NCBI RefSeq assembly: GCF_021168475.1
Contig: NZ_JAJOZT010000001.1
Span: 310,001 to 374,000 of the forward strand
Source: Pseudoclavibacter sp. 13-3
GTDB lineage: Bacteria > Actinomycetota > Actinomycetes > Actinomycetales > Microbacteriaceae
DNA: 64,000 nt
Direction: 5' to 3'
The notes under the pieces are model-generated. The model made no database searches. It had not been told where the DNA came from and saw only the letters and a list, made by a program, of their open reading frames with translations. Every line of letters starts with the position of its first letter. Position 1 is the first letter of the stretch. Positions 1 to 64,000 of the stretch are shown piece after piece. The position numbers and the translations under genes were made by a program.

Positions 1-2
1 GC

Positions 3-1730
3 ACATGGCGGTGGCGACGCTACGTCGACAGCGGGCTGTTCGACAACGACCGACCCGTGCGCGACTTCAGCCCCGAGCAGCGCGAGCTCCTGCTGCACGC
101 GCCGCAGCAGAAGCTGACTGATGCTCCCCCGGCGTGGCATCGCACCGCGCTGTACGAGGGATTGGTTCCGCGCATCCGCCGATCGATCGTGAACAGCAAA
201 GAGGGCGAGCACCACAAAGAGGCACTCGCTGCGATCGTGACCCACCGTGTCTGCCCCGAATGCCACGGTGCGCGGCTCAATCAGAAGTCGCTGAGCTGCC
301 GCATCAACGGGCGCAACATCGCCGAGGTCTCAGCTCTCGACCTGCAGCAGGCGATGACCTTTCTCGGGGGTGTGGACGCTGCGCTGGCGCAAGACGTCGT
401 GCGTGAGCTCACGACCAAGGTGGGGTCTCTGGTCGACATCGGCCTCGACTACCTCACGCTCGACCGTCAGACCGACACTCTCTCAGGCGGCGAGGCCCAG
501 CGCATCAAAATCGCGAAGTTTCTGACGAGTTCGCTCTCAGACCTCGTCTATGTGCTCGACGAGCCGACGGTCGGGCTGCACCCGCACGATGTGCAGTTGG
601 TGACCCACAGCCTCAGAAGACTGCAGAGCGCAGGCAACACCGTGCTGATCGTCGAGCACAACGCGGCGGTGATGGCCATCGCCGACTACATCGTCGAACT
701 CGGTCCGGCGGCCGGCGACGCCGGCGGCGAGGTGACGTTCACCGGCAGCTATCCCGAACTTCTCACCAGCGACACCCTGACGGCGCGCTGGCTGCGGCAG
801 CCGCGCGGCTTTCGCACACCGCGCACGCCCGCGAGCACGCTGAGTCTTGCGCATGTGACCAGGCACAATCTGCACGACGTCAACGTCGAGGTGCCGCTCG
901 GGGTGCTCACGACGGTGACCGGCGTGGCCGGGTCGGGCAAGAGCTCACTGATGGCCGAGGTGCGAGCCCGACTCGCAGACTCTGCAATCGACCTCTCACA
1001 GTCACCTGCCGGGGTGAACATCAGGTCGACGCCCGTGACCTATCTCGACGTCTTGGGCGACATCCGCAAGCGGTTCGCCAAGGCGAGCGGAGCATCCGCC
1101 ACACTCTTCAGCTACAACGGTGGCGGTGCCTGCCCGCTGTGCAAGGGCAAGGGTGTGACGATCACGAACATGGCCTTCATGGATCCAGTGGTGCAGGTCT
1201 GTGAGAAGTGCGGCGGCAGGCGCTACAGCGACGAGGCACTCGCACATCGCTATCACGACCGCACCATCGCCGAGGTTCTGGCCCTGCGCGTCACCCAGGC
1301 GAGCGAGTTCTTCGCCGATGCGCCCGAGATCGCCGACAAGCTGCGCAATGTCGATCGGGTCGGGTTGGGGTATCTCGCCCTCGATCAGGCCCTGACCACG
1401 CTGTCGGGCGGCGAGCTGCAGCGGCTGCGTCTCGCCGTGCAGCTCGGGCGCACCGGCGAAGTTTATCTGCTCGACGAACCGACTGCCGGCCTGCACATGC
1501 AAGACACGCATCGGCTCATCAGCCTGTTCAGCGACCTCGTCGACGCCGGCAACAGCGTGCTGCTGGTCGAGCACAACCTCGAGGTGATGACGAAGAGCGA
1601 CTGGCTGATCGACATCGGCCCTGACGCTGGTGTGTATGGCGGGCAGGTGCTCTTCAGCGGGCCGCCAGAAGAGATTCTGCATGTGCCCGGCTCGCACACG
1701 GCCGAGGCGCTGCGCGACTACGTGGGCTGA
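3..1730 (+). CDS. UvrA-family ABC ATPase, 5' partial
   Basis: Excinuclease subunit A family; the N-terminus lies left of the window and the reading frame is open from base 3. About 575 residues are visible. A zinc-finger half CPECHG lies at about 253-270 and the second module is CPLCKGKG...CEKCGG at about 1130-1220. Two ABC cassettes are recognisable: LSGGEAQRIKIA with VYVLDEPTVGLHPHD near 480-590, then Walker A GVAGSGKSS near 925, LSGGELQRLRLA near 1405 and VYLLDEPTAGLH near 1465. The C-terminal half is compact compared with canonical UvrA of roughly 950 residues, which suggests a short UvrA2-type paralogue. Such paralogues are found in actinobacteria, sometimes linked to resistance to DNA-binding drugs. 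UvrA proteins bind damaged DNA as dimers in the cytoplasm. The family assignment is firm; the choice of UvrA2 over UvrA is inference. Confidence 0.9.
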   Translation, partial: TWRWRRYVDSGLFDNDRPVRDFSPEQRELLLHAPQQKLTDAPPAWHRTALYEGLVPRIRRSIVNSKEGEHHKEALAAIVTHRVCPECHGARLNQKSLSCRINGRNIAEVSALDLQQAMTFLGGVDAALAQDVVRELTTKVGSLVDIGLDYLTLDRQTDTLSGGEAQRIKIAKFLTSSLSDLVYVLDEPTVGLHPHDVQLVTHSLRRLQSAGNTVLIVEHNAAVMAIADYIVELGPAAGDAGGEVTFTGSYPELLTSDTLTARWLRQPRGFRTPRTPASTLSLAHVTRHNLHDVNVEVPLGVLTTVTGVAGSGKSSLMAEVRARLADSAIDLSQSPAGVNIRSTPVTYLDVLGDIRKRFAKASGASATLFSYNGGGACPLCKGKGVTITNMAFMDPVVQVCEKCGGRRYSDEALAHRYHDRTIAEVLALRVTQASEFFADAPEIADKLRNVDRVGLGYLALDQALTTLSGGELQRLRLAVQLGRTGEVYLLDEPTAGLHMQDTHRLISLFSDLVDAGNSVLLVEHNLEVMTKSDWLIDIGPDAGVYGGQVLFSGPPEEILHVPGSHTAEALRDYVG

Positions 1731-1834
1731 ATGGCATGTGGCGGTTGAGCGGCACGGTCGACGGCAGCCGCGCCGGCAGCAGCGCAGGCAGCGCCTCTGT
1801 GACAGGTAGATCGCTCGGCTGCTGACCCGCTCCC

Positions 1835-3061
1835 CTATTCGCAGGCCACGCCGTCGCCGTCACGGTCGAGCTTCGCGGCATACCCGGGCTGGCCGGCGTA
1901 CAGCGGCGCCTTGCCCGCAGCGCGCACAGCCGCGCAGTTCTTGTACGTCACCGCACCGCCCGACGAGCTGCCCGACGAGCCGTTCGAGCCGCTGCCCGAG
2001 CTGCCGACGAAGCCGCGAGACTGGCTGCTGCTGCTGTCGCTGCCACTGTTCGACTGCGGCGCGGGTGCCGGAGCCGCAGCCGAGCTCGACGAGGGGCTCG
2101 ATCCCGACGCCGCACCGGCCGACGCCGACGCTGCGGGCGCGGCCGAGGCATCCGACAGGGCGCTCACATATGCGGGCTGCTCGGGGCACGTGTCGAGAAT
2201 GCGGCCGATGGCCTCTTTCTCGGGCGGCGTCACCCACAGCGCGTAGGCGGCCTTGACCGAGACCTGCCGGGCGACATACTCGCAGCGGTAGCCCTTGCGC
2301 GGCGGCAGCCAGGTCGCGGCGTCGCCGTCGCTCTTCTGCTGGTTCGTCGGGCCGTCGACGGCCTGCAGATTCAGCGGATCGTTCGCCAGCCGCTCCCGCT
2401 GCTCGGCCGAGATCTGCTGCGCGCCGGTCTGCCAGGCGTTCGACAGGGCGACCATGTGGTCGATCTGCACGGCGTTCGAGGTGTCGTTTCCGCGCACGAA
2501 GCCGATAGTCTTGCCGGTGTAGACGTCGTCGAGCGTGCCCGAGACCACTTTGCAGGGCCCGCTCTTCGTCACGTCGGTGAGATCGCGCGCAAGTATGTCA
2601 TTGCGCGCGTCGCAGCCGTTGCGGTCGGGGTCTTTCCAGCCCGTGCCGAACTGGTCGCGGGCGTAGCCGGTCTTGGGCGCGCGGCCCTTCACCGGCAGGC
2701 TGTCGAGCACGGCGCGTGCGGTGGATGCCACCTCGGCTCCCCCGCCCGGCTGCCCGCTGGTCGCGGTGTCGGCTGTGTCGGTGCTGCTGTCGTCGGCGCT
2801 GTCGCTCGCCGTGGCTTCAGCGGATGGCGAAGCACTGGCGATCTCGGCATTGGACATCTGGGTGGCCTGTTTGGAGGCCGAGGTCGGGTTGACTGCGACG
2901 CCGACGATGCCTGCGATCAGGGCAATCACGGCGATTGCTCCCACGACTGAGCCGGTGATGACCGTGGCCTTCGGTGAGCGCCGGTAGGCCCGGCGAACCA
3001 GCCAGAACAGCCCTGTGCACACGGCGACGATGATGGCGACGAAGAGTTTGACGACTTTCAT
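1835..3061 (-). CDS. Membrane-anchored DUF1524 HNH nuclease with Excalibur tail
   Basis: 408 residues. The N-terminus has two hydrophobic stretches (residues about 3-21 and 33-58), so the protein is probably anchored with its nuclease outside the membrane. A Ser/Asp/Thr-rich linker follows. The DUF1524 (GmrSD C-terminal type) HNH core is at about 125-275, with IDHMVALSNAW and DPLNLQAVDGPTNQQKSDGD supplying the His and Asn residues typical of this family. A low-complexity Ser/Ala/Gly linker then leads to a C-terminal Excalibur domain ending in LDRDGDGVACE, a predicted calcium-binding loop. Proteins of this architecture are common in actinobacteria as secreted or surface nucleases; a role in degrading extracellular DNA is inferred. 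The start is the first Met of the signal/anchor segment. It stands alone, with no evident operon partner. Confidence 0.85.
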   Translation of the reverse strand: MKVVKLFVAIIVAVCTGLFWLVRRAYRRSPKATVITGSVVGAIAVIALIAGIVGVAVNPTSASKQATQMSNAEIASASPSAEATASDSADDSSTDTADTATSGQPGGGAEVASTARAVLDSLPVKGRAPKTGYARDQFGTGWKDPDRNGCDARNDILARDLTDVTKSGPCKVVSGTLDDVYTGKTIGFVRGNDTSNAVQIDHMVALSNAWQTGAQQISAEQRERLANDPLNLQAVDGPTNQQKSDGDAATWLPPRKGYRCEYVARQVSVKAAYALWVTPPEKEAIGRILDTCPEQPAYVSALSDASAAPAASASAGAASGSSPSSSSAAAPAPAPQSNSGSDSSSSQSRGFVGSSGSGSNGSSGSSSGGAVTYKNCAAVRAAGKAPLYAGQPGYAAKLDRDGDGVACE

Positions 3062-3230
3062 GACCAGATGACTCTACTGCGTGGGGTGCATGGCTGCTTC
3101 GTCTACTCGCTGGAAGGCCGCCCAGTGTCGCTCGCAGGAGAGCCCACGTCAGGCGGACAGACAAGCAGGAGGCGACTCGGCCGAGCCTGAGCGGCTTCCA
3201 TCGGCTCCCCTCAGCTGAAGGCGCCCCGCA

Positions 3231-5771
3231 TCATCTGCAGGCTGGCTCGGCGAAGCTGACGTCGTCGCCATGGCGCACAGTCGCAACGTGCGCAATGCGC
3301 ATCTCGTGCCTTATGCGAACGAGGCTCTCATCTTGCATAGACTGCGACTCACGACGCCAAGTTGCGAGGTACTTGTTGATGATCTGCCGCACGCGTTCAC
3401 GAGTCAGACCAACGAGGGCACCAATCGCGTCATATGTCATCTCTTCACCGGTTAGGAAACCGAAACGGGCACTGATGATCTTCGCATCACGGCGCGGCAC
3501 TGTGCTCAAGAGCCTCTGCGCACAAAAGCGAAGGTCTGCTCGAAGCAAAGCTGCGTACAGCGGCTCCGAACTCGATTTCATGGTGTCTGATATCGCTCCA
3601 AGAAACACACGGTCACCATCCTTCAGCCAGACTGGCGAGTCAAGCGAGATGACCGAGTAGTCATATCCCATAGTCTCTGCCAGTTCGTCCGCAGTCGACT
3701 CCGTGGACGCAGCAAGCGCATCCACTGTCTCGTCATGGGTTGCCGTACCCTCACGCACACGCTGTGCCAGGGACGGCTCCAGACGACCGTCTTCCTCAGA
3801 TACTGAACATTCCAACGTACGCAGCGAGGCACGTATGCGAGACAACTTCTCGACCATGTGCACAGGCAGGCGAATAGTTCGGGACTGATCGGCGAGGGCA
3901 CGGGTAATCCCCTGTCTAATCCACCAAGTCGCGTAGGTCGAGAACTTGTTCCCCATGCCAGCATCGAACTTCTGCACAGCTCGCATGAGACCAATGTTGC
4001 CTTCGTGAATGATGTCCATGAAGTCGATCCCTGGTTTGGTTCCCCCGACGTATCGTTTCGCGATGCTCACGACAAGTCGAAGATTGGCTGTGAACAGCTG
4101 CTCCGACGACCTCTGGCCAACGCGACGAGCTCGCTCCAATCGTCTCCGCTCCATCCGGGTTGCATAGATGCCTTCCGTCAAAGCGGATTCCGCGGCATCA
4201 CCCGCTTCTCGCAACTTCCCCAATCGCTTCTCTTCATCACCGTCGATCAGTGGAAAGTGGGCTATGCGCTGCAAATAGTCATGTACGATATCTGCCGTCA
4301 GCGGTACGTCTGAGAGCTGCTCCGACGGTTCTGCATCGGCCCAAATCTCTTCCGCGATTCTCGCTGTGCGGTCCAAATCGGGATCAGACACTGTGTTAGG
4401 GGGGAATGCGCGCTGCCCCTCAACGTCTTCAGAGGGTCGAGCCAGGAATTCAGCAAGAGCAGGGTCATGGGCGTCGCTGCACATGAGCAGACGCCTGGTG
4501 TATTGCAACACGTCGTTGAGATGTTCGTCGCCAGCAACATGAGGGTCTTCCACTGTATCGCGGGCGTACAGCACTACAAATCGCCCCTGACGGCCATCTG
4601 CTTTGCGTCGAATGACGCGTCCGAGCCGCTGCACCATTTGACGACGGCTTCGATTGGCCGCGAGCACGATGCCTAAGTCAGCCTCAGGCACATCGATGCC
4701 TTCATCGAGCACACGAGGGGCGGCAAGAACGTTCACTTCTCGATCACGAAATCGTCTGAGGCCTTCGACACGATCACTGCGCGAGACTCCGCTGTAGACC
4801 GCGACCGCGCGCTGTCCGCAATCAGAGAGCCGTTCAACAGCGCGTTCTGCGGCTTCTTTGGTCTGAGTGAAGACAAGCGTGCCCTGTGCCGCGGCAACTC
4901 CAGGAGCCAACGCATTCAATGCCTCCACCTTGCACCGGGCATCGGCGAGCAGGTGGCGACGTTGAGCGAGCAGTGCCACGTAGCGTCGGGCGAGAGTGCG
5001 ACGCGGGCTTTCGTCCTGCTCTGCCGACCACGCGGTAACAAGTTTCAGAAAGACACGGAATGAAACGCTTTCACGGTTCTCCGATTTCTCGTGCACGTAG
5101 CCGCTTAGGGATCGCCGGGTCTCTCTGATCCGTTCGCTCAGATGATCGTAGTCAGCACGTTGGTCGGGACTAAGCTCGACAGCGACGAGTGCAATGTCGA
5201 ACTCTGCAATGACGCGCTCTTGCAAAGCCTGGTCATACCAGAGCTGATAGACAATGCCGCCGAAATACTCATCAAGCACGGTGACATCGCGTCCGTCTTC
5301 TCGCGCATACGTCGCGGTGAGCCCCAGACGCCAATCGAGGCTGTCGCTCAATGCCGCAGAGAATGCATCTGCAGCGTAACGATGACACTCATCAGCGATC
5401 AACAGTCCTCCACGACCGAAGACGAGGCGCACTCGGCTTGCTGCGTGAGAGGCTTTGGCCACGCTGTGGACCACACCCACGAGCACATCGCAGGTGGACA
5501 AACTGTCGTCACCACCGCCGCCAAGACGACCTGCAGCTGACCACGGCATGGCTGAGCGAATCGACCGTATCCACTGCTCTTGAAGCTCGATCGTCGGTAC
5601 CACGACGATCACCTTGCGCCCTTCTTTGAGCGCTTCTTGTGCCGCCAGCAGGCCCACCATTGTCTTGCCGGCGCCGGTGACTGCCTCGACGACGCCACAG
5701 TGTCGGCGTTTCCGCCACGCGGCCAGCGCCTTCTTCTGCCATTCGAAGACGCTGATTCGGCCCTCAGACAT
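3231..5771 (-). CDS. SF2 helicase fused to a complete sigma-70 factor
   Basis: 846 residues in one uninterrupted frame. The N-terminal half is an SF2 helicase/translocase of XPB/ResIII type: Q-like motif FEWQKKALAAW (9-19), Walker A TGAGKT (about 32), DECH box LLIADECHRY (about 123), LTAT (about 151), GTLVFTQTKEAAERA (about 290) and motif VI QRLGRVIRRK (about 385). After a linker at about 430-495 comes a full sigma-70: region 1.2 DYLQRIAHFPLIDGDEEKRL (about 500), region 2 NLRLVVSIAKRYVG and KFSTYATWWIRQGITRALAD (about 570-640), region 3 (about 690-740) and a region 4 helix-turn-helix TYDAIGALVGLTRERVRQII (about 790). Region 2.4 is close to that of housekeeping sigma factors, so core binding and -10 recognition look intact. 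A strong Shine-Dalgarno AGGGGG precedes the ATG. A protein that pumps DNA and also directs RNA polymerase is inferred; its biological role is unknown to me. Confidence 0.88.
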   Translation of the reverse strand: MSEGRISVFEWQKKALAAWRKRRHCGVVEAVTGAGKTMVGLLAAQEALKEGRKVIVVVPTIELQEQWIRSIRSAMPWSAAGRLGGGGDDSLSTCDVLVGVVHSVAKASHAASRVRLVFGRGGLLIADECHRYAADAFSAALSDSLDWRLGLTATYAREDGRDVTVLDEYFGGIVYQLWYDQALQERVIAEFDIALVAVELSPDQRADYDHLSERIRETRRSLSGYVHEKSENRESVSFRVFLKLVTAWSAEQDESPRRTLARRYVALLAQRRHLLADARCKVEALNALAPGVAAAQGTLVFTQTKEAAERAVERLSDCGQRAVAVYSGVSRSDRVEGLRRFRDREVNVLAAPRVLDEGIDVPEADLGIVLAANRSRRQMVQRLGRVIRRKADGRQGRFVVLYARDTVEDPHVAGDEHLNDVLQYTRRLLMCSDAHDPALAEFLARPSEDVEGQRAFPPNTVSDPDLDRTARIAEEIWADAEPSEQLSDVPLTADIVHDYLQRIAHFPLIDGDEEKRLGKLREAGDAAESALTEGIYATRMERRRLERARRVGQRSSEQLFTANLRLVVSIAKRYVGGTKPGIDFMDIIHEGNIGLMRAVQKFDAGMGNKFSTYATWWIRQGITRALADQSRTIRLPVHMVEKLSRIRASLRTLECSVSEEDGRLEPSLAQRVREGTATHDETVDALAASTESTADELAETMGYDYSVISLDSPVWLKDGDRVFLGAISDTMKSSSEPLYAALLRADLRFCAQRLLSTVPRRDAKIISARFGFLTGEEMTYDAIGALVGLTRERVRQIINKYLATWRRESQSMQDESLVRIRHEMRIAHVATVRHGDDVSFAEPACR

Positions 5772-6079
5772 GATCCATCCCCCTACAAGCAGTCATCCCA
5801 CCCGCGGAAAGCTGGCGGCCCGCTCAGCCTAGATGACACCACCGACACGGCGCGCTCCACCCTCGCCAGAGAGTGATTAGATTTGGATGAGACGCCGCAA
5901 CTTCATATACCGGTGCTTCAGCCCGCTGCTGCCAGCGCGAGCACGGCATCTGTCAACACTTGTGATTGCGCTAGGCAGCCGGTGGATGACCCGAAAAGCG
6001 CTCGGAATGGCTTGACCAATCTCGCACGTGGAATCAGCAGGGGCATTCAAATCCACCGTGTGCACGACCGGCCTCTGGC
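5772..6079. other. Intergenic stretch without a gene
   Basis: No ORF here has a credible start, ribosome-binding site or recognisable product. The left part must hold the promoter of the helicase-sigma gene, which reads leftwards; I see no convincing -35/-10 pair. Confidence 0.5.
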
Positions 6080-6104
6080 TTTCGAGCCGCTCGGCGGCTC
6101 GAAA
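6080..6104 (-). terminator. Hairpin terminator candidate after the 399-residue gene
   Basis: An 11-base perfect inverted repeat (tttcgagccgc / gcggctcgaaa) with a 3-base loop starts 9 bases beyond the stop codon of the - strand gene at 6114. There is no long T run, as is usual in GC-rich actinobacteria. Confidence 0.6.
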
Positions 6105-6113
6105 TGGCAACGG

Positions 6114-7313
6114 TCACACAGTGATCAGGCTCTGGTCTGTCACAAAGGCGTGTTCTCCGGCGTCGTCTTTCCAGGCGACAAGCGTCGGTGAGTCTACGGT
6201 GCTCTTAGGATTGTCCAACGCCCGTCGGGTCTCTTTGGCCGATTCGATCAGTGAGAGGTATTCCGACATGCTCGCCCGTTCGCTCTCCATGGTCGCCGCA
6301 TAAGCGGCGCGGCGCTTATCGAGCTCTTTCTCAGTGGCAAGACCTCGCCGCGTCCTGCGCTCAGCCCAACTCATGTCCGTAAGCTCCTTCTCGAGACTGT
6401 CCATGTCGGCTTTGAAACGACGCGAGCGATCCTGGAGGCTCTTCCAGAACACGATTCCGTCATCGATGACGGTTTTCAGGCGTTCCACTGATCGTCCGAC
6501 CGACTTGGGATTCTCCTGCATGTCGACGCACACGCGAAGGTAGGAGATCCGCAGCCCTAAAAAGGAGGCGAGCATCGCGCAGTCTGCATCGTAGTTGCTC
6601 TGTCGAACGTCCGTCACATCGTCCGAGAGCGTCACGTCGTTGGTGTCGACGAGTTGTCGGAATCGGACGGACAGGGCACCAGCGTCACGCTCTGCGAATG
6701 CGAGGCGCATCAGCATGTCATGGGAGAAGACTCCCTCTAGTTTGTACTGCTCGTAGACGTCGTCGACGATCTGGCATGCAGCGAGGAGCTCACCCGCATG
6801 CGTCGCCTCGATTCGAGCCATGATCGTGTCCAGAGCGTTCCTGATTGAGTCGAGCTTTCGATCCATCTGCTTGAACTGCTGCATCATGACCGCGGTATTG
6901 AGTGCCTGAACAGCGAGAATCGGTGCAACCGTCGGCAGGATGCTCGCAATCGGAATGAACGGCGCCTGCGCAACGATGCCTCCGGCGCCCATGACTGCGC
7001 TGCCGACACCGTTGCCCAGTGTCATGAGCGTCGCAGGATTCGCAGTGGCCATGAAGAGAGTCGAGGAGAAGGCGGCTGACAGCGCAGTAGCGCCAGTGGC
7101 TGCTCCGGCGACGGCCAGTGACATGGCCCCCTGAGGTGAGACGGCCCTGGCATCCGACAGATAGCTCCCTGATGTCAGATAGGCCGTCTGAAGACTCGAG
7201 ATCATCCGTTCACGCAGGGCGCCATTGAACTCGAAGATCGCGAGTTCTTCTCCGTCTCGGCCGAAGCGCCGTACAGCGACCTCCTGCGGCTGCTCTTCTG
7301 CAGTTACATCCAT
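6114..7313 (-). CDS. Unknown protein with Gly/Ala-rich hydrophobic segment and helical tail
   Basis: 399 residues; I do not recognise the family. Residues about 1-45 are polar. Residues about 60-145 are strikingly rich in Gly, Ala, Ser, Thr and Pro with long apolar runs (for example AVAGAATGATALSAAFSSTL and PIASILPTVAPILAVQALNT) that could form one or more membrane hairpins. There follows a heptad-like charged region, MDRKLDSIRNALDTIMARIE (about 150-170). The rest is mostly predicted helix, including a Lys/Arg/Glu-rich coiled-coil-like part at about 310-360 and a short C-terminal strand-like end. An apolar hairpin beside long amphipathic helices is the general plan of alpha-helical pore formers, so a membrane-acting effector is possible but only inferred. 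No signal peptide is apparent. A hairpin terminator follows. Confidence 0.75.
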   Translation of the reverse strand: MDVTAEEQPQEVAVRRFGRDGEELAIFEFNGALRERMISSLQTAYLTSGSYLSDARAVSPQGAMSLAVAGAATGATALSAAFSSTLFMATANPATLMTLGNGVGSAVMGAGGIVAQAPFIPIASILPTVAPILAVQALNTAVMMQQFKQMDRKLDSIRNALDTIMARIEATHAGELLAACQIVDDVYEQYKLEGVFSHDMLMRLAFAERDAGALSVRFRQLVDTNDVTLSDDVTDVRQSNYDADCAMLASFLGLRISYLRVCVDMQENPKSVGRSVERLKTVIDDGIVFWKSLQDRSRRFKADMDSLEKELTDMSWAERRTRRGLATEKELDKRRAAYAATMESERASMSEYLSLIESAKETRRALDNPKSTVDSPTLVAWKDDAGEHAFVTDQSLITV

Positions 7314-7521
7314 CGTTCTCCATTCCTCCCGGGAAACGCGGCTTCCCGGTCTCGCCGTTCAATCCACCAGGCGTCCAGGCGGTGATCAAGGCATCTTCTG
7401 TGTCAGTGTAGGAGCGATCTGGTGAGGGCAGACGCGAGCGGCCCTCTTCCATTCTTTCCGCCGACAGCGTCCCCACGAATGGGTCTCACGTGACCTGCAG
7501 GACTTCCGCAGCCAGCCAGCA

Positions 7522-7977
7522 CTACTTGCGCTTCAGATGAGCAGTCTTGGTCACGCCGAGAGCGCTCACCTCGTAACTCAGAACGCCATTGTCGTAAGTG
7601 AACGACTTCTTGGCGTCAGAAGAGGCCAACAGCGCATTCTTCGTCTTCTCAGTGTTGTTCGTGGAATCCCAGTGATATTCATCGTCAGTGGTAGTCGGCG
7701 CGACGAAGCTGCCCGACCAGTAAAGAGCACGAGTGCCATCAGACTGTTCCCAGTTGATCTCAATGGTCGTGTCGGTGATCGTGGCGCTCTGCATCATGGT
7801 CGTCGTGCCGGAGTCAGCCTCCACCCACTCTCCGGTCAACGTGAGTGGTGCCTTCGACTCAGCGGCGGTCGGGCCGTCGTTCGAGCCGGTTCCAGATGGC
7901 GAGGTGCAGCCGACCAGGCTCAAACCTGCGACGCCTGTCGCGACGACGAGAGCGATGGCGGCGATTCGGTGTTTCAC
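7522..7977 (-). CDS. Small secreted lipoprotein of unknown function
   Basis: 151 residues beginning at GTG, preceded by a GGGGGAAC ribosome-binding site. The N-terminus is a lipoprotein signal: charged MKHR, an apolar core, then the lipobox LVGC with the acylated Cys at residue 24, followed by a Gly/Ser/Thr-rich spacer. The mature part (about 45-151) reads as alternating strands (LTGEWVEADSGTTTMMQSAT, TIEINWEQSDGTRALYWSGS), so a small beta-sandwich or lipocalin-like fold on the outer face of the membrane is plausible. No catalytic motif is visible. It stands alone between the 399-residue gene and the HD remnant. Confidence 0.8.
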   Translation of the reverse strand: MKHRIAAIALVVATGVAGLSLVGCTSPSGTGSNDGPTAAESKAPLTLTGEWVEADSGTTTMMQSATITDTTIEINWEQSDGTRALYWSGSFVAPTTTDDEYHWDSTNNTEKTKNALLASSDAKKSFTYDNGVLSYEVSALGVTKTAHLKRK

Positions 7978-8220
7978 TTGTTCCCCCTGATTGTCCAGTC
8001 GGCTGCACAGTGCAGCGACTCCCGTTCGAGACTAGCAACGTTCGCGTCTCCAGTCGTGAACATCGGTATGGCGACAGACGCTCTGCAAGTACTTCAGCCA
8101 TGCACTGCCCGCTTCCCCTCTGCGTTGGATCCTGGTCGCAACGTCTGGGCTCGCTCTTCACCCAAGCAGACAGCAGCGACAAAGATCTTGACGACTTCCA
8201 GGCCCAGATGGCTTCGCTGA

Positions 8221-8610
8221 GCTTGCGGCTTCGACCTCTGGGCGCAACGACGGTGTCAGCAGGCGTGGAACCATCTCCGGTGTGCGCGTGTTGACGACGA
8301 CGTCTACGGGGGCGCAATAGTCTGCATACAGCAGAGCATTCTGCGCGACGTGCTCGAAGACCATCCAGAGTTTCGGGGTCGGCTCGAAGCAGAGTTCCCG
8401 GAGCTCATCCCCTCACTCGAGATCGACAGCCGGCGGCCAGACGAGACGTATGACGAGTTCATCGACCGAGTTATCGCCTCGAATGATCACGTTGCCATCA
8501 CGGTGAAGCTCGCCGACATGACGTCGAACCTGACGAACAATCCGCCTGAGCGCCTGCGGGAGCGCTACGAGCGCAATATCGGTGGGCTGCGTGAGAGTGC
8601 TCTGCGCTGA
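8221..8610 (+). pseudogene. C-terminal remnant of an HD-domain phosphohydrolase
   Basis: The last 86-95 codons match the C-terminal part of HD-superfamily (p)ppGpp-hydrolase-like proteins. ILRDVLEDHPEF looks like the LLHDVLEDT motif, SRRPDETYDEFIDRV resembles the conserved R-x-x-ETYxxYI segment, and ITVKLADMTSNLTNNPPERL is the VKLADxxxN motif. The frame is open upstream to a stop at 8218, but the N-terminal half, which should carry the first metal-binding His, is absent, and the His of the HD pair appears as Arg. A GTG at 8350 could start an 86-residue peptide. I take it as a decayed remnant. Confidence 0.45.
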
Positions 8611-8871
8611 CACCCCCATCGATCGCAAGCCCTCAACGTCATGCAGCCGGCCCGTGGCCGCCGCAGCAGCCGGGCCGTTGACAGACCGGCACACCACCAG
8701 TCAGGCCGCAGAGTTTCGATGACACGCAACGGGCTTGGTGTATGGAGTCGATGGTGACTGGCAGAATCATTGAGGAAGAATACCGCGCACAACCAGCCAG
8801 ACGTCCAGTCATACGCCGTTCTGAGCATCGGTGTGATTCCTCAAGAGCAATGGAACGTGAGGAGCGGAATT

Positions 8872-9951
8872 ATGACTGTTGCCCGAGGGAACGTTCCCAG
8901 AGCATGGTTGGTGCGTGGGTCCAAAGACGTGCGTTTCGATTCATGGATGTTGGAGAGCGGGTACACCGGCATCGGCTTCCCCGAACTGGGTTCGCTCGCT
9001 CAGGCACCAGATCTTCAGGCGATGAAGAAGATGGTTGCCCAGCAGATGCCCGGCATGAAGAAGGGCAGCATCAGCGCATACGCAGCGCAGCTCAACTCGT
9101 TCGTCAACAAGATCGCCGTCGGCGATCTCGTCGTTCTCCCGCAGACAAAGGCGGGGCTGCTCGCCTTCGGCACAGTCACGGGCGACTACGAGTATCTTCC
9201 TGAGTCTTCTGGGCTCACACATGTTCGAAAGGTGACTTGGGATCGCGTCGACGTCAGCCGGGGGTCAATCAATCAAGATTTGCTCTATTCGCTTGGAGCG
9301 TTCAGCACGGTCTGTGAGATCAAACGCAATGACGCTGCATGGCGACTCTGGCAAGTGCACGACGGAGCTGAAACCGACCCCGGTGCTCGAGCCAAAGCAC
9401 CACTCAACATCCCCTCGGCCGATGCCGACGTTCTGGACTCTGACGAGGCGATCGCTGCGGACGGGCAAGATATCATCCGCTACTCACGTGATCGGATTCT
9501 CGTTCGCATTCGTGAGCAGTACGCCGGACACGCGCTTCAAGATTTGATTGCAGAGATCCTGCGTGCCGAAGGCATGACGTGCAAAGTTCCGCCGAAGGGC
9601 GCCGACGGTGGGATCGACATCATCGCGGGTTCTGGAGTCCTGGGGATCTCGTCACCGACCATCATCGTTCAGGTGAAGTCTCAGCCGACTCACGTCGGCT
9701 CACAAGTGCTTGATCAACTCGGCGGCGTGGTCAGCCAGCACCAGGCAGACCACGGCCTCCTCGTTGCATTGGGCGGGCTAACGGCCCAAGCCAACGAAAA
9801 GGTGAATTCTCAGCGACTCCGAGTGGCAGTGTGGGACGCCGAAGAGGTGCTCAATCGTCTGCTCGAGCACTACGACGTCATGCCCGATACGGTTAAGCGC
9901 GCGATCCCACTGCGCAAGACATGGCTCATCGATGAGAGTGAGACTGTGTAG
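8872..9951 (+). CDS. Mrr-like restriction endonuclease
   Basis: 359 residues. The start is ATG 8872 because a clear GTGAGGAG ribosome-binding site lies just upstream; the frame is open further but lacks a better start. The N-terminal region (about 1-110: PRAWLVRGSK, SGYTGIGFPEL, VGDLVVLPQTKAGLLAFGTV) resembles modified-base or small-ligand reading modules found at the N-terminus of such enzymes. The C-terminal region (about 210-330) is an Mrr_cat PD-(D/E)XK nuclease: LIAEILRAEGMTC, then GADGGIDIIAG with the catalytic Asp, IIVQVKSQ with the Q-x-K pair, and a C-terminal VWDAEEVLN segment. Mrr-type enzymes are typically type IV, cutting modified DNA. No cognate methyltransferase lies beside it, which fits that role. 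Substrate specificity is unknown. Confidence 0.85.
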   Translation: MTVARGNVPRAWLVRGSKDVRFDSWMLESGYTGIGFPELGSLAQAPDLQAMKKMVAQQMPGMKKGSISAYAAQLNSFVNKIAVGDLVVLPQTKAGLLAFGTVTGDYEYLPESSGLTHVRKVTWDRVDVSRGSINQDLLYSLGAFSTVCEIKRNDAAWRLWQVHDGAETDPGARAKAPLNIPSADADVLDSDEAIAADGQDIIRYSRDRILVRIREQYAGHALQDLIAEILRAEGMTCKVPPKGADGGIDIIAGSGVLGISSPTIIVQVKSQPTHVGSQVLDQLGGVVSQHQADHGLLVALGGLTAQANEKVNSQRLRVAVWDAEEVLNRLLEHYDVMPDTVKRAIPLRKTWLIDESETV

Positions 9952-10020
9952 CACTGCCTATCGCACCTGACGTTGATTCGACCGCTGGATGTGAATGAGC
10001 CAATGTCCAGTTGGAGCAGG

Positions 10021-11191
10021 CTAGGTGTTCCTCCAGGTGAGGGACTGTCGTTCAAGCAATAAAAGCAGGCAGACCCTGTTGCAGTGTGTGCAGGCGATCA
10101 TCTCCCTGTCGAGCAGCATGCCTGGGTGTTCTTCCTACTGACGTTGTGGAGGCGATCGATGGGTGAGAGGGCTCCGATGCCTGTGCGAGGTCGGAGATGA
10201 TTGTAGTGGTGCAGCTGGCGTGGTAGCTGGCGGCACGCTGCTGGTCTGAATCGTCGTGACGTGCGTAGGCACATGCGTCGGAGAGGGTGCGGTGGAACCG
10301 TTCGATCTTCCAGTTGGTCTGCGGTCGGCAGGGGCGGGTGTACTTGTCTTCCACGTCGTCGCCAAGGGCCTCGTTAAACGCCTTCGAGCGGCAGCAGGAG
10401 CCGTTGTCGGTCATCACCCGCTGCACGGTGATCCCGTGGTGGGCGTAGAACGCGTTCCCAGAACCCAGCGGCGATGTCTTTGCGTTCGTCGTCGAGGATC
10501 TCCGAGTAGACCAGACGGGCGTTGGCATCGATCGCGAAATACAGGTAGGAGTATCCGGCCCAGACCGTCGCTTTCGGCCCGCCTCACGGCCCAGGACGCA
10601 CCAGCCAGCGCCGTTGTGGATACGGCCGATCGTCTTCACGTCAACGTGCACCAGCTCACCCTGTGTCTGCCGCTCATAACGGACCGGCTGGGGCTTGTAC
10701 GCACGGATGCCAGCGTTCTTGTCGACCTGTCCCAGCACCGGAATCCGGTACTGCTTCAGCACTGTCGAGGCTGCGGGCTGCAGCAGGTGCAGGTGATAGG
10801 CAATCCGGTGCAGACCCCACCGCCGGTTCATCTGCAACCCGATGATCCGCCGTTCCGTGGGCTGCGACGTCCGCGATGGCGACATGACTGACCTCGAGGA
10901 ACGATCCACCATCGCTGCCTGGCCACCGGCCTGATACCGTGCCACCCACTTCGAAACCTTGCCGCGAGCGACTTGGAAACGCTCCGCGACCCGCGCCTGC
11001 GTCCAGCCATCGTCGATCACGAGCCGAGCGATCTTGATCCGCCCGTCCACCGTGAGCGCGGCGCGTGCATGAGTAGCCCATGGCACGAGGACCTCCATGG
11101 AATCGAGTGAGTGTCGTGACGCACATCGATACCGGAGGTCCTCACCTCATCCCGTCACGCTGCCCAGAACCTCCATGGGAAGAACACCTAG
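10021..11191. mobile_element. Degenerate IS481-family insertion sequence in a CTAG target
   Basis: The element carries a damaged IS481-type transposase. Its ends are imperfect inverted repeats: the left end reads ctaggtgttcctcc (10021-10034) and the right end, reverse-complemented, reads ctaggtgttcttcc (11178-11191), 13 of 14 identical. If the element proper begins at TGTT or GTGTT, both flanks carry CTAG. IS481 elements are known to prefer NCTAGN targets and duplicate them, so the two CTAG copies are probably the core of a target duplication. It separates the Mrr gene from the HamA/HamB-like pair. Confidence 0.8.
10052..11098 (-). pseudogene. IS481-family transposase, frameshifted
   Basis: The N-terminal helix-turn-helix (GWTQARVAERFQVARGKVSK) and the start of the DDE core (GELVHVDVKTIGRI) are in frame. 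From about 10600 to 10460 the frame is lost: the expected segment with the second Asp is replaced by Arg/Ser/Thr-rich nonsense (GREAGRKRRSGPDTPTCISR). It returns at AFYAHHGITVQRVMTDNGSC and IERFHRTLSDACAYAR. A further shift follows, since the typical ending (LHHYNHLRPRTGIGALSPID) is found in the next frame near 10190-10130. With at least three shifts, this copy cannot make active transposase. Confidence 0.85.
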
Positions 11192-11660
11192 CATACTCAT
11201 CTGGTCCATTGACATTCGGTTTCCAGGGCCTGCCCCACAGGACGTTGATGCGTGGCTAGCGCAATTTCTCACTGGAGAATTAAGCACTGCACATTTCGCT
11301 TGTCCTACAAGATACAGATTCTGTACGCAACGCACGTCCACTGATTTGTACGCCATCAAAATGACGAAGGCGAGCGGCGAGAGTATCCGATCTGTCGCTT
11401 ATCACTATGCCAAGTGCCAGAGCACGGTACAGCCACGCAGGAAAGACACTCAATAGACAAAACCTCAGAGCTGCCGTTGACTGGCTCTGGGCGCAGCGGG
11501 AGTTCAGTGCTGCGGCTGGGATAGACCTGAGCGGCTCCGTCTGAGTCTTATCATCGTCTAGGAGAAGACGTCAGGCAGTTGTATCCTTGATCCTAGACTT
11601 CCTAGATTATCGTCGTCTGTTGATTACAACTACACACTGGCAACTAACCGAAAGAGTTCC
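11192..11660. other. AT-richer intergenic stretch before the HamA-like gene
   Basis: No credible gene. The composition is clearly lower in GC than the flanks to the left and continues into the nuclease-helicase operon, which suggests the stretch came in with it. Near 11595-11615 the motif CCTAG occurs twice in close succession, but I cannot assign a function. The promoter of the operon should lie in the right half. Confidence 0.45.
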
Positions 11661-12458
11661 GTGGGTAAACTTTTCCACCATGAAGCGCTTCGACCACAGC
11701 CAACAGATTACTGTGGGCGGATCTGGAAGTCTGACGACCGTGAGTCACTCGCCCGTGCCATTGCAGACCTTGCGCTCGGCCAATGCGCCCATGTCGAAAG
11801 GCTGCTAAAGTCAACCGGATCGTGGCAATCCATCCCAGCCACGTATAGCATCGATTCCGCTATTAAGTCGCTGACGGTTCCACAGGGTATGGACCCATGG
11901 CACCGTGATGGCTGGGTGTTCCAGCTCATTTCTTGGATCGCAGCGATCGAAGAGTCAGATGGCCTCACTCGTTTTCCTCAAATGGATCAAGCGTCAAAGG
12001 GCTTCGATGGATTCCAACTGGAATTTGATCCAGGCACAGGCAAGGTAGCTCGGGCAGTCATATCGGAGGATAAGGCGACTGACTCGCCAAGGGACACGGT
12101 TAGGGAAATGGTCTGGCCCGAGTTCGTCAGTATTGAGCGTGGAGATCGCCATCCGAGAATCGCAGTGGAAATCGGCGCACTCTTGAATGGTCGATACTCT
12201 TTGGAAAGCGTCACTGAAGCTGTGGATCGTCTACTCCGAACCCCTGAGGGCCTGGCATATCGAGCCTCCGTCACGGCGGGTCAGTATCATACTCAGGCGC
12301 GCGATTTCAACGGCCTATTCAACGATTTTGAGTCCTCTGTGCCAGGCTCCCGAGCACGTAGGCGAGGGAACGTTCTCGAAGTTGATAACCTTCGAGACTG
12401 GATGGATGCGCTATGCTTCCGCGCCGTCGAGATATTGAAGGCCGACCGCCATGTTTGA
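11661..12458 (+). CDS. HamA-like PD-(D/E)XK nuclease of a Hachiman-like defence pair
   Basis: 265 residues, GTG start at 11661 with a weak AAAGAG upstream. The central part contains GFDGFQLEF (Asp116) followed by AVISEDKAT (Glu136, Lys138), a D...ExK arrangement of the PD-(D/E)XK fold. It parallels the GFD...GExK core of DUF1837, the domain of the Hachiman nuclease HamA. The gene overlaps the downstream helicase by 8 bases, the operon organisation seen for hamAB. In Hachiman, a helicase senses abnormal DNA and releases the nuclease to degrade it. Sequence similarity is judged by eye and the protein looks divergent, so this is a probable relative rather than a confirmed HamA. GC content is below that of surrounding genes, consistent with transfer. 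Confidence 0.55.
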   Translation: MGKLFHHEALRPQPTDYCGRIWKSDDRESLARAIADLALGQCAHVERLLKSTGSWQSIPATYSIDSAIKSLTVPQGMDPWHRDGWVFQLISWIAAIEESDGLTRFPQMDQASKGFDGFQLEFDPGTGKVARAVISEDKATDSPRDTVREMVWPEFVSIERGDRHPRIAVEIGALLNGRYSLESVTEAVDRLLRTPEGLAYRASVTAGQYHTQARDFNGLFNDFESSVPGSRARRRGNVLEVDNLRDWMDALCFRAVEILKADRHV

Positions 12459-15400
12459 CTCAGTTACTTCCGCACTCATCGCAGCGTCGCCACGGCTCAC
12501 CGGGGTAGATAACGAGAGACTTGCCGACCAGATCACAGATGCATACGTCCAGGTCACGGTAGCCAAGTCTCTTCTCGGAACTGACCTACGTGCAGAGGAT
12601 CGACTACTTGATGAGCTCCGATCTATCGGAGCTTCCAATGAAGCAATTGCCCTCGCAATCGATGACCCAGAGGTTCAGCAGTCGGCCGCATATGTAGCGG
12701 CCAGCGCATACCATGCGCTGTCCCAAGCGCTCTCGAACGATCAGCGGAACCCCCGGCCACTGGGCTCTGAGTCTATTTCCGCTGCTGTCGCTGCAACGCT
12801 GCTATTCTTAGTCGCCGATGCGGCACCGGACGCGTCAGAAGCGGCATCATTCGTCGAAGAGAATAACGAGACACCTCTCTCATCCTTGTTGGAACTGATA
12901 CGCCTCCTCGGACGAGGGGAAGTACATCTCAATGACTCTCGGCAAACCATTATTCTCAATCCAGACGAAGACCCTTCAACCCTTGGCGCAACAATCGGCT
13001 ACTGGAAGTGTGAGAGGACATTACTAGCGCTGATAGCTAAGTTGGATGGCCAACCTTCTATCGAACATGACATCGAGTCCTTTGCAGACATCGCTTCAAG
13101 TATGTTGAGCACTCTCACTTTCGGTTCCAGCGACAGCACTCGCACTGTCACGAATCGAATCGTCGGCCCCTGGCACCTCGCACGACTTCTCGAGATGGCT
13201 GAACCGACGCTACTCCTGTCCTCTACCGCTGCGATCGATGCGCCCCACAACGTGGATGCCGCTGGATGGGCGCAACATCTGGTACGTACAGCTCGGCGCC
13301 GTCCGTTGCTCTGGCGGAATCATCGCGCCGCCCTCGATTCAGGCCTCCTCGACGAGGGCACATCGGCTGTGCTCGCGTTCCCTACGGGCGCAGGGAAATC
13401 AACACTGTCAGAACTCAAAGTTGTTGCCACAGTCCTTCGAGGAAAGAACGTCATCTGCCTGGCTCCGACCTTGTCACTAGTCGATCAGCTAGCCCGCGCC
13501 TTCAGGCAAGTGGCACCCACGGCGACAGTAATTGCGCAACGAGAAGCCGACGAAGATCTTATAGGGCTTGGCAACGTTGGCCCTAAGATCTACGTTATGA
13601 CTCCCGAGAGCTGTTTGGCGGCCCTTGGTCTTGACTTCCAACGGTTTGGTGATGTCGGTCTCGTCATGTTCGATGAGGCGCACCTTATGCACTCAGAAGG
13701 CTCTGAGCCCACGCGCCGATCAATCGACGCAACGCTCTGCTTCCTGACTCTGGCGACGAGATTCCCAGCAGCAGATCTACTGCTAGTGTCTGCGATGATC
13801 GCAAACGCAGAAGAGCTCTCCACCTGGCTGGCCTCGATTACCGAGCGAAAAGCGATCGCCCTCGACGATCCGTGGAAGCCCACGCGCCAGGCTCGCGGAG
13901 CCCTCGTCTACGACGCCCAGAGAGTCCGGCAGCTCCGAGCCCAGCTTGATGAAGCCTTCCAGTCCTCAACCACCCAAGGCGTCCCGGCTGCAACGCGCAA
14001 GACGATGACAGCATTCCCATACGGATTATTTAGTCTTCGGTCGACGTGGGAGTCGAGCAATACACGGGACTACCGCTTCGTCCGCTTGCTCGACGAGCAG
14101 GTTCCGCTAGCCATTGGCGGCAAACGATCCAAAGACAATGCGTGGTGGCTGACGCCCAATGCCAACCAGGTAGCTGCCAGTCTCGCACGGGCCTCTGCCC
14201 GTTCTGGAATGAAGACGCTCGTGTTCGCTAACCAGCCAACGTGGACTGTATCGATTGCTCGAGATATATCAACCGGTGGTACGCGCCATACTCGATTAGT
14301 CTCCGCAGAACGCGACTTGATGAAGCGCATCGTGGACGCGCTTGGCACTGAGTCCGCGATGTACCTCGCCATCGATGAAGGCGGCGTGCGAGGAGATGCG
14401 ATCCCGCATCATAGCCTGTTGCTTCCGGATGAACGCCGGCTTCACGAGCGGCTCTACCAGCGCCCGGATGGCGTGCCCGTCCTGGTTGCGACATCAACGA
14501 TCGCTCAAGGAATGAATTTTCCCAGCGAGTTCGTGATCATCACCAGCGATCGGAGATTTGATACAGCAACGAACTCACGCGCGCGTGTCGAGTCCCATGA
14601 ACTGCTTAACGCAGCAGGAAGGGCGGGTCGCGCAGGTGCCCACGCGAACGCGCTTGTTCTCGTGATCCCTGGAGACCTCGTCGAGTACGACGGTGAAGGT
14701 CAGATTGGTGCAGCGTGGCCCCCCTCCAAGATGCTTTCTCCAAGAGTGACCAGTGTGTTACGCTTACAGACCCTTTTCAACCTCTTCTCACTGCACTAGA
14801 CGGCGAAGACCGCCCGCCGCTCGTTGACTACCTCACTCGTCGCCTCGATAGCGTTGCTGACACAACAGTTGGCCCTCGACTCATTCAGAGCAGCCTGCTG
14901 GCCCACACCTCGCGAGGGACGAAAATGGAGACATGGATCAATCAGAAAGTTGCGCAGCTATCTGCTTTAGTCGAAGCTGAGGATGCCGAACCTTGGGTCC
15001 GGCAGTGCGCGCTTATCTCCGGACTTCCCCTCGCAGATATTCAGTTTGTCGCGGAGTCGCTGAACTCCGCACCAGCGGGCATTGGGACCATCGAGTCGTG
15101 GTCTGCCTGGATCCTTAACCTTCTAGAGACGCGGTCCGCCATGACGGAGGCGATGCTTCGAGCCGGCAGCAGAGCCGCGCTCACAGGTGCTCCCGAAGAA
15201 CTCGACGACTGGGTAACGTCGGGCAGCATGCTCGTCCAACATTTGCGGGTCCTTTTGCCTCCGTGGCTCCGCGGCGAGTCACTTTTGAAGATTCAACAGG
15301 TAGGAATCACCCGCAAGTTAGCAAAGAATGCGGACAAGAAGTTGACATTCGCACGTAAATTCATGCTGCGGGTCGTTCCAGACCTGGCCTACCTGTTTTC

Positions 15401-15581
15401 GCTGCCCGGCATGGTTATTGAACAACGTGCCGCTCTCGGAAGCGCAGACCCGCTTCCGGCGGACCATCCACTCCGAGTCCTCGGACGATGCGTGGAACTG
15501 GGCGTCGACAGTGCCGAAAAGATAGAGCGGCTGGAAGCGTCCCCGAGCTTGAGTCGACGAGACGTAAGGTCGCGAAGTTAG
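12451..15581 (+). pseudogene. HamB-like SF2 helicase, frameshifted at a C6 run
   Basis: In frame from ATG 12451 to 14799 (782 residues): Walker A AFPTGAGKST (about 309), APTLSLVDQLARAF, DEAH box VMFDEAHLMHS (about 405), SAM in place of SAT (about 447), and motif VI NAAGRAGRAG (about 722). After IGAAWPP the frame runs into unrelated sequence and stops. The natural continuation (LQDAFSKSDQCVTLTDPFQP and about 270 more residues to 15581) is in the next frame, starting at the run of six C at 14719-14724. One additional C would restore a single protein of about 1043 residues. The C-terminal part is helical and ends in a degenerate Arg-rich tail. It overlaps the HamA-like gene. The shift may be inactivating, a reversible slippage site, or a sequencing error in a homopolymer; I cannot tell which. 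Confidence 0.65.
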
Positions 15582-16551
15582 CCCAGCCTCTCAGCCGGAA
15601 TTGAACAACCACACGCGATGCTTCAATACGTCGCCCGTCAACGATGCGGCCGCCCTCTCAAGTGAATCCTTCAAAGTGGTGTGACGCACCAGCCATCGAG
15701 CTCGTGGCTCACGACATGAGTGCGGTGACCGTGTGAACTTCCGAGAAGGCTCTTGCTTCTCACTCGCAAAAGGAATCATCACGATGGCCGAGCTCCAAAT
15801 TCCTGTGCCTGCCGGTGTGCCTAGCGAACCCCCTTCTCCCACATGTCGCCGGACTTGATGCTCCGCTTGCTACAGGCCACGGTCAACGTGCTCATGCATG
15901 TAGATGCCGATGCCGTTGTCGCCTAGGAATTGAAGAATGCCCAGTGACGAACCCAAGCCCCGATGCAAACGGCCACCACCGCCGAAACTTCGACACCCGC
16001 ATTACGACATGTGAGACCGGTGCAGCATGATCCAGATTCTTCGCCGCTCTCGTCACTCACTGCATTCCGGACTGTGCCTCGTTACCAGCGATGCGCACCA
16101 AAAGTGATCAAGACAATCGCTTAGAACCGACCAGGCACTGCCTGGAATCGCTGCCACACCCACTACACGCTCAGTGTCTTGGCTGTCATTCCCCAGATTC
16201 ACTGGCCAGCGGCACAACCCATGGTATACCCCGCCGACGATCCCTCCGGCTCGGACGCACCACGCCCAGTCTGACCAGATCTCGACCGCGTCGAAGGCGC
16301 TCTCTCCAACAGGTCGCACACCTCGACTCCTCCGTCGCAAACACATCTTTGTGTCCACAGGGTTCGCCGAGGAGATCCACTGCCCCGACCTCGACATCCC
16401 CGCCACAAGCTGCCTCGCTCAAGTCATCTGCAACCCCCAAGGGAGACCACCGACATCGTCCTCTAACTCAGCGTCTGAGCCCGTCTCCTCAGAGCACCGT
16501 GCACTACCTGCTTATCAGGGACTTGACCACCCGTGGTCTTAAGATGAACTT
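15582..16551. other. 970-base stretch without a convincing gene
   Basis: No recognisable product in either strand. A 24-codon ORF at 15784 (MAELQIPVPAGVPS...) has a GGA-like upstream site and could be a truncated gene start, but nothing continues it. At the right end, TAAGAT at 16540-16545 lies six bases before the ATG of the GHKL ATPase gene, as expected for the -10 element of a leaderless transcript. Confidence 0.4.
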
Positions 16552-18771
16552 ATGCCGACGCCGGATACAAGAAGATCGAGACGATCAACCCCTGAAAGCC
16601 CTTGGATCGTTCTTCCACCCGATCCCGCGCTGCTTCTCGCTCTTGGCGGAGGGCATTCGCTCGAAAGCGCTGTGGCCGACATCATCGACAACAGCATCGA
16701 TGCTCAGGCCGACACAGTTCGCATCCGGTTCCTCGTGCGCGGCGCTTCTCTTCTGGGGATGCAGATCCGAGACAACGGCACAGGTATGGACAAGGCGACG
16801 TTGGAGAACGCACTGAGGCTTGGGAGCCGCAGAGAATACTCATCGTCCGACATGGGGCATTTCGGCATCGGCCTGAAAAACGCATCCATGGGCTATGCAC
16901 AGACACTGACCGTCTATACGACCACAGTCGTCGAGGGCGAGCAGCTCTTCGCTGGGCTGGAGCTCAGTCCGCGCGAGGGCGACACTGACATCCAGGCCAG
17001 GTCGATTACCCCCGATAGGGCGGAAGAGGGATATCGCTTCGGTAACGACGTCTATTCATTCGGCTCGGGTACCGTCGTCGAGTGGGCGGGTATCAAAGGA
17101 GCGTCGAACTCACCCGTACCCGCAGAGCGCAAAGAGTGGCTGAATCAGACCATCGAGTCGTTGAGACTCGGACTGGGCTTGGTGTTCCATCGCCTGCTCT
17201 CCGCCGGAGACCTCAGGATCGAGATGGATGTGCTGGACCTGGCAACAGGTGGTTCCGGCGCACCGCGCTCAGTAGATCCCCTCGACCCATTCGGATACAA
17301 GGTTCCTGGAAGAAGGGGATTCCCCGTACAGCTCTCTGCGGCAGGCCCAGGGAGCACCGAGGTACGCGCGACCTGTCATATCCTGCCTCCGAAGGGCCAT
17401 GACAAGCTTCCCGGCAAAAAGGTGGACTGGCAGGGGCTCTACATCTATCGCAATAACCGCCTGCTTACGCTGAAAGCAGGATGGCACGGGCTGGTCGCTC
17501 CGAAGAATGACCTAAAGCTCGCGCGAGTCGAGATAGAGCTCACCGACGATCTGCTCCCGTATGCAAGCCCGACTCCAGAAAAGAACGACGTCACTTTGAA
17601 GCCCGAGTACGGCAACGCCCTCATGGCCGCCGCTGATGCTGCTTCTGGAGGCGACTTCGTCGGATATCTGGATCAAGCCGTTTCGGTCTGGAAGGACTCG
17701 AACAAGCGCAGCACTGCAAAACCGATCACCGAGATCGGCTCCGGACTGCCCTCTGATGTGGTCAACGGCCTCTGCGATAGCTTCGGTTGGAGGGCGAATA
17801 AGGAACCCGTCGATATCGTCTGGCGTGAGATTGCAGAGGACGACCTCTTCAAAGTCGATCTGGCCGACAGGACTCTGACGATCAACTCGCTCTATTCGGA
17901 TGTCTTCGGAGGTGAGGACACACCGAGCTCATTCCTGTTCTCCACACTGCTCTATTTGCTGACCGAGGCCAATTTCACTCGGGAATCGCATCTGCGCACC
18001 TCTACACTCGACCATCTGGAGCAGATAGACACCGCGCTCCTCGCCGCGATTCATGCTTCAAATGACGATGCTCCGTCGATAGATTTCAAAGGCATGCCTC
18101 AAGATGCCTTGGCTGCCTTGCTGACTGCTTCGCGGCGGCAACCGCCAGCCTCCCCTGTTCAAACGACTCCTGCAGAGACATCCACGAGCATGCGGCCCGG
18201 TGATTCCCTGCCTTCTGAAGAGGTTCGCACTGAGGACGTCACAGAGCGAGCGTCTGTTGCCGCCGAGACGGCTCCTGATGCACTCGATCCGCTCGAGAGA
18301 GAAGTAAAACATGAAGCGTCGAAGACTGCTCTCGTTCCCCCTGACGTCAGGCGTGCCACTCACGAAAAGCGCAAGCTCCCCAGCGCTCCGCTCGACCGAC
18401 TCGACCTGGAGATATTCGAAAAGTACTGTGCTAGGGACAGCATCACTGAAATCGCCAGCGCCCTCGAGCTGACTGACAATGCCGTGGTCAAGAGTCTCGT
18501 GCTGTCTGTGTTCGGCCCAGAAGCGCTTGAAGACGATGCGACACTCGCTCCCTATCATGGCATGCTGTACACACCTGAGGAACGATCTCGCATTCTGCTC
18601 GCCTACAAGACTGCCGATGACCCCTATTCCGCAGTCCCATCGGTCGCAAAGCAGGTGGGAAGAACTCCGTTCGCTATCGCCTGGAAGCTACTCGACAGCC
18701 CGAAACGCCCCGTGCCAATCGACAAGCACGTTAGGCGCTCGGTCAGACGTCGTGCCGCCGTTTTAGCGTGA
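16552..18771 (+). CDS. GHKL (MutL/MORC-like) ATPase, long form
   Basis: 739 residues. An N-terminal HATPase fold shows the N box IIDNSIDAQA (about 44), G1 DNGTGMD (about 76) and G2 MGHFGIGLKNAS (about 101), then a transducer-like region with IYRNNRLLTLKAGWHGL (about 300). From about 520 to 600 there is an acidic Pro/Ser/Thr-rich linker, and the C-terminus (about 610-739) has two helix-turn-helix-like repeats (DSITEIASALELTDNAVVKS; SAVPSVAKQVGRTPFAIAWK) ending in a basic tail. GHKL ATPases of this kind are known partners of Vsr, Z1 and PD-(D/E)XK proteins in MORC-type restriction systems. It is convergent with the Vsr gene, overlapping it by 9 bases. A role as an ATP-driven clamp or DNA-loading subunit of the adjacent system is inferred. 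The start is probably leaderless. Confidence 0.8.
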   Translation: MPTPDTRRSRRSTPESPWIVLPPDPALLLALGGGHSLESAVADIIDNSIDAQADTVRIRFLVRGASLLGMQIRDNGTGMDKATLENALRLGSRREYSSSDMGHFGIGLKNASMGYAQTLTVYTTTVVEGEQLFAGLELSPREGDTDIQARSITPDRAEEGYRFGNDVYSFGSGTVVEWAGIKGASNSPVPAERKEWLNQTIESLRLGLGLVFHRLLSAGDLRIEMDVLDLATGGSGAPRSVDPLDPFGYKVPGRRGFPVQLSAAGPGSTEVRATCHILPPKGHDKLPGKKVDWQGLYIYRNNRLLTLKAGWHGLVAPKNDLKLARVEIELTDDLLPYASPTPEKNDVTLKPEYGNALMAAADAASGGDFVGYLDQAVSVWKDSNKRSTAKPITEIGSGLPSDVVNGLCDSFGWRANKEPVDIVWREIAEDDLFKVDLADRTLTINSLYSDVFGGEDTPSSFLFSTLLYLLTEANFTRESHLRTSTLDHLEQIDTALLAAIHASNDDAPSIDFKGMPQDALAALLTASRRQPPASPVQTTPAETSTSMRPGDSLPSEEVRTEDVTERASVAAETAPDALDPLEREVKHEASKTALVPPDVRRATHEKRKLPSAPLDRLDLEIFEKYCARDSITEIASALELTDNAVVKSLVLSVFGPEALEDDATLAPYHGMLYTPEERSRILLAYKTADDPYSAVPSVAKQVGRTPFAIAWKLLDSPKRPVPIDKHVRRSVRRRAAVLA

Positions 18772-19209
18772 TCCAGCCCGCTTAACTGTCTCCTCTATTA
18801 CAGCTGCTGCATCAGCAGGCAGATCGTGCTCCCAAACCCGAAGCACTTGCCAGCCCGCCTCACGCAGAACAGCGTCTGTCTCCCTGTCCCTCTGAACGTT
18901 CCGCGACAGCTTCGGCTCCCAGTAGTCAGCGTGGGTCTTCGGCACAGTCCCGTGCAGCGGGCAGCTGTGCCAGAAGCAGCCGTCAACGAACACCGCCACG
19001 TGCGCCTTGGTGAAGACGATGTCGGCTTTCCTGCGCCGGTGGTCATTCAACGGTGCATAATCCACACGGTAGCGCAGACCGTGCCTGTGCAGGATCGAGC
19101 GGAGGGCGAGCTCCGGTTTAGTGTCGCGACGCTTGTTCGAGCGCATCGAACGCGCCACGCCATGTGAGCTCGCCCAGGAAGCCCCTTCCTCCAAAGCTGC
19201 AGGCTTCAC
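18763..19209 (-). CDS. vsr: Vsr-type very-short-patch endonuclease
   Basis: 148 residues, GTG start overlapping the stop of the Z1 gene (GTGA). It shows the Vsr fold: MRSNKRRDTKPELALRSILH, GLRYRVDYAPL, then KADIVFTKAHVAVFVDGCFW with the metal-binding Asp, followed by HSCPLH with the active-site His residues, NVQRDRETDAVLREAGW and VLRVWEHDL. Length and motifs match Vsr, which nicks 5' of T in T:G mismatches produced by deamination of 5-methylcytosine. Here it is the last gene of a - strand defence operon, while the Dcm methyltransferase lies about 12 kb away at the other end of the locus. In MORC-type restriction systems Vsr-like proteins have been proposed to act as restriction nucleases, so repair versus restriction is open. 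Confidence 0.92.
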   Translation of the reverse strand: MKPAALEEGASWASSHGVARSMRSNKRRDTKPELALRSILHRHGLRYRVDYAPLNDHRRRKADIVFTKAHVAVFVDGCFWHSCPLHGTVPKTHADYWEPKLSRNVQRDRETDAVLREAGWQVLRVWEHDLPADAAAVIEETVKRAGSR

Positions 19210-22202
19210 TCGCCGTCTTCGGCCGAGACGATCGGTTGATCTTCGTATTCGCGATTGCGCACCGTAAAACCGATACGTCCCTTGGGCGCAGCATTCTTAG
19301 GTATCGCGAGTGAGAAGATCGTCGCGATATCCTCAGTTTTGACGTGCAACGGCAGACCCTCCGGGCTTCGATCCTTCCCTTTAGCCGGATCTGCCGCGAA
19401 GGTCAACAGCATGGCACCCCGCGTCGGAGTGTACAACTTCTCTGCCTTCTCACCGCCGACAGCAAGCGTATTGCCGGCGATTCGTTCGATAGCACCTCTC
19501 TGCCGGAAGGAGCTGCCCGAGAAGCCCGCACGATCCTCGCGGCGCTTCCGCTTGAGAATGGGAATCTCTAAGCTGTCCACGGCCCTAAGTACAGGTTGCT
19601 TCCCGAGATAGGGCACAAGAACCGCCCAATCGTGCAGCAGGCCCTTCGTAATGGCATCCCGCATGATCTTCAGCGTTGGAAGGAAGTCGAAGCCGTCCAC
19701 CCATCGAAACTGCTCCAGCACATTCAACATTTCCTCTGCGCTGACGATCACCGATCGCGCCAGAAAATGCCTGGTCTTCTCCGTGACCTTGTCGTAGTAG
19801 TCGAAGGTCTCAACGTCGCCCAGCCGGAGCAGCCAGTCCTCAACAGCCCGGAAATGTACGCGGTTATTCTCCCCTTTACCTCGGTCAGGCTGACGCGGAA
19901 AGTCTTGAAGCTTTCCTCCGACACCCTTGTACTCGATCTGAGCGTTATACATCTTGTTGCGGCTCGTAGGCTTTAACCAAGGAAGCTGTTGGAACACCAT
20001 GGGAGGCACGTCTATGGGGCGAACCAAAGGCTCACCACTGTCGTCCTCACCGGCATAGGTTTCCAGCTCGTTGCGGAAATCCTCCTCGTCTTCGACGATG
20101 GTCTGGAACGCCTCGTAGAGATCGTATTCCTTACCTCTGCCATCGAAGACTTTGCGCGCGATGAAGAGCCTGACGAGATCCTGATAGCCCGGACGGTAGC
20201 CGAACCAGCGCCCCATCTGCATCAGTGTGTCTGCCTGCATGGACCGGCGGCGATAGTACGTCACTGTAAGGCCCTCAACAGTAAACCCCCGGCTCAGCTT
20301 CGTGCCACCGACGAGAATCCTCCAGACGTGCTCCTTGTCGAAGTCGATCTGCTCGTACTCCGATTCCTTATCACCGTTGATCACTACAACTGGGTCCCTG
20401 GAAACTGTGATCTGATCGAGTGCCTTACCGATGAACCGTTTCAGCTCTTCGAACCGCTCGGGCAAGGGGGCATCCCATAGCCTCGACTCAGAGACCGGGC
20501 GGATATCCGTTTCGAAGAAATCCCTCAAACGTTCAAGCCCTCGTGGAGAGGAGAAGCCCGCACGAGACCATTCCCGTACGATCAGGGATGCAAGCGCCTT
20601 GTGCTCGATCTGTTTGACGGATTCGTGCACCAGCATCGTATGGTGGTCTGTTTTGACCTTGAACCCGTGAGCCTTGCGCCAGAGCTTGATCGCTCCGGTC
20701 AATACGAATGTGTCGAGAGCAGCACGGAGCTCATCGAGTTCCCCCTGCTCGTCATCTGCGACCATCCCGCGGACGAAGGCCGCCTCATTCGAGAACGCAG
20801 GATCTCTCTTCGCCTCGGCCGAGAGCGGCTCAAGATCGTGAAACTTCCGCCCACCCATGTATTCGCTCGGAGGGGTCAGGCTGACGATGAAGTCACGCGG
20901 GAAGATGTCCTCTGAGTCCTCCGGAGAGATGAAGACGTTGGCGAACGGAGTCGCAGTGTAGCCGATATACTGCGCTCTCTTGAGCTCGTGCAGTAGCTGC
21001 GAGATGAGACTGTTGATCGCCGTCCTGTCAGAGTTCCCAGGGGTTTGTCTCTTCTTCGGATTCACCGTGTTCACCGAGGCCTGATCGGCTTCATCGTCGA
21101 TGATCAGCGCGGGTATCTCATTCAGACTGGCACGAACATTCTTCAGATCATGGACGAGCTTTTTCAGTACGCTCTTGTTCTTCTTGACAACGGCGATCCG
21201 CACGTCAGTTCCAAAGACGTTCTGCTCATTCCACACAGGCAGCGCGGGCTTTCGCAGTTCATTTCCACTGCGGAAGTCCAGCGTATCCAGTCCCGCTTTC
21301 AGACTCTTGTAATCGCCGCTCTTCCCGGTGAGGCGCTTGATAGCGGGAGCCGCACCTCCTGAGCCGAAGTCAATGCCGTGCGAGACGAATTTTCCGTCGT
21401 ACCAATCGATATCGCCGTCATGCGCGTAGTCGACATCGCTCAGCGCATCAGAGTTGTTCTCGTCACGACCGCCAAGAATGTTCTCCTTGCCGATCAACTC
21501 CATGTCCAGCCGGCGTTGCGTCTGCGTTCGGAGTAGCTCGACGGTACCAGTCAAGACAATGATGAGGCGGTACCCTGCGTCGATCGCCTTTGCGATCACA
21601 CCGGTGAAGTTCGCAGTCTTTCCGCTCTGCACGTGTCCGACCACCAGTCCCTTCGACTGATACGGCGCCGCCGCCGTCGGGTCCGCAAGTCGGGACACGA
21701 TCTTTGTCGTCGCCGTATCGATGTCGATGACAGACTCGGATGGAAGCTTCCTACCGAGCACCTTCGCATACTCGGTCCAGTAGAAGTCGTGATCGCGCCG
21801 CCGCTCCGGCGTGTACCACGGAGTCCAATCCTTATCGACGATGAAAACATCCCCCTTGAGCCTCGGCGGATATGCCTCGTCGATACTCTCCACTGCAGCC
21901 TGACAGAACCCGAGCAGGTCATAGACGTGCGCTCTGCGCTCTGAGGTGTGCGGCGCCGTCCCTGCGCTCCAAGGCTCGTCGTCCACCGCATCCCACTGCC
22001 CGAGCAGTATGCGGAATTCCACGACGACGGCGCTGTTCACGTCCTCATCAGTGAGGATCTCGACCAGTCCTTCTTCGCCGAGCGAGGTGTCAGAATGGCG
22101 CAGCTCGAACTGCGCCTTCTCTAAGATGTTCTCCGGTCCGTATCCTCTGAGCCCTCTGAGCACCTTCAGAACGGTCCGGACCGCTTCGTCGTCATTCGCC
22201 AT
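19206..22202 (-). CDS. Z1-domain SF2-like ATPase
   Basis: 998 residues. Walker A is GHVQSGKTANFTG (about 188), with YRLIIVLTGTVELLRTQTQR after it. Motif II is PALIIDDEADQAS (about 368, a DEAD box), motif III IGYTATPFANVF (about 413), and the late motif GGTKLSRGFTVEGLTVTYYR (about 633) with MGRWFGYRPGYQDLVRLFI marks the Z1 domain. The N-terminal 150 residues are specific, and the C-terminal 250 residues carry no motif I know. Z1 proteins are helicase-like ATPases found beside GHKL ATPases, Vsr and PD-(D/E)XK nucleases in predicted restriction systems. It overlaps the upstream nuclease gene by 11 bases and the downstream vsr by 4, so all three are probably translated together. The start is supported by GAGAAAGG ahead of the ATG. 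Confidence 0.9.
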   Translation of the reverse strand: MANDDEAVRTVLKVLRGLRGYGPENILEKAQFELRHSDTSLGEEGLVEILTDEDVNSAVVVEFRILLGQWDAVDDEPWSAGTAPHTSERRAHVYDLLGFCQAAVESIDEAYPPRLKGDVFIVDKDWTPWYTPERRRDHDFYWTEYAKVLGRKLPSESVIDIDTATTKIVSRLADPTAAAPYQSKGLVVGHVQSGKTANFTGVIAKAIDAGYRLIIVLTGTVELLRTQTQRRLDMELIGKENILGGRDENNSDALSDVDYAHDGDIDWYDGKFVSHGIDFGSGGAAPAIKRLTGKSGDYKSLKAGLDTLDFRSGNELRKPALPVWNEQNVFGTDVRIAVVKKNKSVLKKLVHDLKNVRASLNEIPALIIDDEADQASVNTVNPKKRQTPGNSDRTAINSLISQLLHELKRAQYIGYTATPFANVFISPEDSEDIFPRDFIVSLTPPSEYMGGRKFHDLEPLSAEAKRDPAFSNEAAFVRGMVADDEQGELDELRAALDTFVLTGAIKLWRKAHGFKVKTDHHTMLVHESVKQIEHKALASLIVREWSRAGFSSPRGLERLRDFFETDIRPVSESRLWDAPLPERFEELKRFIGKALDQITVSRDPVVVINGDKESEYEQIDFDKEHVWRILVGGTKLSRGFTVEGLTVTYYRRRSMQADTLMQMGRWFGYRPGYQDLVRLFIARKVFDGRGKEYDLYEAFQTIVEDEEDFRNELETYAGEDDSGEPLVRPIDVPPMVFQQLPWLKPTSRNKMYNAQIEYKGVGGKLQDFPRQPDRGKGENNRVHFRAVEDWLLRLGDVETFDYYDKVTEKTRHFLARSVIVSAEEMLNVLEQFRWVDGFDFLPTLKIMRDAITKGLLHDWAVLVPYLGKQPVLRAVDSLEIPILKRKRREDRAGFSGSSFRQRGAIERIAGNTLAVGGEKAEKLYTPTRGAMLLTFAADPAKGKDRSPEGLPLHVKTEDIATIFSLAIPKNAAPKGRIGFTVRNREYEDQPIVSAEDGE

Positions 22203-23187
22203 GGTCGGCCTTTCTCTCGCAGAAACCAGTGAGTTCAGCCGGAGGCTCTGCGGCCTCCAGCCCTGTCACATCGATACGGTAGACCAGACCTACGACAAGC
22301 TCGGGTCGGGCAACGATACTCGCGATGTCCTCAGAACCGATGGCCGGGAAGTCAGCATCGACAGTGTAGGCCCTCGGCTCGCTCCTGGAGAGGTACCTGC
22401 GCGTGTAGAGATCGTCGGCAGTGCGCACATCCCATCCGAGTCCCCGCAGCCGATCATCGAAGACGCGGAGGGAGCGCTCCAGAAGCCCTCGGACGCGTCT
22501 CACCCGTTCGGTCAGCGTTTCACCCTCGGCTGCAGCGCCTGCAGAAGTCACCTGGATCGATACCAGGTAGAGCGGCCGCCCCGGCGAGGGCTCAAGCTGC
22601 GTCGCGCTGCCGATGACATGAACCCGCGCCTCCGTGCGCGTGGTCTTCACCTCCGCGTCGAACCCGGGCAGCACAAAGTCATGCTCCTCACTGTCCGGGC
22701 CGAGCCAAGCCGCAGTAGCGGCCTCCTCACCGATTCCCTCGACCAGATGCGCGAACATGCCGAGCTCGCCGAACAGGCCGATCTCCTGCTCGTCGCTGAG
22801 TCTCCGCTTCTTCGACAAGAGCTCCTTGAACGTTACGAGGGCCTCGCCGATGGCGCCTTTCAGCGAACGGCCAGCTTCGAGCTGGTCCACCACCTTCATG
22901 ATGAAGGAATAGCCCTCGTAACCGGTGCCGTCGACGTCGACCCGCAGGTCGTACCAATCCTCGTCTTCACCGGGCTCCTCGACGACATCGATCGACAGTC
23001 TGTCGTAGGCGCCCACGTCCGGCAACGGCCCCGATTTCGGCGATCGTAGCGTCAGCGTCTGATTGCGTGGCTCAATGAGCATCCTCGTCTGCGGCATCGC
23101 CGACAGCGGCAGCACTAGCTCTGCCTCCGCTCGCAGGTACTGCTCCAAGTTTTCAGGCTTCAGCATCCGGCCGGTCTCAACGTCCAT
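22192..23187 (-). CDS. PD-(D/E)XK nuclease-fold protein (DUF4420-like)
   Basis: 331 residues from ATG 23187, which has GGAG seven bases upstream; the frame is open further into the preceding gene but without a better start. The core is GEALVTFKELLSKKRRLSDE, then LGPDSEEHDFVLPGFDAEVK followed by TTRTEARVHVIGSATQLEP: a DxxxPG...EVK signature typical of the PD-(D/E)XK family PF14390, which travels with Z1 and GHKL genes. The C-terminal 100 residues (RYLSRSEPRAYTVDADFPAI and the following IASI) form a separate strand-rich part. It overlaps the upstream GHKL gene by 11 bases and the Z1 gene by 11. The likely role is the DNA-cutting subunit of the MORC-type module; its target is unknown. Confidence 0.82.
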   Translation of the reverse strand: MDVETGRMLKPENLEQYLRAEAELVLPLSAMPQTRMLIEPRNQTLTLRSPKSGPLPDVGAYDRLSIDVVEEPGEDEDWYDLRVDVDGTGYEGYSFIMKVVDQLEAGRSLKGAIGEALVTFKELLSKKRRLSDEQEIGLFGELGMFAHLVEGIGEEAATAAWLGPDSEEHDFVLPGFDAEVKTTRTEARVHVIGSATQLEPSPGRPLYLVSIQVTSAGAAAEGETLTERVRRVRGLLERSLRVFDDRLRGLGWDVRTADDLYTRRYLSRSEPRAYTVDADFPAIGSEDIASIVARPELVVGLVYRIDVTGLEAAEPPAELTGFCERKADHGE

Positions 23188-24718
23188 CGTTCGTCTCCTC
23201 ACCATACGACCTGCGTTCCAGTTCCTCGTCCAAAGCGCCATGCAGCAGCTCTTCCCACGCCCTGAGCTCGTCCTTCTCCCTGACTCCGAGCATCTCGCCC
23301 TCGAAGTATTTCGAGTAGACCAGCAGCAGGAGCATCTTCACGAACGGCGCGTCATCGGCCTCGCCTGTTGAGGCACCGAGGTACTCACGATAGGTCGAAT
23401 TGAGCCAAAGCGTTCTCCTCTCAAGATCGACGCGCACCAGAGCACCGTCCCGCATCGTGCGCCAGCGGATCTCGATTGGTCCCTGTTCAGGAGACGTGAC
23501 GATGTCCTCGAGGTCGTTCCTGAGCGCAGGGCTGAGGCCCCGTGTCACGCCCGAGAGAATCACCGGCCGTCGGTGCCGCTTCCGAGAAATCCTGGATGCC
23601 CCCTCGGCAAACTCGAGGAAGTCGCGAAACCCCGTGCCGTCGGATGCGATGCTCGCCTCCACAGCCTCTCGGAAGTCCGCATCGAACTCGACGCCAGATT
23701 TCTCGGGGTTGATCGTCACCCGCTTCGGCGGCAGTCTGTCTATGTCGAGCGCGATCCGAGCGTAGTCGAGGTCTTGGTTGCGGTGCGCAACTCCGTTCCA
23801 ACCGCCCGTCTGCAGCAGTCTGTCGTTGCGATAGACGAAGAACCCCTGGTACTGGCCTCCGTGGATCCCGAACAGGCGGAAGGCAGGCGATCCCTTCTGC
23901 AACGCCGGCCAGACATGCGCATCGAGGTCGAAGCCCTCGCCATCGATCCTCCCGCGGAGCAGCGTTCCGGGCCGTCGCCCGACAGAACGGTATCCGAGCG
24001 GATCGATCGGCTCTACCGACCTGGTCACACCCGGGCGTCTCGCGTCGAGGTCGAACTCGTCGATGGTGATAGCGACGTCTCCTCGTGCAATGATCCGGTG
24101 CAGTACGAGTCCGAGATGGGTGCGGATGCGCTCGACTGTATCCGCCAGCCAGGCCGCACGATCGTCCTCGTCGGACGAGCTCAGGAAAGTGCGCACACTG
24201 CGCCACTCGACCACTGTCCCGTGCTCTCGGTCGGTTCCGGGGATGTGCGCAGGCCCTTCTTCGAGTGCCGCTGCGACGTTCTCGGGGTCGAGCTCTGCGA
24301 CTGTCGTGGGGTCCTCCGCGAGAATGCGCCTGCCCACAGCCAAAGAACCGCCAGCCTCGATGCTGTAGACGTCGAGGGCGTCGGCCTGGCTCAGAGAGGC
24401 CGCCTTCAAGCCGAGACCGAAATTACCGAGGTCGTCTTCGTCGTAGTCGCGGCGCCCGCCGAACGTCATGGCGCGATCGATAGCCGCATCGTCCATGCCC
24501 CGCCCGTCATCGATGACCCGCAGGCCGTCGACGACGCCACTGTGCGAGAGGAAGCGGATGTGCACGTGCCCGGCTCCCGCGTCGATGCTGTTGTCGACCA
24601 GATCGGCGATGGCCGTGGCGAGCGAATGATGCCTACCGACGGCCTCGGCGATGCTCGGGTCGGGCGGCACCCGCCGCGAACCGATCGCCTGCACCGCGCC
24701 CTCGTCCTGCGCCCCCAT
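23177..24718 (-). CDS. GHKL (MutL/MORC-like) ATPase, short form
   Basis: 513 residues from ATG 24718, ten bases after a strong GGAGGGG; an in-frame GTG at 24727 is too close to that site. The HATPase motifs are IADLVDNSIDAGAG (about 40), IDDGRGMD (about 70) and LGNFGLGLKAAS (about 98). The transducer segment has FFVYRNDRLLQTGGWNGVAH (about 295), matching the equivalent segment in the other GHKL protein of this locus. It lacks the long linker and the helix-turn-helix tail of that protein; instead it ends in an acidic helical segment (YFEGEMLGVREKDELRAWEE). It sits third in a - strand operon, its frame meeting the DUF499 stop within a few bases. Dimerising ATPase clamp function is inferred from the family. 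Confidence 0.88.
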   Translation of the reverse strand: MGAQDEGAVQAIGSRRVPPDPSIAEAVGRHHSLATAIADLVDNSIDAGAGHVHIRFLSHSGVVDGLRVIDDGRGMDDAAIDRAMTFGGRRDYDEDDLGNFGLGLKAASLSQADALDVYSIEAGGSLAVGRRILAEDPTTVAELDPENVAAALEEGPAHIPGTDREHGTVVEWRSVRTFLSSSDEDDRAAWLADTVERIRTHLGLVLHRIIARGDVAITIDEFDLDARRPGVTRSVEPIDPLGYRSVGRRPGTLLRGRIDGEGFDLDAHVWPALQKGSPAFRLFGIHGGQYQGFFVYRNDRLLQTGGWNGVAHRNQDLDYARIALDIDRLPPKRVTINPEKSGVEFDADFREAVEASIASDGTGFRDFLEFAEGASRISRKRHRRPVILSGVTRGLSPALRNDLEDIVTSPEQGPIEIRWRTMRDGALVRVDLERRTLWLNSTYREYLGASTGEADDAPFVKMLLLLVYSKYFEGEMLGVREKDELRAWEELLHGALDEELERRSYGEETNDGR

Positions 24719-24723
24719 ACCGC

Positions 24724-27700
24724 TCACCCCTCCGTGAACTCGCTGGATGACATGCCGAGCTGTCGCGCGTTCTCCGAGACCGTTCTGACCGTGCCCTGGT
24801 CGAATCCATCGGCCTTGTCTGCGGCCACGTCGACGCGGATCTCGAGTCCGTCGGGCTGCGCCGCCTGTAGGTGCACCAGCACCTCGTCGACGAGTTCGAT
24901 CACCTGGGCGCGCAGGTCCTCCCGCGGCCGCAGATCGATGTTGCTCTCGAAGCGCACATTCTCGATGACCACGGGCTCTGGCCGTGGCATGGTCCGGCTC
25001 GGGGTGCGCGACGGCCCGGCTGCCGAGGGAACAGCAGCCCCCGGCAGTGTCACAAAATCCCCGCGCGTGCTCTCCTCGAGACTCCGAGCAGCCTCCTCCT
25101 CGCGGGCGACCTGCTCCTCGGCGAGCCGCGGTGCGACGAGCAGCGTCGAATCATCGATCGTGCCGGCGTCCAGCTGCTCGAACGGCACGCGCAGACCGGT
25201 GAAGTCACCAGTCGCCTCGTCGTAGCCGTCGGCCAGAGCGAAGCCGCGCTGGCTCCACCCGGCGTCGGTCATCACCGAGCGGATGGCGTCGAGCAGCACG
25301 CGCTTGTCCCGGAGTCGCGGCATGTACGGGTACTGCAGATGGTACTGCCAGAGCTCGCCGACGGAGAGGTAGCCGCGGTTCCACCGGCTGCGCAAGTACT
25401 TGTCGAACGTCAGCCAGAGTGAGACCGGCGATGTCTGTGTGTAGACGATCTCGTCCCGCCCGAGACGCTGTCCGGCGCGCACCGCGATGCGCTTGTCTTC
25501 GCCTTCGACCTTGACGATGTCCGTCGTCGCGGGCTGTGCCCCGTCGGTCTGCACGGGGTAGAGCGCCCACGACCAGGCCGCCGAGAGTCGCTGGTCGACG
25601 CGCGCCCGCGTCTCGTGCTCCATCTTGCGCGCGTGATCGGCCTGGCTCTGCGTCAGGTCGAGAGCCTTCACGGAGGCCGCGATCTCGGCCCAGGCCATGT
25701 GCGTGCGCAGTGCCTCCTCAACCTCGTCCCATCGGTTCTTATCGGCCGCGAGTGCGATCACGGTATTGGCGTTCTGCCGAGCGGCGCTCCCCCTGTGCCC
25801 GAAGAGGTCGTCGGCGAATGCTCGGGCCGTCCCATCCTTCCCACGGGAGGCGATCGTGTACCGCGGATGCAGGACGACCAGCCGCACCTCCTCGGCCTCC
25901 GCAACATCTGACGTCGCAGCCGGAGCGATGACGACGCCGCCGAATTCCGGCGCGCGGCCCGCGACGCTGCGCAGCAACTCCACGGCTTTCGCGTAGACAT
26001 CTTCAACGTCGAAGGCCTGTGCGTGCTCGGCGACCATCCTGTTGACCGAGGGCTGCCGGTCGTACCAATATCTAGTCCCCTCCGAGTACAGATATGTGGC
26101 CCTATCGGAGAGCATCTGCAGCGCCGAGCCGAAATTGCCGATGGTATCGCCCGGCATGGCGACGCCGAGAAACACCCGCTGACGCTCTATGCCCTTGTGC
26201 CCGCTGCCCAGGGTGGCCGCGGAACCGAGGAAGAGCGCCCTTGCGATGCGTCTGGTGAGCGCGCGTCGGCCGAACAGCGGACGTTCGCGGTCGACGAGCA
26301 GCGGTGCCGCATTGTCCCCGTCGACGTCGGTCTCGATGATGGTGCGCCAGGCGTCGTCGAGGTAGGCGGTGACCTCGTCGCGAACGGCCGGATCATCGAG
26401 CGGCATCGACCCGGGCATGATGAGCGGCGAGTCGTCCTCTGCCTCGTAGAGCGAGTGAACGACGGCGCTCATCATGCGCAGCACGCCGCGCGTACGCTGG
26501 AACCTCTCAAGCGTCGACCAGTCTCCGTAGAGCCGGTCGAACAGCTCGGGGTGGATCGGGTACGCGGCCTTCAGCCTGCCCTCGTATTCGAGCTGGCGGG
26601 TCTCGGGCGGCAGTTCCCCGGTCTGACCCCGGTAGTACTCGGTGAAGCGCCTCACCGTCGCGTCGATCTTGCGTTGCGCGTCGGCGTCGGGCTCGACGAA
26701 GAGCCTGCGCCGCACGATCTCGAACGACTCCCCGCTGGATGCCGGCGTCCAGTTGTGCGCGACGCGACCGACCACGTGCTGCAGCCGCTGCAGCGCCTCT
26801 CGACCGTTCTTGCCTCCGACCTCCAGGTCGGAAGCCGTCGCCTCGGTCTCGTCGAAGCGGACGTCCGATGCCGGGATCGAGACGAGCAGCAGCGCACCGG
26901 GCACCGATTGCACTGCCGCGGTCAGCTGCTGGGCGAAGGTGAACTGGTCGTCGAAGGTGCCGCCGACCAGCCCTTCCCTGCCGTAGAGCCCCCGCGCGTA
27001 GGCGACCCACTCGTCGATGAGGATGAGCGCCGGCGAGTATCGAGCGATCATCGTGCGCAGTGCCTCACCAGGGTTCGTGCCCGTCCGGTCGGCGTCTGCG
27101 ACGAGCGCGTAGCCCTCGACACCGCCGAGCTGCCAGGCGAGCTCGCCCCACATGGTGTTGACGACCGTGCCGTCGGGTTTGGTCGAGGCCTGCCCCGGCG
27201 ACATCTCGTTGCCGACGATGGCAACGCGGTGCACGTCGCGCTCGAGCATCTCCGGTGCACCGATGAGCTCCTGCACCTGCTGGGTGAAATCGGTAAGCCT
27301 GTTGCCGCTGAACAGGTGCCATGCGGCCAGCATGGAGTGGGTCTTGCCGCCGCCGAACGTGGTCTGCAGATTGATCACGGCCTGCGCGTTGGGGTCGCCC
27401 GAGATGCGCTTCGCGCTCATGGTGAGCAGCGTCTTGAGGCCCTCGGTCAGATAGGTGCGGTCGAAGAATAGAATCGGGTCGTTGTACTCCCGCGAGGCTT
27501 TGCCTGTGGCGACCTGGTGCAGGTCGGCTGCGAATTCAGCCCGGGCGAAGTCTCCCGCTGCTATGTCCGGATGCGGCTGCAAGACCTCGCGCCAGGGCGT
27601 CAGCTCCGCGTCGGCGAGGTCGGGCATGTCCGATGCCGCGGCGCGCACATCCCGTCGCGTCGCCTCGCTATACGTCGAACGCTGCACATCGTTGCGCAGC

Positions 27701-28110
27701 TTCCGCACCTGATCGGCCTGCGCAGGCGCACCGATGGCACGCAGTAGCCGCTCGCAGGTGTCGAGCGCTCGATACGCGTCATCGCCGCTGATGGGCTTCG
27801 CCTCATGCGCCCATTTGTTCCGCCAGTCGCGCATCTCTCCGGCGAGGTTCTGCTCACCTCGCGACAACCGATCGCTGAAGGGGAACCCGAAGCTGTCAAG
27901 CCGCTCGGTCAGCGCGCGGAGCTGCACAGAGGGGTCTCCCGGGTCGTAGTTCTGCCCCGCGCGGGTGCCGCCGTCCTTCTTCTTGAGGATGACCGTCCAG
28001 TCGTACCCCTTCGGCGTATACGGCGCGAGTACCTCTGCGATGAACGGGCCGAGCGCCGTGCTGAGCGCCTCGAGGCCACGTCCGACGCGTTCCCTGTTGC
28101 TGAGCGCCAT
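24724..28110 (-). CDS. DUF499 P-loop ATPase
   Basis: 1128 residues from ATG 28110, with GAAGAGGGGG just upstream and one base between it and the methyltransferase stop. Residues about 1-110 form an N-terminal helical module (RVGRGLEALSTALGPFIAEV, DRLSRGEQNLAGEMRDWRNK). The ATPase core has Walker A TTFGGGKTHSML (about 250), ALILIDEWVAYARG as Walker B (about 360) and QQLTAAVQSVPGALLLVSIP as sensor region. The C-terminal third contains a winged-helix-like part (LRSRWNRGYLSVGELWQYHL) and an acidic linker before a final domain ending with EIRVDVAADKADGF. DUF499 proteins are large AAA-like ATPases encoded next to DUF1156 methyltransferases in defence loci (the DISARM-related ARMADA group, as I recall the name). 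A sensor or effector role is inferred. Confidence 0.9.
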   Translation of the reverse strand: MALSNRERVGRGLEALSTALGPFIAEVLAPYTPKGYDWTVILKKKDGGTRAGQNYDPGDPSVQLRALTERLDSFGFPFSDRLSRGEQNLAGEMRDWRNKWAHEAKPISGDDAYRALDTCERLLRAIGAPAQADQVRKLRNDVQRSTYSEATRRDVRAAASDMPDLADAELTPWREVLQPHPDIAAGDFARAEFAADLHQVATGKASREYNDPILFFDRTYLTEGLKTLLTMSAKRISGDPNAQAVINLQTTFGGGKTHSMLAAWHLFSGNRLTDFTQQVQELIGAPEMLERDVHRVAIVGNEMSPGQASTKPDGTVVNTMWGELAWQLGGVEGYALVADADRTGTNPGEALRTMIARYSPALILIDEWVAYARGLYGREGLVGGTFDDQFTFAQQLTAAVQSVPGALLLVSIPASDVRFDETEATASDLEVGGKNGREALQRLQHVVGRVAHNWTPASSGESFEIVRRRLFVEPDADAQRKIDATVRRFTEYYRGQTGELPPETRQLEYEGRLKAAYPIHPELFDRLYGDWSTLERFQRTRGVLRMMSAVVHSLYEAEDDSPLIMPGSMPLDDPAVRDEVTAYLDDAWRTIIETDVDGDNAAPLLVDRERPLFGRRALTRRIARALFLGSAATLGSGHKGIERQRVFLGVAMPGDTIGNFGSALQMLSDRATYLYSEGTRYWYDRQPSVNRMVAEHAQAFDVEDVYAKAVELLRSVAGRAPEFGGVVIAPAATSDVAEAEEVRLVVLHPRYTIASRGKDGTARAFADDLFGHRGSAARQNANTVIALAADKNRWDEVEEALRTHMAWAEIAASVKALDLTQSQADHARKMEHETRARVDQRLSAAWSWALYPVQTDGAQPATTDIVKVEGEDKRIAVRAGQRLGRDEIVYTQTSPVSLWLTFDKYLRSRWNRGYLSVGELWQYHLQYPYMPRLRDKRVLLDAIRSVMTDAGWSQRGFALADGYDEATGDFTGLRVPFEQLDAGTIDDSTLLVAPRLAEEQVAREEEAARSLEESTRGDFVTLPGAAVPSAAGPSRTPSRTMPRPEPVVIENVRFESNIDLRPREDLRAQVIELVDEVLVHLQAAQPDGLEIRVDVAADKADGFDQGTVRTVSENARQLGMSSSEFTEG

Positions 28111-28111
28111 G

Positions 28112-31048
28112 TCATTCCCCCTCTTCCAGCGAATCGAAGTCGAGCTGAGCGTCCGTGGCCGAGAGCTGAGCCCCTGACTGCTCGTAGACGCGCGCCGCTG
28201 CACGGATCTCCGTCCAGGAAGCAGCAACATCGTTGAAGAGGATGCCGTCGGCCGTGCGCTTCTTCTTGTCGCTCACCTGGTAGAGCAGGTAGGCGAGCTG
28301 CCTGGCCGACGAGGTATCGACGCCGCGTGTCTCACCCCGTGCCAGGATGCGACCGGCCGCATCGAGCCCGCCATGCTCGTCGCCGAGCGCCCGAGTGATG
28401 TGCAGCACGACCTCCCACAGCGTGATGCGGTCGTCATCCATCGGATCGTAACCGGCCGGCAGCTCCGCAGGAGCCAGCAGCTTCACCCTGCCACCACCGG
28501 AGTGCAGAATGGCGGAGCGGCGGAGCCCGTCGACGTTGGAGTTCTTCGCGTTCGCAAGCGTCTCGGCCTCGCCGTAGGTGCCTTCGTCAAAGCCGTGGCC
28601 TTCGTACCACGAGACGCACCAGCGCGTATCCGCGTCGAATTCGCCCTCCTGTTCGGAGACGACTTCGTCGAGCACAGTATTGATCTGCCGCAGCGCCTCG
28701 CGCACGGGCATGCTCGACCCGTCGGACTCGATCACCTCGGAGTACTTCGAATAGACGGCCATGCCCGGCCCGATCGCGGCCTGGGCCAGATCGACAGGGG
28801 CCACGCTCCCCTGCTGCAACGAGCGGAGGGCCTCCGGCAGCGTCGACCGGAGCTCTGCGGTGAACCCGCGCCTGTCAACAGGTGGGGCATCTTCGGGACG
28901 TGGCCGCAGGGCCAGGACGATGGAGGAAGCAAGAGCGTTGGTGCCGACGCTGTTCATGCGGCCACCCCGTTCTGAACGAACGGGCCAAGTCGCGGTGATC
29001 ATCCATCCCGCATGGATCATACTGCCGAGGATGGTCTCCCATCCCGTAGACGCTTGGCCAGTAGGATCTTTCTCCGATTGCTTAAACGCGTAGTACACAG
29101 TGATCGGATAATCTTGCAAGGCGGTTCCTCGAGCTTTTGCGAATACATGCTCGAATCCGTCTTCGAAGAACTCTCTCGCCCCCTCTTTGCCGTCGCGTCG
29201 ATATGGATTTGCGACGAGTTCCTCAGTCTTCGGGACAAGCACTGTACTGAGCAGCTCAGGGTGGACGTCTTTCAATGAACGACGAAGCCAAACATAGAAA
29301 TAGTCGGAGAGATCCGAGTACCCTACGTTGTCGTAATACGGAGGATCTGTCGAAATGAGCAACTTAGAATAGCTACGGGTTGCGGCATCCGCTTGATGCG
29401 CCTCGGCATACATCCCAGAGCCACAAGGCAAATTTTTTATCGCGGATATCACCCATGCGATCTGGCCGTCGAAGTTACCCGAGGACCTTGAAAAAGGATT
29501 GGTCTCGGCATAGTCCCAAACCATGGGGATAGCTTGACGTGCAAATACATTTCGGACGAACTCGCCTGTAGACGCCCAAGTATTAATAGTTGAAAAATAA
29601 TCCGTGCACCGAGAAGTCGCTACCGCCAAATAGGTGGCGACGGCATCAGCGTAGGCTGCGGCACCGGTGCCGCCTGCTTCGAGGCGATCGCCTTCGGGCA
29701 GGCCAACAACCAGCGCATCGTGGAGCACCCGTTCGCGCGCTTCACTCACCAGGTCGCTGAACGTCGTGAGCGCGGTCAACTGCCGGTTCGTGAACAGGTC
29801 GGTGAACTCAGTCAACCCATAGCGGACCACGTTGATCCGCCCAGGCCAATCGAACAGTTCGCCTCGAGGCGCGTCGTGCGACTCAGCCTCCTCTGCTGCC
29901 TGCCGGTGAACCTCGTTCGGCGCCAGGTAAATACGACTCCGTTTTCCCTCCGCCACGATGGCCATCAGCTCTGCGCCAAGACCTGTTTCTCTGCTGAAAT
30001 GACGTATGTAATTCAGCGGCACAGCAGATCCGCAGGCGATGCACGTCGCGCCTTGCCGCCCTACTGTCCCGTCATTCTCCTTTGTCGGGGCCTTGGCCGG
30101 ATCATGCCCAATCGAATACTCCACGTGCCCGCCGACGACGCTGGGCATTACGTACGCCTCCTTACCCTTCTTCTTACCGAGCCACCATTTGCTGGTGAGA
30201 GGCATTTCAATGCCGCAGGCCGGGTTCGGGCAGGTCACAGTCCTCACCCAGACCCAGGCGATGACGTTCGCCTCAGTGCCGTCGTCGAGCACGGCCTTGG
30301 GGTAGAGACTACCGATGCGCCGCTGCGCCTCGTCGCGCATCCAGGCGCCGTACCGACGGACGTCTTCGGCGAGGCCCGTCGCCTTGGGCCAATCGTTGCT
30401 CTGCTCTGCCGCATCCGGGAACACCGGCGGCTGCCCTGCGAGCTTCGGCGGGATCTCGATCAGGGCCTTGTCGATCAGGACCGCAACCGGATTCAGATCA
30501 GAGGCGTGCGCCTCGAGACCGAGCCGCTGCGCCTCGAGCGGGATCGTGCCGCCACCGGCGAAGGGATCCACAATCGCCGGTGGTTTCCCGTGCGTGGAAC
30601 GGTCGATCTCCGCACGCACGGCATCGAACAGGCGCTCATCGCCGAGGTTGTCCCAGTCGACCATGCGCGTGATCAGAGCGAACAGATGCTCCCGTTCCGA
30701 CTCGATCCGCGCCGCGACGTACGCATCCGCATCCGTCTCACCGCGCTGCTCGGCCTCTGTTCGGAACTCTCTCTCGCGGGCCGAGGGGTCGTCCACCAGC
30801 TGTGCGAAGAGCACGGCGCGCGCCGTGGCTAATGGTTTCCTCGACCACCACAGATGAAGCGTCGACGGATGCCCGTGCCGGATGGACTTCTCGCGCGCAG
30901 ACTGTGCGTTGATGGCATCGAGTGGCAGGGCCACCTCGATCAGCTTCTTCTTCAATTCCACTCCAGGTCGGGCCAAAATCTTCGGTTGCAAGGCCCGAAA
31001 ACTCCCCAGCGGGCTCACAGCATCGATCTTAGTCTGGGCCACAGACAC
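28112..31048 (-). CDS. DUF1156-type DNA methyltransferase
   Basis: 978 residues. The N-terminal DUF1156 signature is plain: KKKLIEVALPLDAINAQSAR and HGHPSTLHLWWSRKPLATAR (about 33-75). The AdoMet site VDPFAGGGTIPLEAQRLGLE is at about 162 and the catalytic motif DPPYYDNVGYSDLSDYFYVW at about 573; the DPPY form fits an N6-adenine or N4-cytosine enzyme. A zinc-finger-like CPNPACG...CIACGS insertion lies at about 275-340. The start is uncertain: GTG 31048 has no clear ribosome-binding site and the conserved domain begins 30 residues later. It is the first gene of the six-gene - strand operon and is divergent from the Dcm gene, 74 bases away. Two stretches (about 29000-29620 and 29900-30060) are poorer in GC than the rest of the gene. 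Confidence 0.9.
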   Translation of the reverse strand: MSVAQTKIDAVSPLGSFRALQPKILARPGVELKKKLIEVALPLDAINAQSAREKSIRHGHPSTLHLWWSRKPLATARAVLFAQLVDDPSAREREFRTEAEQRGETDADAYVAARIESEREHLFALITRMVDWDNLGDERLFDAVRAEIDRSTHGKPPAIVDPFAGGGTIPLEAQRLGLEAHASDLNPVAVLIDKALIEIPPKLAGQPPVFPDAAEQSNDWPKATGLAEDVRRYGAWMRDEAQRRIGSLYPKAVLDDGTEANVIAWVWVRTVTCPNPACGIEMPLTSKWWLGKKKGKEAYVMPSVVGGHVEYSIGHDPAKAPTKENDGTVGRQGATCIACGSAVPLNYIRHFSRETGLGAELMAIVAEGKRSRIYLAPNEVHRQAAEEAESHDAPRGELFDWPGRINVVRYGLTEFTDLFTNRQLTALTTFSDLVSEARERVLHDALVVGLPEGDRLEAGGTGAAAYADAVATYLAVATSRCTDYFSTINTWASTGEFVRNVFARQAIPMVWDYAETNPFSRSSGNFDGQIAWVISAIKNLPCGSGMYAEAHQADAATRSYSKLLISTDPPYYDNVGYSDLSDYFYVWLRRSLKDVHPELLSTVLVPKTEELVANPYRRDGKEGAREFFEDGFEHVFAKARGTALQDYPITVYYAFKQSEKDPTGQASTGWETILGSMIHAGWMITATWPVRSERGGRMNSVGTNALASSIVLALRPRPEDAPPVDRRGFTAELRSTLPEALRSLQQGSVAPVDLAQAAIGPGMAVYSKYSEVIESDGSSMPVREALRQINTVLDEVVSEQEGEFDADTRWCVSWYEGHGFDEGTYGEAETLANAKNSNVDGLRRSAILHSGGGRVKLLAPAELPAGYDPMDDDRITLWEVVLHITRALGDEHGGLDAAGRILARGETRGVDTSSARQLAYLLYQVSDKKKRTADGILFNDVAASWTEIRAAARVYEQSGAQLSATDAQLDFDSLEEGE

Positions 31049-31122
31049 TGCGAACAGAACGCTCGTCGACGGGCCGGCGCGCCAGCTGGCAAGCCGGGCT
31101 CCGGCCGGCTAGGATCGAAGAC
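31049..31122. promoter_or_regulatory. Divergent promoter between two methyltransferase genes
   Basis: Only 74 bases separate the starts of the DUF1156 and Dcm methyltransferases, so both promoters must share this space. TAGGAT at 31110-31115 is a good -10 element for the + strand, and its expected transcription start falls at or next to the dcm ATG (31123), which suggests a leaderless dcm message. The GC-rich palindromic ggccggcgcgccagctggc-like stretch upstream might bind a regulator. Confidence 0.5.
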
Positions 31123-32217
31123 ATGTTCGACGAGCGCATCCGGGTACTCGACCTCTTCGCAGGCGCAGGCGGTCTCACCGCCGGTTTCCACGAGGCGTCG
31201 CCGCGTTTCCAGACCATCGGGGCCGTGGAGATGGATGCCGCTGCCGCGGCATCGTACGAGGCGACTTTCGGTGAAGGACTCGTCTACCAGGGCACGATCC
31301 AGGATTGGCTCGAGACCGACCTCGTACCGGAATCGGCAGATATCGTCATAGGCGGCCCGCCCTGCCAGGGATTCTCGACGCTCGGCAAGCAAGACGAAGA
31401 GGACGAACGGAACTTCCTCTGGAAGCAGTACGCGAAGACACTGACACGCGTGAAACCGAAGTACTTCGTCGTCGAGAACGTCGCCGCCTTCGCGAAATCT
31501 CCGCAGTTCAAGCAGTTTCAGAAGGCGACCGAGCCGGGCGGCGAGCTCGAGGATTACGATTTTCAGTACCAGGTCTTGAACTCGGCCGATTACGGGGCGC
31601 CCCAAGCCAGGAAGCGCACCGTCGTCATCGGATATCTGCGCAGCCTCCCGTTCCCGGGGTTCCCCGAGCCCACGCATTCGCGCACCGGCGGTAACGGGCT
31701 CAAACCGTACCGAACCGTCAGAGACGCCTTCATCGGCATCCCACTGACGCCGGACAAAGACGCGCTCTTCGACCTGCGCGAAGTTACTGTGGGCTGTCGT
31801 GTCTTCGCTGGGGCCTTTCGCCCGCGTGAGCTGCACTGGAGCCGCAGCTACCGGCAGCTCTCCCTGGACCGGTTCGCCGAGATTCCGGTCGGCGGCAACC
31901 GCTTCGATCTACCCGAGTCACTGCTGGCCCCGTGCTGGATCAAGCACAAGACCGGTTCGGCCGACGTCATGGGCCGCCTTCACGAGGATCGGCCGTCAGT
32001 GACCATCCGCACAGAGTTCTTCAAGCCTGAGAAGGGCCGCTACCTGCACCCCACGGAGAACCGGGCGATCACGCACTACGAAGCGGCCAAGCTGCAAGGC
32101 TTTCCAGACTCCCACCACTTCGTGGGGTCGAAGACAGCCATCGCCCACCAGATCGGCAATGCCGTTCCGATTCCACTGGGGTCGGCGATCGCGCGACAGC
32201 TGCTGGAACAGTTCTGA
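31123..32217 (+). CDS. dcm: DNA cytosine-5 methyltransferase
   Basis: 364 residues with all main C5-methyltransferase motifs in order: motif I LDLFAGAGGLTAGFHE (about 9), motif IV GGPPCQGFSTLG with the catalytic Cys (about 82), motif VI YFVVENVAAF (about 112), motif VIII QARKRTVVIGY (about 162), a target-recognition region (about 200-310) and motif X HQIGNAVPIPLGSAIA (about 345). Length is normal. It transfers a methyl group from AdoMet to C5 of cytosine in a sequence I cannot predict. It is transcribed away from the six-gene operon and probably protects self DNA for the Vsr/Z1/GHKL/PD-(D/E)XK part of the locus. No Shine-Dalgarno is apparent; a -10 element sits immediately upstream. Confidence 0.94.
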   Translation: MFDERIRVLDLFAGAGGLTAGFHEASPRFQTIGAVEMDAAAAASYEATFGEGLVYQGTIQDWLETDLVPESADIVIGGPPCQGFSTLGKQDEEDERNFLWKQYAKTLTRVKPKYFVVENVAAFAKSPQFKQFQKATEPGGELEDYDFQYQVLNSADYGAPQARKRTVVIGYLRSLPFPGFPEPTHSRTGGNGLKPYRTVRDAFIGIPLTPDKDALFDLREVTVGCRVFAGAFRPRELHWSRSYRQLSLDRFAEIPVGGNRFDLPESLLAPCWIKHKTGSADVMGRLHEDRPSVTIRTEFFKPEKGRYLHPTENRAITHYEAAKLQGFPDSHHFVGSKTAIAHQIGNAVPIPLGSAIARQLLEQF

Positions 32218-32263
32218 GCAGCCTGCCCCGCCCACGGGCATTTCTTCCACCAAGGGCAGGACA

Positions 32264-32299
32264 GCCTGTGTCCACCAATTAACGTTGGTGGACACAGGC
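32264..32299 (+). terminator. Perfect 15-bp hairpin after dcm
   Basis: A perfect inverted repeat (gcctgtgtccaccaa / ttggtggacacaggc) with a 6-base loop lies 46 bases beyond the dcm stop. There is no T run, but the strength and position fit a transcription terminator; a protein-binding palindrome is the alternative. Confidence 0.6.
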
Positions 32300-32301
32300 C
32301 C

Positions 32302-32321
32302 CACCCCCGCCTGGGCGGGGA
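32302..32321 (-). repeat. Solitary CRISPR-repeat-like hairpin
   Basis: The 20 bases cacccccgcctgggcgggga match 19 of 20 positions of the reverse complement of the core of the CRISPR repeat of the array at 50.8 kb (A to G in the loop). The outer bases of the 28-base repeat are not conserved. It abuts the hairpin downstream of dcm, so it could equally be a second GC-rich terminator stem that resembles the repeat by chance. Confidence 0.4.
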
Positions 32322-32505
32322 TATCTTATGATCCCGCTCCCTATCTGAAAGCAGATTACGGATCACCCCACCTCATTCAGCAGGATCAGACATCAAATAA
32401 TCCTAGTCGCCTAGCACTACATTTATGCTGAACTAATCTGCTTTAGAGGAATGATGGTAGATTTGTTTCCTCCGAGGGTTTCCTCGGAAAAACGAAGGGG
32501 ACGTT

Positions 32506-33369
32506 ATGCACAGCAGGAAGAGCAACCGAGACCAATGCGAAAACGCGCGACATCATAGCTGCGCCTGCAAAACATGTGGTGGGGCCATGCATCGCTGGCC
32601 TGGGCTCTTGGACCTCGCTCAACACCCAGACAAAATCGCGACATGGAAGAGCATTCGATTGGGGAAATGGCCTGAGCGATTGGAAATGGACTCCCGACAG
32701 ACGAGAAGAATCGCTGTCTGCAGTTCTGCCGCCTCAGCACCGGGCCTGCGTGGCAGAAAGACAGTTCACAAGGCGTTGAAGTCAGCGCACAGCCGACGTT
32801 CAAGATCACGAAGAGCGGTAGCCTCAGCAGAACCGGCCAGCGATCTCCTGCTCAGCGAGAGCATCAGGTACCTTTCAAGGCTTGATCATCGCAACGCACG
32901 GACTCTTACCGCAACGCACAGAATTCTCGAAGAGGGAGTAAAGCCAAGCGGTGCACTATTGAGACACAACTACCTAATAGATAATCAGAAGAACGCCATT
33001 CGACAGTCCCATATCTGGTGCACTCTGCTCCTGCCTTCCGACGATTCGACGCTCAATACAGAAGAAGCATCAGATCTCCTACCAGAGATGAGCACGAGCG
33101 CAGATACTGCAAGTATCAAAGCGCAAGTGTATAAGGCACTGAGTCCCATCAGAGAGGTCACGCTTTCTCTCAGCGCCGAACTCTCCCCCGACGAGATCCA
33201 TCAAGCGCTACGAGTCGCCGCCCTGTTCATCTGCCCCGCGCCGGAACGTCATCACCGGCTAAGGGCTGAGAGCTTCCTACCTCTTGCGAGGCAGGCCACC
33301 AGCGACGTCAGAGACCCAGAGATCGAGTTCGCGATCACCTGTGTGGAGTCTTCCCTGACAGACGTCTAG
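32506..33369 (+). CDS. Unknown protein with N-terminal Cys/His motif
   Basis: 287 residues. The ATG at 32506 is supported by GAAGGGG five bases upstream. I do not recognise the family. The N-terminus (about 10-35) holds C-x6-HSCACKTCGGAMHRWPG, with four Cys and two His that could bind zinc. A basic Arg/Ser-rich part (about 60-100) follows, then a helical region (RYLSRLDHRNARTLTATHRI) and a C-terminal half with strand-helix pattern (IREVTLSLSAELSPDEIHQA). There is no signal peptide or membrane segment. A hairpin (tccgagg / cctcgga, 32471-32488) sits just before the ribosome-binding site and could affect translation. The GC content is lower than in dcm. Its position between dcm and an HNH nuclease gene suggests a defence accessory, which is inference only. 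Confidence 0.7.
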   Translation: MHSRKSNRDQCENARHHSCACKTCGGAMHRWPGLLDLAQHPDKIATWKSIRLGKWPERLEMDSRQTRRIAVCSSAASAPGLRGRKTVHKALKSAHSRRSRSRRAVASAEPASDLLLSESIRYLSRLDHRNARTLTATHRILEEGVKPSGALLRHNYLIDNQKNAIRQSHIWCTLLLPSDDSTLNTEEASDLLPEMSTSADTASIKAQVYKALSPIREVTLSLSAELSPDEIHQALRVAALFICPAPERHHRLRAESFLPLARQATSDVRDPEIEFAITCVESSLTDV

Positions 33370-33515
33370 GCTGCCAGCGTGTAGATGCCAGCAGCGACCT
33401 CGACGACACCACCGCATCGATCTACTGAGTAGACGGCTAGGTCTAGCGCATGCTTCGATGACCGTCTTTCACTGTGGTGGCATGACCGGGGACTCTTGCG
33501 CACTATCCTGGCCTC

Positions 33516-34532
33516 ATGCCCTTCCCGCTCGCAGCCTACCTGCACCTGTCGCAAGTCGATGCGCGGGCGCAGTTCGAGCGCACCCAGACACGCAGCCCCA
33601 CAGCACCCGGTGGCAGGCAAGAGGCATTCCTCCCCGTCGAGACGCTGTTGTGCTTCGGCGCCAGCTTCCGCGTCAACGGGCACGGCTACGGCGGGGCGAA
33701 CATCACCGCCGCTCCCCCACCGGTGCCGCAGCTGGCGCGACTGTTCCGACGCTCGCCCGGAAGCATCATCCGCAAGATGTCGAACCTCGACGGATCGAGC
33801 CCCAACGGCGCCAAGAACGACGTGCTCGTCGCCCTGGAGCTCACCCGCGACGTGCCCGCCTACCTCGCCATCTACCAGCGGCTGCTGCTCGCCGCGCGCG
33901 CTGCGGGCATCACCGCCGACCAGCTGCCCGATTTCCTCGACCTGGTGCCGCACGGCACCCCCGCAGACATCGGCTCGTTCTTCGAGATCGACACCGTGCC
34001 CGACTGGCAGATGGAGCAGGCCGTGCAGATCGAGCTCGACTCCTGGCGTCAGAAGGCCCCTGACATTCCCACTGCCGAGACCGAGCGCCTGGCCGTCGCC
34101 GGGCAGCGCATTGGTCAGCAGCGCTTCGCCAAGGATGTGCTGCGCAACTACCAGCGCACCTGCGCCTTCTGCGGGTTGCGCACCGATGCCATCCCGGGCA
34201 GCCGTCGCATGCTCGTCGCCAGCCATGTGAAGCCATGGCGCGACGCGACCAGCCGAGAGCGACTCGACGCGGCAAACGGGATCGCCGCATGCCCCACGCA
34301 CGACGCGGCCTTCGACCAAGGCTTGGTCACCGTGGCCGATGATCTGCACATCGTGCGCGCGCCGACACTCGAAGCCGCCGTGCACGCTGATGGTCGAGTC
34401 GCTCACAATTTCGGTGACTCGGGGATGCTCTCGCACCTGCGTGTGCCAGATACGTCCGCACGGCCCCGCGCCGCGTACCTGCAGTGGCATCGGTCGCATA
34501 TCTGGGCCGCGACCACCCCTGTGAGCAGTTGA
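33516..34532 (+). CDS. HNH restriction-type endonuclease
   Basis: 338 residues. The N-terminal 200 residues form a DNA-binding or specificity region with no motif I can name (FGASFRVNGHGYGGANITAA; LARLFRRSPGSIIRKMSNLD, helix-turn-helix-like at about 75). The C-terminal HNH domain is clear: FAKDVLRNYQRTCAFCGLRT, then RRMLVASHVKPWRD with the catalytic His, and LDAANGIAACPTHDAAFDQG with the Asn and final His (about 225-290). Proteins with this layout are annotated as putative restriction endonucleases. There is no Shine-Dalgarno; TATCCT at about 33504 lies at -10 distance from the ATG, so the message is probably leaderless. No partner methyltransferase is adjacent, though dcm lies 1.3 kb upstream. 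Confidence 0.85.
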   Translation: MPFPLAAYLHLSQVDARAQFERTQTRSPTAPGGRQEAFLPVETLLCFGASFRVNGHGYGGANITAAPPPVPQLARLFRRSPGSIIRKMSNLDGSSPNGAKNDVLVALELTRDVPAYLAIYQRLLLAARAAGITADQLPDFLDLVPHGTPADIGSFFEIDTVPDWQMEQAVQIELDSWRQKAPDIPTAETERLAVAGQRIGQQRFAKDVLRNYQRTCAFCGLRTDAIPGSRRMLVASHVKPWRDATSRERLDAANGIAACPTHDAAFDQGLVTVADDLHIVRAPTLEAAVHADGRVAHNFGDSGMLSHLRVPDTSARPRAAYLQWHRSHIWAATTPVSS

Positions 34533-34847
34533 CCAGTCGCACGCCAGAGGTTTACGCCGGGCACGCCACCAAAGTTCAGTCGGCGACCGCGGAAGGCTAT
34601 CGTGTACAAGCCGCGCCGCCGCACTCTACTGACTCGCCCCTCGAATACTGCTCGTACTTGGTCCGAACGATCAAGCAACTCGACTCGGATGATGCACGGC
34701 GCGCGGCCGACCGTGCCACCTGCGTCGACGACTGGCCGCCGCCCGATCACCACTGAATCACAGGAAACTGCTAGGTTATTCAAGCGGTCATCGGACCGCA
34801 CATGTGTGGTGATGAGCACCACTCAGAATCATCAGGGAGGATCCTCA
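34533..34847. other. 315-base intergenic stretch
   Basis: No credible gene on either strand. It holds the promoter and the GGGAGG ribosome-binding site of the DUF4190-like gene at its right end. Confidence 0.5.
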
Positions 34848-35537
34848 ATGACGCAGCCCACCTATACACCTCCGACGCCTGCCCCGCAGCGGCCCCGCGA
34901 GCCGCAGCATCAGGGCGCTGGTGGCCTCGTCATCACCGGGTTCGTTCTTGCAATCGTGGCAATCGTGCTCTGCTTCGTACCGATCGTCAACAACTTCGCG
35001 TTCGTTCTGGCGGTCGTGGGGCTGATCTTCGGCATCATCGGGCTTGTCGGGGCTTCAAAGGGCAAGCATGGCGGGAAGGGTCTCGCAATCGCCGCGATCG
35101 TGATCAGCGTTGTCTCGGGCATCGGCGTTCTTGCGTCGCAAGCCTTCTACAGTGCCGCGCTCAATAAAGTGAGCGAGGGCCTCGACGAGGTCAGCGCCAG
35201 CCTGGACGCCGCCACTGGTGACAAGACGGATGAGCTGCTGGGCACGGCAGTCGATGTGCAGCTAGGGCAGTTCACAGCGACAACGGGCCAGTACGGCATC
35301 ACCGACACTGGTCTGCCCGTGCATGTCACGAACAAGACTACAGAGTCGCATTCCTACTCAATTCACATCGAAGCCGTCGATGCACAGGGAACCAGAATTC
35401 TCGACGACTACCTCCACGCCGATGGCCTCGGTGCTGGCCAGTCACAGGATTTCAAGGAATTCCAGTTCGTCTCATCCGACAAGATCGACGCCATGAAGAA
35501 CGCACAGTTCAAGGTCGTCGAGGTGTCTCAGTACTGA
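34848..35537 (+). CDS. DUF4190-like membrane protein with extracellular DUF4352-like domain
   Basis: 229 residues from ATG 34848, preceded by AGGGAGG; the longer upstream frame lacks a start with such a site. The N-terminus is Pro/Gln-rich and cytoplasmic (about 1-28). Two apolar helices follow (LVITGFVLAIVAIVLCFVPI; FAFVLAVVGLIFGIIGLVGA) and a short basic loop GASKGKHGGKG, then a third helix (LAIAAIVISVVSGIGVLAS). This is the DUF4190 pattern common in actinobacteria. From about 105 on, the protein is soluble and strand-rich (DVQLGQFTATTGQYGITDTG; PVHVTNKTTESHSYSIHIEA), resembling DUF4352-type Ig-like folds outside the membrane. The function of the family is unknown. A strong terminator follows. 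Confidence 0.8.
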   Translation: MTQPTYTPPTPAPQRPREPQHQGAGGLVITGFVLAIVAIVLCFVPIVNNFAFVLAVVGLIFGIIGLVGASKGKHGGKGLAIAAIVISVVSGIGVLASQAFYSAALNKVSEGLDEVSASLDAATGDKTDELLGTAVDVQLGQFTATTGQYGITDTGLPVHVTNKTTESHSYSIHIEAVDAQGTRILDDYLHADGLGAGQSQDFKEFQFVSSDKIDAMKNAQFKVVEVSQY

Positions 35538-36053
35538 GCCACAGCGCATAGTGCTGTTGGTAACCCGTCCAGCACTTGAATAGAGCAAGGCGGGGAAGAC
35601 CTGTGGTCTTCCCCGCCTTGCTCTTCTTTGACTGTTGTGCTCCGTGAACCTCGCCAGCCAACAGGCGCCCAGAGCCGTGACGCGATCCCTCTCTCGGCCC
35701 CGCAGAACCCTCTCCAGCGCCCTGCCCTTCGCCAGCTCGTCGACGAGCTTGTCGAGGTATCTGATCTGCTGCGCAAGCGGGTCGGTGATCTCTTCCACAC
35801 GAACACCGCAGATCACACCGGTGATCTTCGAAGCATCCGCCGGCAGCGTCGCCTGGGCGAAGAAGTCACGAAAGGTGATGTCGGTCTCGAGCAACGCCTG
35901 CAACTGGGTGGCGTCGAAACCGGTGAGCCAGCAGATCACCTGATCGAGCTCGTCGACCGTTCTGCCCTTTCTCTCGACCTTAGCCACGTACAGCTTGTAG
36001 ACCGACGCGACGGTCATGTCGAAGACTCGCTGCATGTTGCTCTGCGTGCTCAT
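35472..36053 (-). CDS. DUF2200-family protein with run-on C-terminus
   Basis: The first 117 or so residues from ATG 36053 match DUF2200: RVFDMTVASVYKLYVAKVER, KGRTVDELDQVICWLTGFDA, KITGVICGVRVEEI, and DPLAQQIRYLDKLVDELAKG. Family members are about 120 residues long. Here the frame continues for some 75 more residues of unrelated Arg-rich sequence, straight through the 35582-35624 terminator hairpin and into the antisense of the DUF4190-like gene. The normal stop has therefore been lost, probably by a small frameshift near 35690. DUF2200 has no known function to me. The start could also be the Met six codons later; there is no clear ribosome-binding site for either. Confidence 0.7.
   Translation of the reverse strand: MSTQSNMQRVFDMTVASVYKLYVAKVERKGRTVDELDQVICWLTGFDATQLQALLETDITFRDFFAQATLPADASKITGVICGVRVEEITDPLAQQIRYLDKLVDELAKGRALERVLRGRERDRVTALGACWLARFTEHNSQRRARRGRPQVFPALLYSSAGRVTNSTMRCGSVLRHLDDLELCVLHGVDLVG
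35582..35624 (+). terminator. 20-bp perfect terminator hairpin
   Basis: The arms 35582-35601 and 35605-35624 pair perfectly around a TGT loop, 45 bases after the stop of the DUF4190-like gene, and are followed by tcttt. It can also act on transcripts coming from the right. Confidence 0.85.
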
Positions 36054-36119
36054 GCGGTCAGCGTAGCAATCGACCAGCGTCGGCAGCATCGTCTACCATC
36101 GGTATCACGTTCACGAGTT

Positions 36120-36295
36120 GTGGCTGTCGGTACCTGGCCGGAGTCTCAGTGCCCTGGCTGTCACAGGTCGAGAACGGCAAGCCCGCCGCAGACGCCAGAC
36201 GCATCCTCGACGTGCTCGACGTGCTCGGAGCCACCGTGCAGCTGACGCTGCAGCCGCAGAACGCGACATCACCGAAGAGTGATTCTGATGAATGA
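36120..36295 (+). pseudogene. HipB-like helix-turn-helix antitoxin remnant
   Basis: The in-frame sequence AGVSVPWLSQVENGKPAADA and RRILDVLDVLGATVQLTLQP is the recognition helix and C-terminal part of an Xre/HipB regulator. The first helices and start codon are missing. It ends 8 bases inside the following hipA start, the usual hipBA overlap. Confidence 0.65.
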
Positions 36296-36365
36296 CCATG
36301 AGCTGACCGTCTGGCTCGACGGCGAGCGCCTCGCCGCGCTCTCTCCCATCCTCCCGTCGCGATGA
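36288..36365 (+). pseudogene. HipA N-terminal stub
   Basis: MNDHELTVWLDGERLAALSP is the conserved beginning of HipA-family kinases, overlapping the HipB remnant. It stops after 25 residues, where the sequence changes to unrelated material. The kinase is lost. Confidence 0.6.
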
Positions 36366-36435
36366 GCATCACCCGTATCGCAAGGTCGTCCGCTCGCTGT
36401 TGAACGAGCGCGACTGACCGAGCGGCCGCCTGCCG

Positions 36436-36885
36436 TCACACGTATCTGCGGGCCAGTCGCAGCGACGCCCCGACATATCCCCCGCCGTACTTGTACGCAT
36501 GCATGATCGCCATCGCCAGCTCATGCAGCCCGACGCGCTCTTCCCAACCATCGGCCAACGGCGACACCTCGTCGTACGCGGCCACGACATCCTCACGCAG
36601 CGGCAGCCCGAACACCGCAAGCGACGCCAGTTCGGTCTCGGCATGGCCGCCCTGCCCATACGGATCGATCAGCGTCACCCCGGTCGCGCCACTGTCGTAC
36701 AGCACGTTGCCGCCCCAGAGATCGCCGTGATTTCGCGACACCGCATGCCCGCCTCGGAGCGGTTGCGCGAGCTCTGTGCCTGACGCCGAATGCATCAGCG
36801 CGACATTCTGTGCGTGGGCATCGTTGTTGCCGATCGCCACATTGCAGGTCAGCTGACAAATCCAGGTTTCCAGCGCCTGACCCAC
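36436..36885 (-). pseudogene. Chimeric fragment: HipA C-part joined to fructosamine-kinase C-part
   Basis: The first 38 residues (LETWICQLTCNVAIGNNDAH AQNV...) carry the HipA motif NVAIGNNDAHAKN of the catalytic loop. From about residue 42 the protein switches to a fructosamine/ketosamine-3-kinase C-terminus: NHGDLWGGNVLYDSGATGVT, LIDPYGQGGHAETELASLAV, and the usual HELAMAIMHAYKYGGGY ending. Both parents are phosphotransferases of the protein-kinase-like superfamily, so the join may be recombination between similar segments or a chance deletion. It lies on the opposite strand from the hipB remnant and lacks an ATP-binding lobe. It is presumably inactive. Confidence 0.6.
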
Positions 36886-36891
36886 CAGCTC

Positions 36892-37305
36892 TCATATCGA
36901 GAAAGCCCCACGTGGCGCGCCAGCTGATGACTGTCGTACTCGTCCAAGATTCGGTGCGGACGCGCTGGCACCTGTCGATCGACTGTCATCCGGGATTCCC
37001 TGATCACTGTCTGTCAGCGCCTGCTCAAGCCGTGAGGCCAGGTCGGCATCGCTCAGAGATTCAAGGGCGAACAGGTCTTCTTTGTCCACGTGGCGTTTCG
37101 CGGCCATGCGCTCCCGGTGATTTCCCTCGGGCACATACACGCCAAGAAAGTTCGAGATCACATCAGACAGAGCCTTGCGACCGGGCAGCGCAGTGAATGA
37201 CTCACTGAGCAGCACCTCCTGCCGATACCCTCGATCGACGTCTGCAAGGATCCACCATCCCTGCACCACCCACTTACTTGATGGGTTCCAAGACATCCTG
37301 CACAA
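36892..37305 (-). pseudogene. HipA N-terminal-half remnant
   Basis: The segment NFLGVYVPEGNHRERMAAKR followed by HVDKEDLFALESLSDADLAS resembles the N-terminal HipA signature FLxxxLPEGxxRExxA...DxFALL. The downstream part (about residues 95-137) does not fit any HipA, and the catalytic C-part continues in another frame in the chimeric fragment to the left. About 100 residues of kinase core are missing. Its first codons overlap the end of the UDG-like gene. Confidence 0.45.
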
Positions 37306-37951
37306 GCAATCGATACTTCTGATCGACGTTCAACTCCTGGCCAACGCTGAGGTCCCGCGCGTCCTCCGTGACGCTGTGGCTCTGTGCGAATCTCCGCACG
37401 ATGGCCCCGTTGGCTGCGCCTGAGTAGTGCGGTATCGCAAGGATGCTGATCTCTTCATGCCGCAAAATCGCTTGTGCAGCGTCGAGCGCCTGCTGAGTCT
37501 TCCCTCCTATCGCAATCCAGGTCTGCCCGCGAGTATCGATCCCCGCATCGCGCATGCGGCCGATCAAGTCTCTGACCCGAGTCTCATTGTCGAATTGGTT
37601 GCCCGTATCGATCAATGTGGAATTGCTCTCCACCGTATCGATGAGATCGGCCATGAGCCCGCCCCAAGCATCAGTGCCACGAATGGCCTCTGCCAAGCGA
37701 TGATCATTGTGCTTCGACCCGGTATGGAAGGTCTCCCACACCCCAGCGGTGAAGGCGTTCCCAGGATTGAGCCCGACGAGCACAGTGTTGGTGTGCAGTG
37801 TGTCGAGGATGCCGGGCTCGTCAGCAGGAAAACGCAAATCGCTCTGTCGATCAATCGCGACGGTGCCCGCAGCTTCGCCCCAGACGGCCCAACTCCAGTG
37901 TTTGCCGTACCTGCGTTCTACCTCGTCGAACACACGCTGAGTAACGCCCAT
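37274..37951 (-). CDS. Uracil-DNA-glycosylase-superfamily-like protein
   Basis: 225 residues from ATG 37951, with GGGGGAGAG eight bases upstream; the longer frame lacks a site. NTVLVGLNPGNAFT (about 55) looks like motif A of the uracil-DNA glycosylase superfamily, DAWGGLMADLIDTVESNSTL (about 93) like the middle region of a divergent subfamily, and AIPHYSGAAN (about 178) could be motif B. TWIAIGGKTQQALDAAQAIL is the typical strand-helix before it. If right, the protein removes or binds damaged bases. The assignment rests on motif spacing judged by eye. It overlaps the hipA remnant on its 3' side and has no intact partner. Confidence 0.5.
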   Translation of the reverse strand: MGVTQRVFDEVERRYGKHWSWAVWGEAAGTVAIDRQSDLRFPADEPGILDTLHTNTVLVGLNPGNAFTAGVWETFHTGSKHNDHRLAEAIRGTDAWGGLMADLIDTVESNSTLIDTGNQFDNETRVRDLIGRMRDAGIDTRGQTWIAIGGKTQQALDAAQAILRHEEISILAIPHYSGAANGAIVRRFAQSHSVTEDARDLSVGQELNVDQKYRLLVQDVLEPIK

Positions 37952-38522
37952 TTCATCTCTCCCCCCAAGAAACACAGACACAGACATGTCTGCTTGCTGA
38001 TGACCCTCGTACGAGCATCGTAGCGCTTGGTGGTGACACGCTTCCAAATCACTGACGCTTCGTTCCACAGACGATCACGCGCGCCGTCCGTTCAGCCTCT
38101 TATTGCCAAGTGAGCGCACGCCTCGCGCCGAATCCTTGCGATGGCACCGTGAGAGGCTGTGTGCCACAGACTCACCGGGAAAACCTCTTTGAGCAAAGGG
38201 CCCATTGAGCATGAAGGCGACACCTTACCCGCGGACCTGCGATTTCTGCCCTGCATTCAGCATCCTGCCACCAGCGTGTACCACGGTGCACCCAGGCCAG
38301 AAACAGCCCTACATGCGCAACTCGCTCTATGAGGCACGCGGGTGCGCACACGACCTACGTGCGCAACGCCCCGTCTCCGGGAGCGACCTCGTCGATGGCG
38401 ATCGCCGAGCACATCGTCGCCCAGGCGACCCAGGAGCACGACCTGAACGTCTGATCTGCACCACGAGATTTTTCTCCCACATCACCATCCCCACGCGAAA
38501 GACAACGAGGTACTGACCGTGA
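37952..38522. other. Intergenic stretch with a short gene remnant
   Basis: Apart from the promoter of the UDG-like gene I see no intact gene. At about 38356-38454 (+) the frame TYVRNAPSPGATSSMAIAEH...EHDLNV ends in a stop and looks like the C-terminus of a lost enzyme preceding the broken transporter gene. I cannot assign its family. Confidence 0.4.
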
Positions 38523-39005
38523 GCCACAACGAACCCCCGATCGCCGAAACGTCCGGCGCCCGCGCCCCGAGCACCGCCGGAGCACCAGCATCGGATACAA
38601 CGCGCTCAGCTACATCTTCAAGACCTTCTCACTGGCCTACGTCACGCGACTTCGGCAGGTGTCGACCGATCTGAGCTCCACGGCGGTGACCGTCGCTGGG
38701 CTCGTCGCCCTCGTGACCGTGCCCCTGTTCGGCAGCCTGTGCGGCCGTGCGGGGAGCAAACGCGTCATCATCTGCGGCGGCCTATTGGGGTCGGCGTTCG
38801 CCTGCGTCTTCCTGGCCCTGCCGCGCACGGCCGAACCGCAGTCGGTAGTCTCGCGATCGGCTTCGGAACCGGCGTGCTCGCACCGATGAAGTTCTCTGCC
38901 CAGGGCTCGTTCCTGAGCAGGCAGTTCCCTGCCGAGTCGCGATCAACCGGCGTCGGCACGGCACGCGAGATCGGTACGGCCGTCTCGGGTGCAGCATCTG
39001 GCGTG
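38523..39005 (+). pseudogene. MFS transporter, broken
   Basis: Fragments of a major-facilitator transporter in two or three frames: IGYNALSYIFKTFSLAYVTR, then VTVAGLVALVTVPLFGSLCG and RAGSKRVIICGGLLGSAFAC in one frame (to about 38840), and IGFGTGVLAPMKFSAQGSFL and RSTGVGTAREIGTAVSG in another (38860-38990). The first resembles the cytoplasmic loop signature GRxGxKR between helices 2 and 3 and the second the GxGTGVLxPMK region. Multiple shifts and the missing C-terminal third show it is dead. Confidence 0.7.
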
Positions 39006-39151
39006 CAGCAGCGAACAAGGCCGCACGCCAGATGCGCCGCACACCTCAGCTCTCGCGCCTCAAGCCTCGCCCCGCACACCTGACGAAGGCGCACACGTAC
39101 GCGAGCACGCCGCGCGCCCTTGCGGGCAGGCGGGCAGGCAAGCAGGCAGGA

Positions 39152-41032
<1,881 letters not shown>

Positions 41033-41066
41033 TCATTGTAGCGCGTGGGTGGCCCGGCCCGATGCT

Positions 41067-41414
41067 TCAGTGCCCGTACCTGCGCATACGTGCCGCTTTG
41101 CTCCAGCCGCTGCGACGTGAGTTGTGCTTCTGCTCGGCGTTGGAGTTGGGACGCATCATCAGTGTTATGCCGTCGAAGTCGGTCGGCGTCCACTCCTGCC
41201 CATGGGTCTTGAACGCCAGGCCCTGCTCGTTGTCGGCGTTGTACGCCATGATCGCTCGCCCTGACGAAATGTTCTCGAGCACCTGGTCCCACAGCAGATC
41301 ACGCACACGCGCGGGCACCCTGCCGACGTAGACCCCGGGCGAGATCTCCATCAGCCATCGGGTCAGGTGACCGCGCAGCTTGGGCGGGCTCACGGTGATG
41401 ACAATCACAACCAT
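41067..41414 (-). CDS. cas2: Type I-E Cas2 endoribonuclease-like protein
   Basis: 115 residues from ATG 41414; longer frames reach into cas1 without need. The Cas2e signature MVVIVITVSPPKLRGHLTRW and LMEISPGVYVGRVPARVRDL is complete, with AIMAYNADNEQGLAFKTHGQ in the middle and a basic C-terminal tail. Cas2 forms the central dimer of the Cas1-Cas2 integrase that adds spacers. It is the last gene of the cas operon, seven bases after cas1. Confidence 0.95.
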   Translation of the reverse strand: MVVIVITVSPPKLRGHLTRWLMEISPGVYVGRVPARVRDLLWDQVLENISSGRAIMAYNADNEQGLAFKTHGQEWTPTDFDGITLMMRPNSNAEQKHNSRRSGWSKAARMRRYGH

Positions 41415-41421
41415 GGGTGCG

Positions 41422-42417
41422 CTACTCCTCGGCGATGGCGTCTGCAGAAGACCCCACCGCCCCATCAGCGTAGTTTCTACCGCCGGCGACCAGCCCATGA
41501 CTGCCTGCCCACAGATGCGTGACATCCGTCTGCAGCGCATCGGCGAATTCGACGTCACCAGCGTCTGCCTCCGCCACGGGCAGCAGCAGCGCGCGAATGT
41601 CAGAGACACAACGCTGCATGAAGTGCCCCGACCGCATGAGCTCGCGCACGGCCTTGCGTCCAGCTGTGCCCATGTCAGGGTGCTCCTCAGCGGCCAGGTC
41701 GAAGGCCAGCGGCAGGGTGATCTCGGTGCGATACAGATCGGCGATGTCGAAGACGAAGCTGCGCTCGTTACTCGTGTGCACGAATCCGAGCCCCGGCGAG
41801 CAGCCCAGCGAGACGATCACGGCGTGCACCACACCGTAGATCGAGGTGCTCACGGCGCTCAGAGCGCGGTTGATCGCGTCGGCATCCTCGAAGTCGGTGA
41901 CCTTGTATGTGCGTCCCTGCCACTTGACACCGGTGCGCTTCGCTTCTCGAGCATAGGCGCGCCGCACTCTGGTGCCCTCTTTGCCGAGCAGCTGCTGCAT
42001 GGTCAGGCCTGAGGTGTCTTCGCCTGGAAACCGCATGGCATACATGGCACGCGCAACTTTCATGCGCGACCGCTTCGACGACACCAGGCGTGCCTGAGCC
42101 TCGAGCAGAGCCGTCGAACGCGCGAGGCTCTCACCATGGCAGTAGTAGCGCACGCCCTGTTCACCCACCCAGACGCAGGTCGAGCGAGATTCGGCCAGCA
42201 GTGACATCGCCGCATGGGTCACTGTGGCGCCGGGTCCGAGCAGCAAGACCCCCAGGGCTGCCGCGGGAATGTGCACCGTGCCTCGGGAATCGGTTGAGGT
42301 GATCGCATTGCTCTCGCGGTTCACCACGCAGTGCTCCACGTAGATGAAACTGAGCCGATCCCGAGCGCGCACCAGTTCAGGCAGGTCTGGCGGGCGCACG
42401 CCCGGGATGTCAGCCAC
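41422..42417 (-). CDS. cas1: Type I-E Cas1 integrase
   Basis: 331 residues, slightly longer than usual for Cas1e. It contains RLSFIYVEHCVVNRESNAIT (about 22), an N-terminal beta domain, and the catalytic metal-binding residues in DADAINRALSAVSTSIYGVV (Glu/Asn region, about 180), GCSPGLGFVHTSNERSFVFD (His, about 210) and IADLYRTEITLPLAFDLAAE (Asp/Glu, about 235). It integrates prespacers at the leader-repeat junction together with Cas2. It starts three bases after the cas6e stop. Confidence 0.96.
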   Translation of the reverse strand: MADIPGVRPPDLPELVRARDRLSFIYVEHCVVNRESNAITSTDSRGTVHIPAAALGVLLLGPGATVTHAAMSLLAESRSTCVWVGEQGVRYYCHGESLARSTALLEAQARLVSSKRSRMKVARAMYAMRFPGEDTSGLTMQQLLGKEGTRVRRAYAREAKRTGVKWQGRTYKVTDFEDADAINRALSAVSTSIYGVVHAVIVSLGCSPGLGFVHTSNERSFVFDIADLYRTEITLPLAFDLAAEEHPDMGTAGRKAVRELMRSGHFMQRCVSDIRALLLPVAEADAGDVEFADALQTDVTHLWAGSHGLVAGGRNYADGAVGSSADAIAEE

Positions 42418-42420
42418 GGA

Positions 42421-43083
42421 TCAGCCTTCCGCTCGCATCGGGGCGAGGGTGAGCAGACCGTACCCGTAGCCCTTGGCGCGCCCGATGCCCCCGGTCAGCG
42501 CCTTTCGCAGCAGTTCTGGGTCTTCAACGATCAGAAACCCGTCATAGATCGCCGTGGCCAGTGTGACGTGGTCTTCGCGACGTTCGAACTCGCGCGTCTG
42601 ACGCTCTTGAATCATCACCTCGGGCAGGTCGAAACGATTGGTCGGGAACCGCACCCCGAGCTGACCTGCACGATCAGTCAGCCACTGCAGCTGGTCAGCG
42701 CCCTTGACCAGCCCGACACGCCGGCCACGCTTCTGCCCGGGGGTGGTAACCGATCTTGTCGGGTTCGCCTTCAGACGAAACCGCCATTCGTCGCCAACCG
42801 TGAGCCGCTTGAGCAATGGCGCGTAGTCAAGGCTCAGCAGCTGCTCGATGCTGCCGCCGAGTTCGCCGGCCAGAACCTCGCCCGCGGGTACCTGATCGCT
42901 CACGATGAACAGCGTGTGCCGCTCGGCACCGGGGTCGAGACGCCAGAGTACTCGTTCTCTCGGCGTGCCGTCAGCGGTCTCTGTCGAGTGGGCGACGATC
43001 GCATGCAGCACCTGTGGCGAAGCGAGGGCTCTGACGGCTTGGCGGGTGCGGGGCGAAAAGCTGAATCGTGTGATGCGGGTCAT
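42421..43083 (-). CDS. cas6e: Cas6e (CasE) CRISPR RNA endonuclease
   Basis: 220 residues. MTRITRFSFSPRTRQAVRAL and LHAIVAHSTETADG provide the N-terminal RNA-binding fold and the probable catalytic His, and GGIGRAKGYGYGLLTLAP is the Gly-rich loop at the C-terminus. It cuts the repeat hairpin of the pre-crRNA and stays bound to the 3' handle in Cascade. It overlaps cas5 by four bases (ATGA). Confidence 0.94.
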   Translation of the reverse strand: MTRITRFSFSPRTRQAVRALASPQVLHAIVAHSTETADGTPRERVLWRLDPGAERHTLFIVSDQVPAGEVLAGELGGSIEQLLSLDYAPLLKRLTVGDEWRFRLKANPTRSVTTPGQKRGRRVGLVKGADQLQWLTDRAGQLGVRFPTNRFDLPEVMIQERQTREFERREDHVTLATAIYDGFLIVEDPELLRKALTGGIGRAKGYGYGLLTLAPMRAEG

Positions 43084-43904
43084 CGCCGATCCTCCTGATT
43101 CTCGAAATGCACAGTGCCTGCCTCTGCGCTGTCAGCAGCATCGAGCACCGCGCTCATGGGGTCGTGCTGTACAGCGCTGGCCGCGTCATCGCTGCCCGTC
43201 TCTTCGACGGGGGTGCTGCCATCCAGCGTCAGCGGGTCAACAATGGGCAGCGTGGTCACGCGCCGCCCTCTCCAGAGTCGTCTGCGCGGATCGAAACTCA
43301 CCGGTTCATCGTCGACAATTTCGATAGCGTCATCAGCGGCCCCTGCAGACGGCTCAATCTGAACGGTCAGGCCGCCCGCGCGAGAGCGCCCGGACGATCG
43401 ACCGTGACGGTATTCGTCTTGGTGCCGTGCCGTCGCAGTCCACGCATGTGTCGAGAGAACGTCTTCGAGCGTGCCCTCGACCACCTCAGCCTCGATCGGC
43501 CCGTCTGGCGGGCATGACCGACGCCCCAAGAAGATCGGAAAGTACGGGCTCTGCAGCGACTGCGCGATCGTCTCGAGACGCTCCCGGTCATCTGCCTCGA
43601 GCGCGGCCAGAAAGACCGCATCCTGCAGGTAATACCGCTCTGAGAGCGGCATCGGATGCCCCGAGTCGTCATGTGTGGTGTGAAAGTCGCGCATCAGAGT
43701 GCCTGGCTGATCTGCGCGCACGCCGAAACGCAGCCCCTCGAATCGCTCGAGTGAATCTGTGCGCCGCACTCCCGCGGCTGCGGCGAGCATGCCGATCACC
43801 GCGCTCTTGGTCGGCAGCGGCTGTGTCAGTCTGCGAGAGAATCGGCTGCGCACTCCCCACGACTGCAGCGGTGCCGCAAGTCGCAGTGTCAGTACGTATG
43901 GCAT
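43080..43904 (-). CDS. cas5e: Cas5e (CasD) Cascade subunit
   Basis: 274 residues. The N-terminus MPYVLTLRLAAPLQSWGVRS followed by RFSRRLTQPLPTKSAVIGML is diagnostic, with AAAGVRRTDSLERFEGLRFG next. Cas5e caps the 5' handle of the crRNA in Cascade. The C-terminal 40 residues are an acidic, Thr/Ser/Asp-rich extension absent from short Cas5e proteins. It starts three bases after the cas7e stop and is translationally coupled to cas6e. Confidence 0.94.
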   Translation of the reverse strand: MPYVLTLRLAAPLQSWGVRSRFSRRLTQPLPTKSAVIGMLAAAAGVRRTDSLERFEGLRFGVRADQPGTLMRDFHTTHDDSGHPMPLSERYYLQDAVFLAALEADDRERLETIAQSLQSPYFPIFLGRRSCPPDGPIEAEVVEGTLEDVLSTHAWTATARHQDEYRHGRSSGRSRAGGLTVQIEPSAGAADDAIEIVDDEPVSFDPRRRLWRGRRVTTLPIVDPLTLDGSTPVEETGSDDAASAVQHDPMSAVLDAADSAEAGTVHFENQEDRR

Positions 43905-43907
43905 ATG

Positions 43908-45098
43908 TCAGTCCTGTCGCCCTGTCCGGTCGCGCAGGCGCGACGCGACGAGTGCGCCCAGCTGATCGGCCGCCTGCGCCAGAGAGACCTTCGCGCCGAG
44001 TTCGTCAGCTCGTTCAGTCTCGTCGCCCAGACGCACCACCCAGGTCTGAACCGGAGTGGTGGCGTATGCGGCGTCAATCTCTTTCGCACGATCGACCAGA
44101 CGGCCCGTCGCCTCTTGCACACGAGACGCACCAGTGACCGGGCGCTCGAATGCGCCGACCAAGTTCACCGCCTGTGTGTCGCGCACGCTGATCACGACGA
44201 GCTCGGGCAAAGTGTTGTGCGCGAAGGTATTGATCTTGCCATTGGGGATGCTGGTGACGAATGCCTTGGCAAACGCCTCGACGGCGCGTTTGGTAGCCTC
44301 GATGTCGCCGATGTTCTCGAGCAGGCGGTCACCGTCGACATTGGCGTATCGATAGAGCGTAGCCGAGTTGAACTCGACGGTGCCGATCATCGCAGCGCCT
44401 GAATCCTGTTCATCGGCTGCTCGGTCTTTGGCATCGTCGACCGCAGTGAAGTAGTCGGCTTCTGCGTTGACTCGGTGAACACTCAGGGCGTGAGCGACCT
44501 GGGCGGCCGCGTCGATGTTGAGGTCGGTGTCATCGGCCACCATGCGGCCGAACAGGGCGATGTCGACTGCGTGGTCTTCTTTCAGGATCTTCTTGATGTC
44601 TTTCTTGCGGCCCTTCACCTCAGCAGAGGAGTCTTCAGCCTCGGCCATCTCAACGATGAGCTCAGCCAGTCGCGCATACTGACGCTCGCCGAGAAAGAAC
44701 AGGTACGTGGTCTCTTCGGCCTTTGCCGCAACGGCCTCGTCTGAGTCTTTGGCTGCTTTGGCTGCCTTCGTCTTACGCGACGCGTCGAGTTTGATGCCGG
44801 CACTCTTCAGCGTCTCTTCAGCCAGTGTGATTGCCTGCTGCTCGGTGAGGTCTGAGATCTCGGCGACGTGTTCTGCCAGGACCTCGGCGACACGCTTCGT
44901 GCGCAACCCGAGATCGCTCGCGTCGAGCGTGTCTCGAAAGGCCTGTCGGGTCGGGCGCTTCCAGGCTTGGCTCGAGACACGTGCACGGAGAACGCCACCG
45001 TACACAGCGCTCTTCGGGCTGCCGGTGTCATCGCGGTTGAGGTTGCTGGGCGGCACAGTCTGCAGAATGCTGAAGTCGATGATCGTGCGGTTAGACAT
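43908..45098 (-). CDS. cas7e: Cas7e (CasC) Cascade backbone
   Basis: 396 residues. It begins MSNRTIIDFSILQTVPPSNL with NRDDTGSPKSAVYGGVLRAR and VSSQAWKRPTRQAF, the Cas7e signature, after an AAGGAGA ribosome-binding site. Cas7 subunits polymerise along the crRNA spacer in Cascade. A charged Lys/Ala/Glu stretch (about 95-150) enlarges the usual thumb or linker region. It is separated from cse2 by 60 bases, the largest gap in the operon, which gives room for the strong ribosome-binding site expected for the most abundant subunit. Confidence 0.95.
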   Translation of the reverse strand: MSNRTIIDFSILQTVPPSNLNRDDTGSPKSAVYGGVLRARVSSQAWKRPTRQAFRDTLDASDLGLRTKRVAEVLAEHVAEISDLTEQQAITLAEETLKSAGIKLDASRKTKAAKAAKDSDEAVAAKAEETTYLFFLGERQYARLAELIVEMAEAEDSSAEVKGRKKDIKKILKEDHAVDIALFGRMVADDTDLNIDAAAQVAHALSVHRVNAEADYFTAVDDAKDRAADEQDSGAAMIGTVEFNSATLYRYANVDGDRLLENIGDIEATKRAVEAFAKAFVTSIPNGKINTFAHNTLPELVVISVRDTQAVNLVGAFERPVTGASRVQEATGRLVDRAKEIDAAYATTPVQTWVVRLGDETERADELGAKVSLAQAADQLGALVASRLRDRTGRQD

Positions 45099-45158
45099 GG
45101 GTGATTCTCCTTAAATGCTGATGCTGTGAAAACTGGTGTGTAAGCGTGCGAGAAGCTC

Positions 45159-45794
45159 TCAGGCTTCGGCCTTTGTCTCATGAGAAGATGGGCGTTGGGC
45201 AGAGAGGTAGTCACGCCCCCACCGCAGACGCACGCCATTCGCGCGGTTCTCGTCACGCAGAGTGATGAGATCTTGCGCTAAGGCAGCGTAGTCCAGCGGA
45301 ATGCGCGCCCCGCGAAGCAGCTGAATCAGACCTCGAGCATGACGCACGGTCTCGTTCCAGTCTGTTGCTGTCTGCAATGCATCGAAACGCCGCTGAATGC
45401 CTTTGATCTTCTCTGGCTGCACAGCTGCCAGACGCCCGCATGCTTGCCCGAAACTCACACCAAGACGATGCATCGACATGTCTTTGACTGACTGCTGATG
45501 CATTGCGAAGAGGGTGAGCGCTGTGTGCGACGCCTCTTCTCGAACAGTCGGCTCGTTGCCTGCCTCGCCTCTGGGCGCGCGTTGAGGAAGATCGGCAATG
45601 GTCCATTCCAAGATGCTGGGGTCGTCTCCGACCTCACTGCCGGTGTTTCGACGAAGTCTGGCCAACGCTGAGACGCTGACCGATCGATCCTGCAAATACC
45701 CGCCGGCCAGCTTCTTCACCTGCCGGTCGATATAGGCGGGAAACGGTGCCAGCTCGACCGTCTGCTCGCCTGTCTGCTGTACTGTGCCGCTCAT
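45159..45794 (-). CDS. cse2: Cse2 (CasB) Cascade small subunit
   Basis: 211 residues. VKKLAGGYLQDRSVSVSALA with RLRRNTGSEVGDDPSILEWT is typical of Cse2, an all-helical small subunit that stabilises the R-loop. HTALTLFAMHQQSVKDMSMH and LGVSFGQACGRL continue the match. It overlaps the cse1 stop by four bases. Confidence 0.92.
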   Translation of the reverse strand: MSGTVQQTGEQTVELAPFPAYIDRQVKKLAGGYLQDRSVSVSALARLRRNTGSEVGDDPSILEWTIADLPQRAPRGEAGNEPTVREEASHTALTLFAMHQQSVKDMSMHRLGVSFGQACGRLAAVQPEKIKGIQRRFDALQTATDWNETVRHARGLIQLLRGARIPLDYAALAQDLITLRDENRANGVRLRWGRDYLSAQRPSSHETKAEA

Positions 45795-47542
45795 GCAATC
45801 TCCTTTGCAAGTGGGGTGGCCACCGTCGTATCTGGTGCGCCGAGGTATTTCTTCATGCCCGTGCGGAACCGCAGATCAGCGACCGCCGCGTTGACGAAGC
45901 GCAGTGATGAGCCGATCTTCACCTCTCGGCCTGTCCATGTTTGAGGCCCGCATTCGTCGACCAATGCACTGCCGAGTTGCAGCATCGCGTCACGGGCGGT
46001 GGCACGCCAAGCCGCCAGCGCCTGCACACGGTCGGTCTGCACAGTGAGTTCTGCCAGCCACTGCCGGAACAACCCGTCGATGCTGCTGTAACCGCGCTCC
46101 CCCGCTCTGACGCGCGCCGCCGCGGGGTCGAGTCCGGCGGCACTGGCCAGATTGCCGGCAAGACTGCGAACCTGCTTGACGCCTTCGTCGGCCAATGCGG
46201 TCGCGTTCTCGAGCAGTCCCCGCAGCGCGACATCAGTCGAAGCCAACACGCTCAGGTGCAGATCGAGCGAATCGTCGATCTGCTCGGCGACGACGGAGTC
46301 ATTCGATCCGTAGACAAGGCCAAAGGCCTGCACTGTGACCAACTCGTCTCGCGACAACGCCCCCGTGCTATACAGCGACGAGAGCCACTGCGAGGCCAGG
46401 GAAGGCAGGCGATCTGGCTGCTGCTCAGCATTGTCGACCGGCAGCAGATTGGCCACGCCACGCCACAGGCTGCGCTCAGCGCTGTGCTGCAGCGGCATGT
46501 AGACCAGAGGCATTCCCAACGAACGTTCTTGAGTCGGGCTGCGACGCCAGACAGTCATCGGTTCGTACTTCTGCCCATTCTGCGGCTTCAGCCGGTCGCC
46601 GTTGGCGATGATCACACCGGTGACTCTGCCGCTATCGTGAAAGAGGCGGATGCGGCGACTCTGCCAGGTGTAGAGCGTCGCCGGCCCGTGGAAGTAGCGA
46701 ATCTCACCCGTCTGATCAATCTTCGCAGCCTTGTCGAGTGTCTGATCGAGCCCAGGCGTCACCGCTGCGGTCGTCTGCGGGCGTTCCCAGGCGGGCCTGT
46801 CGCCTGCGGGCTTCTGGTCCTTGACGTTCCAGGTGGCGCTCTGACCGCCCTGACCCACGAAGTTGAGGGCCAGCGTCTGCGCGAGTGTCTTGCCGGTGAT
46901 GAGCAGACCACCCAGCTGACCGGTCCAGGCTACCCCGATGGGATATCCTCTGCCCCCTTTCACCCGAGGATCACCGACCACACCAGTCTTGATGCCAGAG
47001 GGATCGAACGCCTGAACCGTGACCAGCCATCGTGCTGCCTCAGCGAAGCTGAGGCTGTCGAGACCTTCGCCGATGCGCGTGGTGAAGAACGGATCGCCGT
47101 TCGGCACGTCGAGCACGAGCTTCTCGAGCCCCGAGGCCTCTCCCTTCGCCGTGTGCAGATCTGCGACTTGGAAGAACGGCTGCTCTGGGTCGAGCAGATC
47201 GAAGCGATCATGGTGACGCCGCAGGTGCTCGATGACCCTATCGTGAATGCCATTGTTCCAAAGGAAAGACCAGACTTTACTGAATGGAGCGTTCGGCCCA
47301 TGCTTCTCGACGTACTCAGGTTGAGCTCGATTGGCTGGCCCACCAGGTATAGCCGCGTACATCGCAGCGAGCAGCAGACGTATCAGAGCGAAGCGCTGAA
47401 TCGGCAAGTCACCGTTGACTGCGGTGATCTCACGGGCCCGCTGCAGCACGTCGACCATCGAGAGCTCTGTAGACTCACCACTGGTCAGGGTCACCGGAAT
47501 CCACGGCTCGTCGAGCAGGTTGAATGTCGGCCGCTCACTCAT
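45791..47542 (-). CDS. cse1: Cse1 (Cas8e/CasA) Cascade large subunit
   Basis: 583 residues from ATG 47542, which has GAGG eight bases upstream; an ATG three codons earlier abuts that site and is less likely. MSERPTFNLLDEPWIPVTLT is the usual Cse1 beginning; WTGQLGGLLITGKTLAQTLA and FGLVYGSNDSVVAEQIDDSL are further family segments. Cse1 recognises the PAM, opens the target DNA and recruits Cas3. The start overlaps the cas3 stop, so the two are translationally coupled. Confidence 0.95.
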   Translation of the reverse strand: MSERPTFNLLDEPWIPVTLTSGESTELSMVDVLQRAREITAVNGDLPIQRFALIRLLLAAMYAAIPGGPANRAQPEYVEKHGPNAPFSKVWSFLWNNGIHDRVIEHLRRHHDRFDLLDPEQPFFQVADLHTAKGEASGLEKLVLDVPNGDPFFTTRIGEGLDSLSFAEAARWLVTVQAFDPSGIKTGVVGDPRVKGGRGYPIGVAWTGQLGGLLITGKTLAQTLALNFVGQGGQSATWNVKDQKPAGDRPAWERPQTTAAVTPGLDQTLDKAAKIDQTGEIRYFHGPATLYTWQSRRIRLFHDSGRVTGVIIANGDRLKPQNGQKYEPMTVWRRSPTQERSLGMPLVYMPLQHSAERSLWRGVANLLPVDNAEQQPDRLPSLASQWLSSLYSTGALSRDELVTVQAFGLVYGSNDSVVAEQIDDSLDLHLSVLASTDVALRGLLENATALADEGVKQVRSLAGNLASAAGLDPAAARVRAGERGYSSIDGLFRQWLAELTVQTDRVQALAAWRATARDAMLQLGSALVDECGPQTWTGREVKIGSSLRFVNAAVADLRFRTGMKKYLGAPDTTVATPLAKEIA

Positions 47543-50500
47543 GTTGGCCATCCTCTAGAAGCTGCAGCCCCTCGGCGCTTGTGTAGCGGAAGCACCGTGT
47601 GGTGCTCCCACGTCGGTTCTCTGCGGTCAATGTGAACTCCCCTTCTTCGTCAAGCAGGACGAACAGCTGCCCCGCCAGTGCTGGGCAACTCTGCCAGTCG
47701 GTGCGGATGAACTCTGGCTGGCTGTCTTCGAGTGCCAGTATGAGTGCACCCACCGACATCTGCGTGTTGACCCGGTTCAACGCGATGCTGCTGCGAAGGA
47801 TCTGATTCCGTTGACGCAGGTTCGGCACGCCGAATGAGGTCGGCAGCGGTTGAGCGTTCGGGTTGTCGTCGTCTGTTACCAGCCAGAACTGCCCGTCGCG
47901 CTTGCGCAGGGCATACACCTCGACGGAGTCTTCACTGTCGCGCACGCTGGCGCGTGCCTCATGCCCGGCGACAGACTCAGGATCTGGGGCCTCACCGTCG
48001 AGCCAGCCGAGCAGGCTGCCCGGAATGCCGTCTTGCGGGGCATCAATGCGAAACAGTCTCGCGCGCGCGTCACGGTCGGCCTGCTTCTGCCGCCACTTTT
48101 CGGCGGCCTCAGCCATGGCATCCTGCCAGGCGGCTGGCCCGATCATGGCAGTGCCGTACACCCGCTGCACCAGAGACGGAAGCTCATCTGGCACTCTACA
48201 CGTGCGCGACTGATCGGGCCGCACGTCGAGCACTGCCAGCGTGCGCAGCAGGAGGTGGTCACCATAGATGAATGCTGACCCGCGTTCGGGTTCTGGCATC
48301 TCAGCCTGCCAGTCGACCCCCGTGATCAGCAGCTCAGCCTGCCGCAACCGCTCGGGTCGCTGCTGCTGACCCGGCCCCCGCGCATGACGGTGCAGTCGAC
48401 CAGAACGCTGCATGAGCAGGTCGATCGGCGCCAGATCAGAGACCATCACGTCGAAGTCGACGTCGAGTGACTGCTCGATCACCTGTGTCGCCACGACGAT
48501 GTGCATGCCGGCTCGAGAGCCGCCATCTGGCCCGAAACGCGCGACCAGGCCTGCGTCGATACGCGCGCGATCGAACGCGAGAAAGCGCGAATGGTCAAGC
48601 GTCACATCTGCTTCGGGAAAGCTCGCGCGAAGCAGATGAAAGGTCTTCTGCGCTCGCCTGACGGTATTGCGAATAACCACTGCGCAACCGCCATCGGCCA
48701 GTCGGGTGCGCAGTGCAGCGACCAGGACATCCCCGGTTTCTTCACCGTCGACGTGCTCATCGAGAACGGACAACGTGATGTCGGTATGTCGACCTGACGA
48801 AGATGGGCGTAACGTGCGGCGATCGCCGGCGTCTGCCGTGATGCTGATGAGTGGATATGCGGTCTCGAAGGCGTCTGGCGGTCGCAGCTTGGCGTCGGAG
48901 CTCTCGTCTGCAAGAGCCTCAGCGACGGGGTCTTCGTCGTCTTCAGCGTCGAGATCTGGGAACAGGTCTTCTTCGTCGTCAAGGTCTGGGAACAGATCTT
49001 CTTCGTCGGCAGCCGCAGCGAATTCAGCACCTCTCCCAGTCACGCCTTCACTGCGCCCCTGCTCATATGCAGCGAGGAATGCCTCGCGCCGATTCTGCGG
49101 CAGCGTCGCCGAGAGCATGATCACAGGCACCTCGTAAGCGGCCAGCCACGAGAGCACTGTGTCGAGATAGGCGTTCATGTACGCGTCGATGGCGTGCACT
49201 TCATCGAGAATGACCACTTTGCCGGCAAGAGCCAAGTGGCGCAGCACTGCGTGCTTGGCCTTCAGCCCGGTCATCAAGACCTGATCGATCGTGCCGTCGA
49301 CGAAGCTCGAAAGATTGCCCTTCTTACGACCAGAGAGCCAGGCGTCGGCCACAGCCCGAAGGCCGATCTGCTCGTTTCGTGATTCGTCTGTCGCGATGTT
49401 GCTGGTGGCCCATGGCCTGCTCAGATGTGCATACTGCTCGTTGAGATTGCGCTTGCCGTGCGCGAGGAAGACCGAAGTCGTATCGAGCCTGTGGTCGCTG
49501 GGGAACGATTCAATCCAACGCAGGTATCTGGTGAACATGGCGTTCACGGTCGCCTGCGTCGGCAGCGCGTAATAGACGCCGCCGAGACCGAACTTCTGAG
49601 CCAGTATCTCGGCAGCGAGCAGCGCAGCCTCAGTCTTGCCCTCGCCCATGTTGGCCTCGAGAATCATTAGACTGGGCCGCTCGACGGCCTGCGCTGCCTC
49701 GACGAAGGCGCGTTGGCTCGGCCGCAGGGATGCGCCGGGCAGGTTGAAGCGCTGTCTGAACAGGTCGTCGGGGTCGGGTGGCGCATCCGGCGGTCGCCAT
49801 GCTCGTGGAAGCGACAGCTGCTGCCACGCGGTTTCAGCTCGGGCGACTGCGTCGAAGTGCTGCTCATCTCGCTGATCGTGGTTGAGCGGAAAGAGTTCGT
49901 CGTTGCTGGCGACCCAGTCGGCAAAGATCAGCGTGCCGGTCAGAAGAATCTGAATGCGTTTGGTGAAGAGGGTGCTGCCTAGCCTCGGCAGCAGCTCATC
50001 TGCGCCGGTGCCCCGCGCCGCCCACTCGAAGAACTCATCACGCACATGCTGCCAGACCCCGGTGCCGACAAGATCAGGCTGTGTCTGAAACGTATTGATC
50101 TTTCCACTCGTCAGCGACGTGCCATGGTGACCTGCCACCACAACGGCGAGAGCCTCTGCAGCTGCGGGTTGAAAACCGACTTGACGCTGCAGCCATGCTT
50201 GAAGAGACATCGCGCCCACGAGCTCGTGACGAACCTTGCTTCGCATGGGTGTGTTGAACTCTGCTGGCGCATGAAGTCCACCTCTTGAGAACGCACGTTC
50301 AGCGCCGTTGCGATCTTGTATGACGAATGCGGGCGAGGCCTTGCCCACGTCGTGCACGGCTGCGATGAATTGGAAGAGCGTCTTTGCTTCGTCGGTGGAG
50401 ATGCCCAAGTCTTCGACGACAAGCTGCCGGACATGCGGCGCAAGGAATTCATCCCAAACATACCCCGCCGTTTCTGCAGTGTCTTGCAGATGCTGCCAGA

Positions 50501-50624
50501 GCTGAAGGTAGTCGTCCGGGTGGGATTCATCCCACTGATTCGACTTCGCCCAGACGGAAGCGGCCGAAGCAGAAAGAGCAGGCCAAGGTGAGTCAGTCTT
50601 CGATGCCCTGATCGTAGAAGCCAT
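47535..50624 (-). CDS. cas3: Cas3 nuclease-helicase
   Basis: 1029 residues from ATG 50624, preceded by GGGGGAGAG. The HD nuclease domain is first: FIAAVHDVGKASPAFVIQ (about 85) and VVVAGHHGTSLT (about 155). The helicase follows with Walker A ANMGEGKTEAALLAAEIL (about 325), DEVHAIDAYMNAYLDTVL (about 474), MLSATLPQNRREAFLAAY (about 510) and VVATQVIEQSLDVDFDVMVS (about 715) with QRSGRLHRH. Between the two RecA lobes, at about 535-575, an acidic insertion contains a tandem duplication of EEDLFPDLD. Cas3 is recruited by Cascade and degrades target DNA. First gene of the cas operon, divergent from the array. Confidence 0.96.
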   Translation of the reverse strand: MASTIRASKTDSPWPALSASAASVWAKSNQWDESHPDDYLQLWQHLQDTAETAGYVWDEFLAPHVRQLVVEDLGISTDEAKTLFQFIAAVHDVGKASPAFVIQDRNGAERAFSRGGLHAPAEFNTPMRSKVRHELVGAMSLQAWLQRQVGFQPAAAEALAVVVAGHHGTSLTSGKINTFQTQPDLVGTGVWQHVRDEFFEWAARGTGADELLPRLGSTLFTKRIQILLTGTLIFADWVASNDELFPLNHDQRDEQHFDAVARAETAWQQLSLPRAWRPPDAPPDPDDLFRQRFNLPGASLRPSQRAFVEAAQAVERPSLMILEANMGEGKTEAALLAAEILAQKFGLGGVYYALPTQATVNAMFTRYLRWIESFPSDHRLDTTSVFLAHGKRNLNEQYAHLSRPWATSNIATDESRNEQIGLRAVADAWLSGRKKGNLSSFVDGTIDQVLMTGLKAKHAVLRHLALAGKVVILDEVHAIDAYMNAYLDTVLSWLAAYEVPVIMLSATLPQNRREAFLAAYEQGRSEGVTGRGAEFAAAADEEDLFPDLDDEEDLFPDLDAEDDEDPVAEALADESSDAKLRPPDAFETAYPLISITADAGDRRTLRPSSSGRHTDITLSVLDEHVDGEETGDVLVAALRTRLADGGCAVVIRNTVRRAQKTFHLLRASFPEADVTLDHSRFLAFDRARIDAGLVARFGPDGGSRAGMHIVVATQVIEQSLDVDFDVMVSDLAPIDLLMQRSGRLHRHARGPGQQQRPERLRQAELLITGVDWQAEMPEPERGSAFIYGDHLLLRTLAVLDVRPDQSRTCRVPDELPSLVQRVYGTAMIGPAAWQDAMAEAAEKWRQKQADRDARARLFRIDAPQDGIPGSLLGWLDGEAPDPESVAGHEARASVRDSEDSVEVYALRKRDGQFWLVTDDDNPNAQPLPTSFGVPNLRQRNQILRSSIALNRVNTQMSVGALILALEDSQPEFIRTDWQSCPALAGQLFVLLDEEGEFTLTAENRRGSTTRCFRYTSAEGLQLLEDGQHE

Positions 50625-50780
50625 CCGTTTTCTCTCCCCCGTCAGGAACTCATTCCTAACCCATCTTGAGTGTAGTTGATGCCGCCGACATGATGCGGCG
50701 ATGCCGCATGACGACTGATCGCGGCTCGAACCGAACAAAACGGCACGTTCGAGAGGGTCACAGGGCTCTAGACTTGTTCT
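50625..50780 (+). promoter_or_regulatory. CRISPR leader and cas operon promoter region
   Basis: 156 bases between the cas3 start and the first repeat. It must hold the array leader and promoter on the + strand and the cas3 promoter on the - strand. The part next to the array (aacaaaacggcacgttcgag to cttgttct) is richer in A/T than the array. Leader position is supported by decay of repeats at the opposite end. Confidence 0.75.
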
Positions 50781-53700
50781 GCGCTCCCCGCTCAGGCGGG
50801 GGTGATCCCTTAGCTTCTTCCAGCCACTTGCAGACGGTCTTGCGCTCCCCGCTCAGGCGGGGGTGATCCCGCTGGCACCAAACGAGTCCTGTGCTCGCGC
50901 GAGCGCTCCCCGCTCAGGCGGGGGTGATCCCACCGGGCTGTAGTCCTCTGTAATCTGCTGCTTGCGCTCCCCGCTCAGGCGGGGGTGATCCCATATCGCG
51001 TAATATCCGACCGGCGTGGGCGAGGCGCTCCCCGCTCAGGCGGGGGTGATCCGGAGCTCGGACACCATATCCGCTACGGTCTCAGGCGCTCCCCGCTCAG
51101 GCGGGGGTGATCCTTTCTGCGCGAACATCGGCGCGAACATCAGCAGGCGCTCCCCGCTCAGGCGGGGGTGATCCCGCGAACACGGTGTGGTTCCGCTACA
51201 CGTCGACGCGCTCCCCGCTCAGGCGGGGGTGATCCCCGGAAACTGATCGCGCAGAGCGATTTCAACTTGCGCTCCCCGCTCAGGCGGGGGTGATCCCGCG
51301 ACAACGCCAAGGCCATGCTCCTCCGCGAAGCGCTCCCCGCTCAGGCGGGGGTGATCCCGGGTCAGGAGCCAGCAGATCGATCTTGACGCCGCGCTCCCCG
51401 CTCAGGCGGGGGTGATCCCAAGCGGCTTGCCGCGGCGATAGCCGGTCTCACGCGCTCCCCGCTCAGGCGGGGGTGATCCGATGCTCCCGATTCGGTGCGG
51501 GTCGGAGCCTCGGCGCTCCCCGCTCAGGCGGGGGTGATCCCCTGTTCTCGACCGAGGCACTGCCCGCCCAGGGGCGCTCCCCGCTCAGGCGGGGGTGATC
51601 CGTGGCCACCCCGGCAGACACAGACCAGCCAGACGCGCTCCCCGCTCAGGCGGGGGTGATCCCTGGACGATCTATGGCTTGATCATCCAGAACTGGCGCT
51701 CCCCGCTCAGGCGGGGGTGATCCCGAACCCGTTGTCACGCATGAGCCGGATGGCCTGCGCTCCCCGCTCAGGCGGGGGTGATCCCTATGGCTGGGCAGGT
51801 CATCGTCAAGGTCGACGGCGCTCCCCGCTCAGGCGGGGGTGATCCCGCGACCGGGGCGGCGAGCGACTGCATGGCCGGGCGCTCCCCGCTCAGGCGGGGG
51901 TGATCCCATGGCCTCCGCTGCCACCGACCACGTCGGGATGCGCTCCCCGCTCAGGCGGGGGTGATCCCCGGTCGTCTTTCTGGATGGCCGCTTCGAACTC
52001 GCGCTCCCCGCTCAGGCGGGGGTGATCCCTCGGCCGGTGTGACGATCACCCAGCGCTACGAGCGCTCCCCGCTCAGGCGGGGGTGATCCGCAGTTCGCCG
52101 AGTCGGTCAGCGCCGCGACCGTGCGCTCCCCGCTCAGGCGGGGGTGATCCCTCTAATGATCTTGTGGTCTGCCATATTCTTTCGCGCTCCCCGCTCAGGC
52201 GGGGGTGATCCCGGCGACGGGAACGCGACGTCGCCGTAGGTGTTGCGCTCCCCGCTCAGGCGGGGGTGATCCGATCAGCGACACCGCATACGAGCGCGCA
52301 GCTCAGCGCTCCCCGCTCAGGCGGGGGTGATCCCGCATCGCGCAACCGCCTCGAAAGAACAGTCACGCGCTCCCCGCTCAGGCGGGGGTGATCCGGCTCA
52401 GAGCACAGCACACTCACGGGAGCCGAAGCGCTCCCCGCTCAGGCGGGGGTGATCCCGTGGGGCGCGGCGTGCGTCGCGCTCGCAAGGAGCGCTCCCCGCT
52501 CAGGCGGGGGTGATCCGCAGCTGCTGCGCGGCCGTCACCGACTGCGCAGGCGCTCCCCGCTCAGGCGGGGGTGATCCGACACCGCCAGAGGGCCCGAAGA
52601 AGCAGTAGGGGCGCTCCCCGCTCAGGCGGGGGTGATCCCAGGGTCATCTTTCGCGGGCGAGTCACCGACCTGCGCTCCCCGCTCAGGCGGGGGTGATCCC
52701 TCCATCAGAAACAGCAGTAGGGAAACCGCTCAGCGCTCCCCGCTCAGGCGGGGGTGATCCCGCCGCCTACCAAGTGTTCACCGCCGTGCAGGCGCGCTCC
52801 CCGCTCAGGCGGGGGTGATCCCTTGACGCTGTTGCCGAGCGGCAGCAGGTCGGTGCGCTCCCCGCTCAGGCGGGGGTGATCCCCCGCTCGACGCCGAGGA
52901 GCACTGGACGATCGTGCGCTCCCCGCTCAGGCGGGGGTGATCCGTTTGGCGACCATTTCGAGTCGGTGACGGCGGCGCGCTCCCCGCTCAGGCGGGGGTG
53001 ATCCGATCACGTATGACTTCACTGGGCCGCTCCGCGCGCGCTCCCCGCTCAGGCGGGGGTGATCCCGGCACAGCGATGCCCGTGAAGTCGTAGCCTGCGC
53101 GCTCCCCGCTCAGGCGGGGGTGATCCGATCGCGGTTGCTCTCGGGCAGGCCGCGCCCCTGCGCTCCCCGCTCAGGCGGGGGTGATCCCGGTGGGGCGTGC
53201 CCAACGAGCTGCCGCCCACCGCGCTCCCCGCTCAGGCGGGGGTGATCCCTTGTTCACCGCGACGAGCACGCCCGCTGCGAGGCGCTCCCCGCTCAGGCGG
53301 GGGTGATCCCCCTCGCAGCGAGAAGGCCGCGAAGCTCATGAAGCGCTCCCCGCTCAGGCGGGGGTGATCCCGGCGAAGTCTATGGTGTGATTGTGGAACG
53401 CAAGCGCTCCCCGCTCAGGCGGGGGTGATCCACGCTCACGCGCCAGTCAGCGAACTGCACCTAATGCGCTCCCCGCTCGCGCGGGGGTGATCCTGCCCTT
53501 CACGAAGTCGTCGACGTTCGCGGCCAGCGCTCCCCGCTCAGGCGGGGGTGATCCGACGCGCACAAGCGTGCCGCCGACATCGCAGCAGCGCTCCCCGCTC
53601 AGGCGGGGGTGATCCGTAAACCAACCACCGCCCGCGCTTACCATCGCGGCGCTCCCCGCTCAGGCGGGGGTGATCCGTCACATCCCGGGCGTGTCGCGCA

Positions 53701-56301
53701 CCCGCGCCTGCGCTCCCCGCTCAGGCGGGGGTGATCCCGTTTCCCGGATGGGTCGCCAGAGTGGTTGGCGGCGCTCCCCGCTCAGGCGGGGGTGATCCCG
53801 CCGGCTCGCGTGCACCCGCCACGCCATCGGCGCGCTCCCCGCTCAGGCGGGGGTGATCCCGCGGCCGCCGCACCACCGAGCAACGTCATCGAGCGCTCCC
53901 CGCTCAGGCGGGGGTGATCCCGACACCGTCTTTGTCACGGAACCTCGCGCGGGGCGCTCCCCGCTCAGGCGGGGGTGATCCCGTCTACGTCTACATGAGC
54001 TCGTCGGTGACGCGGCGCTCCCCGCTCAGGCGGGGGTGATCCCCAGCGAGGGCCTGAACAGAGATCTGGAGGTCTGCGCTCCCCGCTCAGGCGGGGGTGA
54101 TCCCAATCGACCAGCTCGCTCAGAGATCAGGGCTCGGCGCTCCCCGCTCAGGCGGGGGTGATCCCGTCAGTCCGAGCTGCTTCGCGTAATCGAGGAAGCG
54201 CTCCCCGCTCAGGCGGGGGTGATCCCTCTTTGCGGCCCTCGAGCTGCACGGCCACGGAGCGCTCCCCGCTCAGGCGGGGGTGATCCCCACGAGGGTCATT
54301 CTAACCGCGAAGGTTGATGAGCGCTCCCCGCTCAGGCGGGGGTGATCCCCAGCTGCATCTTCCCCCGCTTTCTGAATGCCCGCGCTCCCCGCTCAGGCGG
54401 GGGTGATCCCGGGTCGGCGACCGTACCAGGGGGGGTGAGTGAGCGCTCCCCGCTCAGGCGGGGGTGATCCGTGGCGTGATAAGGGCTCGACCACTCGACG
54501 CAAGCGCTCCCCGCTCAGGCGGGGGTGATCCGCGGTAGCGCAGGCACTCGGGCGCAGCGCCCACGCGCTCCCCGCTCAGGCGGGGGTGATCCCTGCGGCA
54601 CGAGGCCTTCGACACCGAGGCGATGGCGCTCCCCGCTCAGGCGGGGGTGATCCCTTCCGGGTGATGTGCTTGCCGCTAGTTGCGTAGCGCTCCCCGCTCA
54701 GGCGGGGGTGATCCCGGCAAAAACGCGCTTCTTGAGGTGCGTGAGCTGTGCTCCCCGCTCAGGCGGGGGTGATCCCCGCCTGTTCCGGTGGTTGACGTAT
54801 GACGCGGCGTGCTCCCCGCTCAGGCGGGGGTGATCCCACGCTTGATGGCTACTTCACCAAGGCGACGGCGTGCTCCCCGCTCAGGCGGGGGTGATCCTCG
54901 GACGCCGTGCGGCCCCATTCGAGCGCGTTTGTGCTCCCCGCTCAGGCGGGGGTGATCCGTCGACCACCGGGGCTTCACCCGGCAACGACAGGTGCTCCCC
55001 GCTCAGGCGGGGGTGATCCCGCATAGGCGATCGACGGGGTCACCTCGCCGCGGTGCTCCCCGCTCAGGCGGGGGTGATCCCGCGTCATAGCCTACGACCT
55101 CTCACAAACCATCGTGCTCCCCGCTCAGGCGGGGGGTGATCCCTGAGTTTGTGCACGACCTGAACCACCACCCGAGTGCTCCCCGCTCAGGCGGGGGTGA
55201 TCCCCACCATCAGAGTATGGGTGTGAACGTTTAGACGTGCTCCCCGCTCAGGCGGGGGTGATCCCTACAATATTCTGCATATGACCACGATTCTAAGGTG
55301 CTCCCCGCTCAGGCGGGGGTGATCCGACCACGGATGGCCTCTGCGAACTTGTCAGACGGTGCTCCCCGCTCAGGCGGGGGTGATCCGTAGGACTGCACGG
55401 CGGCGATCTCCGGTTTCGAGTGCTCCCCGCTCAGGCGGGGGTGATCCTGCCGTGCCGGGCAAGTCGCGGGTGATGGTCGAGTGCTCCCCGCTCAGGCGGG
55501 GTGATCCCAGCATGCACGCACAACCGGGCGGGCGGCCGGCGTGCTCCCCGCTCAGGCGGGGGTGATCCGCGACGGCCCCACCTCGTCCACGTCCAGCTCG
55601 TGTGCTCCCCGCTCAGGCGGGGGTGATCCGGAGCCACGGAATACGCCGAGACCTTCGAGCGCGTGCTCCCCGCTCAGGCGGGGGTGATCCCGTCGAGACG
55701 ACTCGGAGCGCTTCACGGCCTTTGTGCTCCCCGCTCAGGCGGGGGTGATCCTGGTCAGCAGGTCATCGACCGTCATTGTCACGTGTGCTCCCCGCTCAGG
55801 CGGGGGTGATCCCGGGGAGCCTTGGCTGATCGACCTGAACCAGTAGTGCTCCCCGCTCAGGCGGGGGTGATCCCGTGTCGATGACGGCGACGTCACCGGG
55901 GGCCCGGTGCTCCCCGCTCAGGCGGGGGTGATCCGCTGGTCTACGAGCTCGCGAATGGCTCTGGTCTGTGCTCCCCGCTCAGGCGGGGGTGATCCGAAGC
56001 ACGACGGCACCCTGCACCTGCATCAGGAGTGCTCCCCGCTCAGGCAGGGGTGATCCGCGCAGAAGGGAAGCTTGTCCTCGCGACATATAGTGCTCCCCGC
56101 TCAGGCGGGGGTGATCCCCGGTTGTTGAGCCTGACGCCGAAGAGCACCACGTGCTCCCCGCTCAGGCAGGGGTGATCCGTTCTCTTCGCAGGTGGTCTCT
56201 GACCGTGAGGTGTACTCCCCGCTCAGGCGGGGGTGATCCCCGTGACGTGCTCGCACGTCTGCGCGCCGCCGCAGTGCTCCCCGCTCAGGCGGGGGTCATC
56301 C
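50781..56301 (+). CRISPR. Type I-E CRISPR array, 91 repeats
   Basis: Ninety-one recognisable 28-base repeats (gcgctccccgctcaggcg followed by ggggtgatcc) spaced every 61 bases, giving 33-base spacers; a few spacers are 34, repeat 72 has one extra G and repeat 78 lacks one. Repeats 1-65 begin GCGCTCC; repeats 66-91 begin GTGCTCC (repeat 90 has GTACTCC). Other variants are repeat 45 (CTCGCGCGG in the centre), repeats 87 and 89 (GGCAGGGG) and repeat 91 (GTCATCC). The repeat forms a CCCCGC/GCGGGG hairpin for Cas6e. Variants cluster at the right end, so the leader is on the left, beside cas3, and transcription runs rightwards. No spacer duplication was noticed by eye. Confidence 0.98.
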
Positions 56302-56334
56302 CAAACCGTCCGGGTCGGCGTCGAGCCGACCATG

Positions 56335-56424
56335 GGGCTCCCCTCTCAGGCAGCGGTAGTACCTGCGACGCAGCATCGCAACACGCCCGCGTCCCAGGCC
56401 CCGGGCTCAAGCGGGCGATAGTCC
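56335..56424 (+). repeat. Two decayed CRISPR repeats at the distal end
   Basis: In register with the array, gggctcccctctcaggcagc... (56335-56362) and about 56396-56424 (ggccccgggctcaagcgggc...) are recognisable but heavily mutated repeats. With them the array once had at least 93 repeats. The following 295 bases up to the GIY-YIG gene hold no further clear repeat or gene. Confidence 0.75.
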
Positions 56425-56719
56425 AAACCCGTACTGCAAAGTGCACGGGCCGACAGCGTGTCATTCATCGGGGCTTTAGGAACTCTCGCCTCAGGTGAAG
56501 ACCTCCAGGAACGCGTGGGTTATCACGGCAAGTCCACACATCAGAGGTCCGACCCCGCCCGTCAGCCGCAAAGAAGCTCTCCGCAAGCCGTTCTCTGTGA
56601 GGGCCCGTACCGCCAGAACCGCGTCCGAAGCCGATTCACACCAGGCGAAGCCATAAGCTGCTCGTAACGTCTAACCGAGTGAATACATGATCGGTCCGAC
56701 AAACAGCGAGGAATGCAGA

Positions 56720-58060
56720 ATGCAGGCGCTTCATTTCACACGATTCGACATGAGCGAGCAGGGGTCGGCCAGCCCCCCCCTGTTCGCCACGAAGGATGCA
56801 CCACGCACTGGCATCTACATCCTCGAGTTCGCCGATCAGGCTCGCTATGTGGGGCAGACCGTCGACATCGTCACCCGGTACGCCGCTCACCGCCGGCACC
56901 ACGGTGATGTTGTGGCACTCAGATTCGCCCCGTGCCCGTCCGACGAACTCGACCAGGCCGAGCGCTCCGTTACTCATGAGCAGGAACAACATCATCAGCT
57001 GCGCAACACACTGCTCGCTGACCTGCCGGGCGGTGGCGGCGACCTGACCGTGGCCCTTGCTGAAGAGATCTGTGTAACGCTGCCGTGGAAGCGCGCACGC
57101 CGCACCACCGTCGCAGACGAGTGCGATAGTCGAAGGAGGCGCGCGTGGCAGCTTCAAGCCTGTGACGACTGGTCCGCGCTGGGCACCACACTCGCCCGAT
57201 ACGTCGATCAGACGGTGCCCGCACCAATCACCACTGCCGGGCAGCTCTGGACGGTCAGCGCGCTCCCGACGACCAACAGACGTGCTGAGGATCATCGTCT
57301 GATCACGCTGAGCTGCGGTCGAATGGAGACACTCTACATTCGACAGCTCACTGACAATGGAGAATTGGTCATCGGGGCACATTTCAACTTGCTCACTGAT
57401 CAGCCTGGATTTGATCGGAGTCGGCGCTCTGCCTCACGCCCACTGAACTCTGCGCCCACAGAATTACGGAAAATGTCACCAAGCGGGCATCGAATCATGC
57501 TGAATGCCGTCCAGCAACATCCAGGCATGGAACATTCCACGTCTCGATGCGCGCACACGACAAGTTTCTCCATCGATTCAATCTCGCCCAGCCGGGGGGC
57601 AACAGAAGAAGGGCCCACGATCTCGACGAATCAAGGTCCTGGGCCCTTGCCCTCACGGCGATGTGGCCGAAGCCACGATCTCACCACGTTCTCATGCCGC
57701 GATCAGTCGCGTGCACCAGCCTTCTCGTTGCGCCGACGAGCAGCAGCGGTAAGGCCGAGACCTGCAGCCGCAACCAGGCCAGCGATCAGGGCCAGCCCCG
57801 CTGCACCGGTGTCGGTGCCGGTTCGGGCCAGCTTGCTGCCTTCTGTGCCAGTCGGCTCGGCAGGCGTCGCAGGCGTCGTCGGCTCAACAGGCGTCGGCGT
57901 CACCGGTGCCGGCGGTGACGGAACGTGCTCAGTCGTGCAGTCAGCCGTCTGGCTGGCGGTGTCAGGCACGCAGTTTGGCACCACTGGAGGAACACCCGGA
58001 GGCACATCGCCGCCGCCGGTGACGACGTTGACGATCTTGTCAGCGTCGTTGGCATCCTGA
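56720..58060 (+). CDS. GIY-YIG nuclease, C-terminus probably lost by frameshift
   Basis: 446 residues from ATG 56720, which has GCGAGGA upstream; ATG 56687 is an alternative. The GIY-YIG core is clear: RTGIYILEFADQARYVGQTV (about 30) and DIVTRYAAHRRHHGDVVALR, then ELDQAERSVTHEQEQHHQLR with the conserved Glu. Family-like sequence goes on to about residue 230 (AGQLWTVSALPTTNRRAEDH; RLITLSCGRMETLYIRQL). Beyond about 57400 the protein is low-complexity Ser/Arg/Pro sequence that is simply the antisense of the surface-protein tail at 57703-58239. The native C-terminal domain is therefore missing. GIY-YIG enzymes cut DNA in many repair, homing and restriction contexts; this one lies next to the array but need not belong to it. 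Confidence 0.65.
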   Translation: MQALHFTRFDMSEQGSASPPLFATKDAPRTGIYILEFADQARYVGQTVDIVTRYAAHRRHHGDVVALRFAPCPSDELDQAERSVTHEQEQHHQLRNTLLADLPGGGGDLTVALAEEICVTLPWKRARRTTVADECDSRRRRAWQLQACDDWSALGTTLARYVDQTVPAPITTAGQLWTVSALPTTNRRAEDHRLITLSCGRMETLYIRQLTDNGELVIGAHFNLLTDQPGFDRSRRSASRPLNSAPTELRKMSPSGHRIMLNAVQQHPGMEHSTSRCAHTTSFSIDSISPSRGATEEGPTISTNQGPGPLPSRRCGRSHDLTTFSCRDQSRAPAFSLRRRAAAVRPRPAAATRPAIRASPAAPVSVPVRASLLPSVPVGSAGVAGVVGSTGVGVTGAGGDGTCSVVQSAVWLAVSGTQFGTTGGTPGGTSPPPVTTLTILSASLAS

Positions 58061-58239
58061 TTCACGGTCACCTGGTAGGTGATCGTGGCAGTCTGCCCCG
58101 GAGCGAGCGTGTCTTCCCAGTGCAGCTTGCCCGTCGTCGTGTCTACAGCGGGTGCCGCTGCGGCGTCACCCTCGATCGTCGCCTGCGCCGATCCGTCGAC
58201 ACATGTCATGTGTGAAGACTGAAGTCGGGCGTATCCCAT
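57703..58239 (-). pseudogene. C-terminal fragment of a sortase-anchored surface protein
   Basis: The fragment has a DUF11-like beta domain (WEDTLAPGQTATITYQVTVN QDANDADKI...), then a Pro/Thr-rich wall-spanning linker (PPAPVTPTPVEPTTPATPAE), then the sorting signal SKLARTGTDTGAAG with an apolar helix GLALIAGLVAAAGLGLTAAA and the basic tail RRRNEKAG. LARTG fits the class E type (LAxTG) sortase signal of actinobacteria. The N-terminal bulk of the protein and any export signal are missing; the upstream sequence is unrelated, so it is a truncated remnant. Confidence 0.75.
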
Positions 58240-58257
58240 CAGTCATGATGTATCTAG

Positions 58258-59055
58258 CTACTGGCCCACTGGCGGCTGCACAGAGATCTGGGCCCCGTGA
58301 TCGTAGTAGTGCGCGGCGAACGCACTGCTCACGCCGGCGAACACCCCAGTGCCCTCGGTGCCCAGCGGCGTCCAATCAGGCCGAAAGAAGACTGCAGCAT
58401 CCTGCACCTGCACGCCGCCCAGCGTCAGCGTGCCCTCGCACCTGACCGGCACGGCCCCGGCCTCAACGCCGCCCTCTGAGCGCAGCTCCGCGCGCTGGGC
58501 ATCCACCCGCCACGACGGGCACGACGCGATGCCGTCGGCGATCGCCTGAGGATTCATCGTCGCCAGAGCCACCTGCCCGGCCTGTGCCACGATGACCTCG
58601 ACCGGGTTGCTCGACGACTCATCACCGTGCACCCATCCGTCGCCGAGGTCTGCCCACGTCTCGCCACCGACCGAGACGACCCGACTCTCGGTGCCCCCGA
58701 CCGAGCTGGTGCCAGAAATGGCCAGCTCAGGCACGATGACCACATCGCTGTGCCCGGTCTGCTCGCCAGCGCTGTACTGGGTCGACCGCAGCGTGCCCGC
58801 CTGTGCGAGTCCGTCGGCCAGGCACGGCCCGAGCTGGGCACCAGCGATGACCCCCTCGGCGTCAAGACGCAGGTCAGCGCAGGATGCTGGCGCAGCAGTG
58901 CGTGACTCCTCACCTGAGCTGCTCGGCGAGGTGCGCTCTTCGGAAACTGCATTCTGCTCAGATGAAGTGTCCTGTCCGCCTGCGCTGCAGGCAGCCAAAG
59001 CACCTGCCGCGAGCAGCAGGGCGGCGGTGAATGCTCCGACTCTCGGCAAGGGCAT
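58258..59055 (-). CDS. Secreted lipoprotein of unknown function
   Basis: 265 residues from ATG 59055, which has GAGAGGA upstream. The signal MPLPRVGAFTAALLLAAGAL ends in the lipobox LAAC (Cys at about 22), then a Ser/Glu/Thr-rich spacer. The mature part has one possible disulphide pair (CADLRLDAEGVIAGAQLGPC) and another (CPSWRV...VRCEGT), and strand-rich segments (GGETWADLGDGWVHGDESSS). It resembles the group of actinobacterial lipoproteins with an LppX/LprG- or LprA-like single-domain fold only in general; I do not recognise the family. It is on the opposite strand from the nucleoside hydrolase operon. Confidence 0.75.
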   Translation of the reverse strand: MPLPRVGAFTAALLLAAGALAACSAGGQDTSSEQNAVSEERTSPSSSGEESRTAAPASCADLRLDAEGVIAGAQLGPCLADGLAQAGTLRSTQYSAGEQTGHSDVVIVPELAISGTSSVGGTESRVVSVGGETWADLGDGWVHGDESSSNPVEVIVAQAGQVALATMNPQAIADGIASCPSWRVDAQRAELRSEGGVEAGAVPVRCEGTLTLGGVQVQDAAVFFRPDWTPLGTEGTGVFAGVSSAFAAHYYDHGAQISVQPPVGQ

Positions 59056-59313
59056 GGGGTTCCTCTCGCTGGGCGTACTCTCTGCCGAGACTATCCAAGC
59101 AGACGGGTTCACCCCCGTTCAAGCGGCGGCAGCACGGCCGCGAATCCCGGTGCCGCCCGCACCTGGGGTGCCAGAGCCTTCATCGAGTTTGCAGAAGTGC
59201 GTCTTGTCGAACACTCATGAGCAGCTTCTCTGCAAACTCGATGCGCCTGCGAGCGTTCTCACGTCGATGTCTCTTCGCACGCGCCGCTTTCACGCAGCGG
59301 GCACAATAGACCC

Positions 59314-60522
59314 ATGTTCGAACTCCCCACGCCCCGCACCCTGCCGATCTTCGTCGACTGCGATCCAGGCATCGACGACGCGATCGCACTGGGCTACCTG
59401 CTCTGCCAGTCAGACGTCGACATCACCGGCATCGCCGCGAGCGCCGGCAACGTCTCAACAGACCTCGTGCTGCGCAATGTGCTCGGCTGGCTCGAGCTGG
59501 CGGGCCGCGGCGACATCCCGGTGCATCGCGGCGCCGATCGCCCGATCGCCTGGCCCACCGCCGAGCACTCCCCCGAGCCCGACTACGCCGACGACACGCA
59601 TGGTGCGTCCGGCGCCGGCTACGCGCAGCTGCCCGAGCCGTCGTTCGCCGCGAGCGCGGTGCCTGCGGCGGATGCCTGGGTCGCCGCCGCCCGTGAGCAT
59701 CCGGGCGAGCTGGTCGGCGTGGTGATCGGCCCCGCCACGAACCTGGCGCTGGCTCTGCGCATCGAACCCGAACTGCCGCACCTGATCAAACGCCTGTTCA
59801 TCATGGGCGGAGCGTTCAACTACCGGGGCAACACCTGGCCCACCACCGAGTGGAACGTCACGTTCGACCCGGAATCCACCGCCGAGGTGCTGGCCGCATT
59901 CGGCACGGCCGCGCACCTGCCGGTGATCGCACCGATCGAGGCGACGGAATCGGTCGTGATGACGCCCGAGCGCCTCGAGCGCCTGCTCACGCCGGGGCAG
60001 GCTGACGCAGCCGCGGCTCCCGCCTCTCCGACCGCTTCCCTCGCGGCCGACACGGCCAGCGCACCAGCCGCAGCCCGCGAGCCCAGCCCAGCTGCTGCAT
60101 CCCCCGCATGGAACAGCTGGCTCGTGCAGCTCGGCGAGGCGCTGCGCTTCTATTTCGAGTTTCACGAGGCCGACGGCCACGGCTATCTCGCGCACATCCA
60201 CGACCCGTATGTCATGGCCGCCGCCATCGAATGGGCACGGCGACACCGAGGTTCCTCTGCGGCGCATCGCGGGTGCACAGACACCGCTCGGGCGCAGGCT
60301 CTCGCGCTGGGCGCGCCCGAGCACGGCATCCCTTGGGCCCAGACGAAGACCGCAGCAGTCGACGTCGAGCTCACTGGAACGCTGACTCGAGGCGAGACTG
60401 TGGCAGACTGGCTCGGTCGCTGGAACCGCCCCGTCAACGCCGAGCTCATTCGCAGCATCGACGCCGAGCCGTTTCTCGACCACCTCATCACCACCCTGAA
60501 GAAAGGCCCTGCACGATCATGA
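59314..60522 (+). CDS. Inosine/uridine-type nucleoside hydrolase
   Basis: 402 residues. LPIFVDCDPGIDDAIALGYL (about 8) holds the Asp cluster that binds calcium, DITGIAASAGNVSTDLVLRN follows, and RLFIMGGAFNYRGNTWPTTE WNVTFDPE (about 165-190) carries the substrate-binding Asn, Glu and Asp. The His-rich end of the active site is YLAHIHDPYVMAAAIEW (about 290). The enzyme splits the N-glycosidic bond of nucleosides to base and ribose. At about 230-265 an Ala/Pro/Ser-rich insertion interrupts the usual fold. The message looks leaderless (CACAAT about ten bases before ATG). It overlaps the ECF S-component gene (ATGA), so substrate uptake and cleavage are probably coupled. Confidence 0.93.
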   Translation: MFELPTPRTLPIFVDCDPGIDDAIALGYLLCQSDVDITGIAASAGNVSTDLVLRNVLGWLELAGRGDIPVHRGADRPIAWPTAEHSPEPDYADDTHGASGAGYAQLPEPSFAASAVPAADAWVAAAREHPGELVGVVIGPATNLALALRIEPELPHLIKRLFIMGGAFNYRGNTWPTTEWNVTFDPESTAEVLAAFGTAAHLPVIAPIEATESVVMTPERLERLLTPGQADAAAAPASPTASLAADTASAPAAAREPSPAAASPAWNSWLVQLGEALRFYFEFHEADGHGYLAHIHDPYVMAAAIEWARRHRGSSAAHRGCTDTARAQALALGAPEHGIPWAQTKTAAVDVELTGTLTRGETVADWLGRWNRPVNAELIRSIDAEPFLDHLITTLKKGPARS

Positions 60523-61445
60523 CCAGACCCGACACCTCTGCCCGCAGACCACAGTCTGGGCAGGAGGCCGCCGCTTCGACGACCTCCGCAACACCCCAGA
60601 CCTCATCCCCCGACCGCAAATCCACGCTCTCGCCGACGGCCGCACCGCAGACTTCTTTCGCGACGGCCCCCAAATGGCCGCTCGCCTTCGTCGGCGCCGG
60701 CGGCCTCGTGATTCTCATCACCTACTTCGCCGTCCTGCTCACCCAGCCCGCAACGCTGGGGCAGGATCTCGGCGACACCACGCTCTGGGTCATGCTCGGC
60801 TACCTCGCCGGCGCAGCCCTGATCGTCGCCGGCACCGTGCCGCTCATTCCCCGCCGTGTCTACGGCATGATCCCGGTCGCCATCGCCCTCAACGTCGTCA
60901 TCGGCCAGGTCGTCGGCACGATGACCCCCGTTCCTCTCTATCTCGACTCGATCGGCACCGTCATCGTCGGCGTGCTGGCCGGGCCCGCAGCCGGCGCGCT
61001 CACCGGCGTGCTCAGCAACCTCATCTGGGGCGTGACCCTCGGCCCGTCGGTCATCCCGTTCACCGCCGGCGCCGCATTCGTCGGTGCCGCCGCAGGCTGG
61101 GCCGCCCGTCTCGGAGCGTTCCGCCACCTCTGGTCGGCGATCATCGCCGGCGCCGTCATCGGCATCCCCACTGGAGCCATCGCCGCACCGGTCGCCGCCT
61201 ACGTCTACGGGGGCGGGCTCGGAGTCGGCACCGGCGGCCTGGTCGCCACCCTGCAGGCGGCAGGCCTCGAAATGCTCAACGCGACGACCGTGCAGAGCCT
61301 CATCTCTGACACGGCAGACAAGGCGATCGTCTTCGTGCTGGCCTGCGTGCTGCTGCGCACTCTGCCGCAGCGGGTGCTGCGACGGTACCCGTTCACCCGC
61401 TGGTCGCTGCCGAAGTCTGCGGCGGCAGCCTCGGCAGACCGGTGA
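60519..61445 (+). CDS. ECF transporter S component (substrate-binding membrane protein)
   Basis: 308 residues with a polar 45-residue N-terminal extension, then about six apolar helices (WPLAFVGAGGLVILITYFAV; LWVMLGYLAGAALIVAGTVP; MIPVAIALNVVIGQVVGTMT; LYLDSIGTVIVGVLAGPAAG ALTG). The PVPLYLDSIGTVI segment and the GxLxGxLSNLIWG repeat are typical of S components. Its genes share an operon with a nucleoside hydrolase and the ECF T and A components, so a nucleoside or base is the likely substrate; other vitamins cannot be excluded. Confidence 0.82.
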   Translation: MTRPDTSARRPQSGQEAAASTTSATPQTSSPDRKSTLSPTAAPQTSFATAPKWPLAFVGAGGLVILITYFAVLLTQPATLGQDLGDTTLWVMLGYLAGAALIVAGTVPLIPRRVYGMIPVAIALNVVIGQVVGTMTPVPLYLDSIGTVIVGVLAGPAAGALTGVLSNLIWGVTLGPSVIPFTAGAAFVGAAAGWAARLGAFRHLWSAIIAGAVIGIPTGAIAAPVAAYVYGGGLGVGTGGLVATLQAAGLEMLNATTVQSLISDTADKAIVFVLACVLLRTLPQRVLRRYPFTRWSLPKSAAAASADR

Positions 61446-62254
61446 CGGTTCCCTCCAGCCCCGCCGCGACCACGGGCCTGCACCCCAGCACCGAGATCGT
61501 GCTGGTCGTCTGCACGCTCGTGGTCGTCTACGGCATCTCGTCGCCGATCGTTCCCGTGCTCATCCTCGTCGTCAGCCTCGTCACCGCGATCTGGTCGCCC
61601 CGAGTGCGCGTCGTGCGCTGGATGCTGACGCTGCTCGTGATCACCGGGCCGATCCTGCTCATGGTCGGCATCATTCAGGGGCTGTTCTATCCCGGAGAGC
61701 ACAGTGCTCGGCTCTGGGAGTGGGGCCCGATCGCGGTCACCGTCGACGGTCTCGCTGTGGCGGCGCAGCTCTGGCTGCGCCTGACCGCGACTGTCGCGGT
61801 GTGCGCGCTCTTCGCCTTCGGCACAGATGCGGCGCGTGCCTTCGACGGGATGCTCGGCCTGCGCGTGCCGGTCGGCGTCGCCTACATCTGCTCGTCAGCG
61901 CTGAGCCTGATCCCGTTGTTTCAGACGCAGACGTCGCGAGCGGTGGAGGCTCGTGCCGCACGCGGCTGGCGGGTGTCGCGGCTGCGCACCCGCGTGGCGC
62001 TGCTGCCGGGCATTCTCGCCGGGCTGCTCACCTCGTCTCTCGTGCAGCTCGATCAGCGGCACGAGACGCTGACGCAGCGCGGCCTGGGTGCATCGGCACG
62101 ACCGACCCCGTTGCAGGATCATCACGATTCGCGGGGGCAGCGAGTGCTGCGCTGGGCGGCGCTGCCCGCCGCAGTCGTCTTGGTCGTCGTGTCGGCCGCC
62201 GGCTGGCTGCCGCTGCCCCTGACCTCAGAGCTGCTCGGAGGCCTCGATGTCTGA
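61442..62254 (+). CDS. ECF transporter T component (CbiQ-like)
   Basis: 270 residues, GTG start overlapping the S-component stop (GTGA). Several apolar helices in the first half (VLVVCTLVVVYGISSPIVPV; VRWMLTLLVITGPILLMVGI) are followed by the coupling helices with the T-component motifs SRAVEARAARGWRVSRLRTR (the A-R-G motif, about 170) and a second one near QLDQRHETLTQRGLGA (about 205). EcfT connects the S component to the ATPases in the membrane. It overlaps the ATPase gene by 8 bases. Confidence 0.9.
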   Translation: MTVPSSPAATTGLHPSTEIVLVVCTLVVVYGISSPIVPVLILVVSLVTAIWSPRVRVVRWMLTLLVITGPILLMVGIIQGLFYPGEHSARLWEWGPIAVTVDGLAVAAQLWLRLTATVAVCALFAFGTDAARAFDGMLGLRVPVGVAYICSSALSLIPLFQTQTSRAVEARAARGWRVSRLRTRVALLPGILAGLLTSSLVQLDQRHETLTQRGLGASARPTPLQDHHDSRGQRVLRWAALPAAVVLVVVSAAGWLPLPLTSELLGGLDV

Positions 62255-63872
62255 CCCCCGCGCTCCCCTCTTCGAGCGCCAGACTGCCGACCCAGGCGGG
62301 TCTGACGCCCTGGTCTCGCTGAGCGATGTCTCATACCGACACCCCGATGCCGAGCACTTCATATTGCAGCACCTGCGTCTGAGTCTGTCTGCCGGCGAGA
62401 TGTTGGCCGTGCTCGGCCCGCAGGGTTCGGGCACCACGACGCTGTGCCGCCTGATAGCAGGGCTGACGGATGCTGACTCGGCCATGATGTCGGGCGCGCG
62501 CCGCGTGCGCACCACGGCTGTTCAGGGCATCGCCATCGGCATGCTCGGCGACGACCCTGAGACGCAGCTGACCGGCCTGACGAGCTTCGTCGACGACGAG
62601 GTGCAGCTGCCGTGCCGCCTGCACGGAGTCGCACCGGATCATGCCCGGCAGGCGGCGGCAGAGGCGATCGACGCGCTGCACATCCTTCATCTGCAGGGCA
62701 GGCGCCTCGATACGCTCTCAGGCGGTGAACGGCAGCTGGTCGCTCTCGCAGCGCTGATGTCGCTGCGCCCGCGTGTGCTGGTGCTCGACCAGCCCACGCT
62801 GTCTCTCGACCGCAGGGCACGTGCTCACCTCGTGACCGCGCTGAAGCAGCACTGCTCGACTGGTGGCGCCGTGCTCGTCACCGGGCATCAGCACGACGAG
62901 CTCAGCGCGGCGGCGTCACAGGTGCGCTTTCTCGACGCTGGCCGTCTCACCCCTGCCCATGACCCAGGCGTTCTTGACGACGCGACGTTCACCGCTCACG
63001 GCGTCTGGAACTCGCTGATGCCGGTGCACACGACCGATGCCGCACCTGAACGCGCCACAGGCATGTCACCGCCCGAGGCGAAGGCGAAGGCGAAGGCGAA
63101 GGCGAAGACATCGTCGCACGGCAAGGCGTCCGACGTCGCCAGCACGGCGCTGCTGCGCGTGCGCGGGCTCAGCGTCGTTCGGCTGCAGACGCCGGTGCTC
63201 ACCGATCTCGACCTGACGCTCGCCCCCGGTGAAGTGGTCGCCCTGCGCGGCGCGAACGGCTCGGGCAAGTCGACTCTACTGCGGGCGCTCTGCGGCCTGC
63301 TGCGACGCGACCGACACGCCAGAGTCTCGGGAAGCATCCTCGTCGGCGACCCCGATGCGAGTGGCATGGTCGCCCTCGAACGCATGCCCGCCGAGCGCCG
63401 CGCCGGCTATCTGGGCTGGGTCGGGCAGGATCCCGGGGCGCAGCTCTCGGCCTCTACCGTGCGCACCGAGCTGACGCGCTCGACACCGCTGCCATCGCGA
63501 CGGGCCAGGTCTCGGCAGGAGGGCTCTCGACAGCGGGCGTCTCGCCGCGCGCTGCACGAGCAGCGCGCAGCAGCCGTTGACGCCGTGCTCGAGATGATCG
63601 GGATGACCGGGCACGCACTGACGCATCCCTATGATCTGAGCCCGGCCGAGCGCAAAGACGTCGTGATCGCTTCGGCGCTGCTGCTGCAGCCCCGGGTGCT
63701 GCTGCTCGACGAGCCGACCATCGGCCGCGATCAGCCCGCGATGCATCGGCTCGACGGTGTGGTCCGCTCGTTCACCGCTGCAGGAGGCGCCATTCTCGCA
63801 ACCACACACGATCATCGATGGGCGGCTACGATCGCCGATCGCTCGATCGAGTTGAACGCACAGACTCAGTGA
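62247..63872 (+). CDS. ECF transporter double ATPase (fused A and A' domains)
   Basis: 541 residues with two ABC domains joined by an EAKAKAKAKAKT linker coded by tandem GCGAAG hexamers (about 63076-63108). Domain 1: Walker A GPQGSGTTTL (about 54, Lys replaced by Thr), signature LSGGERQLVALAAL (about 156), Walker B RVLVLDQPTLSLD (about 178, Glu replaced by Gln). Domain 2: Walker A GANGSGKSTLLRAL (about 335, canonical), signature LSPAERKDVVIASA (about 467, degenerate), Walker B RVLLLDEPTIGRD (about 485, canonical). In the usual head-to-tail dimer this yields one intact and one degenerate ATP site. It powers the S/T complex. It is convergent with the chaperonin-like gene, overlapping by 7 bases. 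Confidence 0.93.
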   Translation: MSDPRAPLFERQTADPGGSDALVSLSDVSYRHPDAEHFILQHLRLSLSAGEMLAVLGPQGSGTTTLCRLIAGLTDADSAMMSGARRVRTTAVQGIAIGMLGDDPETQLTGLTSFVDDEVQLPCRLHGVAPDHARQAAAEAIDALHILHLQGRRLDTLSGGERQLVALAALMSLRPRVLVLDQPTLSLDRRARAHLVTALKQHCSTGGAVLVTGHQHDELSAAASQVRFLDAGRLTPAHDPGVLDDATFTAHGVWNSLMPVHTTDAAPERATGMSPPEAKAKAKAKAKTSSHGKASDVASTALLRVRGLSVVRLQTPVLTDLDLTLAPGEVVALRGANGSGKSTLLRALCGLLRRDRHARVSGSILVGDPDASGMVALERMPAERRAGYLGWVGQDPGAQLSASTVRTELTRSTPLPSRRARSRQEGSRQRASRRALHEQRAAAVDAVLEMIGMTGHALTHPYDLSPAERKDVVIASALLLQPRVLLLDEPTIGRDQPAMHRLDGVVRSFTAAGGAILATTHDHRWAATIADRSIELNAQTQ

Positions 63873-64000
63873 TGCGCATGCCCCGTGGCTGTCTCGGTGA
63901 ATCGAACGTTCTGCGCCTGCATCGGCACCACGGCTTCAGAGGTGAGCAGCGTGGTCGCCGCCGATGCGGCAGAAATGATCGCCTGCCGCACGGTCTCTGC
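63866..64000 (-). CDS. Chaperonin-like C-terminus, partial (GroEL paralogue?)
   Basis: Only the last 44 residues are in the window. TVRQAIISAASAATTLLTSE AVV resembles the ...ALQNAASxAxLxLTTEAVV end of GroEL, and the last residues ETATGHAHH form a His-containing tail like that of actinobacterial GroEL1 rather than the Gly-Met tail of GroEL2. The fragment is short, so the family call is tentative. Confidence 0.5.
   Translation of the reverse strand, partial: AETVRQAIISAASAATTLLTSEAVVPMQAQNVRFTETATGHAHH

Follow-up and report, generated by a model that had tools for sequence, protein, structure and literature searches.

In the window analysed here, a 64,000-nucleotide stretch of DNA from Pseudoclavibacter sp. 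13-3, a large helicase gene falls into two open reading frames (ORFs) at a run of six C, and the question is whether this break is a reversible on/off switch, a dead defence system or an artefact of sequencing. The sequence-only reading had set these three side by side. The analysis favours the dead system: with a probability of about 0.6, the locus is a Hachiman-like pair whose helicase was recently inactivated by a real single-nucleotide frame change at a G/C-rich spot with the C6 run. Such a real and ordinary loss of the helicase ranks as most likely, the artefact comes second, and the switch, for which the tract itself is the one positive sign, is a distant third. The features on which the question turns are the following.

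11661-12458, + strand: gene of a predicted HamA-like nuclease, 265 aa, intact ORF
12451-14799, + strand: upstream helicase part, 782 aa, with the N-terminal region and both RecA domains (from the ORF list, family searches and alignments)
14715-15581, + strand: downstream helicase part, 288 aa, in frame -1 with respect to the upstream ORF
14716-14726, + strand: interval of the frame change, limited by a conserved Trp codon and a conserved Leu codon (alignments to relatives)
14719-14724, + strand: C6 run at the frame break, the sole C/G run of at least 6 nt within 12451-15581

The six C are read directly from the window sequence, and the split that had been described there is real as far as the deposited letters go: the last 26 or so residues of the 782-aa ORF are an out-of-frame tail, and the second-frame ORF reaches about the same end as an intact relative from the same family (L004). 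The alignments of relatives mostly stop at the Trp codon (14716-14718), which precedes the C6 run, and restart at the Leu codon after it, with two residues in between. Checked for an intact frame in this strain, the helicase is not intact, its frame being broken at 14716-14726. No second frame change or stop in the helicase gene was seen in the ORF list or in the alignment to relatives. A check for other inactivating changes, proposed with the original observation, also came out clean, since the downstream part is open over 288 codons and both the helicase motifs and the putative active site of the partner are present.

It had further been claimed that one added C restores the frame. A single-nucleotide change does suffice, whereas loss of a C inside the run is not forced by the alignment. 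Trp is kept in 74 of 78 non-identical relatives. The position following it is occupied in these by T (26), M (25), S (7), A (6), N (4), L (4), F (1) or R (1), and by Pro in none; the closest relative among the best 80 of 110 loci reads W-A-P-L at the join. Loss of a nucleotide at the edge of the C6 run would explain the data at least as well as contraction of the run. Proximity to the run is another matter. C/G runs of at least 6 nt are scarce (the window has 7, and 800 kb of the genome have 53), and only 0.11% of the positions in the 800 kb scanned lie within 5 nt of one; the coincidence of the break with such a run thus exceeds chance. Runs of this length are several-fold below first-order Markov prediction across the 800 kb, a simulation from the window giving about 26 per 64 kb.

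The identification of the gene as a HamB-like helicase is borne out. The upstream part matches the PADLOC models HamB1 (E = 3.5e-26) and PDC-M23B (E = 1.8e-30), and a search of solved chains recovers HamB itself (8vx9_B, E = 1.1e-26). NCBIfam DNA-helicase models, Hel308 included, match the core weakly and far under their cut-offs (PRK02362.1, 87.8 versus 887 bits; Hel308, 50.3 versus 1200). Alignments place helicase motifs in the upstream part, and these we take to be Walker A at about 13381-13404, DEAH at about 13672-13683 and NAAGRAGRAG at 14608-14637. The downstream 288 aa match the C-terminal region of intact relatives and are predicted to be all-helical (model pLDDT 84.4). Their predicted structure matches Hjm (2zj2, Z = 10.8) and HamB (8vxa_A, Z = 9.9), values that lie under the caution level of about 13 for helical models and count as support only. 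The downstream part is predicted to resemble the winged-helix/ratchet region of Hel308/HamB helicases.

The gene in front of the helicase overlaps its start by 8 nt, and an identical 8-nt overlap is found in 71 of 77 relatives. Its product has no match in PADLOC or Pfam (E 0.01) or in NCBIfam (E 1). Among 37 homologues of this partner searched against PADLOC, none matches a HamA model and one has a weak match (PDC-S39, E = 0.011), and a profile search with the partner found no HamA among solved chains. Its predicted fold (pLDDT 93.9) nevertheless matches HamA of E. coli Hachiman (8vx9_A) with Z = 14.5 (rmsd 4.4, 229 residues aligned), against Z = 7.0 for the best non-Hachiman chain, and in Foldseek the HamA chain 8vxy_A (E = 3.4e-4) is the sole match below E 0.001. 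Because the predicted fold matches HamA, the missing profile match likely reflects divergence and not absence, and the partner is likely to be divergent from the HamA sequence profiles rather than unrelated. Residues D116, E136 and K138 are invariant in the 37 aligned partner sequences (E136-x-K138 is encoded at 12066-12074). The partner is predicted to be a nuclease with a HamA fold and a putative E-x-K active site, and the locus a divergent Hachiman-like nuclease/helicase pair.

Relatives of the locus show whether the split is a property of the family. Scanning one genome per species led to 110 confirmed loci, and the best 80 of these were retained; one viral contig, the same-family locus L004 and five plasmid loci bring the set to 87. 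Scan patterns and confirmation were both built on the first part of the gene, which makes the choice of loci independent of the join; L033 and L051 share one record, and a few further loci are identical around the join. Both helicase parts lie in a single open frame in 81 of the 87 loci (a set that includes the best 80 of 110). Two are split at other sites (L037 and L049), and in four the second part has no match (L058, L078, L079 and L115), the ORFs of L058, L078 and L079 being 1103-1106 aa long. That the joined protein would be of normal length is supported by Curtobacterium aurantiacum, the closest relative among the best 80 of 110 (70%), whose helicase is intact at 1049 aa, and by one ORF of 1000 aa or more in 76 of 81 loci (L038-L118), full length being about 1050 aa. 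In L039 and L100 the helicase ORF continues up to the edge of the available sequence. Three broken helicases were found within L038-L118, namely L049 (752 aa), with an in-frame stop upstream of the break position in the window, L097 (893 aa), with a frame change downstream of it, and L115 (800 aa), which has lost its C-terminus some way past a conserved DQC motif and near a contig end; the helicase of L037 is split on a Rhizobium plasmid. The breaks elsewhere in L049, L097 and L115 suggest that the helicase is lost now and then among relatives and that the split in the window is a non-conserved feature. A conserved split gene was rejected, as none of the relatives examined is split at the same point. 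None of the 83 loci that match the second part (best 80 of 110 included) has a C/G run longer than 4 nt in the 57-nt segment at the join, the longest run being 4 nt in 3 of them and shorter in 80.

Closer to the strain, the helicase query was matched in 293 of 299 genomes of the family at E 0.001, and the only close match among the matches listed is G066 (E = 4.8e-182, intact, the genome of L004), the others being weak. Across the order, the C-terminal part was matched in 3 of 396 genomes, one being the own genome and the other two giving weak matches. In the three other genomes of the genus the C-terminal part has no match and the first part matched weakly, so that they offer no sister allele. 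In the own genome, the other helicase match among the matches listed is weak (E = 7.6e-8), and no second copy of the helicase was seen among these matches. A search for near-identical DNA among plasmids or phages gave nothing useful.

Compared with the C. aurantiacum locus, the helicase has a pN/pS of 0.258 upstream of the break and of 0.267 downstream of it, and the partner one of 0.296; synonymous sites are near saturation in this comparison, and pN/pS shows past constraint and gives no date for the break. Because both parts have been under equal constraint, the break looks recent, in the sense of being young relative to the divergence from C. aurantiacum.

The surroundings of the pair contain the following features.

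3234-5792, - strand: helicase-sigma factor fusion, 853-aa open frame
8770-9951, + strand: Mrr-like restriction endonuclease (PADLOC PDC-S02)
10052-11098, - strand: IS481-type transposase, decayed, outside the system
16552-18771, + strand: HATPase (MzaB-like), in an Mza-like gene set spanning 16552-25150
18763-19209, - strand: Vsr, in the Mza-like gene set
19206-22202, - strand: Z1 protein (MzaC), in the Mza-like gene set
22195-23337, - strand: DUF4420 protein (MzaD), in the Mza-like gene set
23180-25150, - strand: second HATPase, in the Mza-like gene set
24727-31108, - strand: HmaC (N-terminal HEPN_Swt1 domain) and HmaB (DUF1156 methylase)
31033-32214, + strand: cytosine methylase, adjoining HmaC/HmaB
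within 43911-56117: Type I-E CRISPR-Cas genes, with matches to Cas7e and Cas3e
50964-56117: tandem array of units of about 61 bp, a CRISPR array by appearance

The 853-aa frame joins an XPB/ResIII-like helicase (PADLOC PbeA-like) to sigma-70 regions 1.2, 2 and 4 (an MzaA-like part). The transposase lies about 560 nt upstream of the pair and has three frame changes, counted against an annotated Clavibacter element, which partly cancel and leave a still long ORF; its one full-length match in the genome is itself. Two stretches of the window have no more than partial matches in the other genomes of the genus, which is in line with the region being an island, and the three frame changes in the transposase beside the pair indicate that decay occurs in this island.

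Taken together, a recent loss of the helicase would proceed as follows. Slippage at the short run would cause the indel, and one single-nucleotide frame change would inactivate the gene. Translation would then give a 782-aa protein with both RecA domains and without the winged-helix/ratchet region of about 290 aa, which in Ski2/Hel308 helicases contributes to the DNA channel. In Hachiman, the available parts of the published accounts describe HamB as the sensor helicase and HamA as the nuclease effector. By analogy, the intact form of the pair in the window would work in the same way, and the nuclease would now stay intact but without its sensor helicase; the truncated helicase is probably non-functional and the pair inert. 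In favour of helicase loss are the single frame change, in a gene where no other defect was seen, and the breakage of the same helicase at other places in L049, L097, L115 and L037, and we infer that the mutation is real and recent.

The reading next in order holds that the gene is intact in the strain and that the deposited sequence dropped one nucleotide at the homopolymer. It is favoured by the same solitary change in an otherwise sound gene and by its position at the gene's sole C/G run of at least 6 nt, and singleton frame changes are treated as likely indel mutations or sequencing errors in the available part of PMC3711429. The quality of the assembly argues against it: 2.35 Mb in nine contigs, completeness 100, with the window on a contig of 842 kb (G+C of the first 400 kb of contig 1, 65.6%). 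In a frame survey, the queries were genes from another genome of the genus whose G+C pattern is coding-like, and they were compared with 800 kb of the assembly, 40 residues being skipped at each gene end; of 452 query genes, 247 had a good match and the 205 without one were left out. Among these 247 conserved genes, 241 are undisrupted and none has a mid-gene frame change like that of the helicase. The six exceptions (three frame joins and three genes with stops) all fall within the first 110 or so residues and all have an in-frame start codon at most 24 codons past the break, which fits over-long start choices without proving them. In the reverse direction, 289 of 296 were undisrupted, with 4 joins and 6 stop rows. 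The single-frame alignments (299 kb) contain 210 C/G runs of at least 5 nt and 14 of at least 6 nt, and by the rule of three the latter bound the error per run of at least 6 nt at about 20%. Judged by these alignments, the assembly is clean in general. Two earlier survey passes were set aside (in the first, 1134 queries gave 36 frame candidates and 442 in-frame stops; in the second, 429 queries gave 22 joins and 77 stops, and 415 in reverse gave 21 and 97); they are taken to have been swamped by shadow ORFs in DNA of 65% GC. On balance, an artefact is unlikely, although it retains an appreciable chance.

Phase variation would mean that cells of the population differ in tract length and that this turns the helicase, and with it the pair, on and off. 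The frame change does sit at a homopolymer, the A6 tract of Listeria inlA reverts to A7 at about 5.5e-7 (PMC2831843, in the part available), and ectopic Hachiman is mildly toxic (PMC12278908, likewise), so silencing could pay. Yet the claim of an on/off switch does not stand up well, as the tract is short and is missing from the 83 relatives examined. Its 6 nt compare with a repeat minimum of 7 nt in the available text of PMC3711429, the genome is poor in long runs (6 C/G runs of at least 8 nt in 800 kb), and a change in the length of the run itself is not established, given the residues after Trp. A weak further argument is that the break lies about 70% into the gene; the 5' bias given in the accessible part of PMC2831843 concerns A/T and not C/G tracts. 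Phase variation is therefore improbable here, and its fuller version, in which the C tract is a reversible switch of a divergent Hachiman-like sensor helicase, most cells being silent and a minority regaining the helicase as a bet-hedged abortive defence, is slightly more so.

Even less credit goes to recoding, in which ribosomal -1 frameshifting or transcriptional slippage at C6 would yield the full-length helicase. The -1 direction and the conservation of both parts would suit it; against it, 81 of the 87 loci keep both parts in one frame, the in-frame site is by inspection not the canonical slippery heptamer X-XXY-YYZ, and RNA folding shows nothing stable downstream (-11.8 kcal/mol, z = +1.39). 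A programmed frameshift gene was rejected on the same fold and on the non-conserved split. The least probable reading is a two-subunit helicase whose C-terminal part has a translation start of its own and assembles in trans with the RecA part: the break right after the RecA2 domain is a domain boundary, but no relative examined is split there and the first second-frame starts are GTG at 14715, at the break, and ATG at 14925, more than 120 nt past the first stop (coupled restart was rejected, there being no start codon near that stop).

As a frame break, the event in the window looks ordinary, and the defence gene was probably caught soon after it was lost. The literature examined on Hachiman and phase variation, covered in part, yielded no account of a Hachiman helicase with a broken frame; the available portion of PMC9148166 gives Hachiman as absent from 94 Xylella strains. 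Of more use than the break is the divergent Hachiman-like pair itself. A nuclease whose predicted HamA fold escapes the sequence models applied here is kept beside a Ski2-like helicase across phyla, which suggests that Hachiman-type defence is undercounted. Going by the record titles, the hosts of the pair are presumably proteobacteria, Verrucomicrobia, Planctomycetes and actinobacteria. The allele in the window, with its HamA-like nuclease whole and its helicase cut short, would also serve as a test of whether restraint of the nuclease depends on the helicase.

Among known systems, homopolymer phase-variable genes share with the window a frame change at a homopolymer and differ in that its tract is short and missing from relatives. 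The C-terminal helicase part matches the winged-helix/ratchet region of Hel308/Hjm, whereas the window helicase has an extra N-terminal region and a nuclease partner and scores far under the NCBIfam cut-offs. AbpAB, like the pair in the window, combines a nuclease with a Ski2-like helicase. The chain ranking second against the partner model (8zue_A, titled E. coli Hachiman, residues 259-537 aligned, Z = 13.6) would be AbpA, going by chain length and the position of the HamA domain in the available part of PMC10732053; there AbpA has 538 aa and an extra N-terminal Cap4 domain, whereas the partner in the window has 265 aa and one domain. Hachiman itself differs in that HamA is a DUF1837 protein, while the window partner is unmatched by Pfam, PADLOC and NCBIfam models; in that the window helicase also matches PDC-M23B, and chains of Slh1, Brr2, Ski2 and Hel308 outscore HamB in the solved-chain search; and in that the window helicase is split. 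It is nonetheless the closest in arrangement, with a nuclease gene adjoining a helicase gene, a predicted HamA fold in the partner and a helicase core that matches HamB, and the E136/K138 of the window lie near the numbers of the tested active-site pair of HamA, E138/K140 (PMC12278908, in the part available), a likeness judged by residue numbering.
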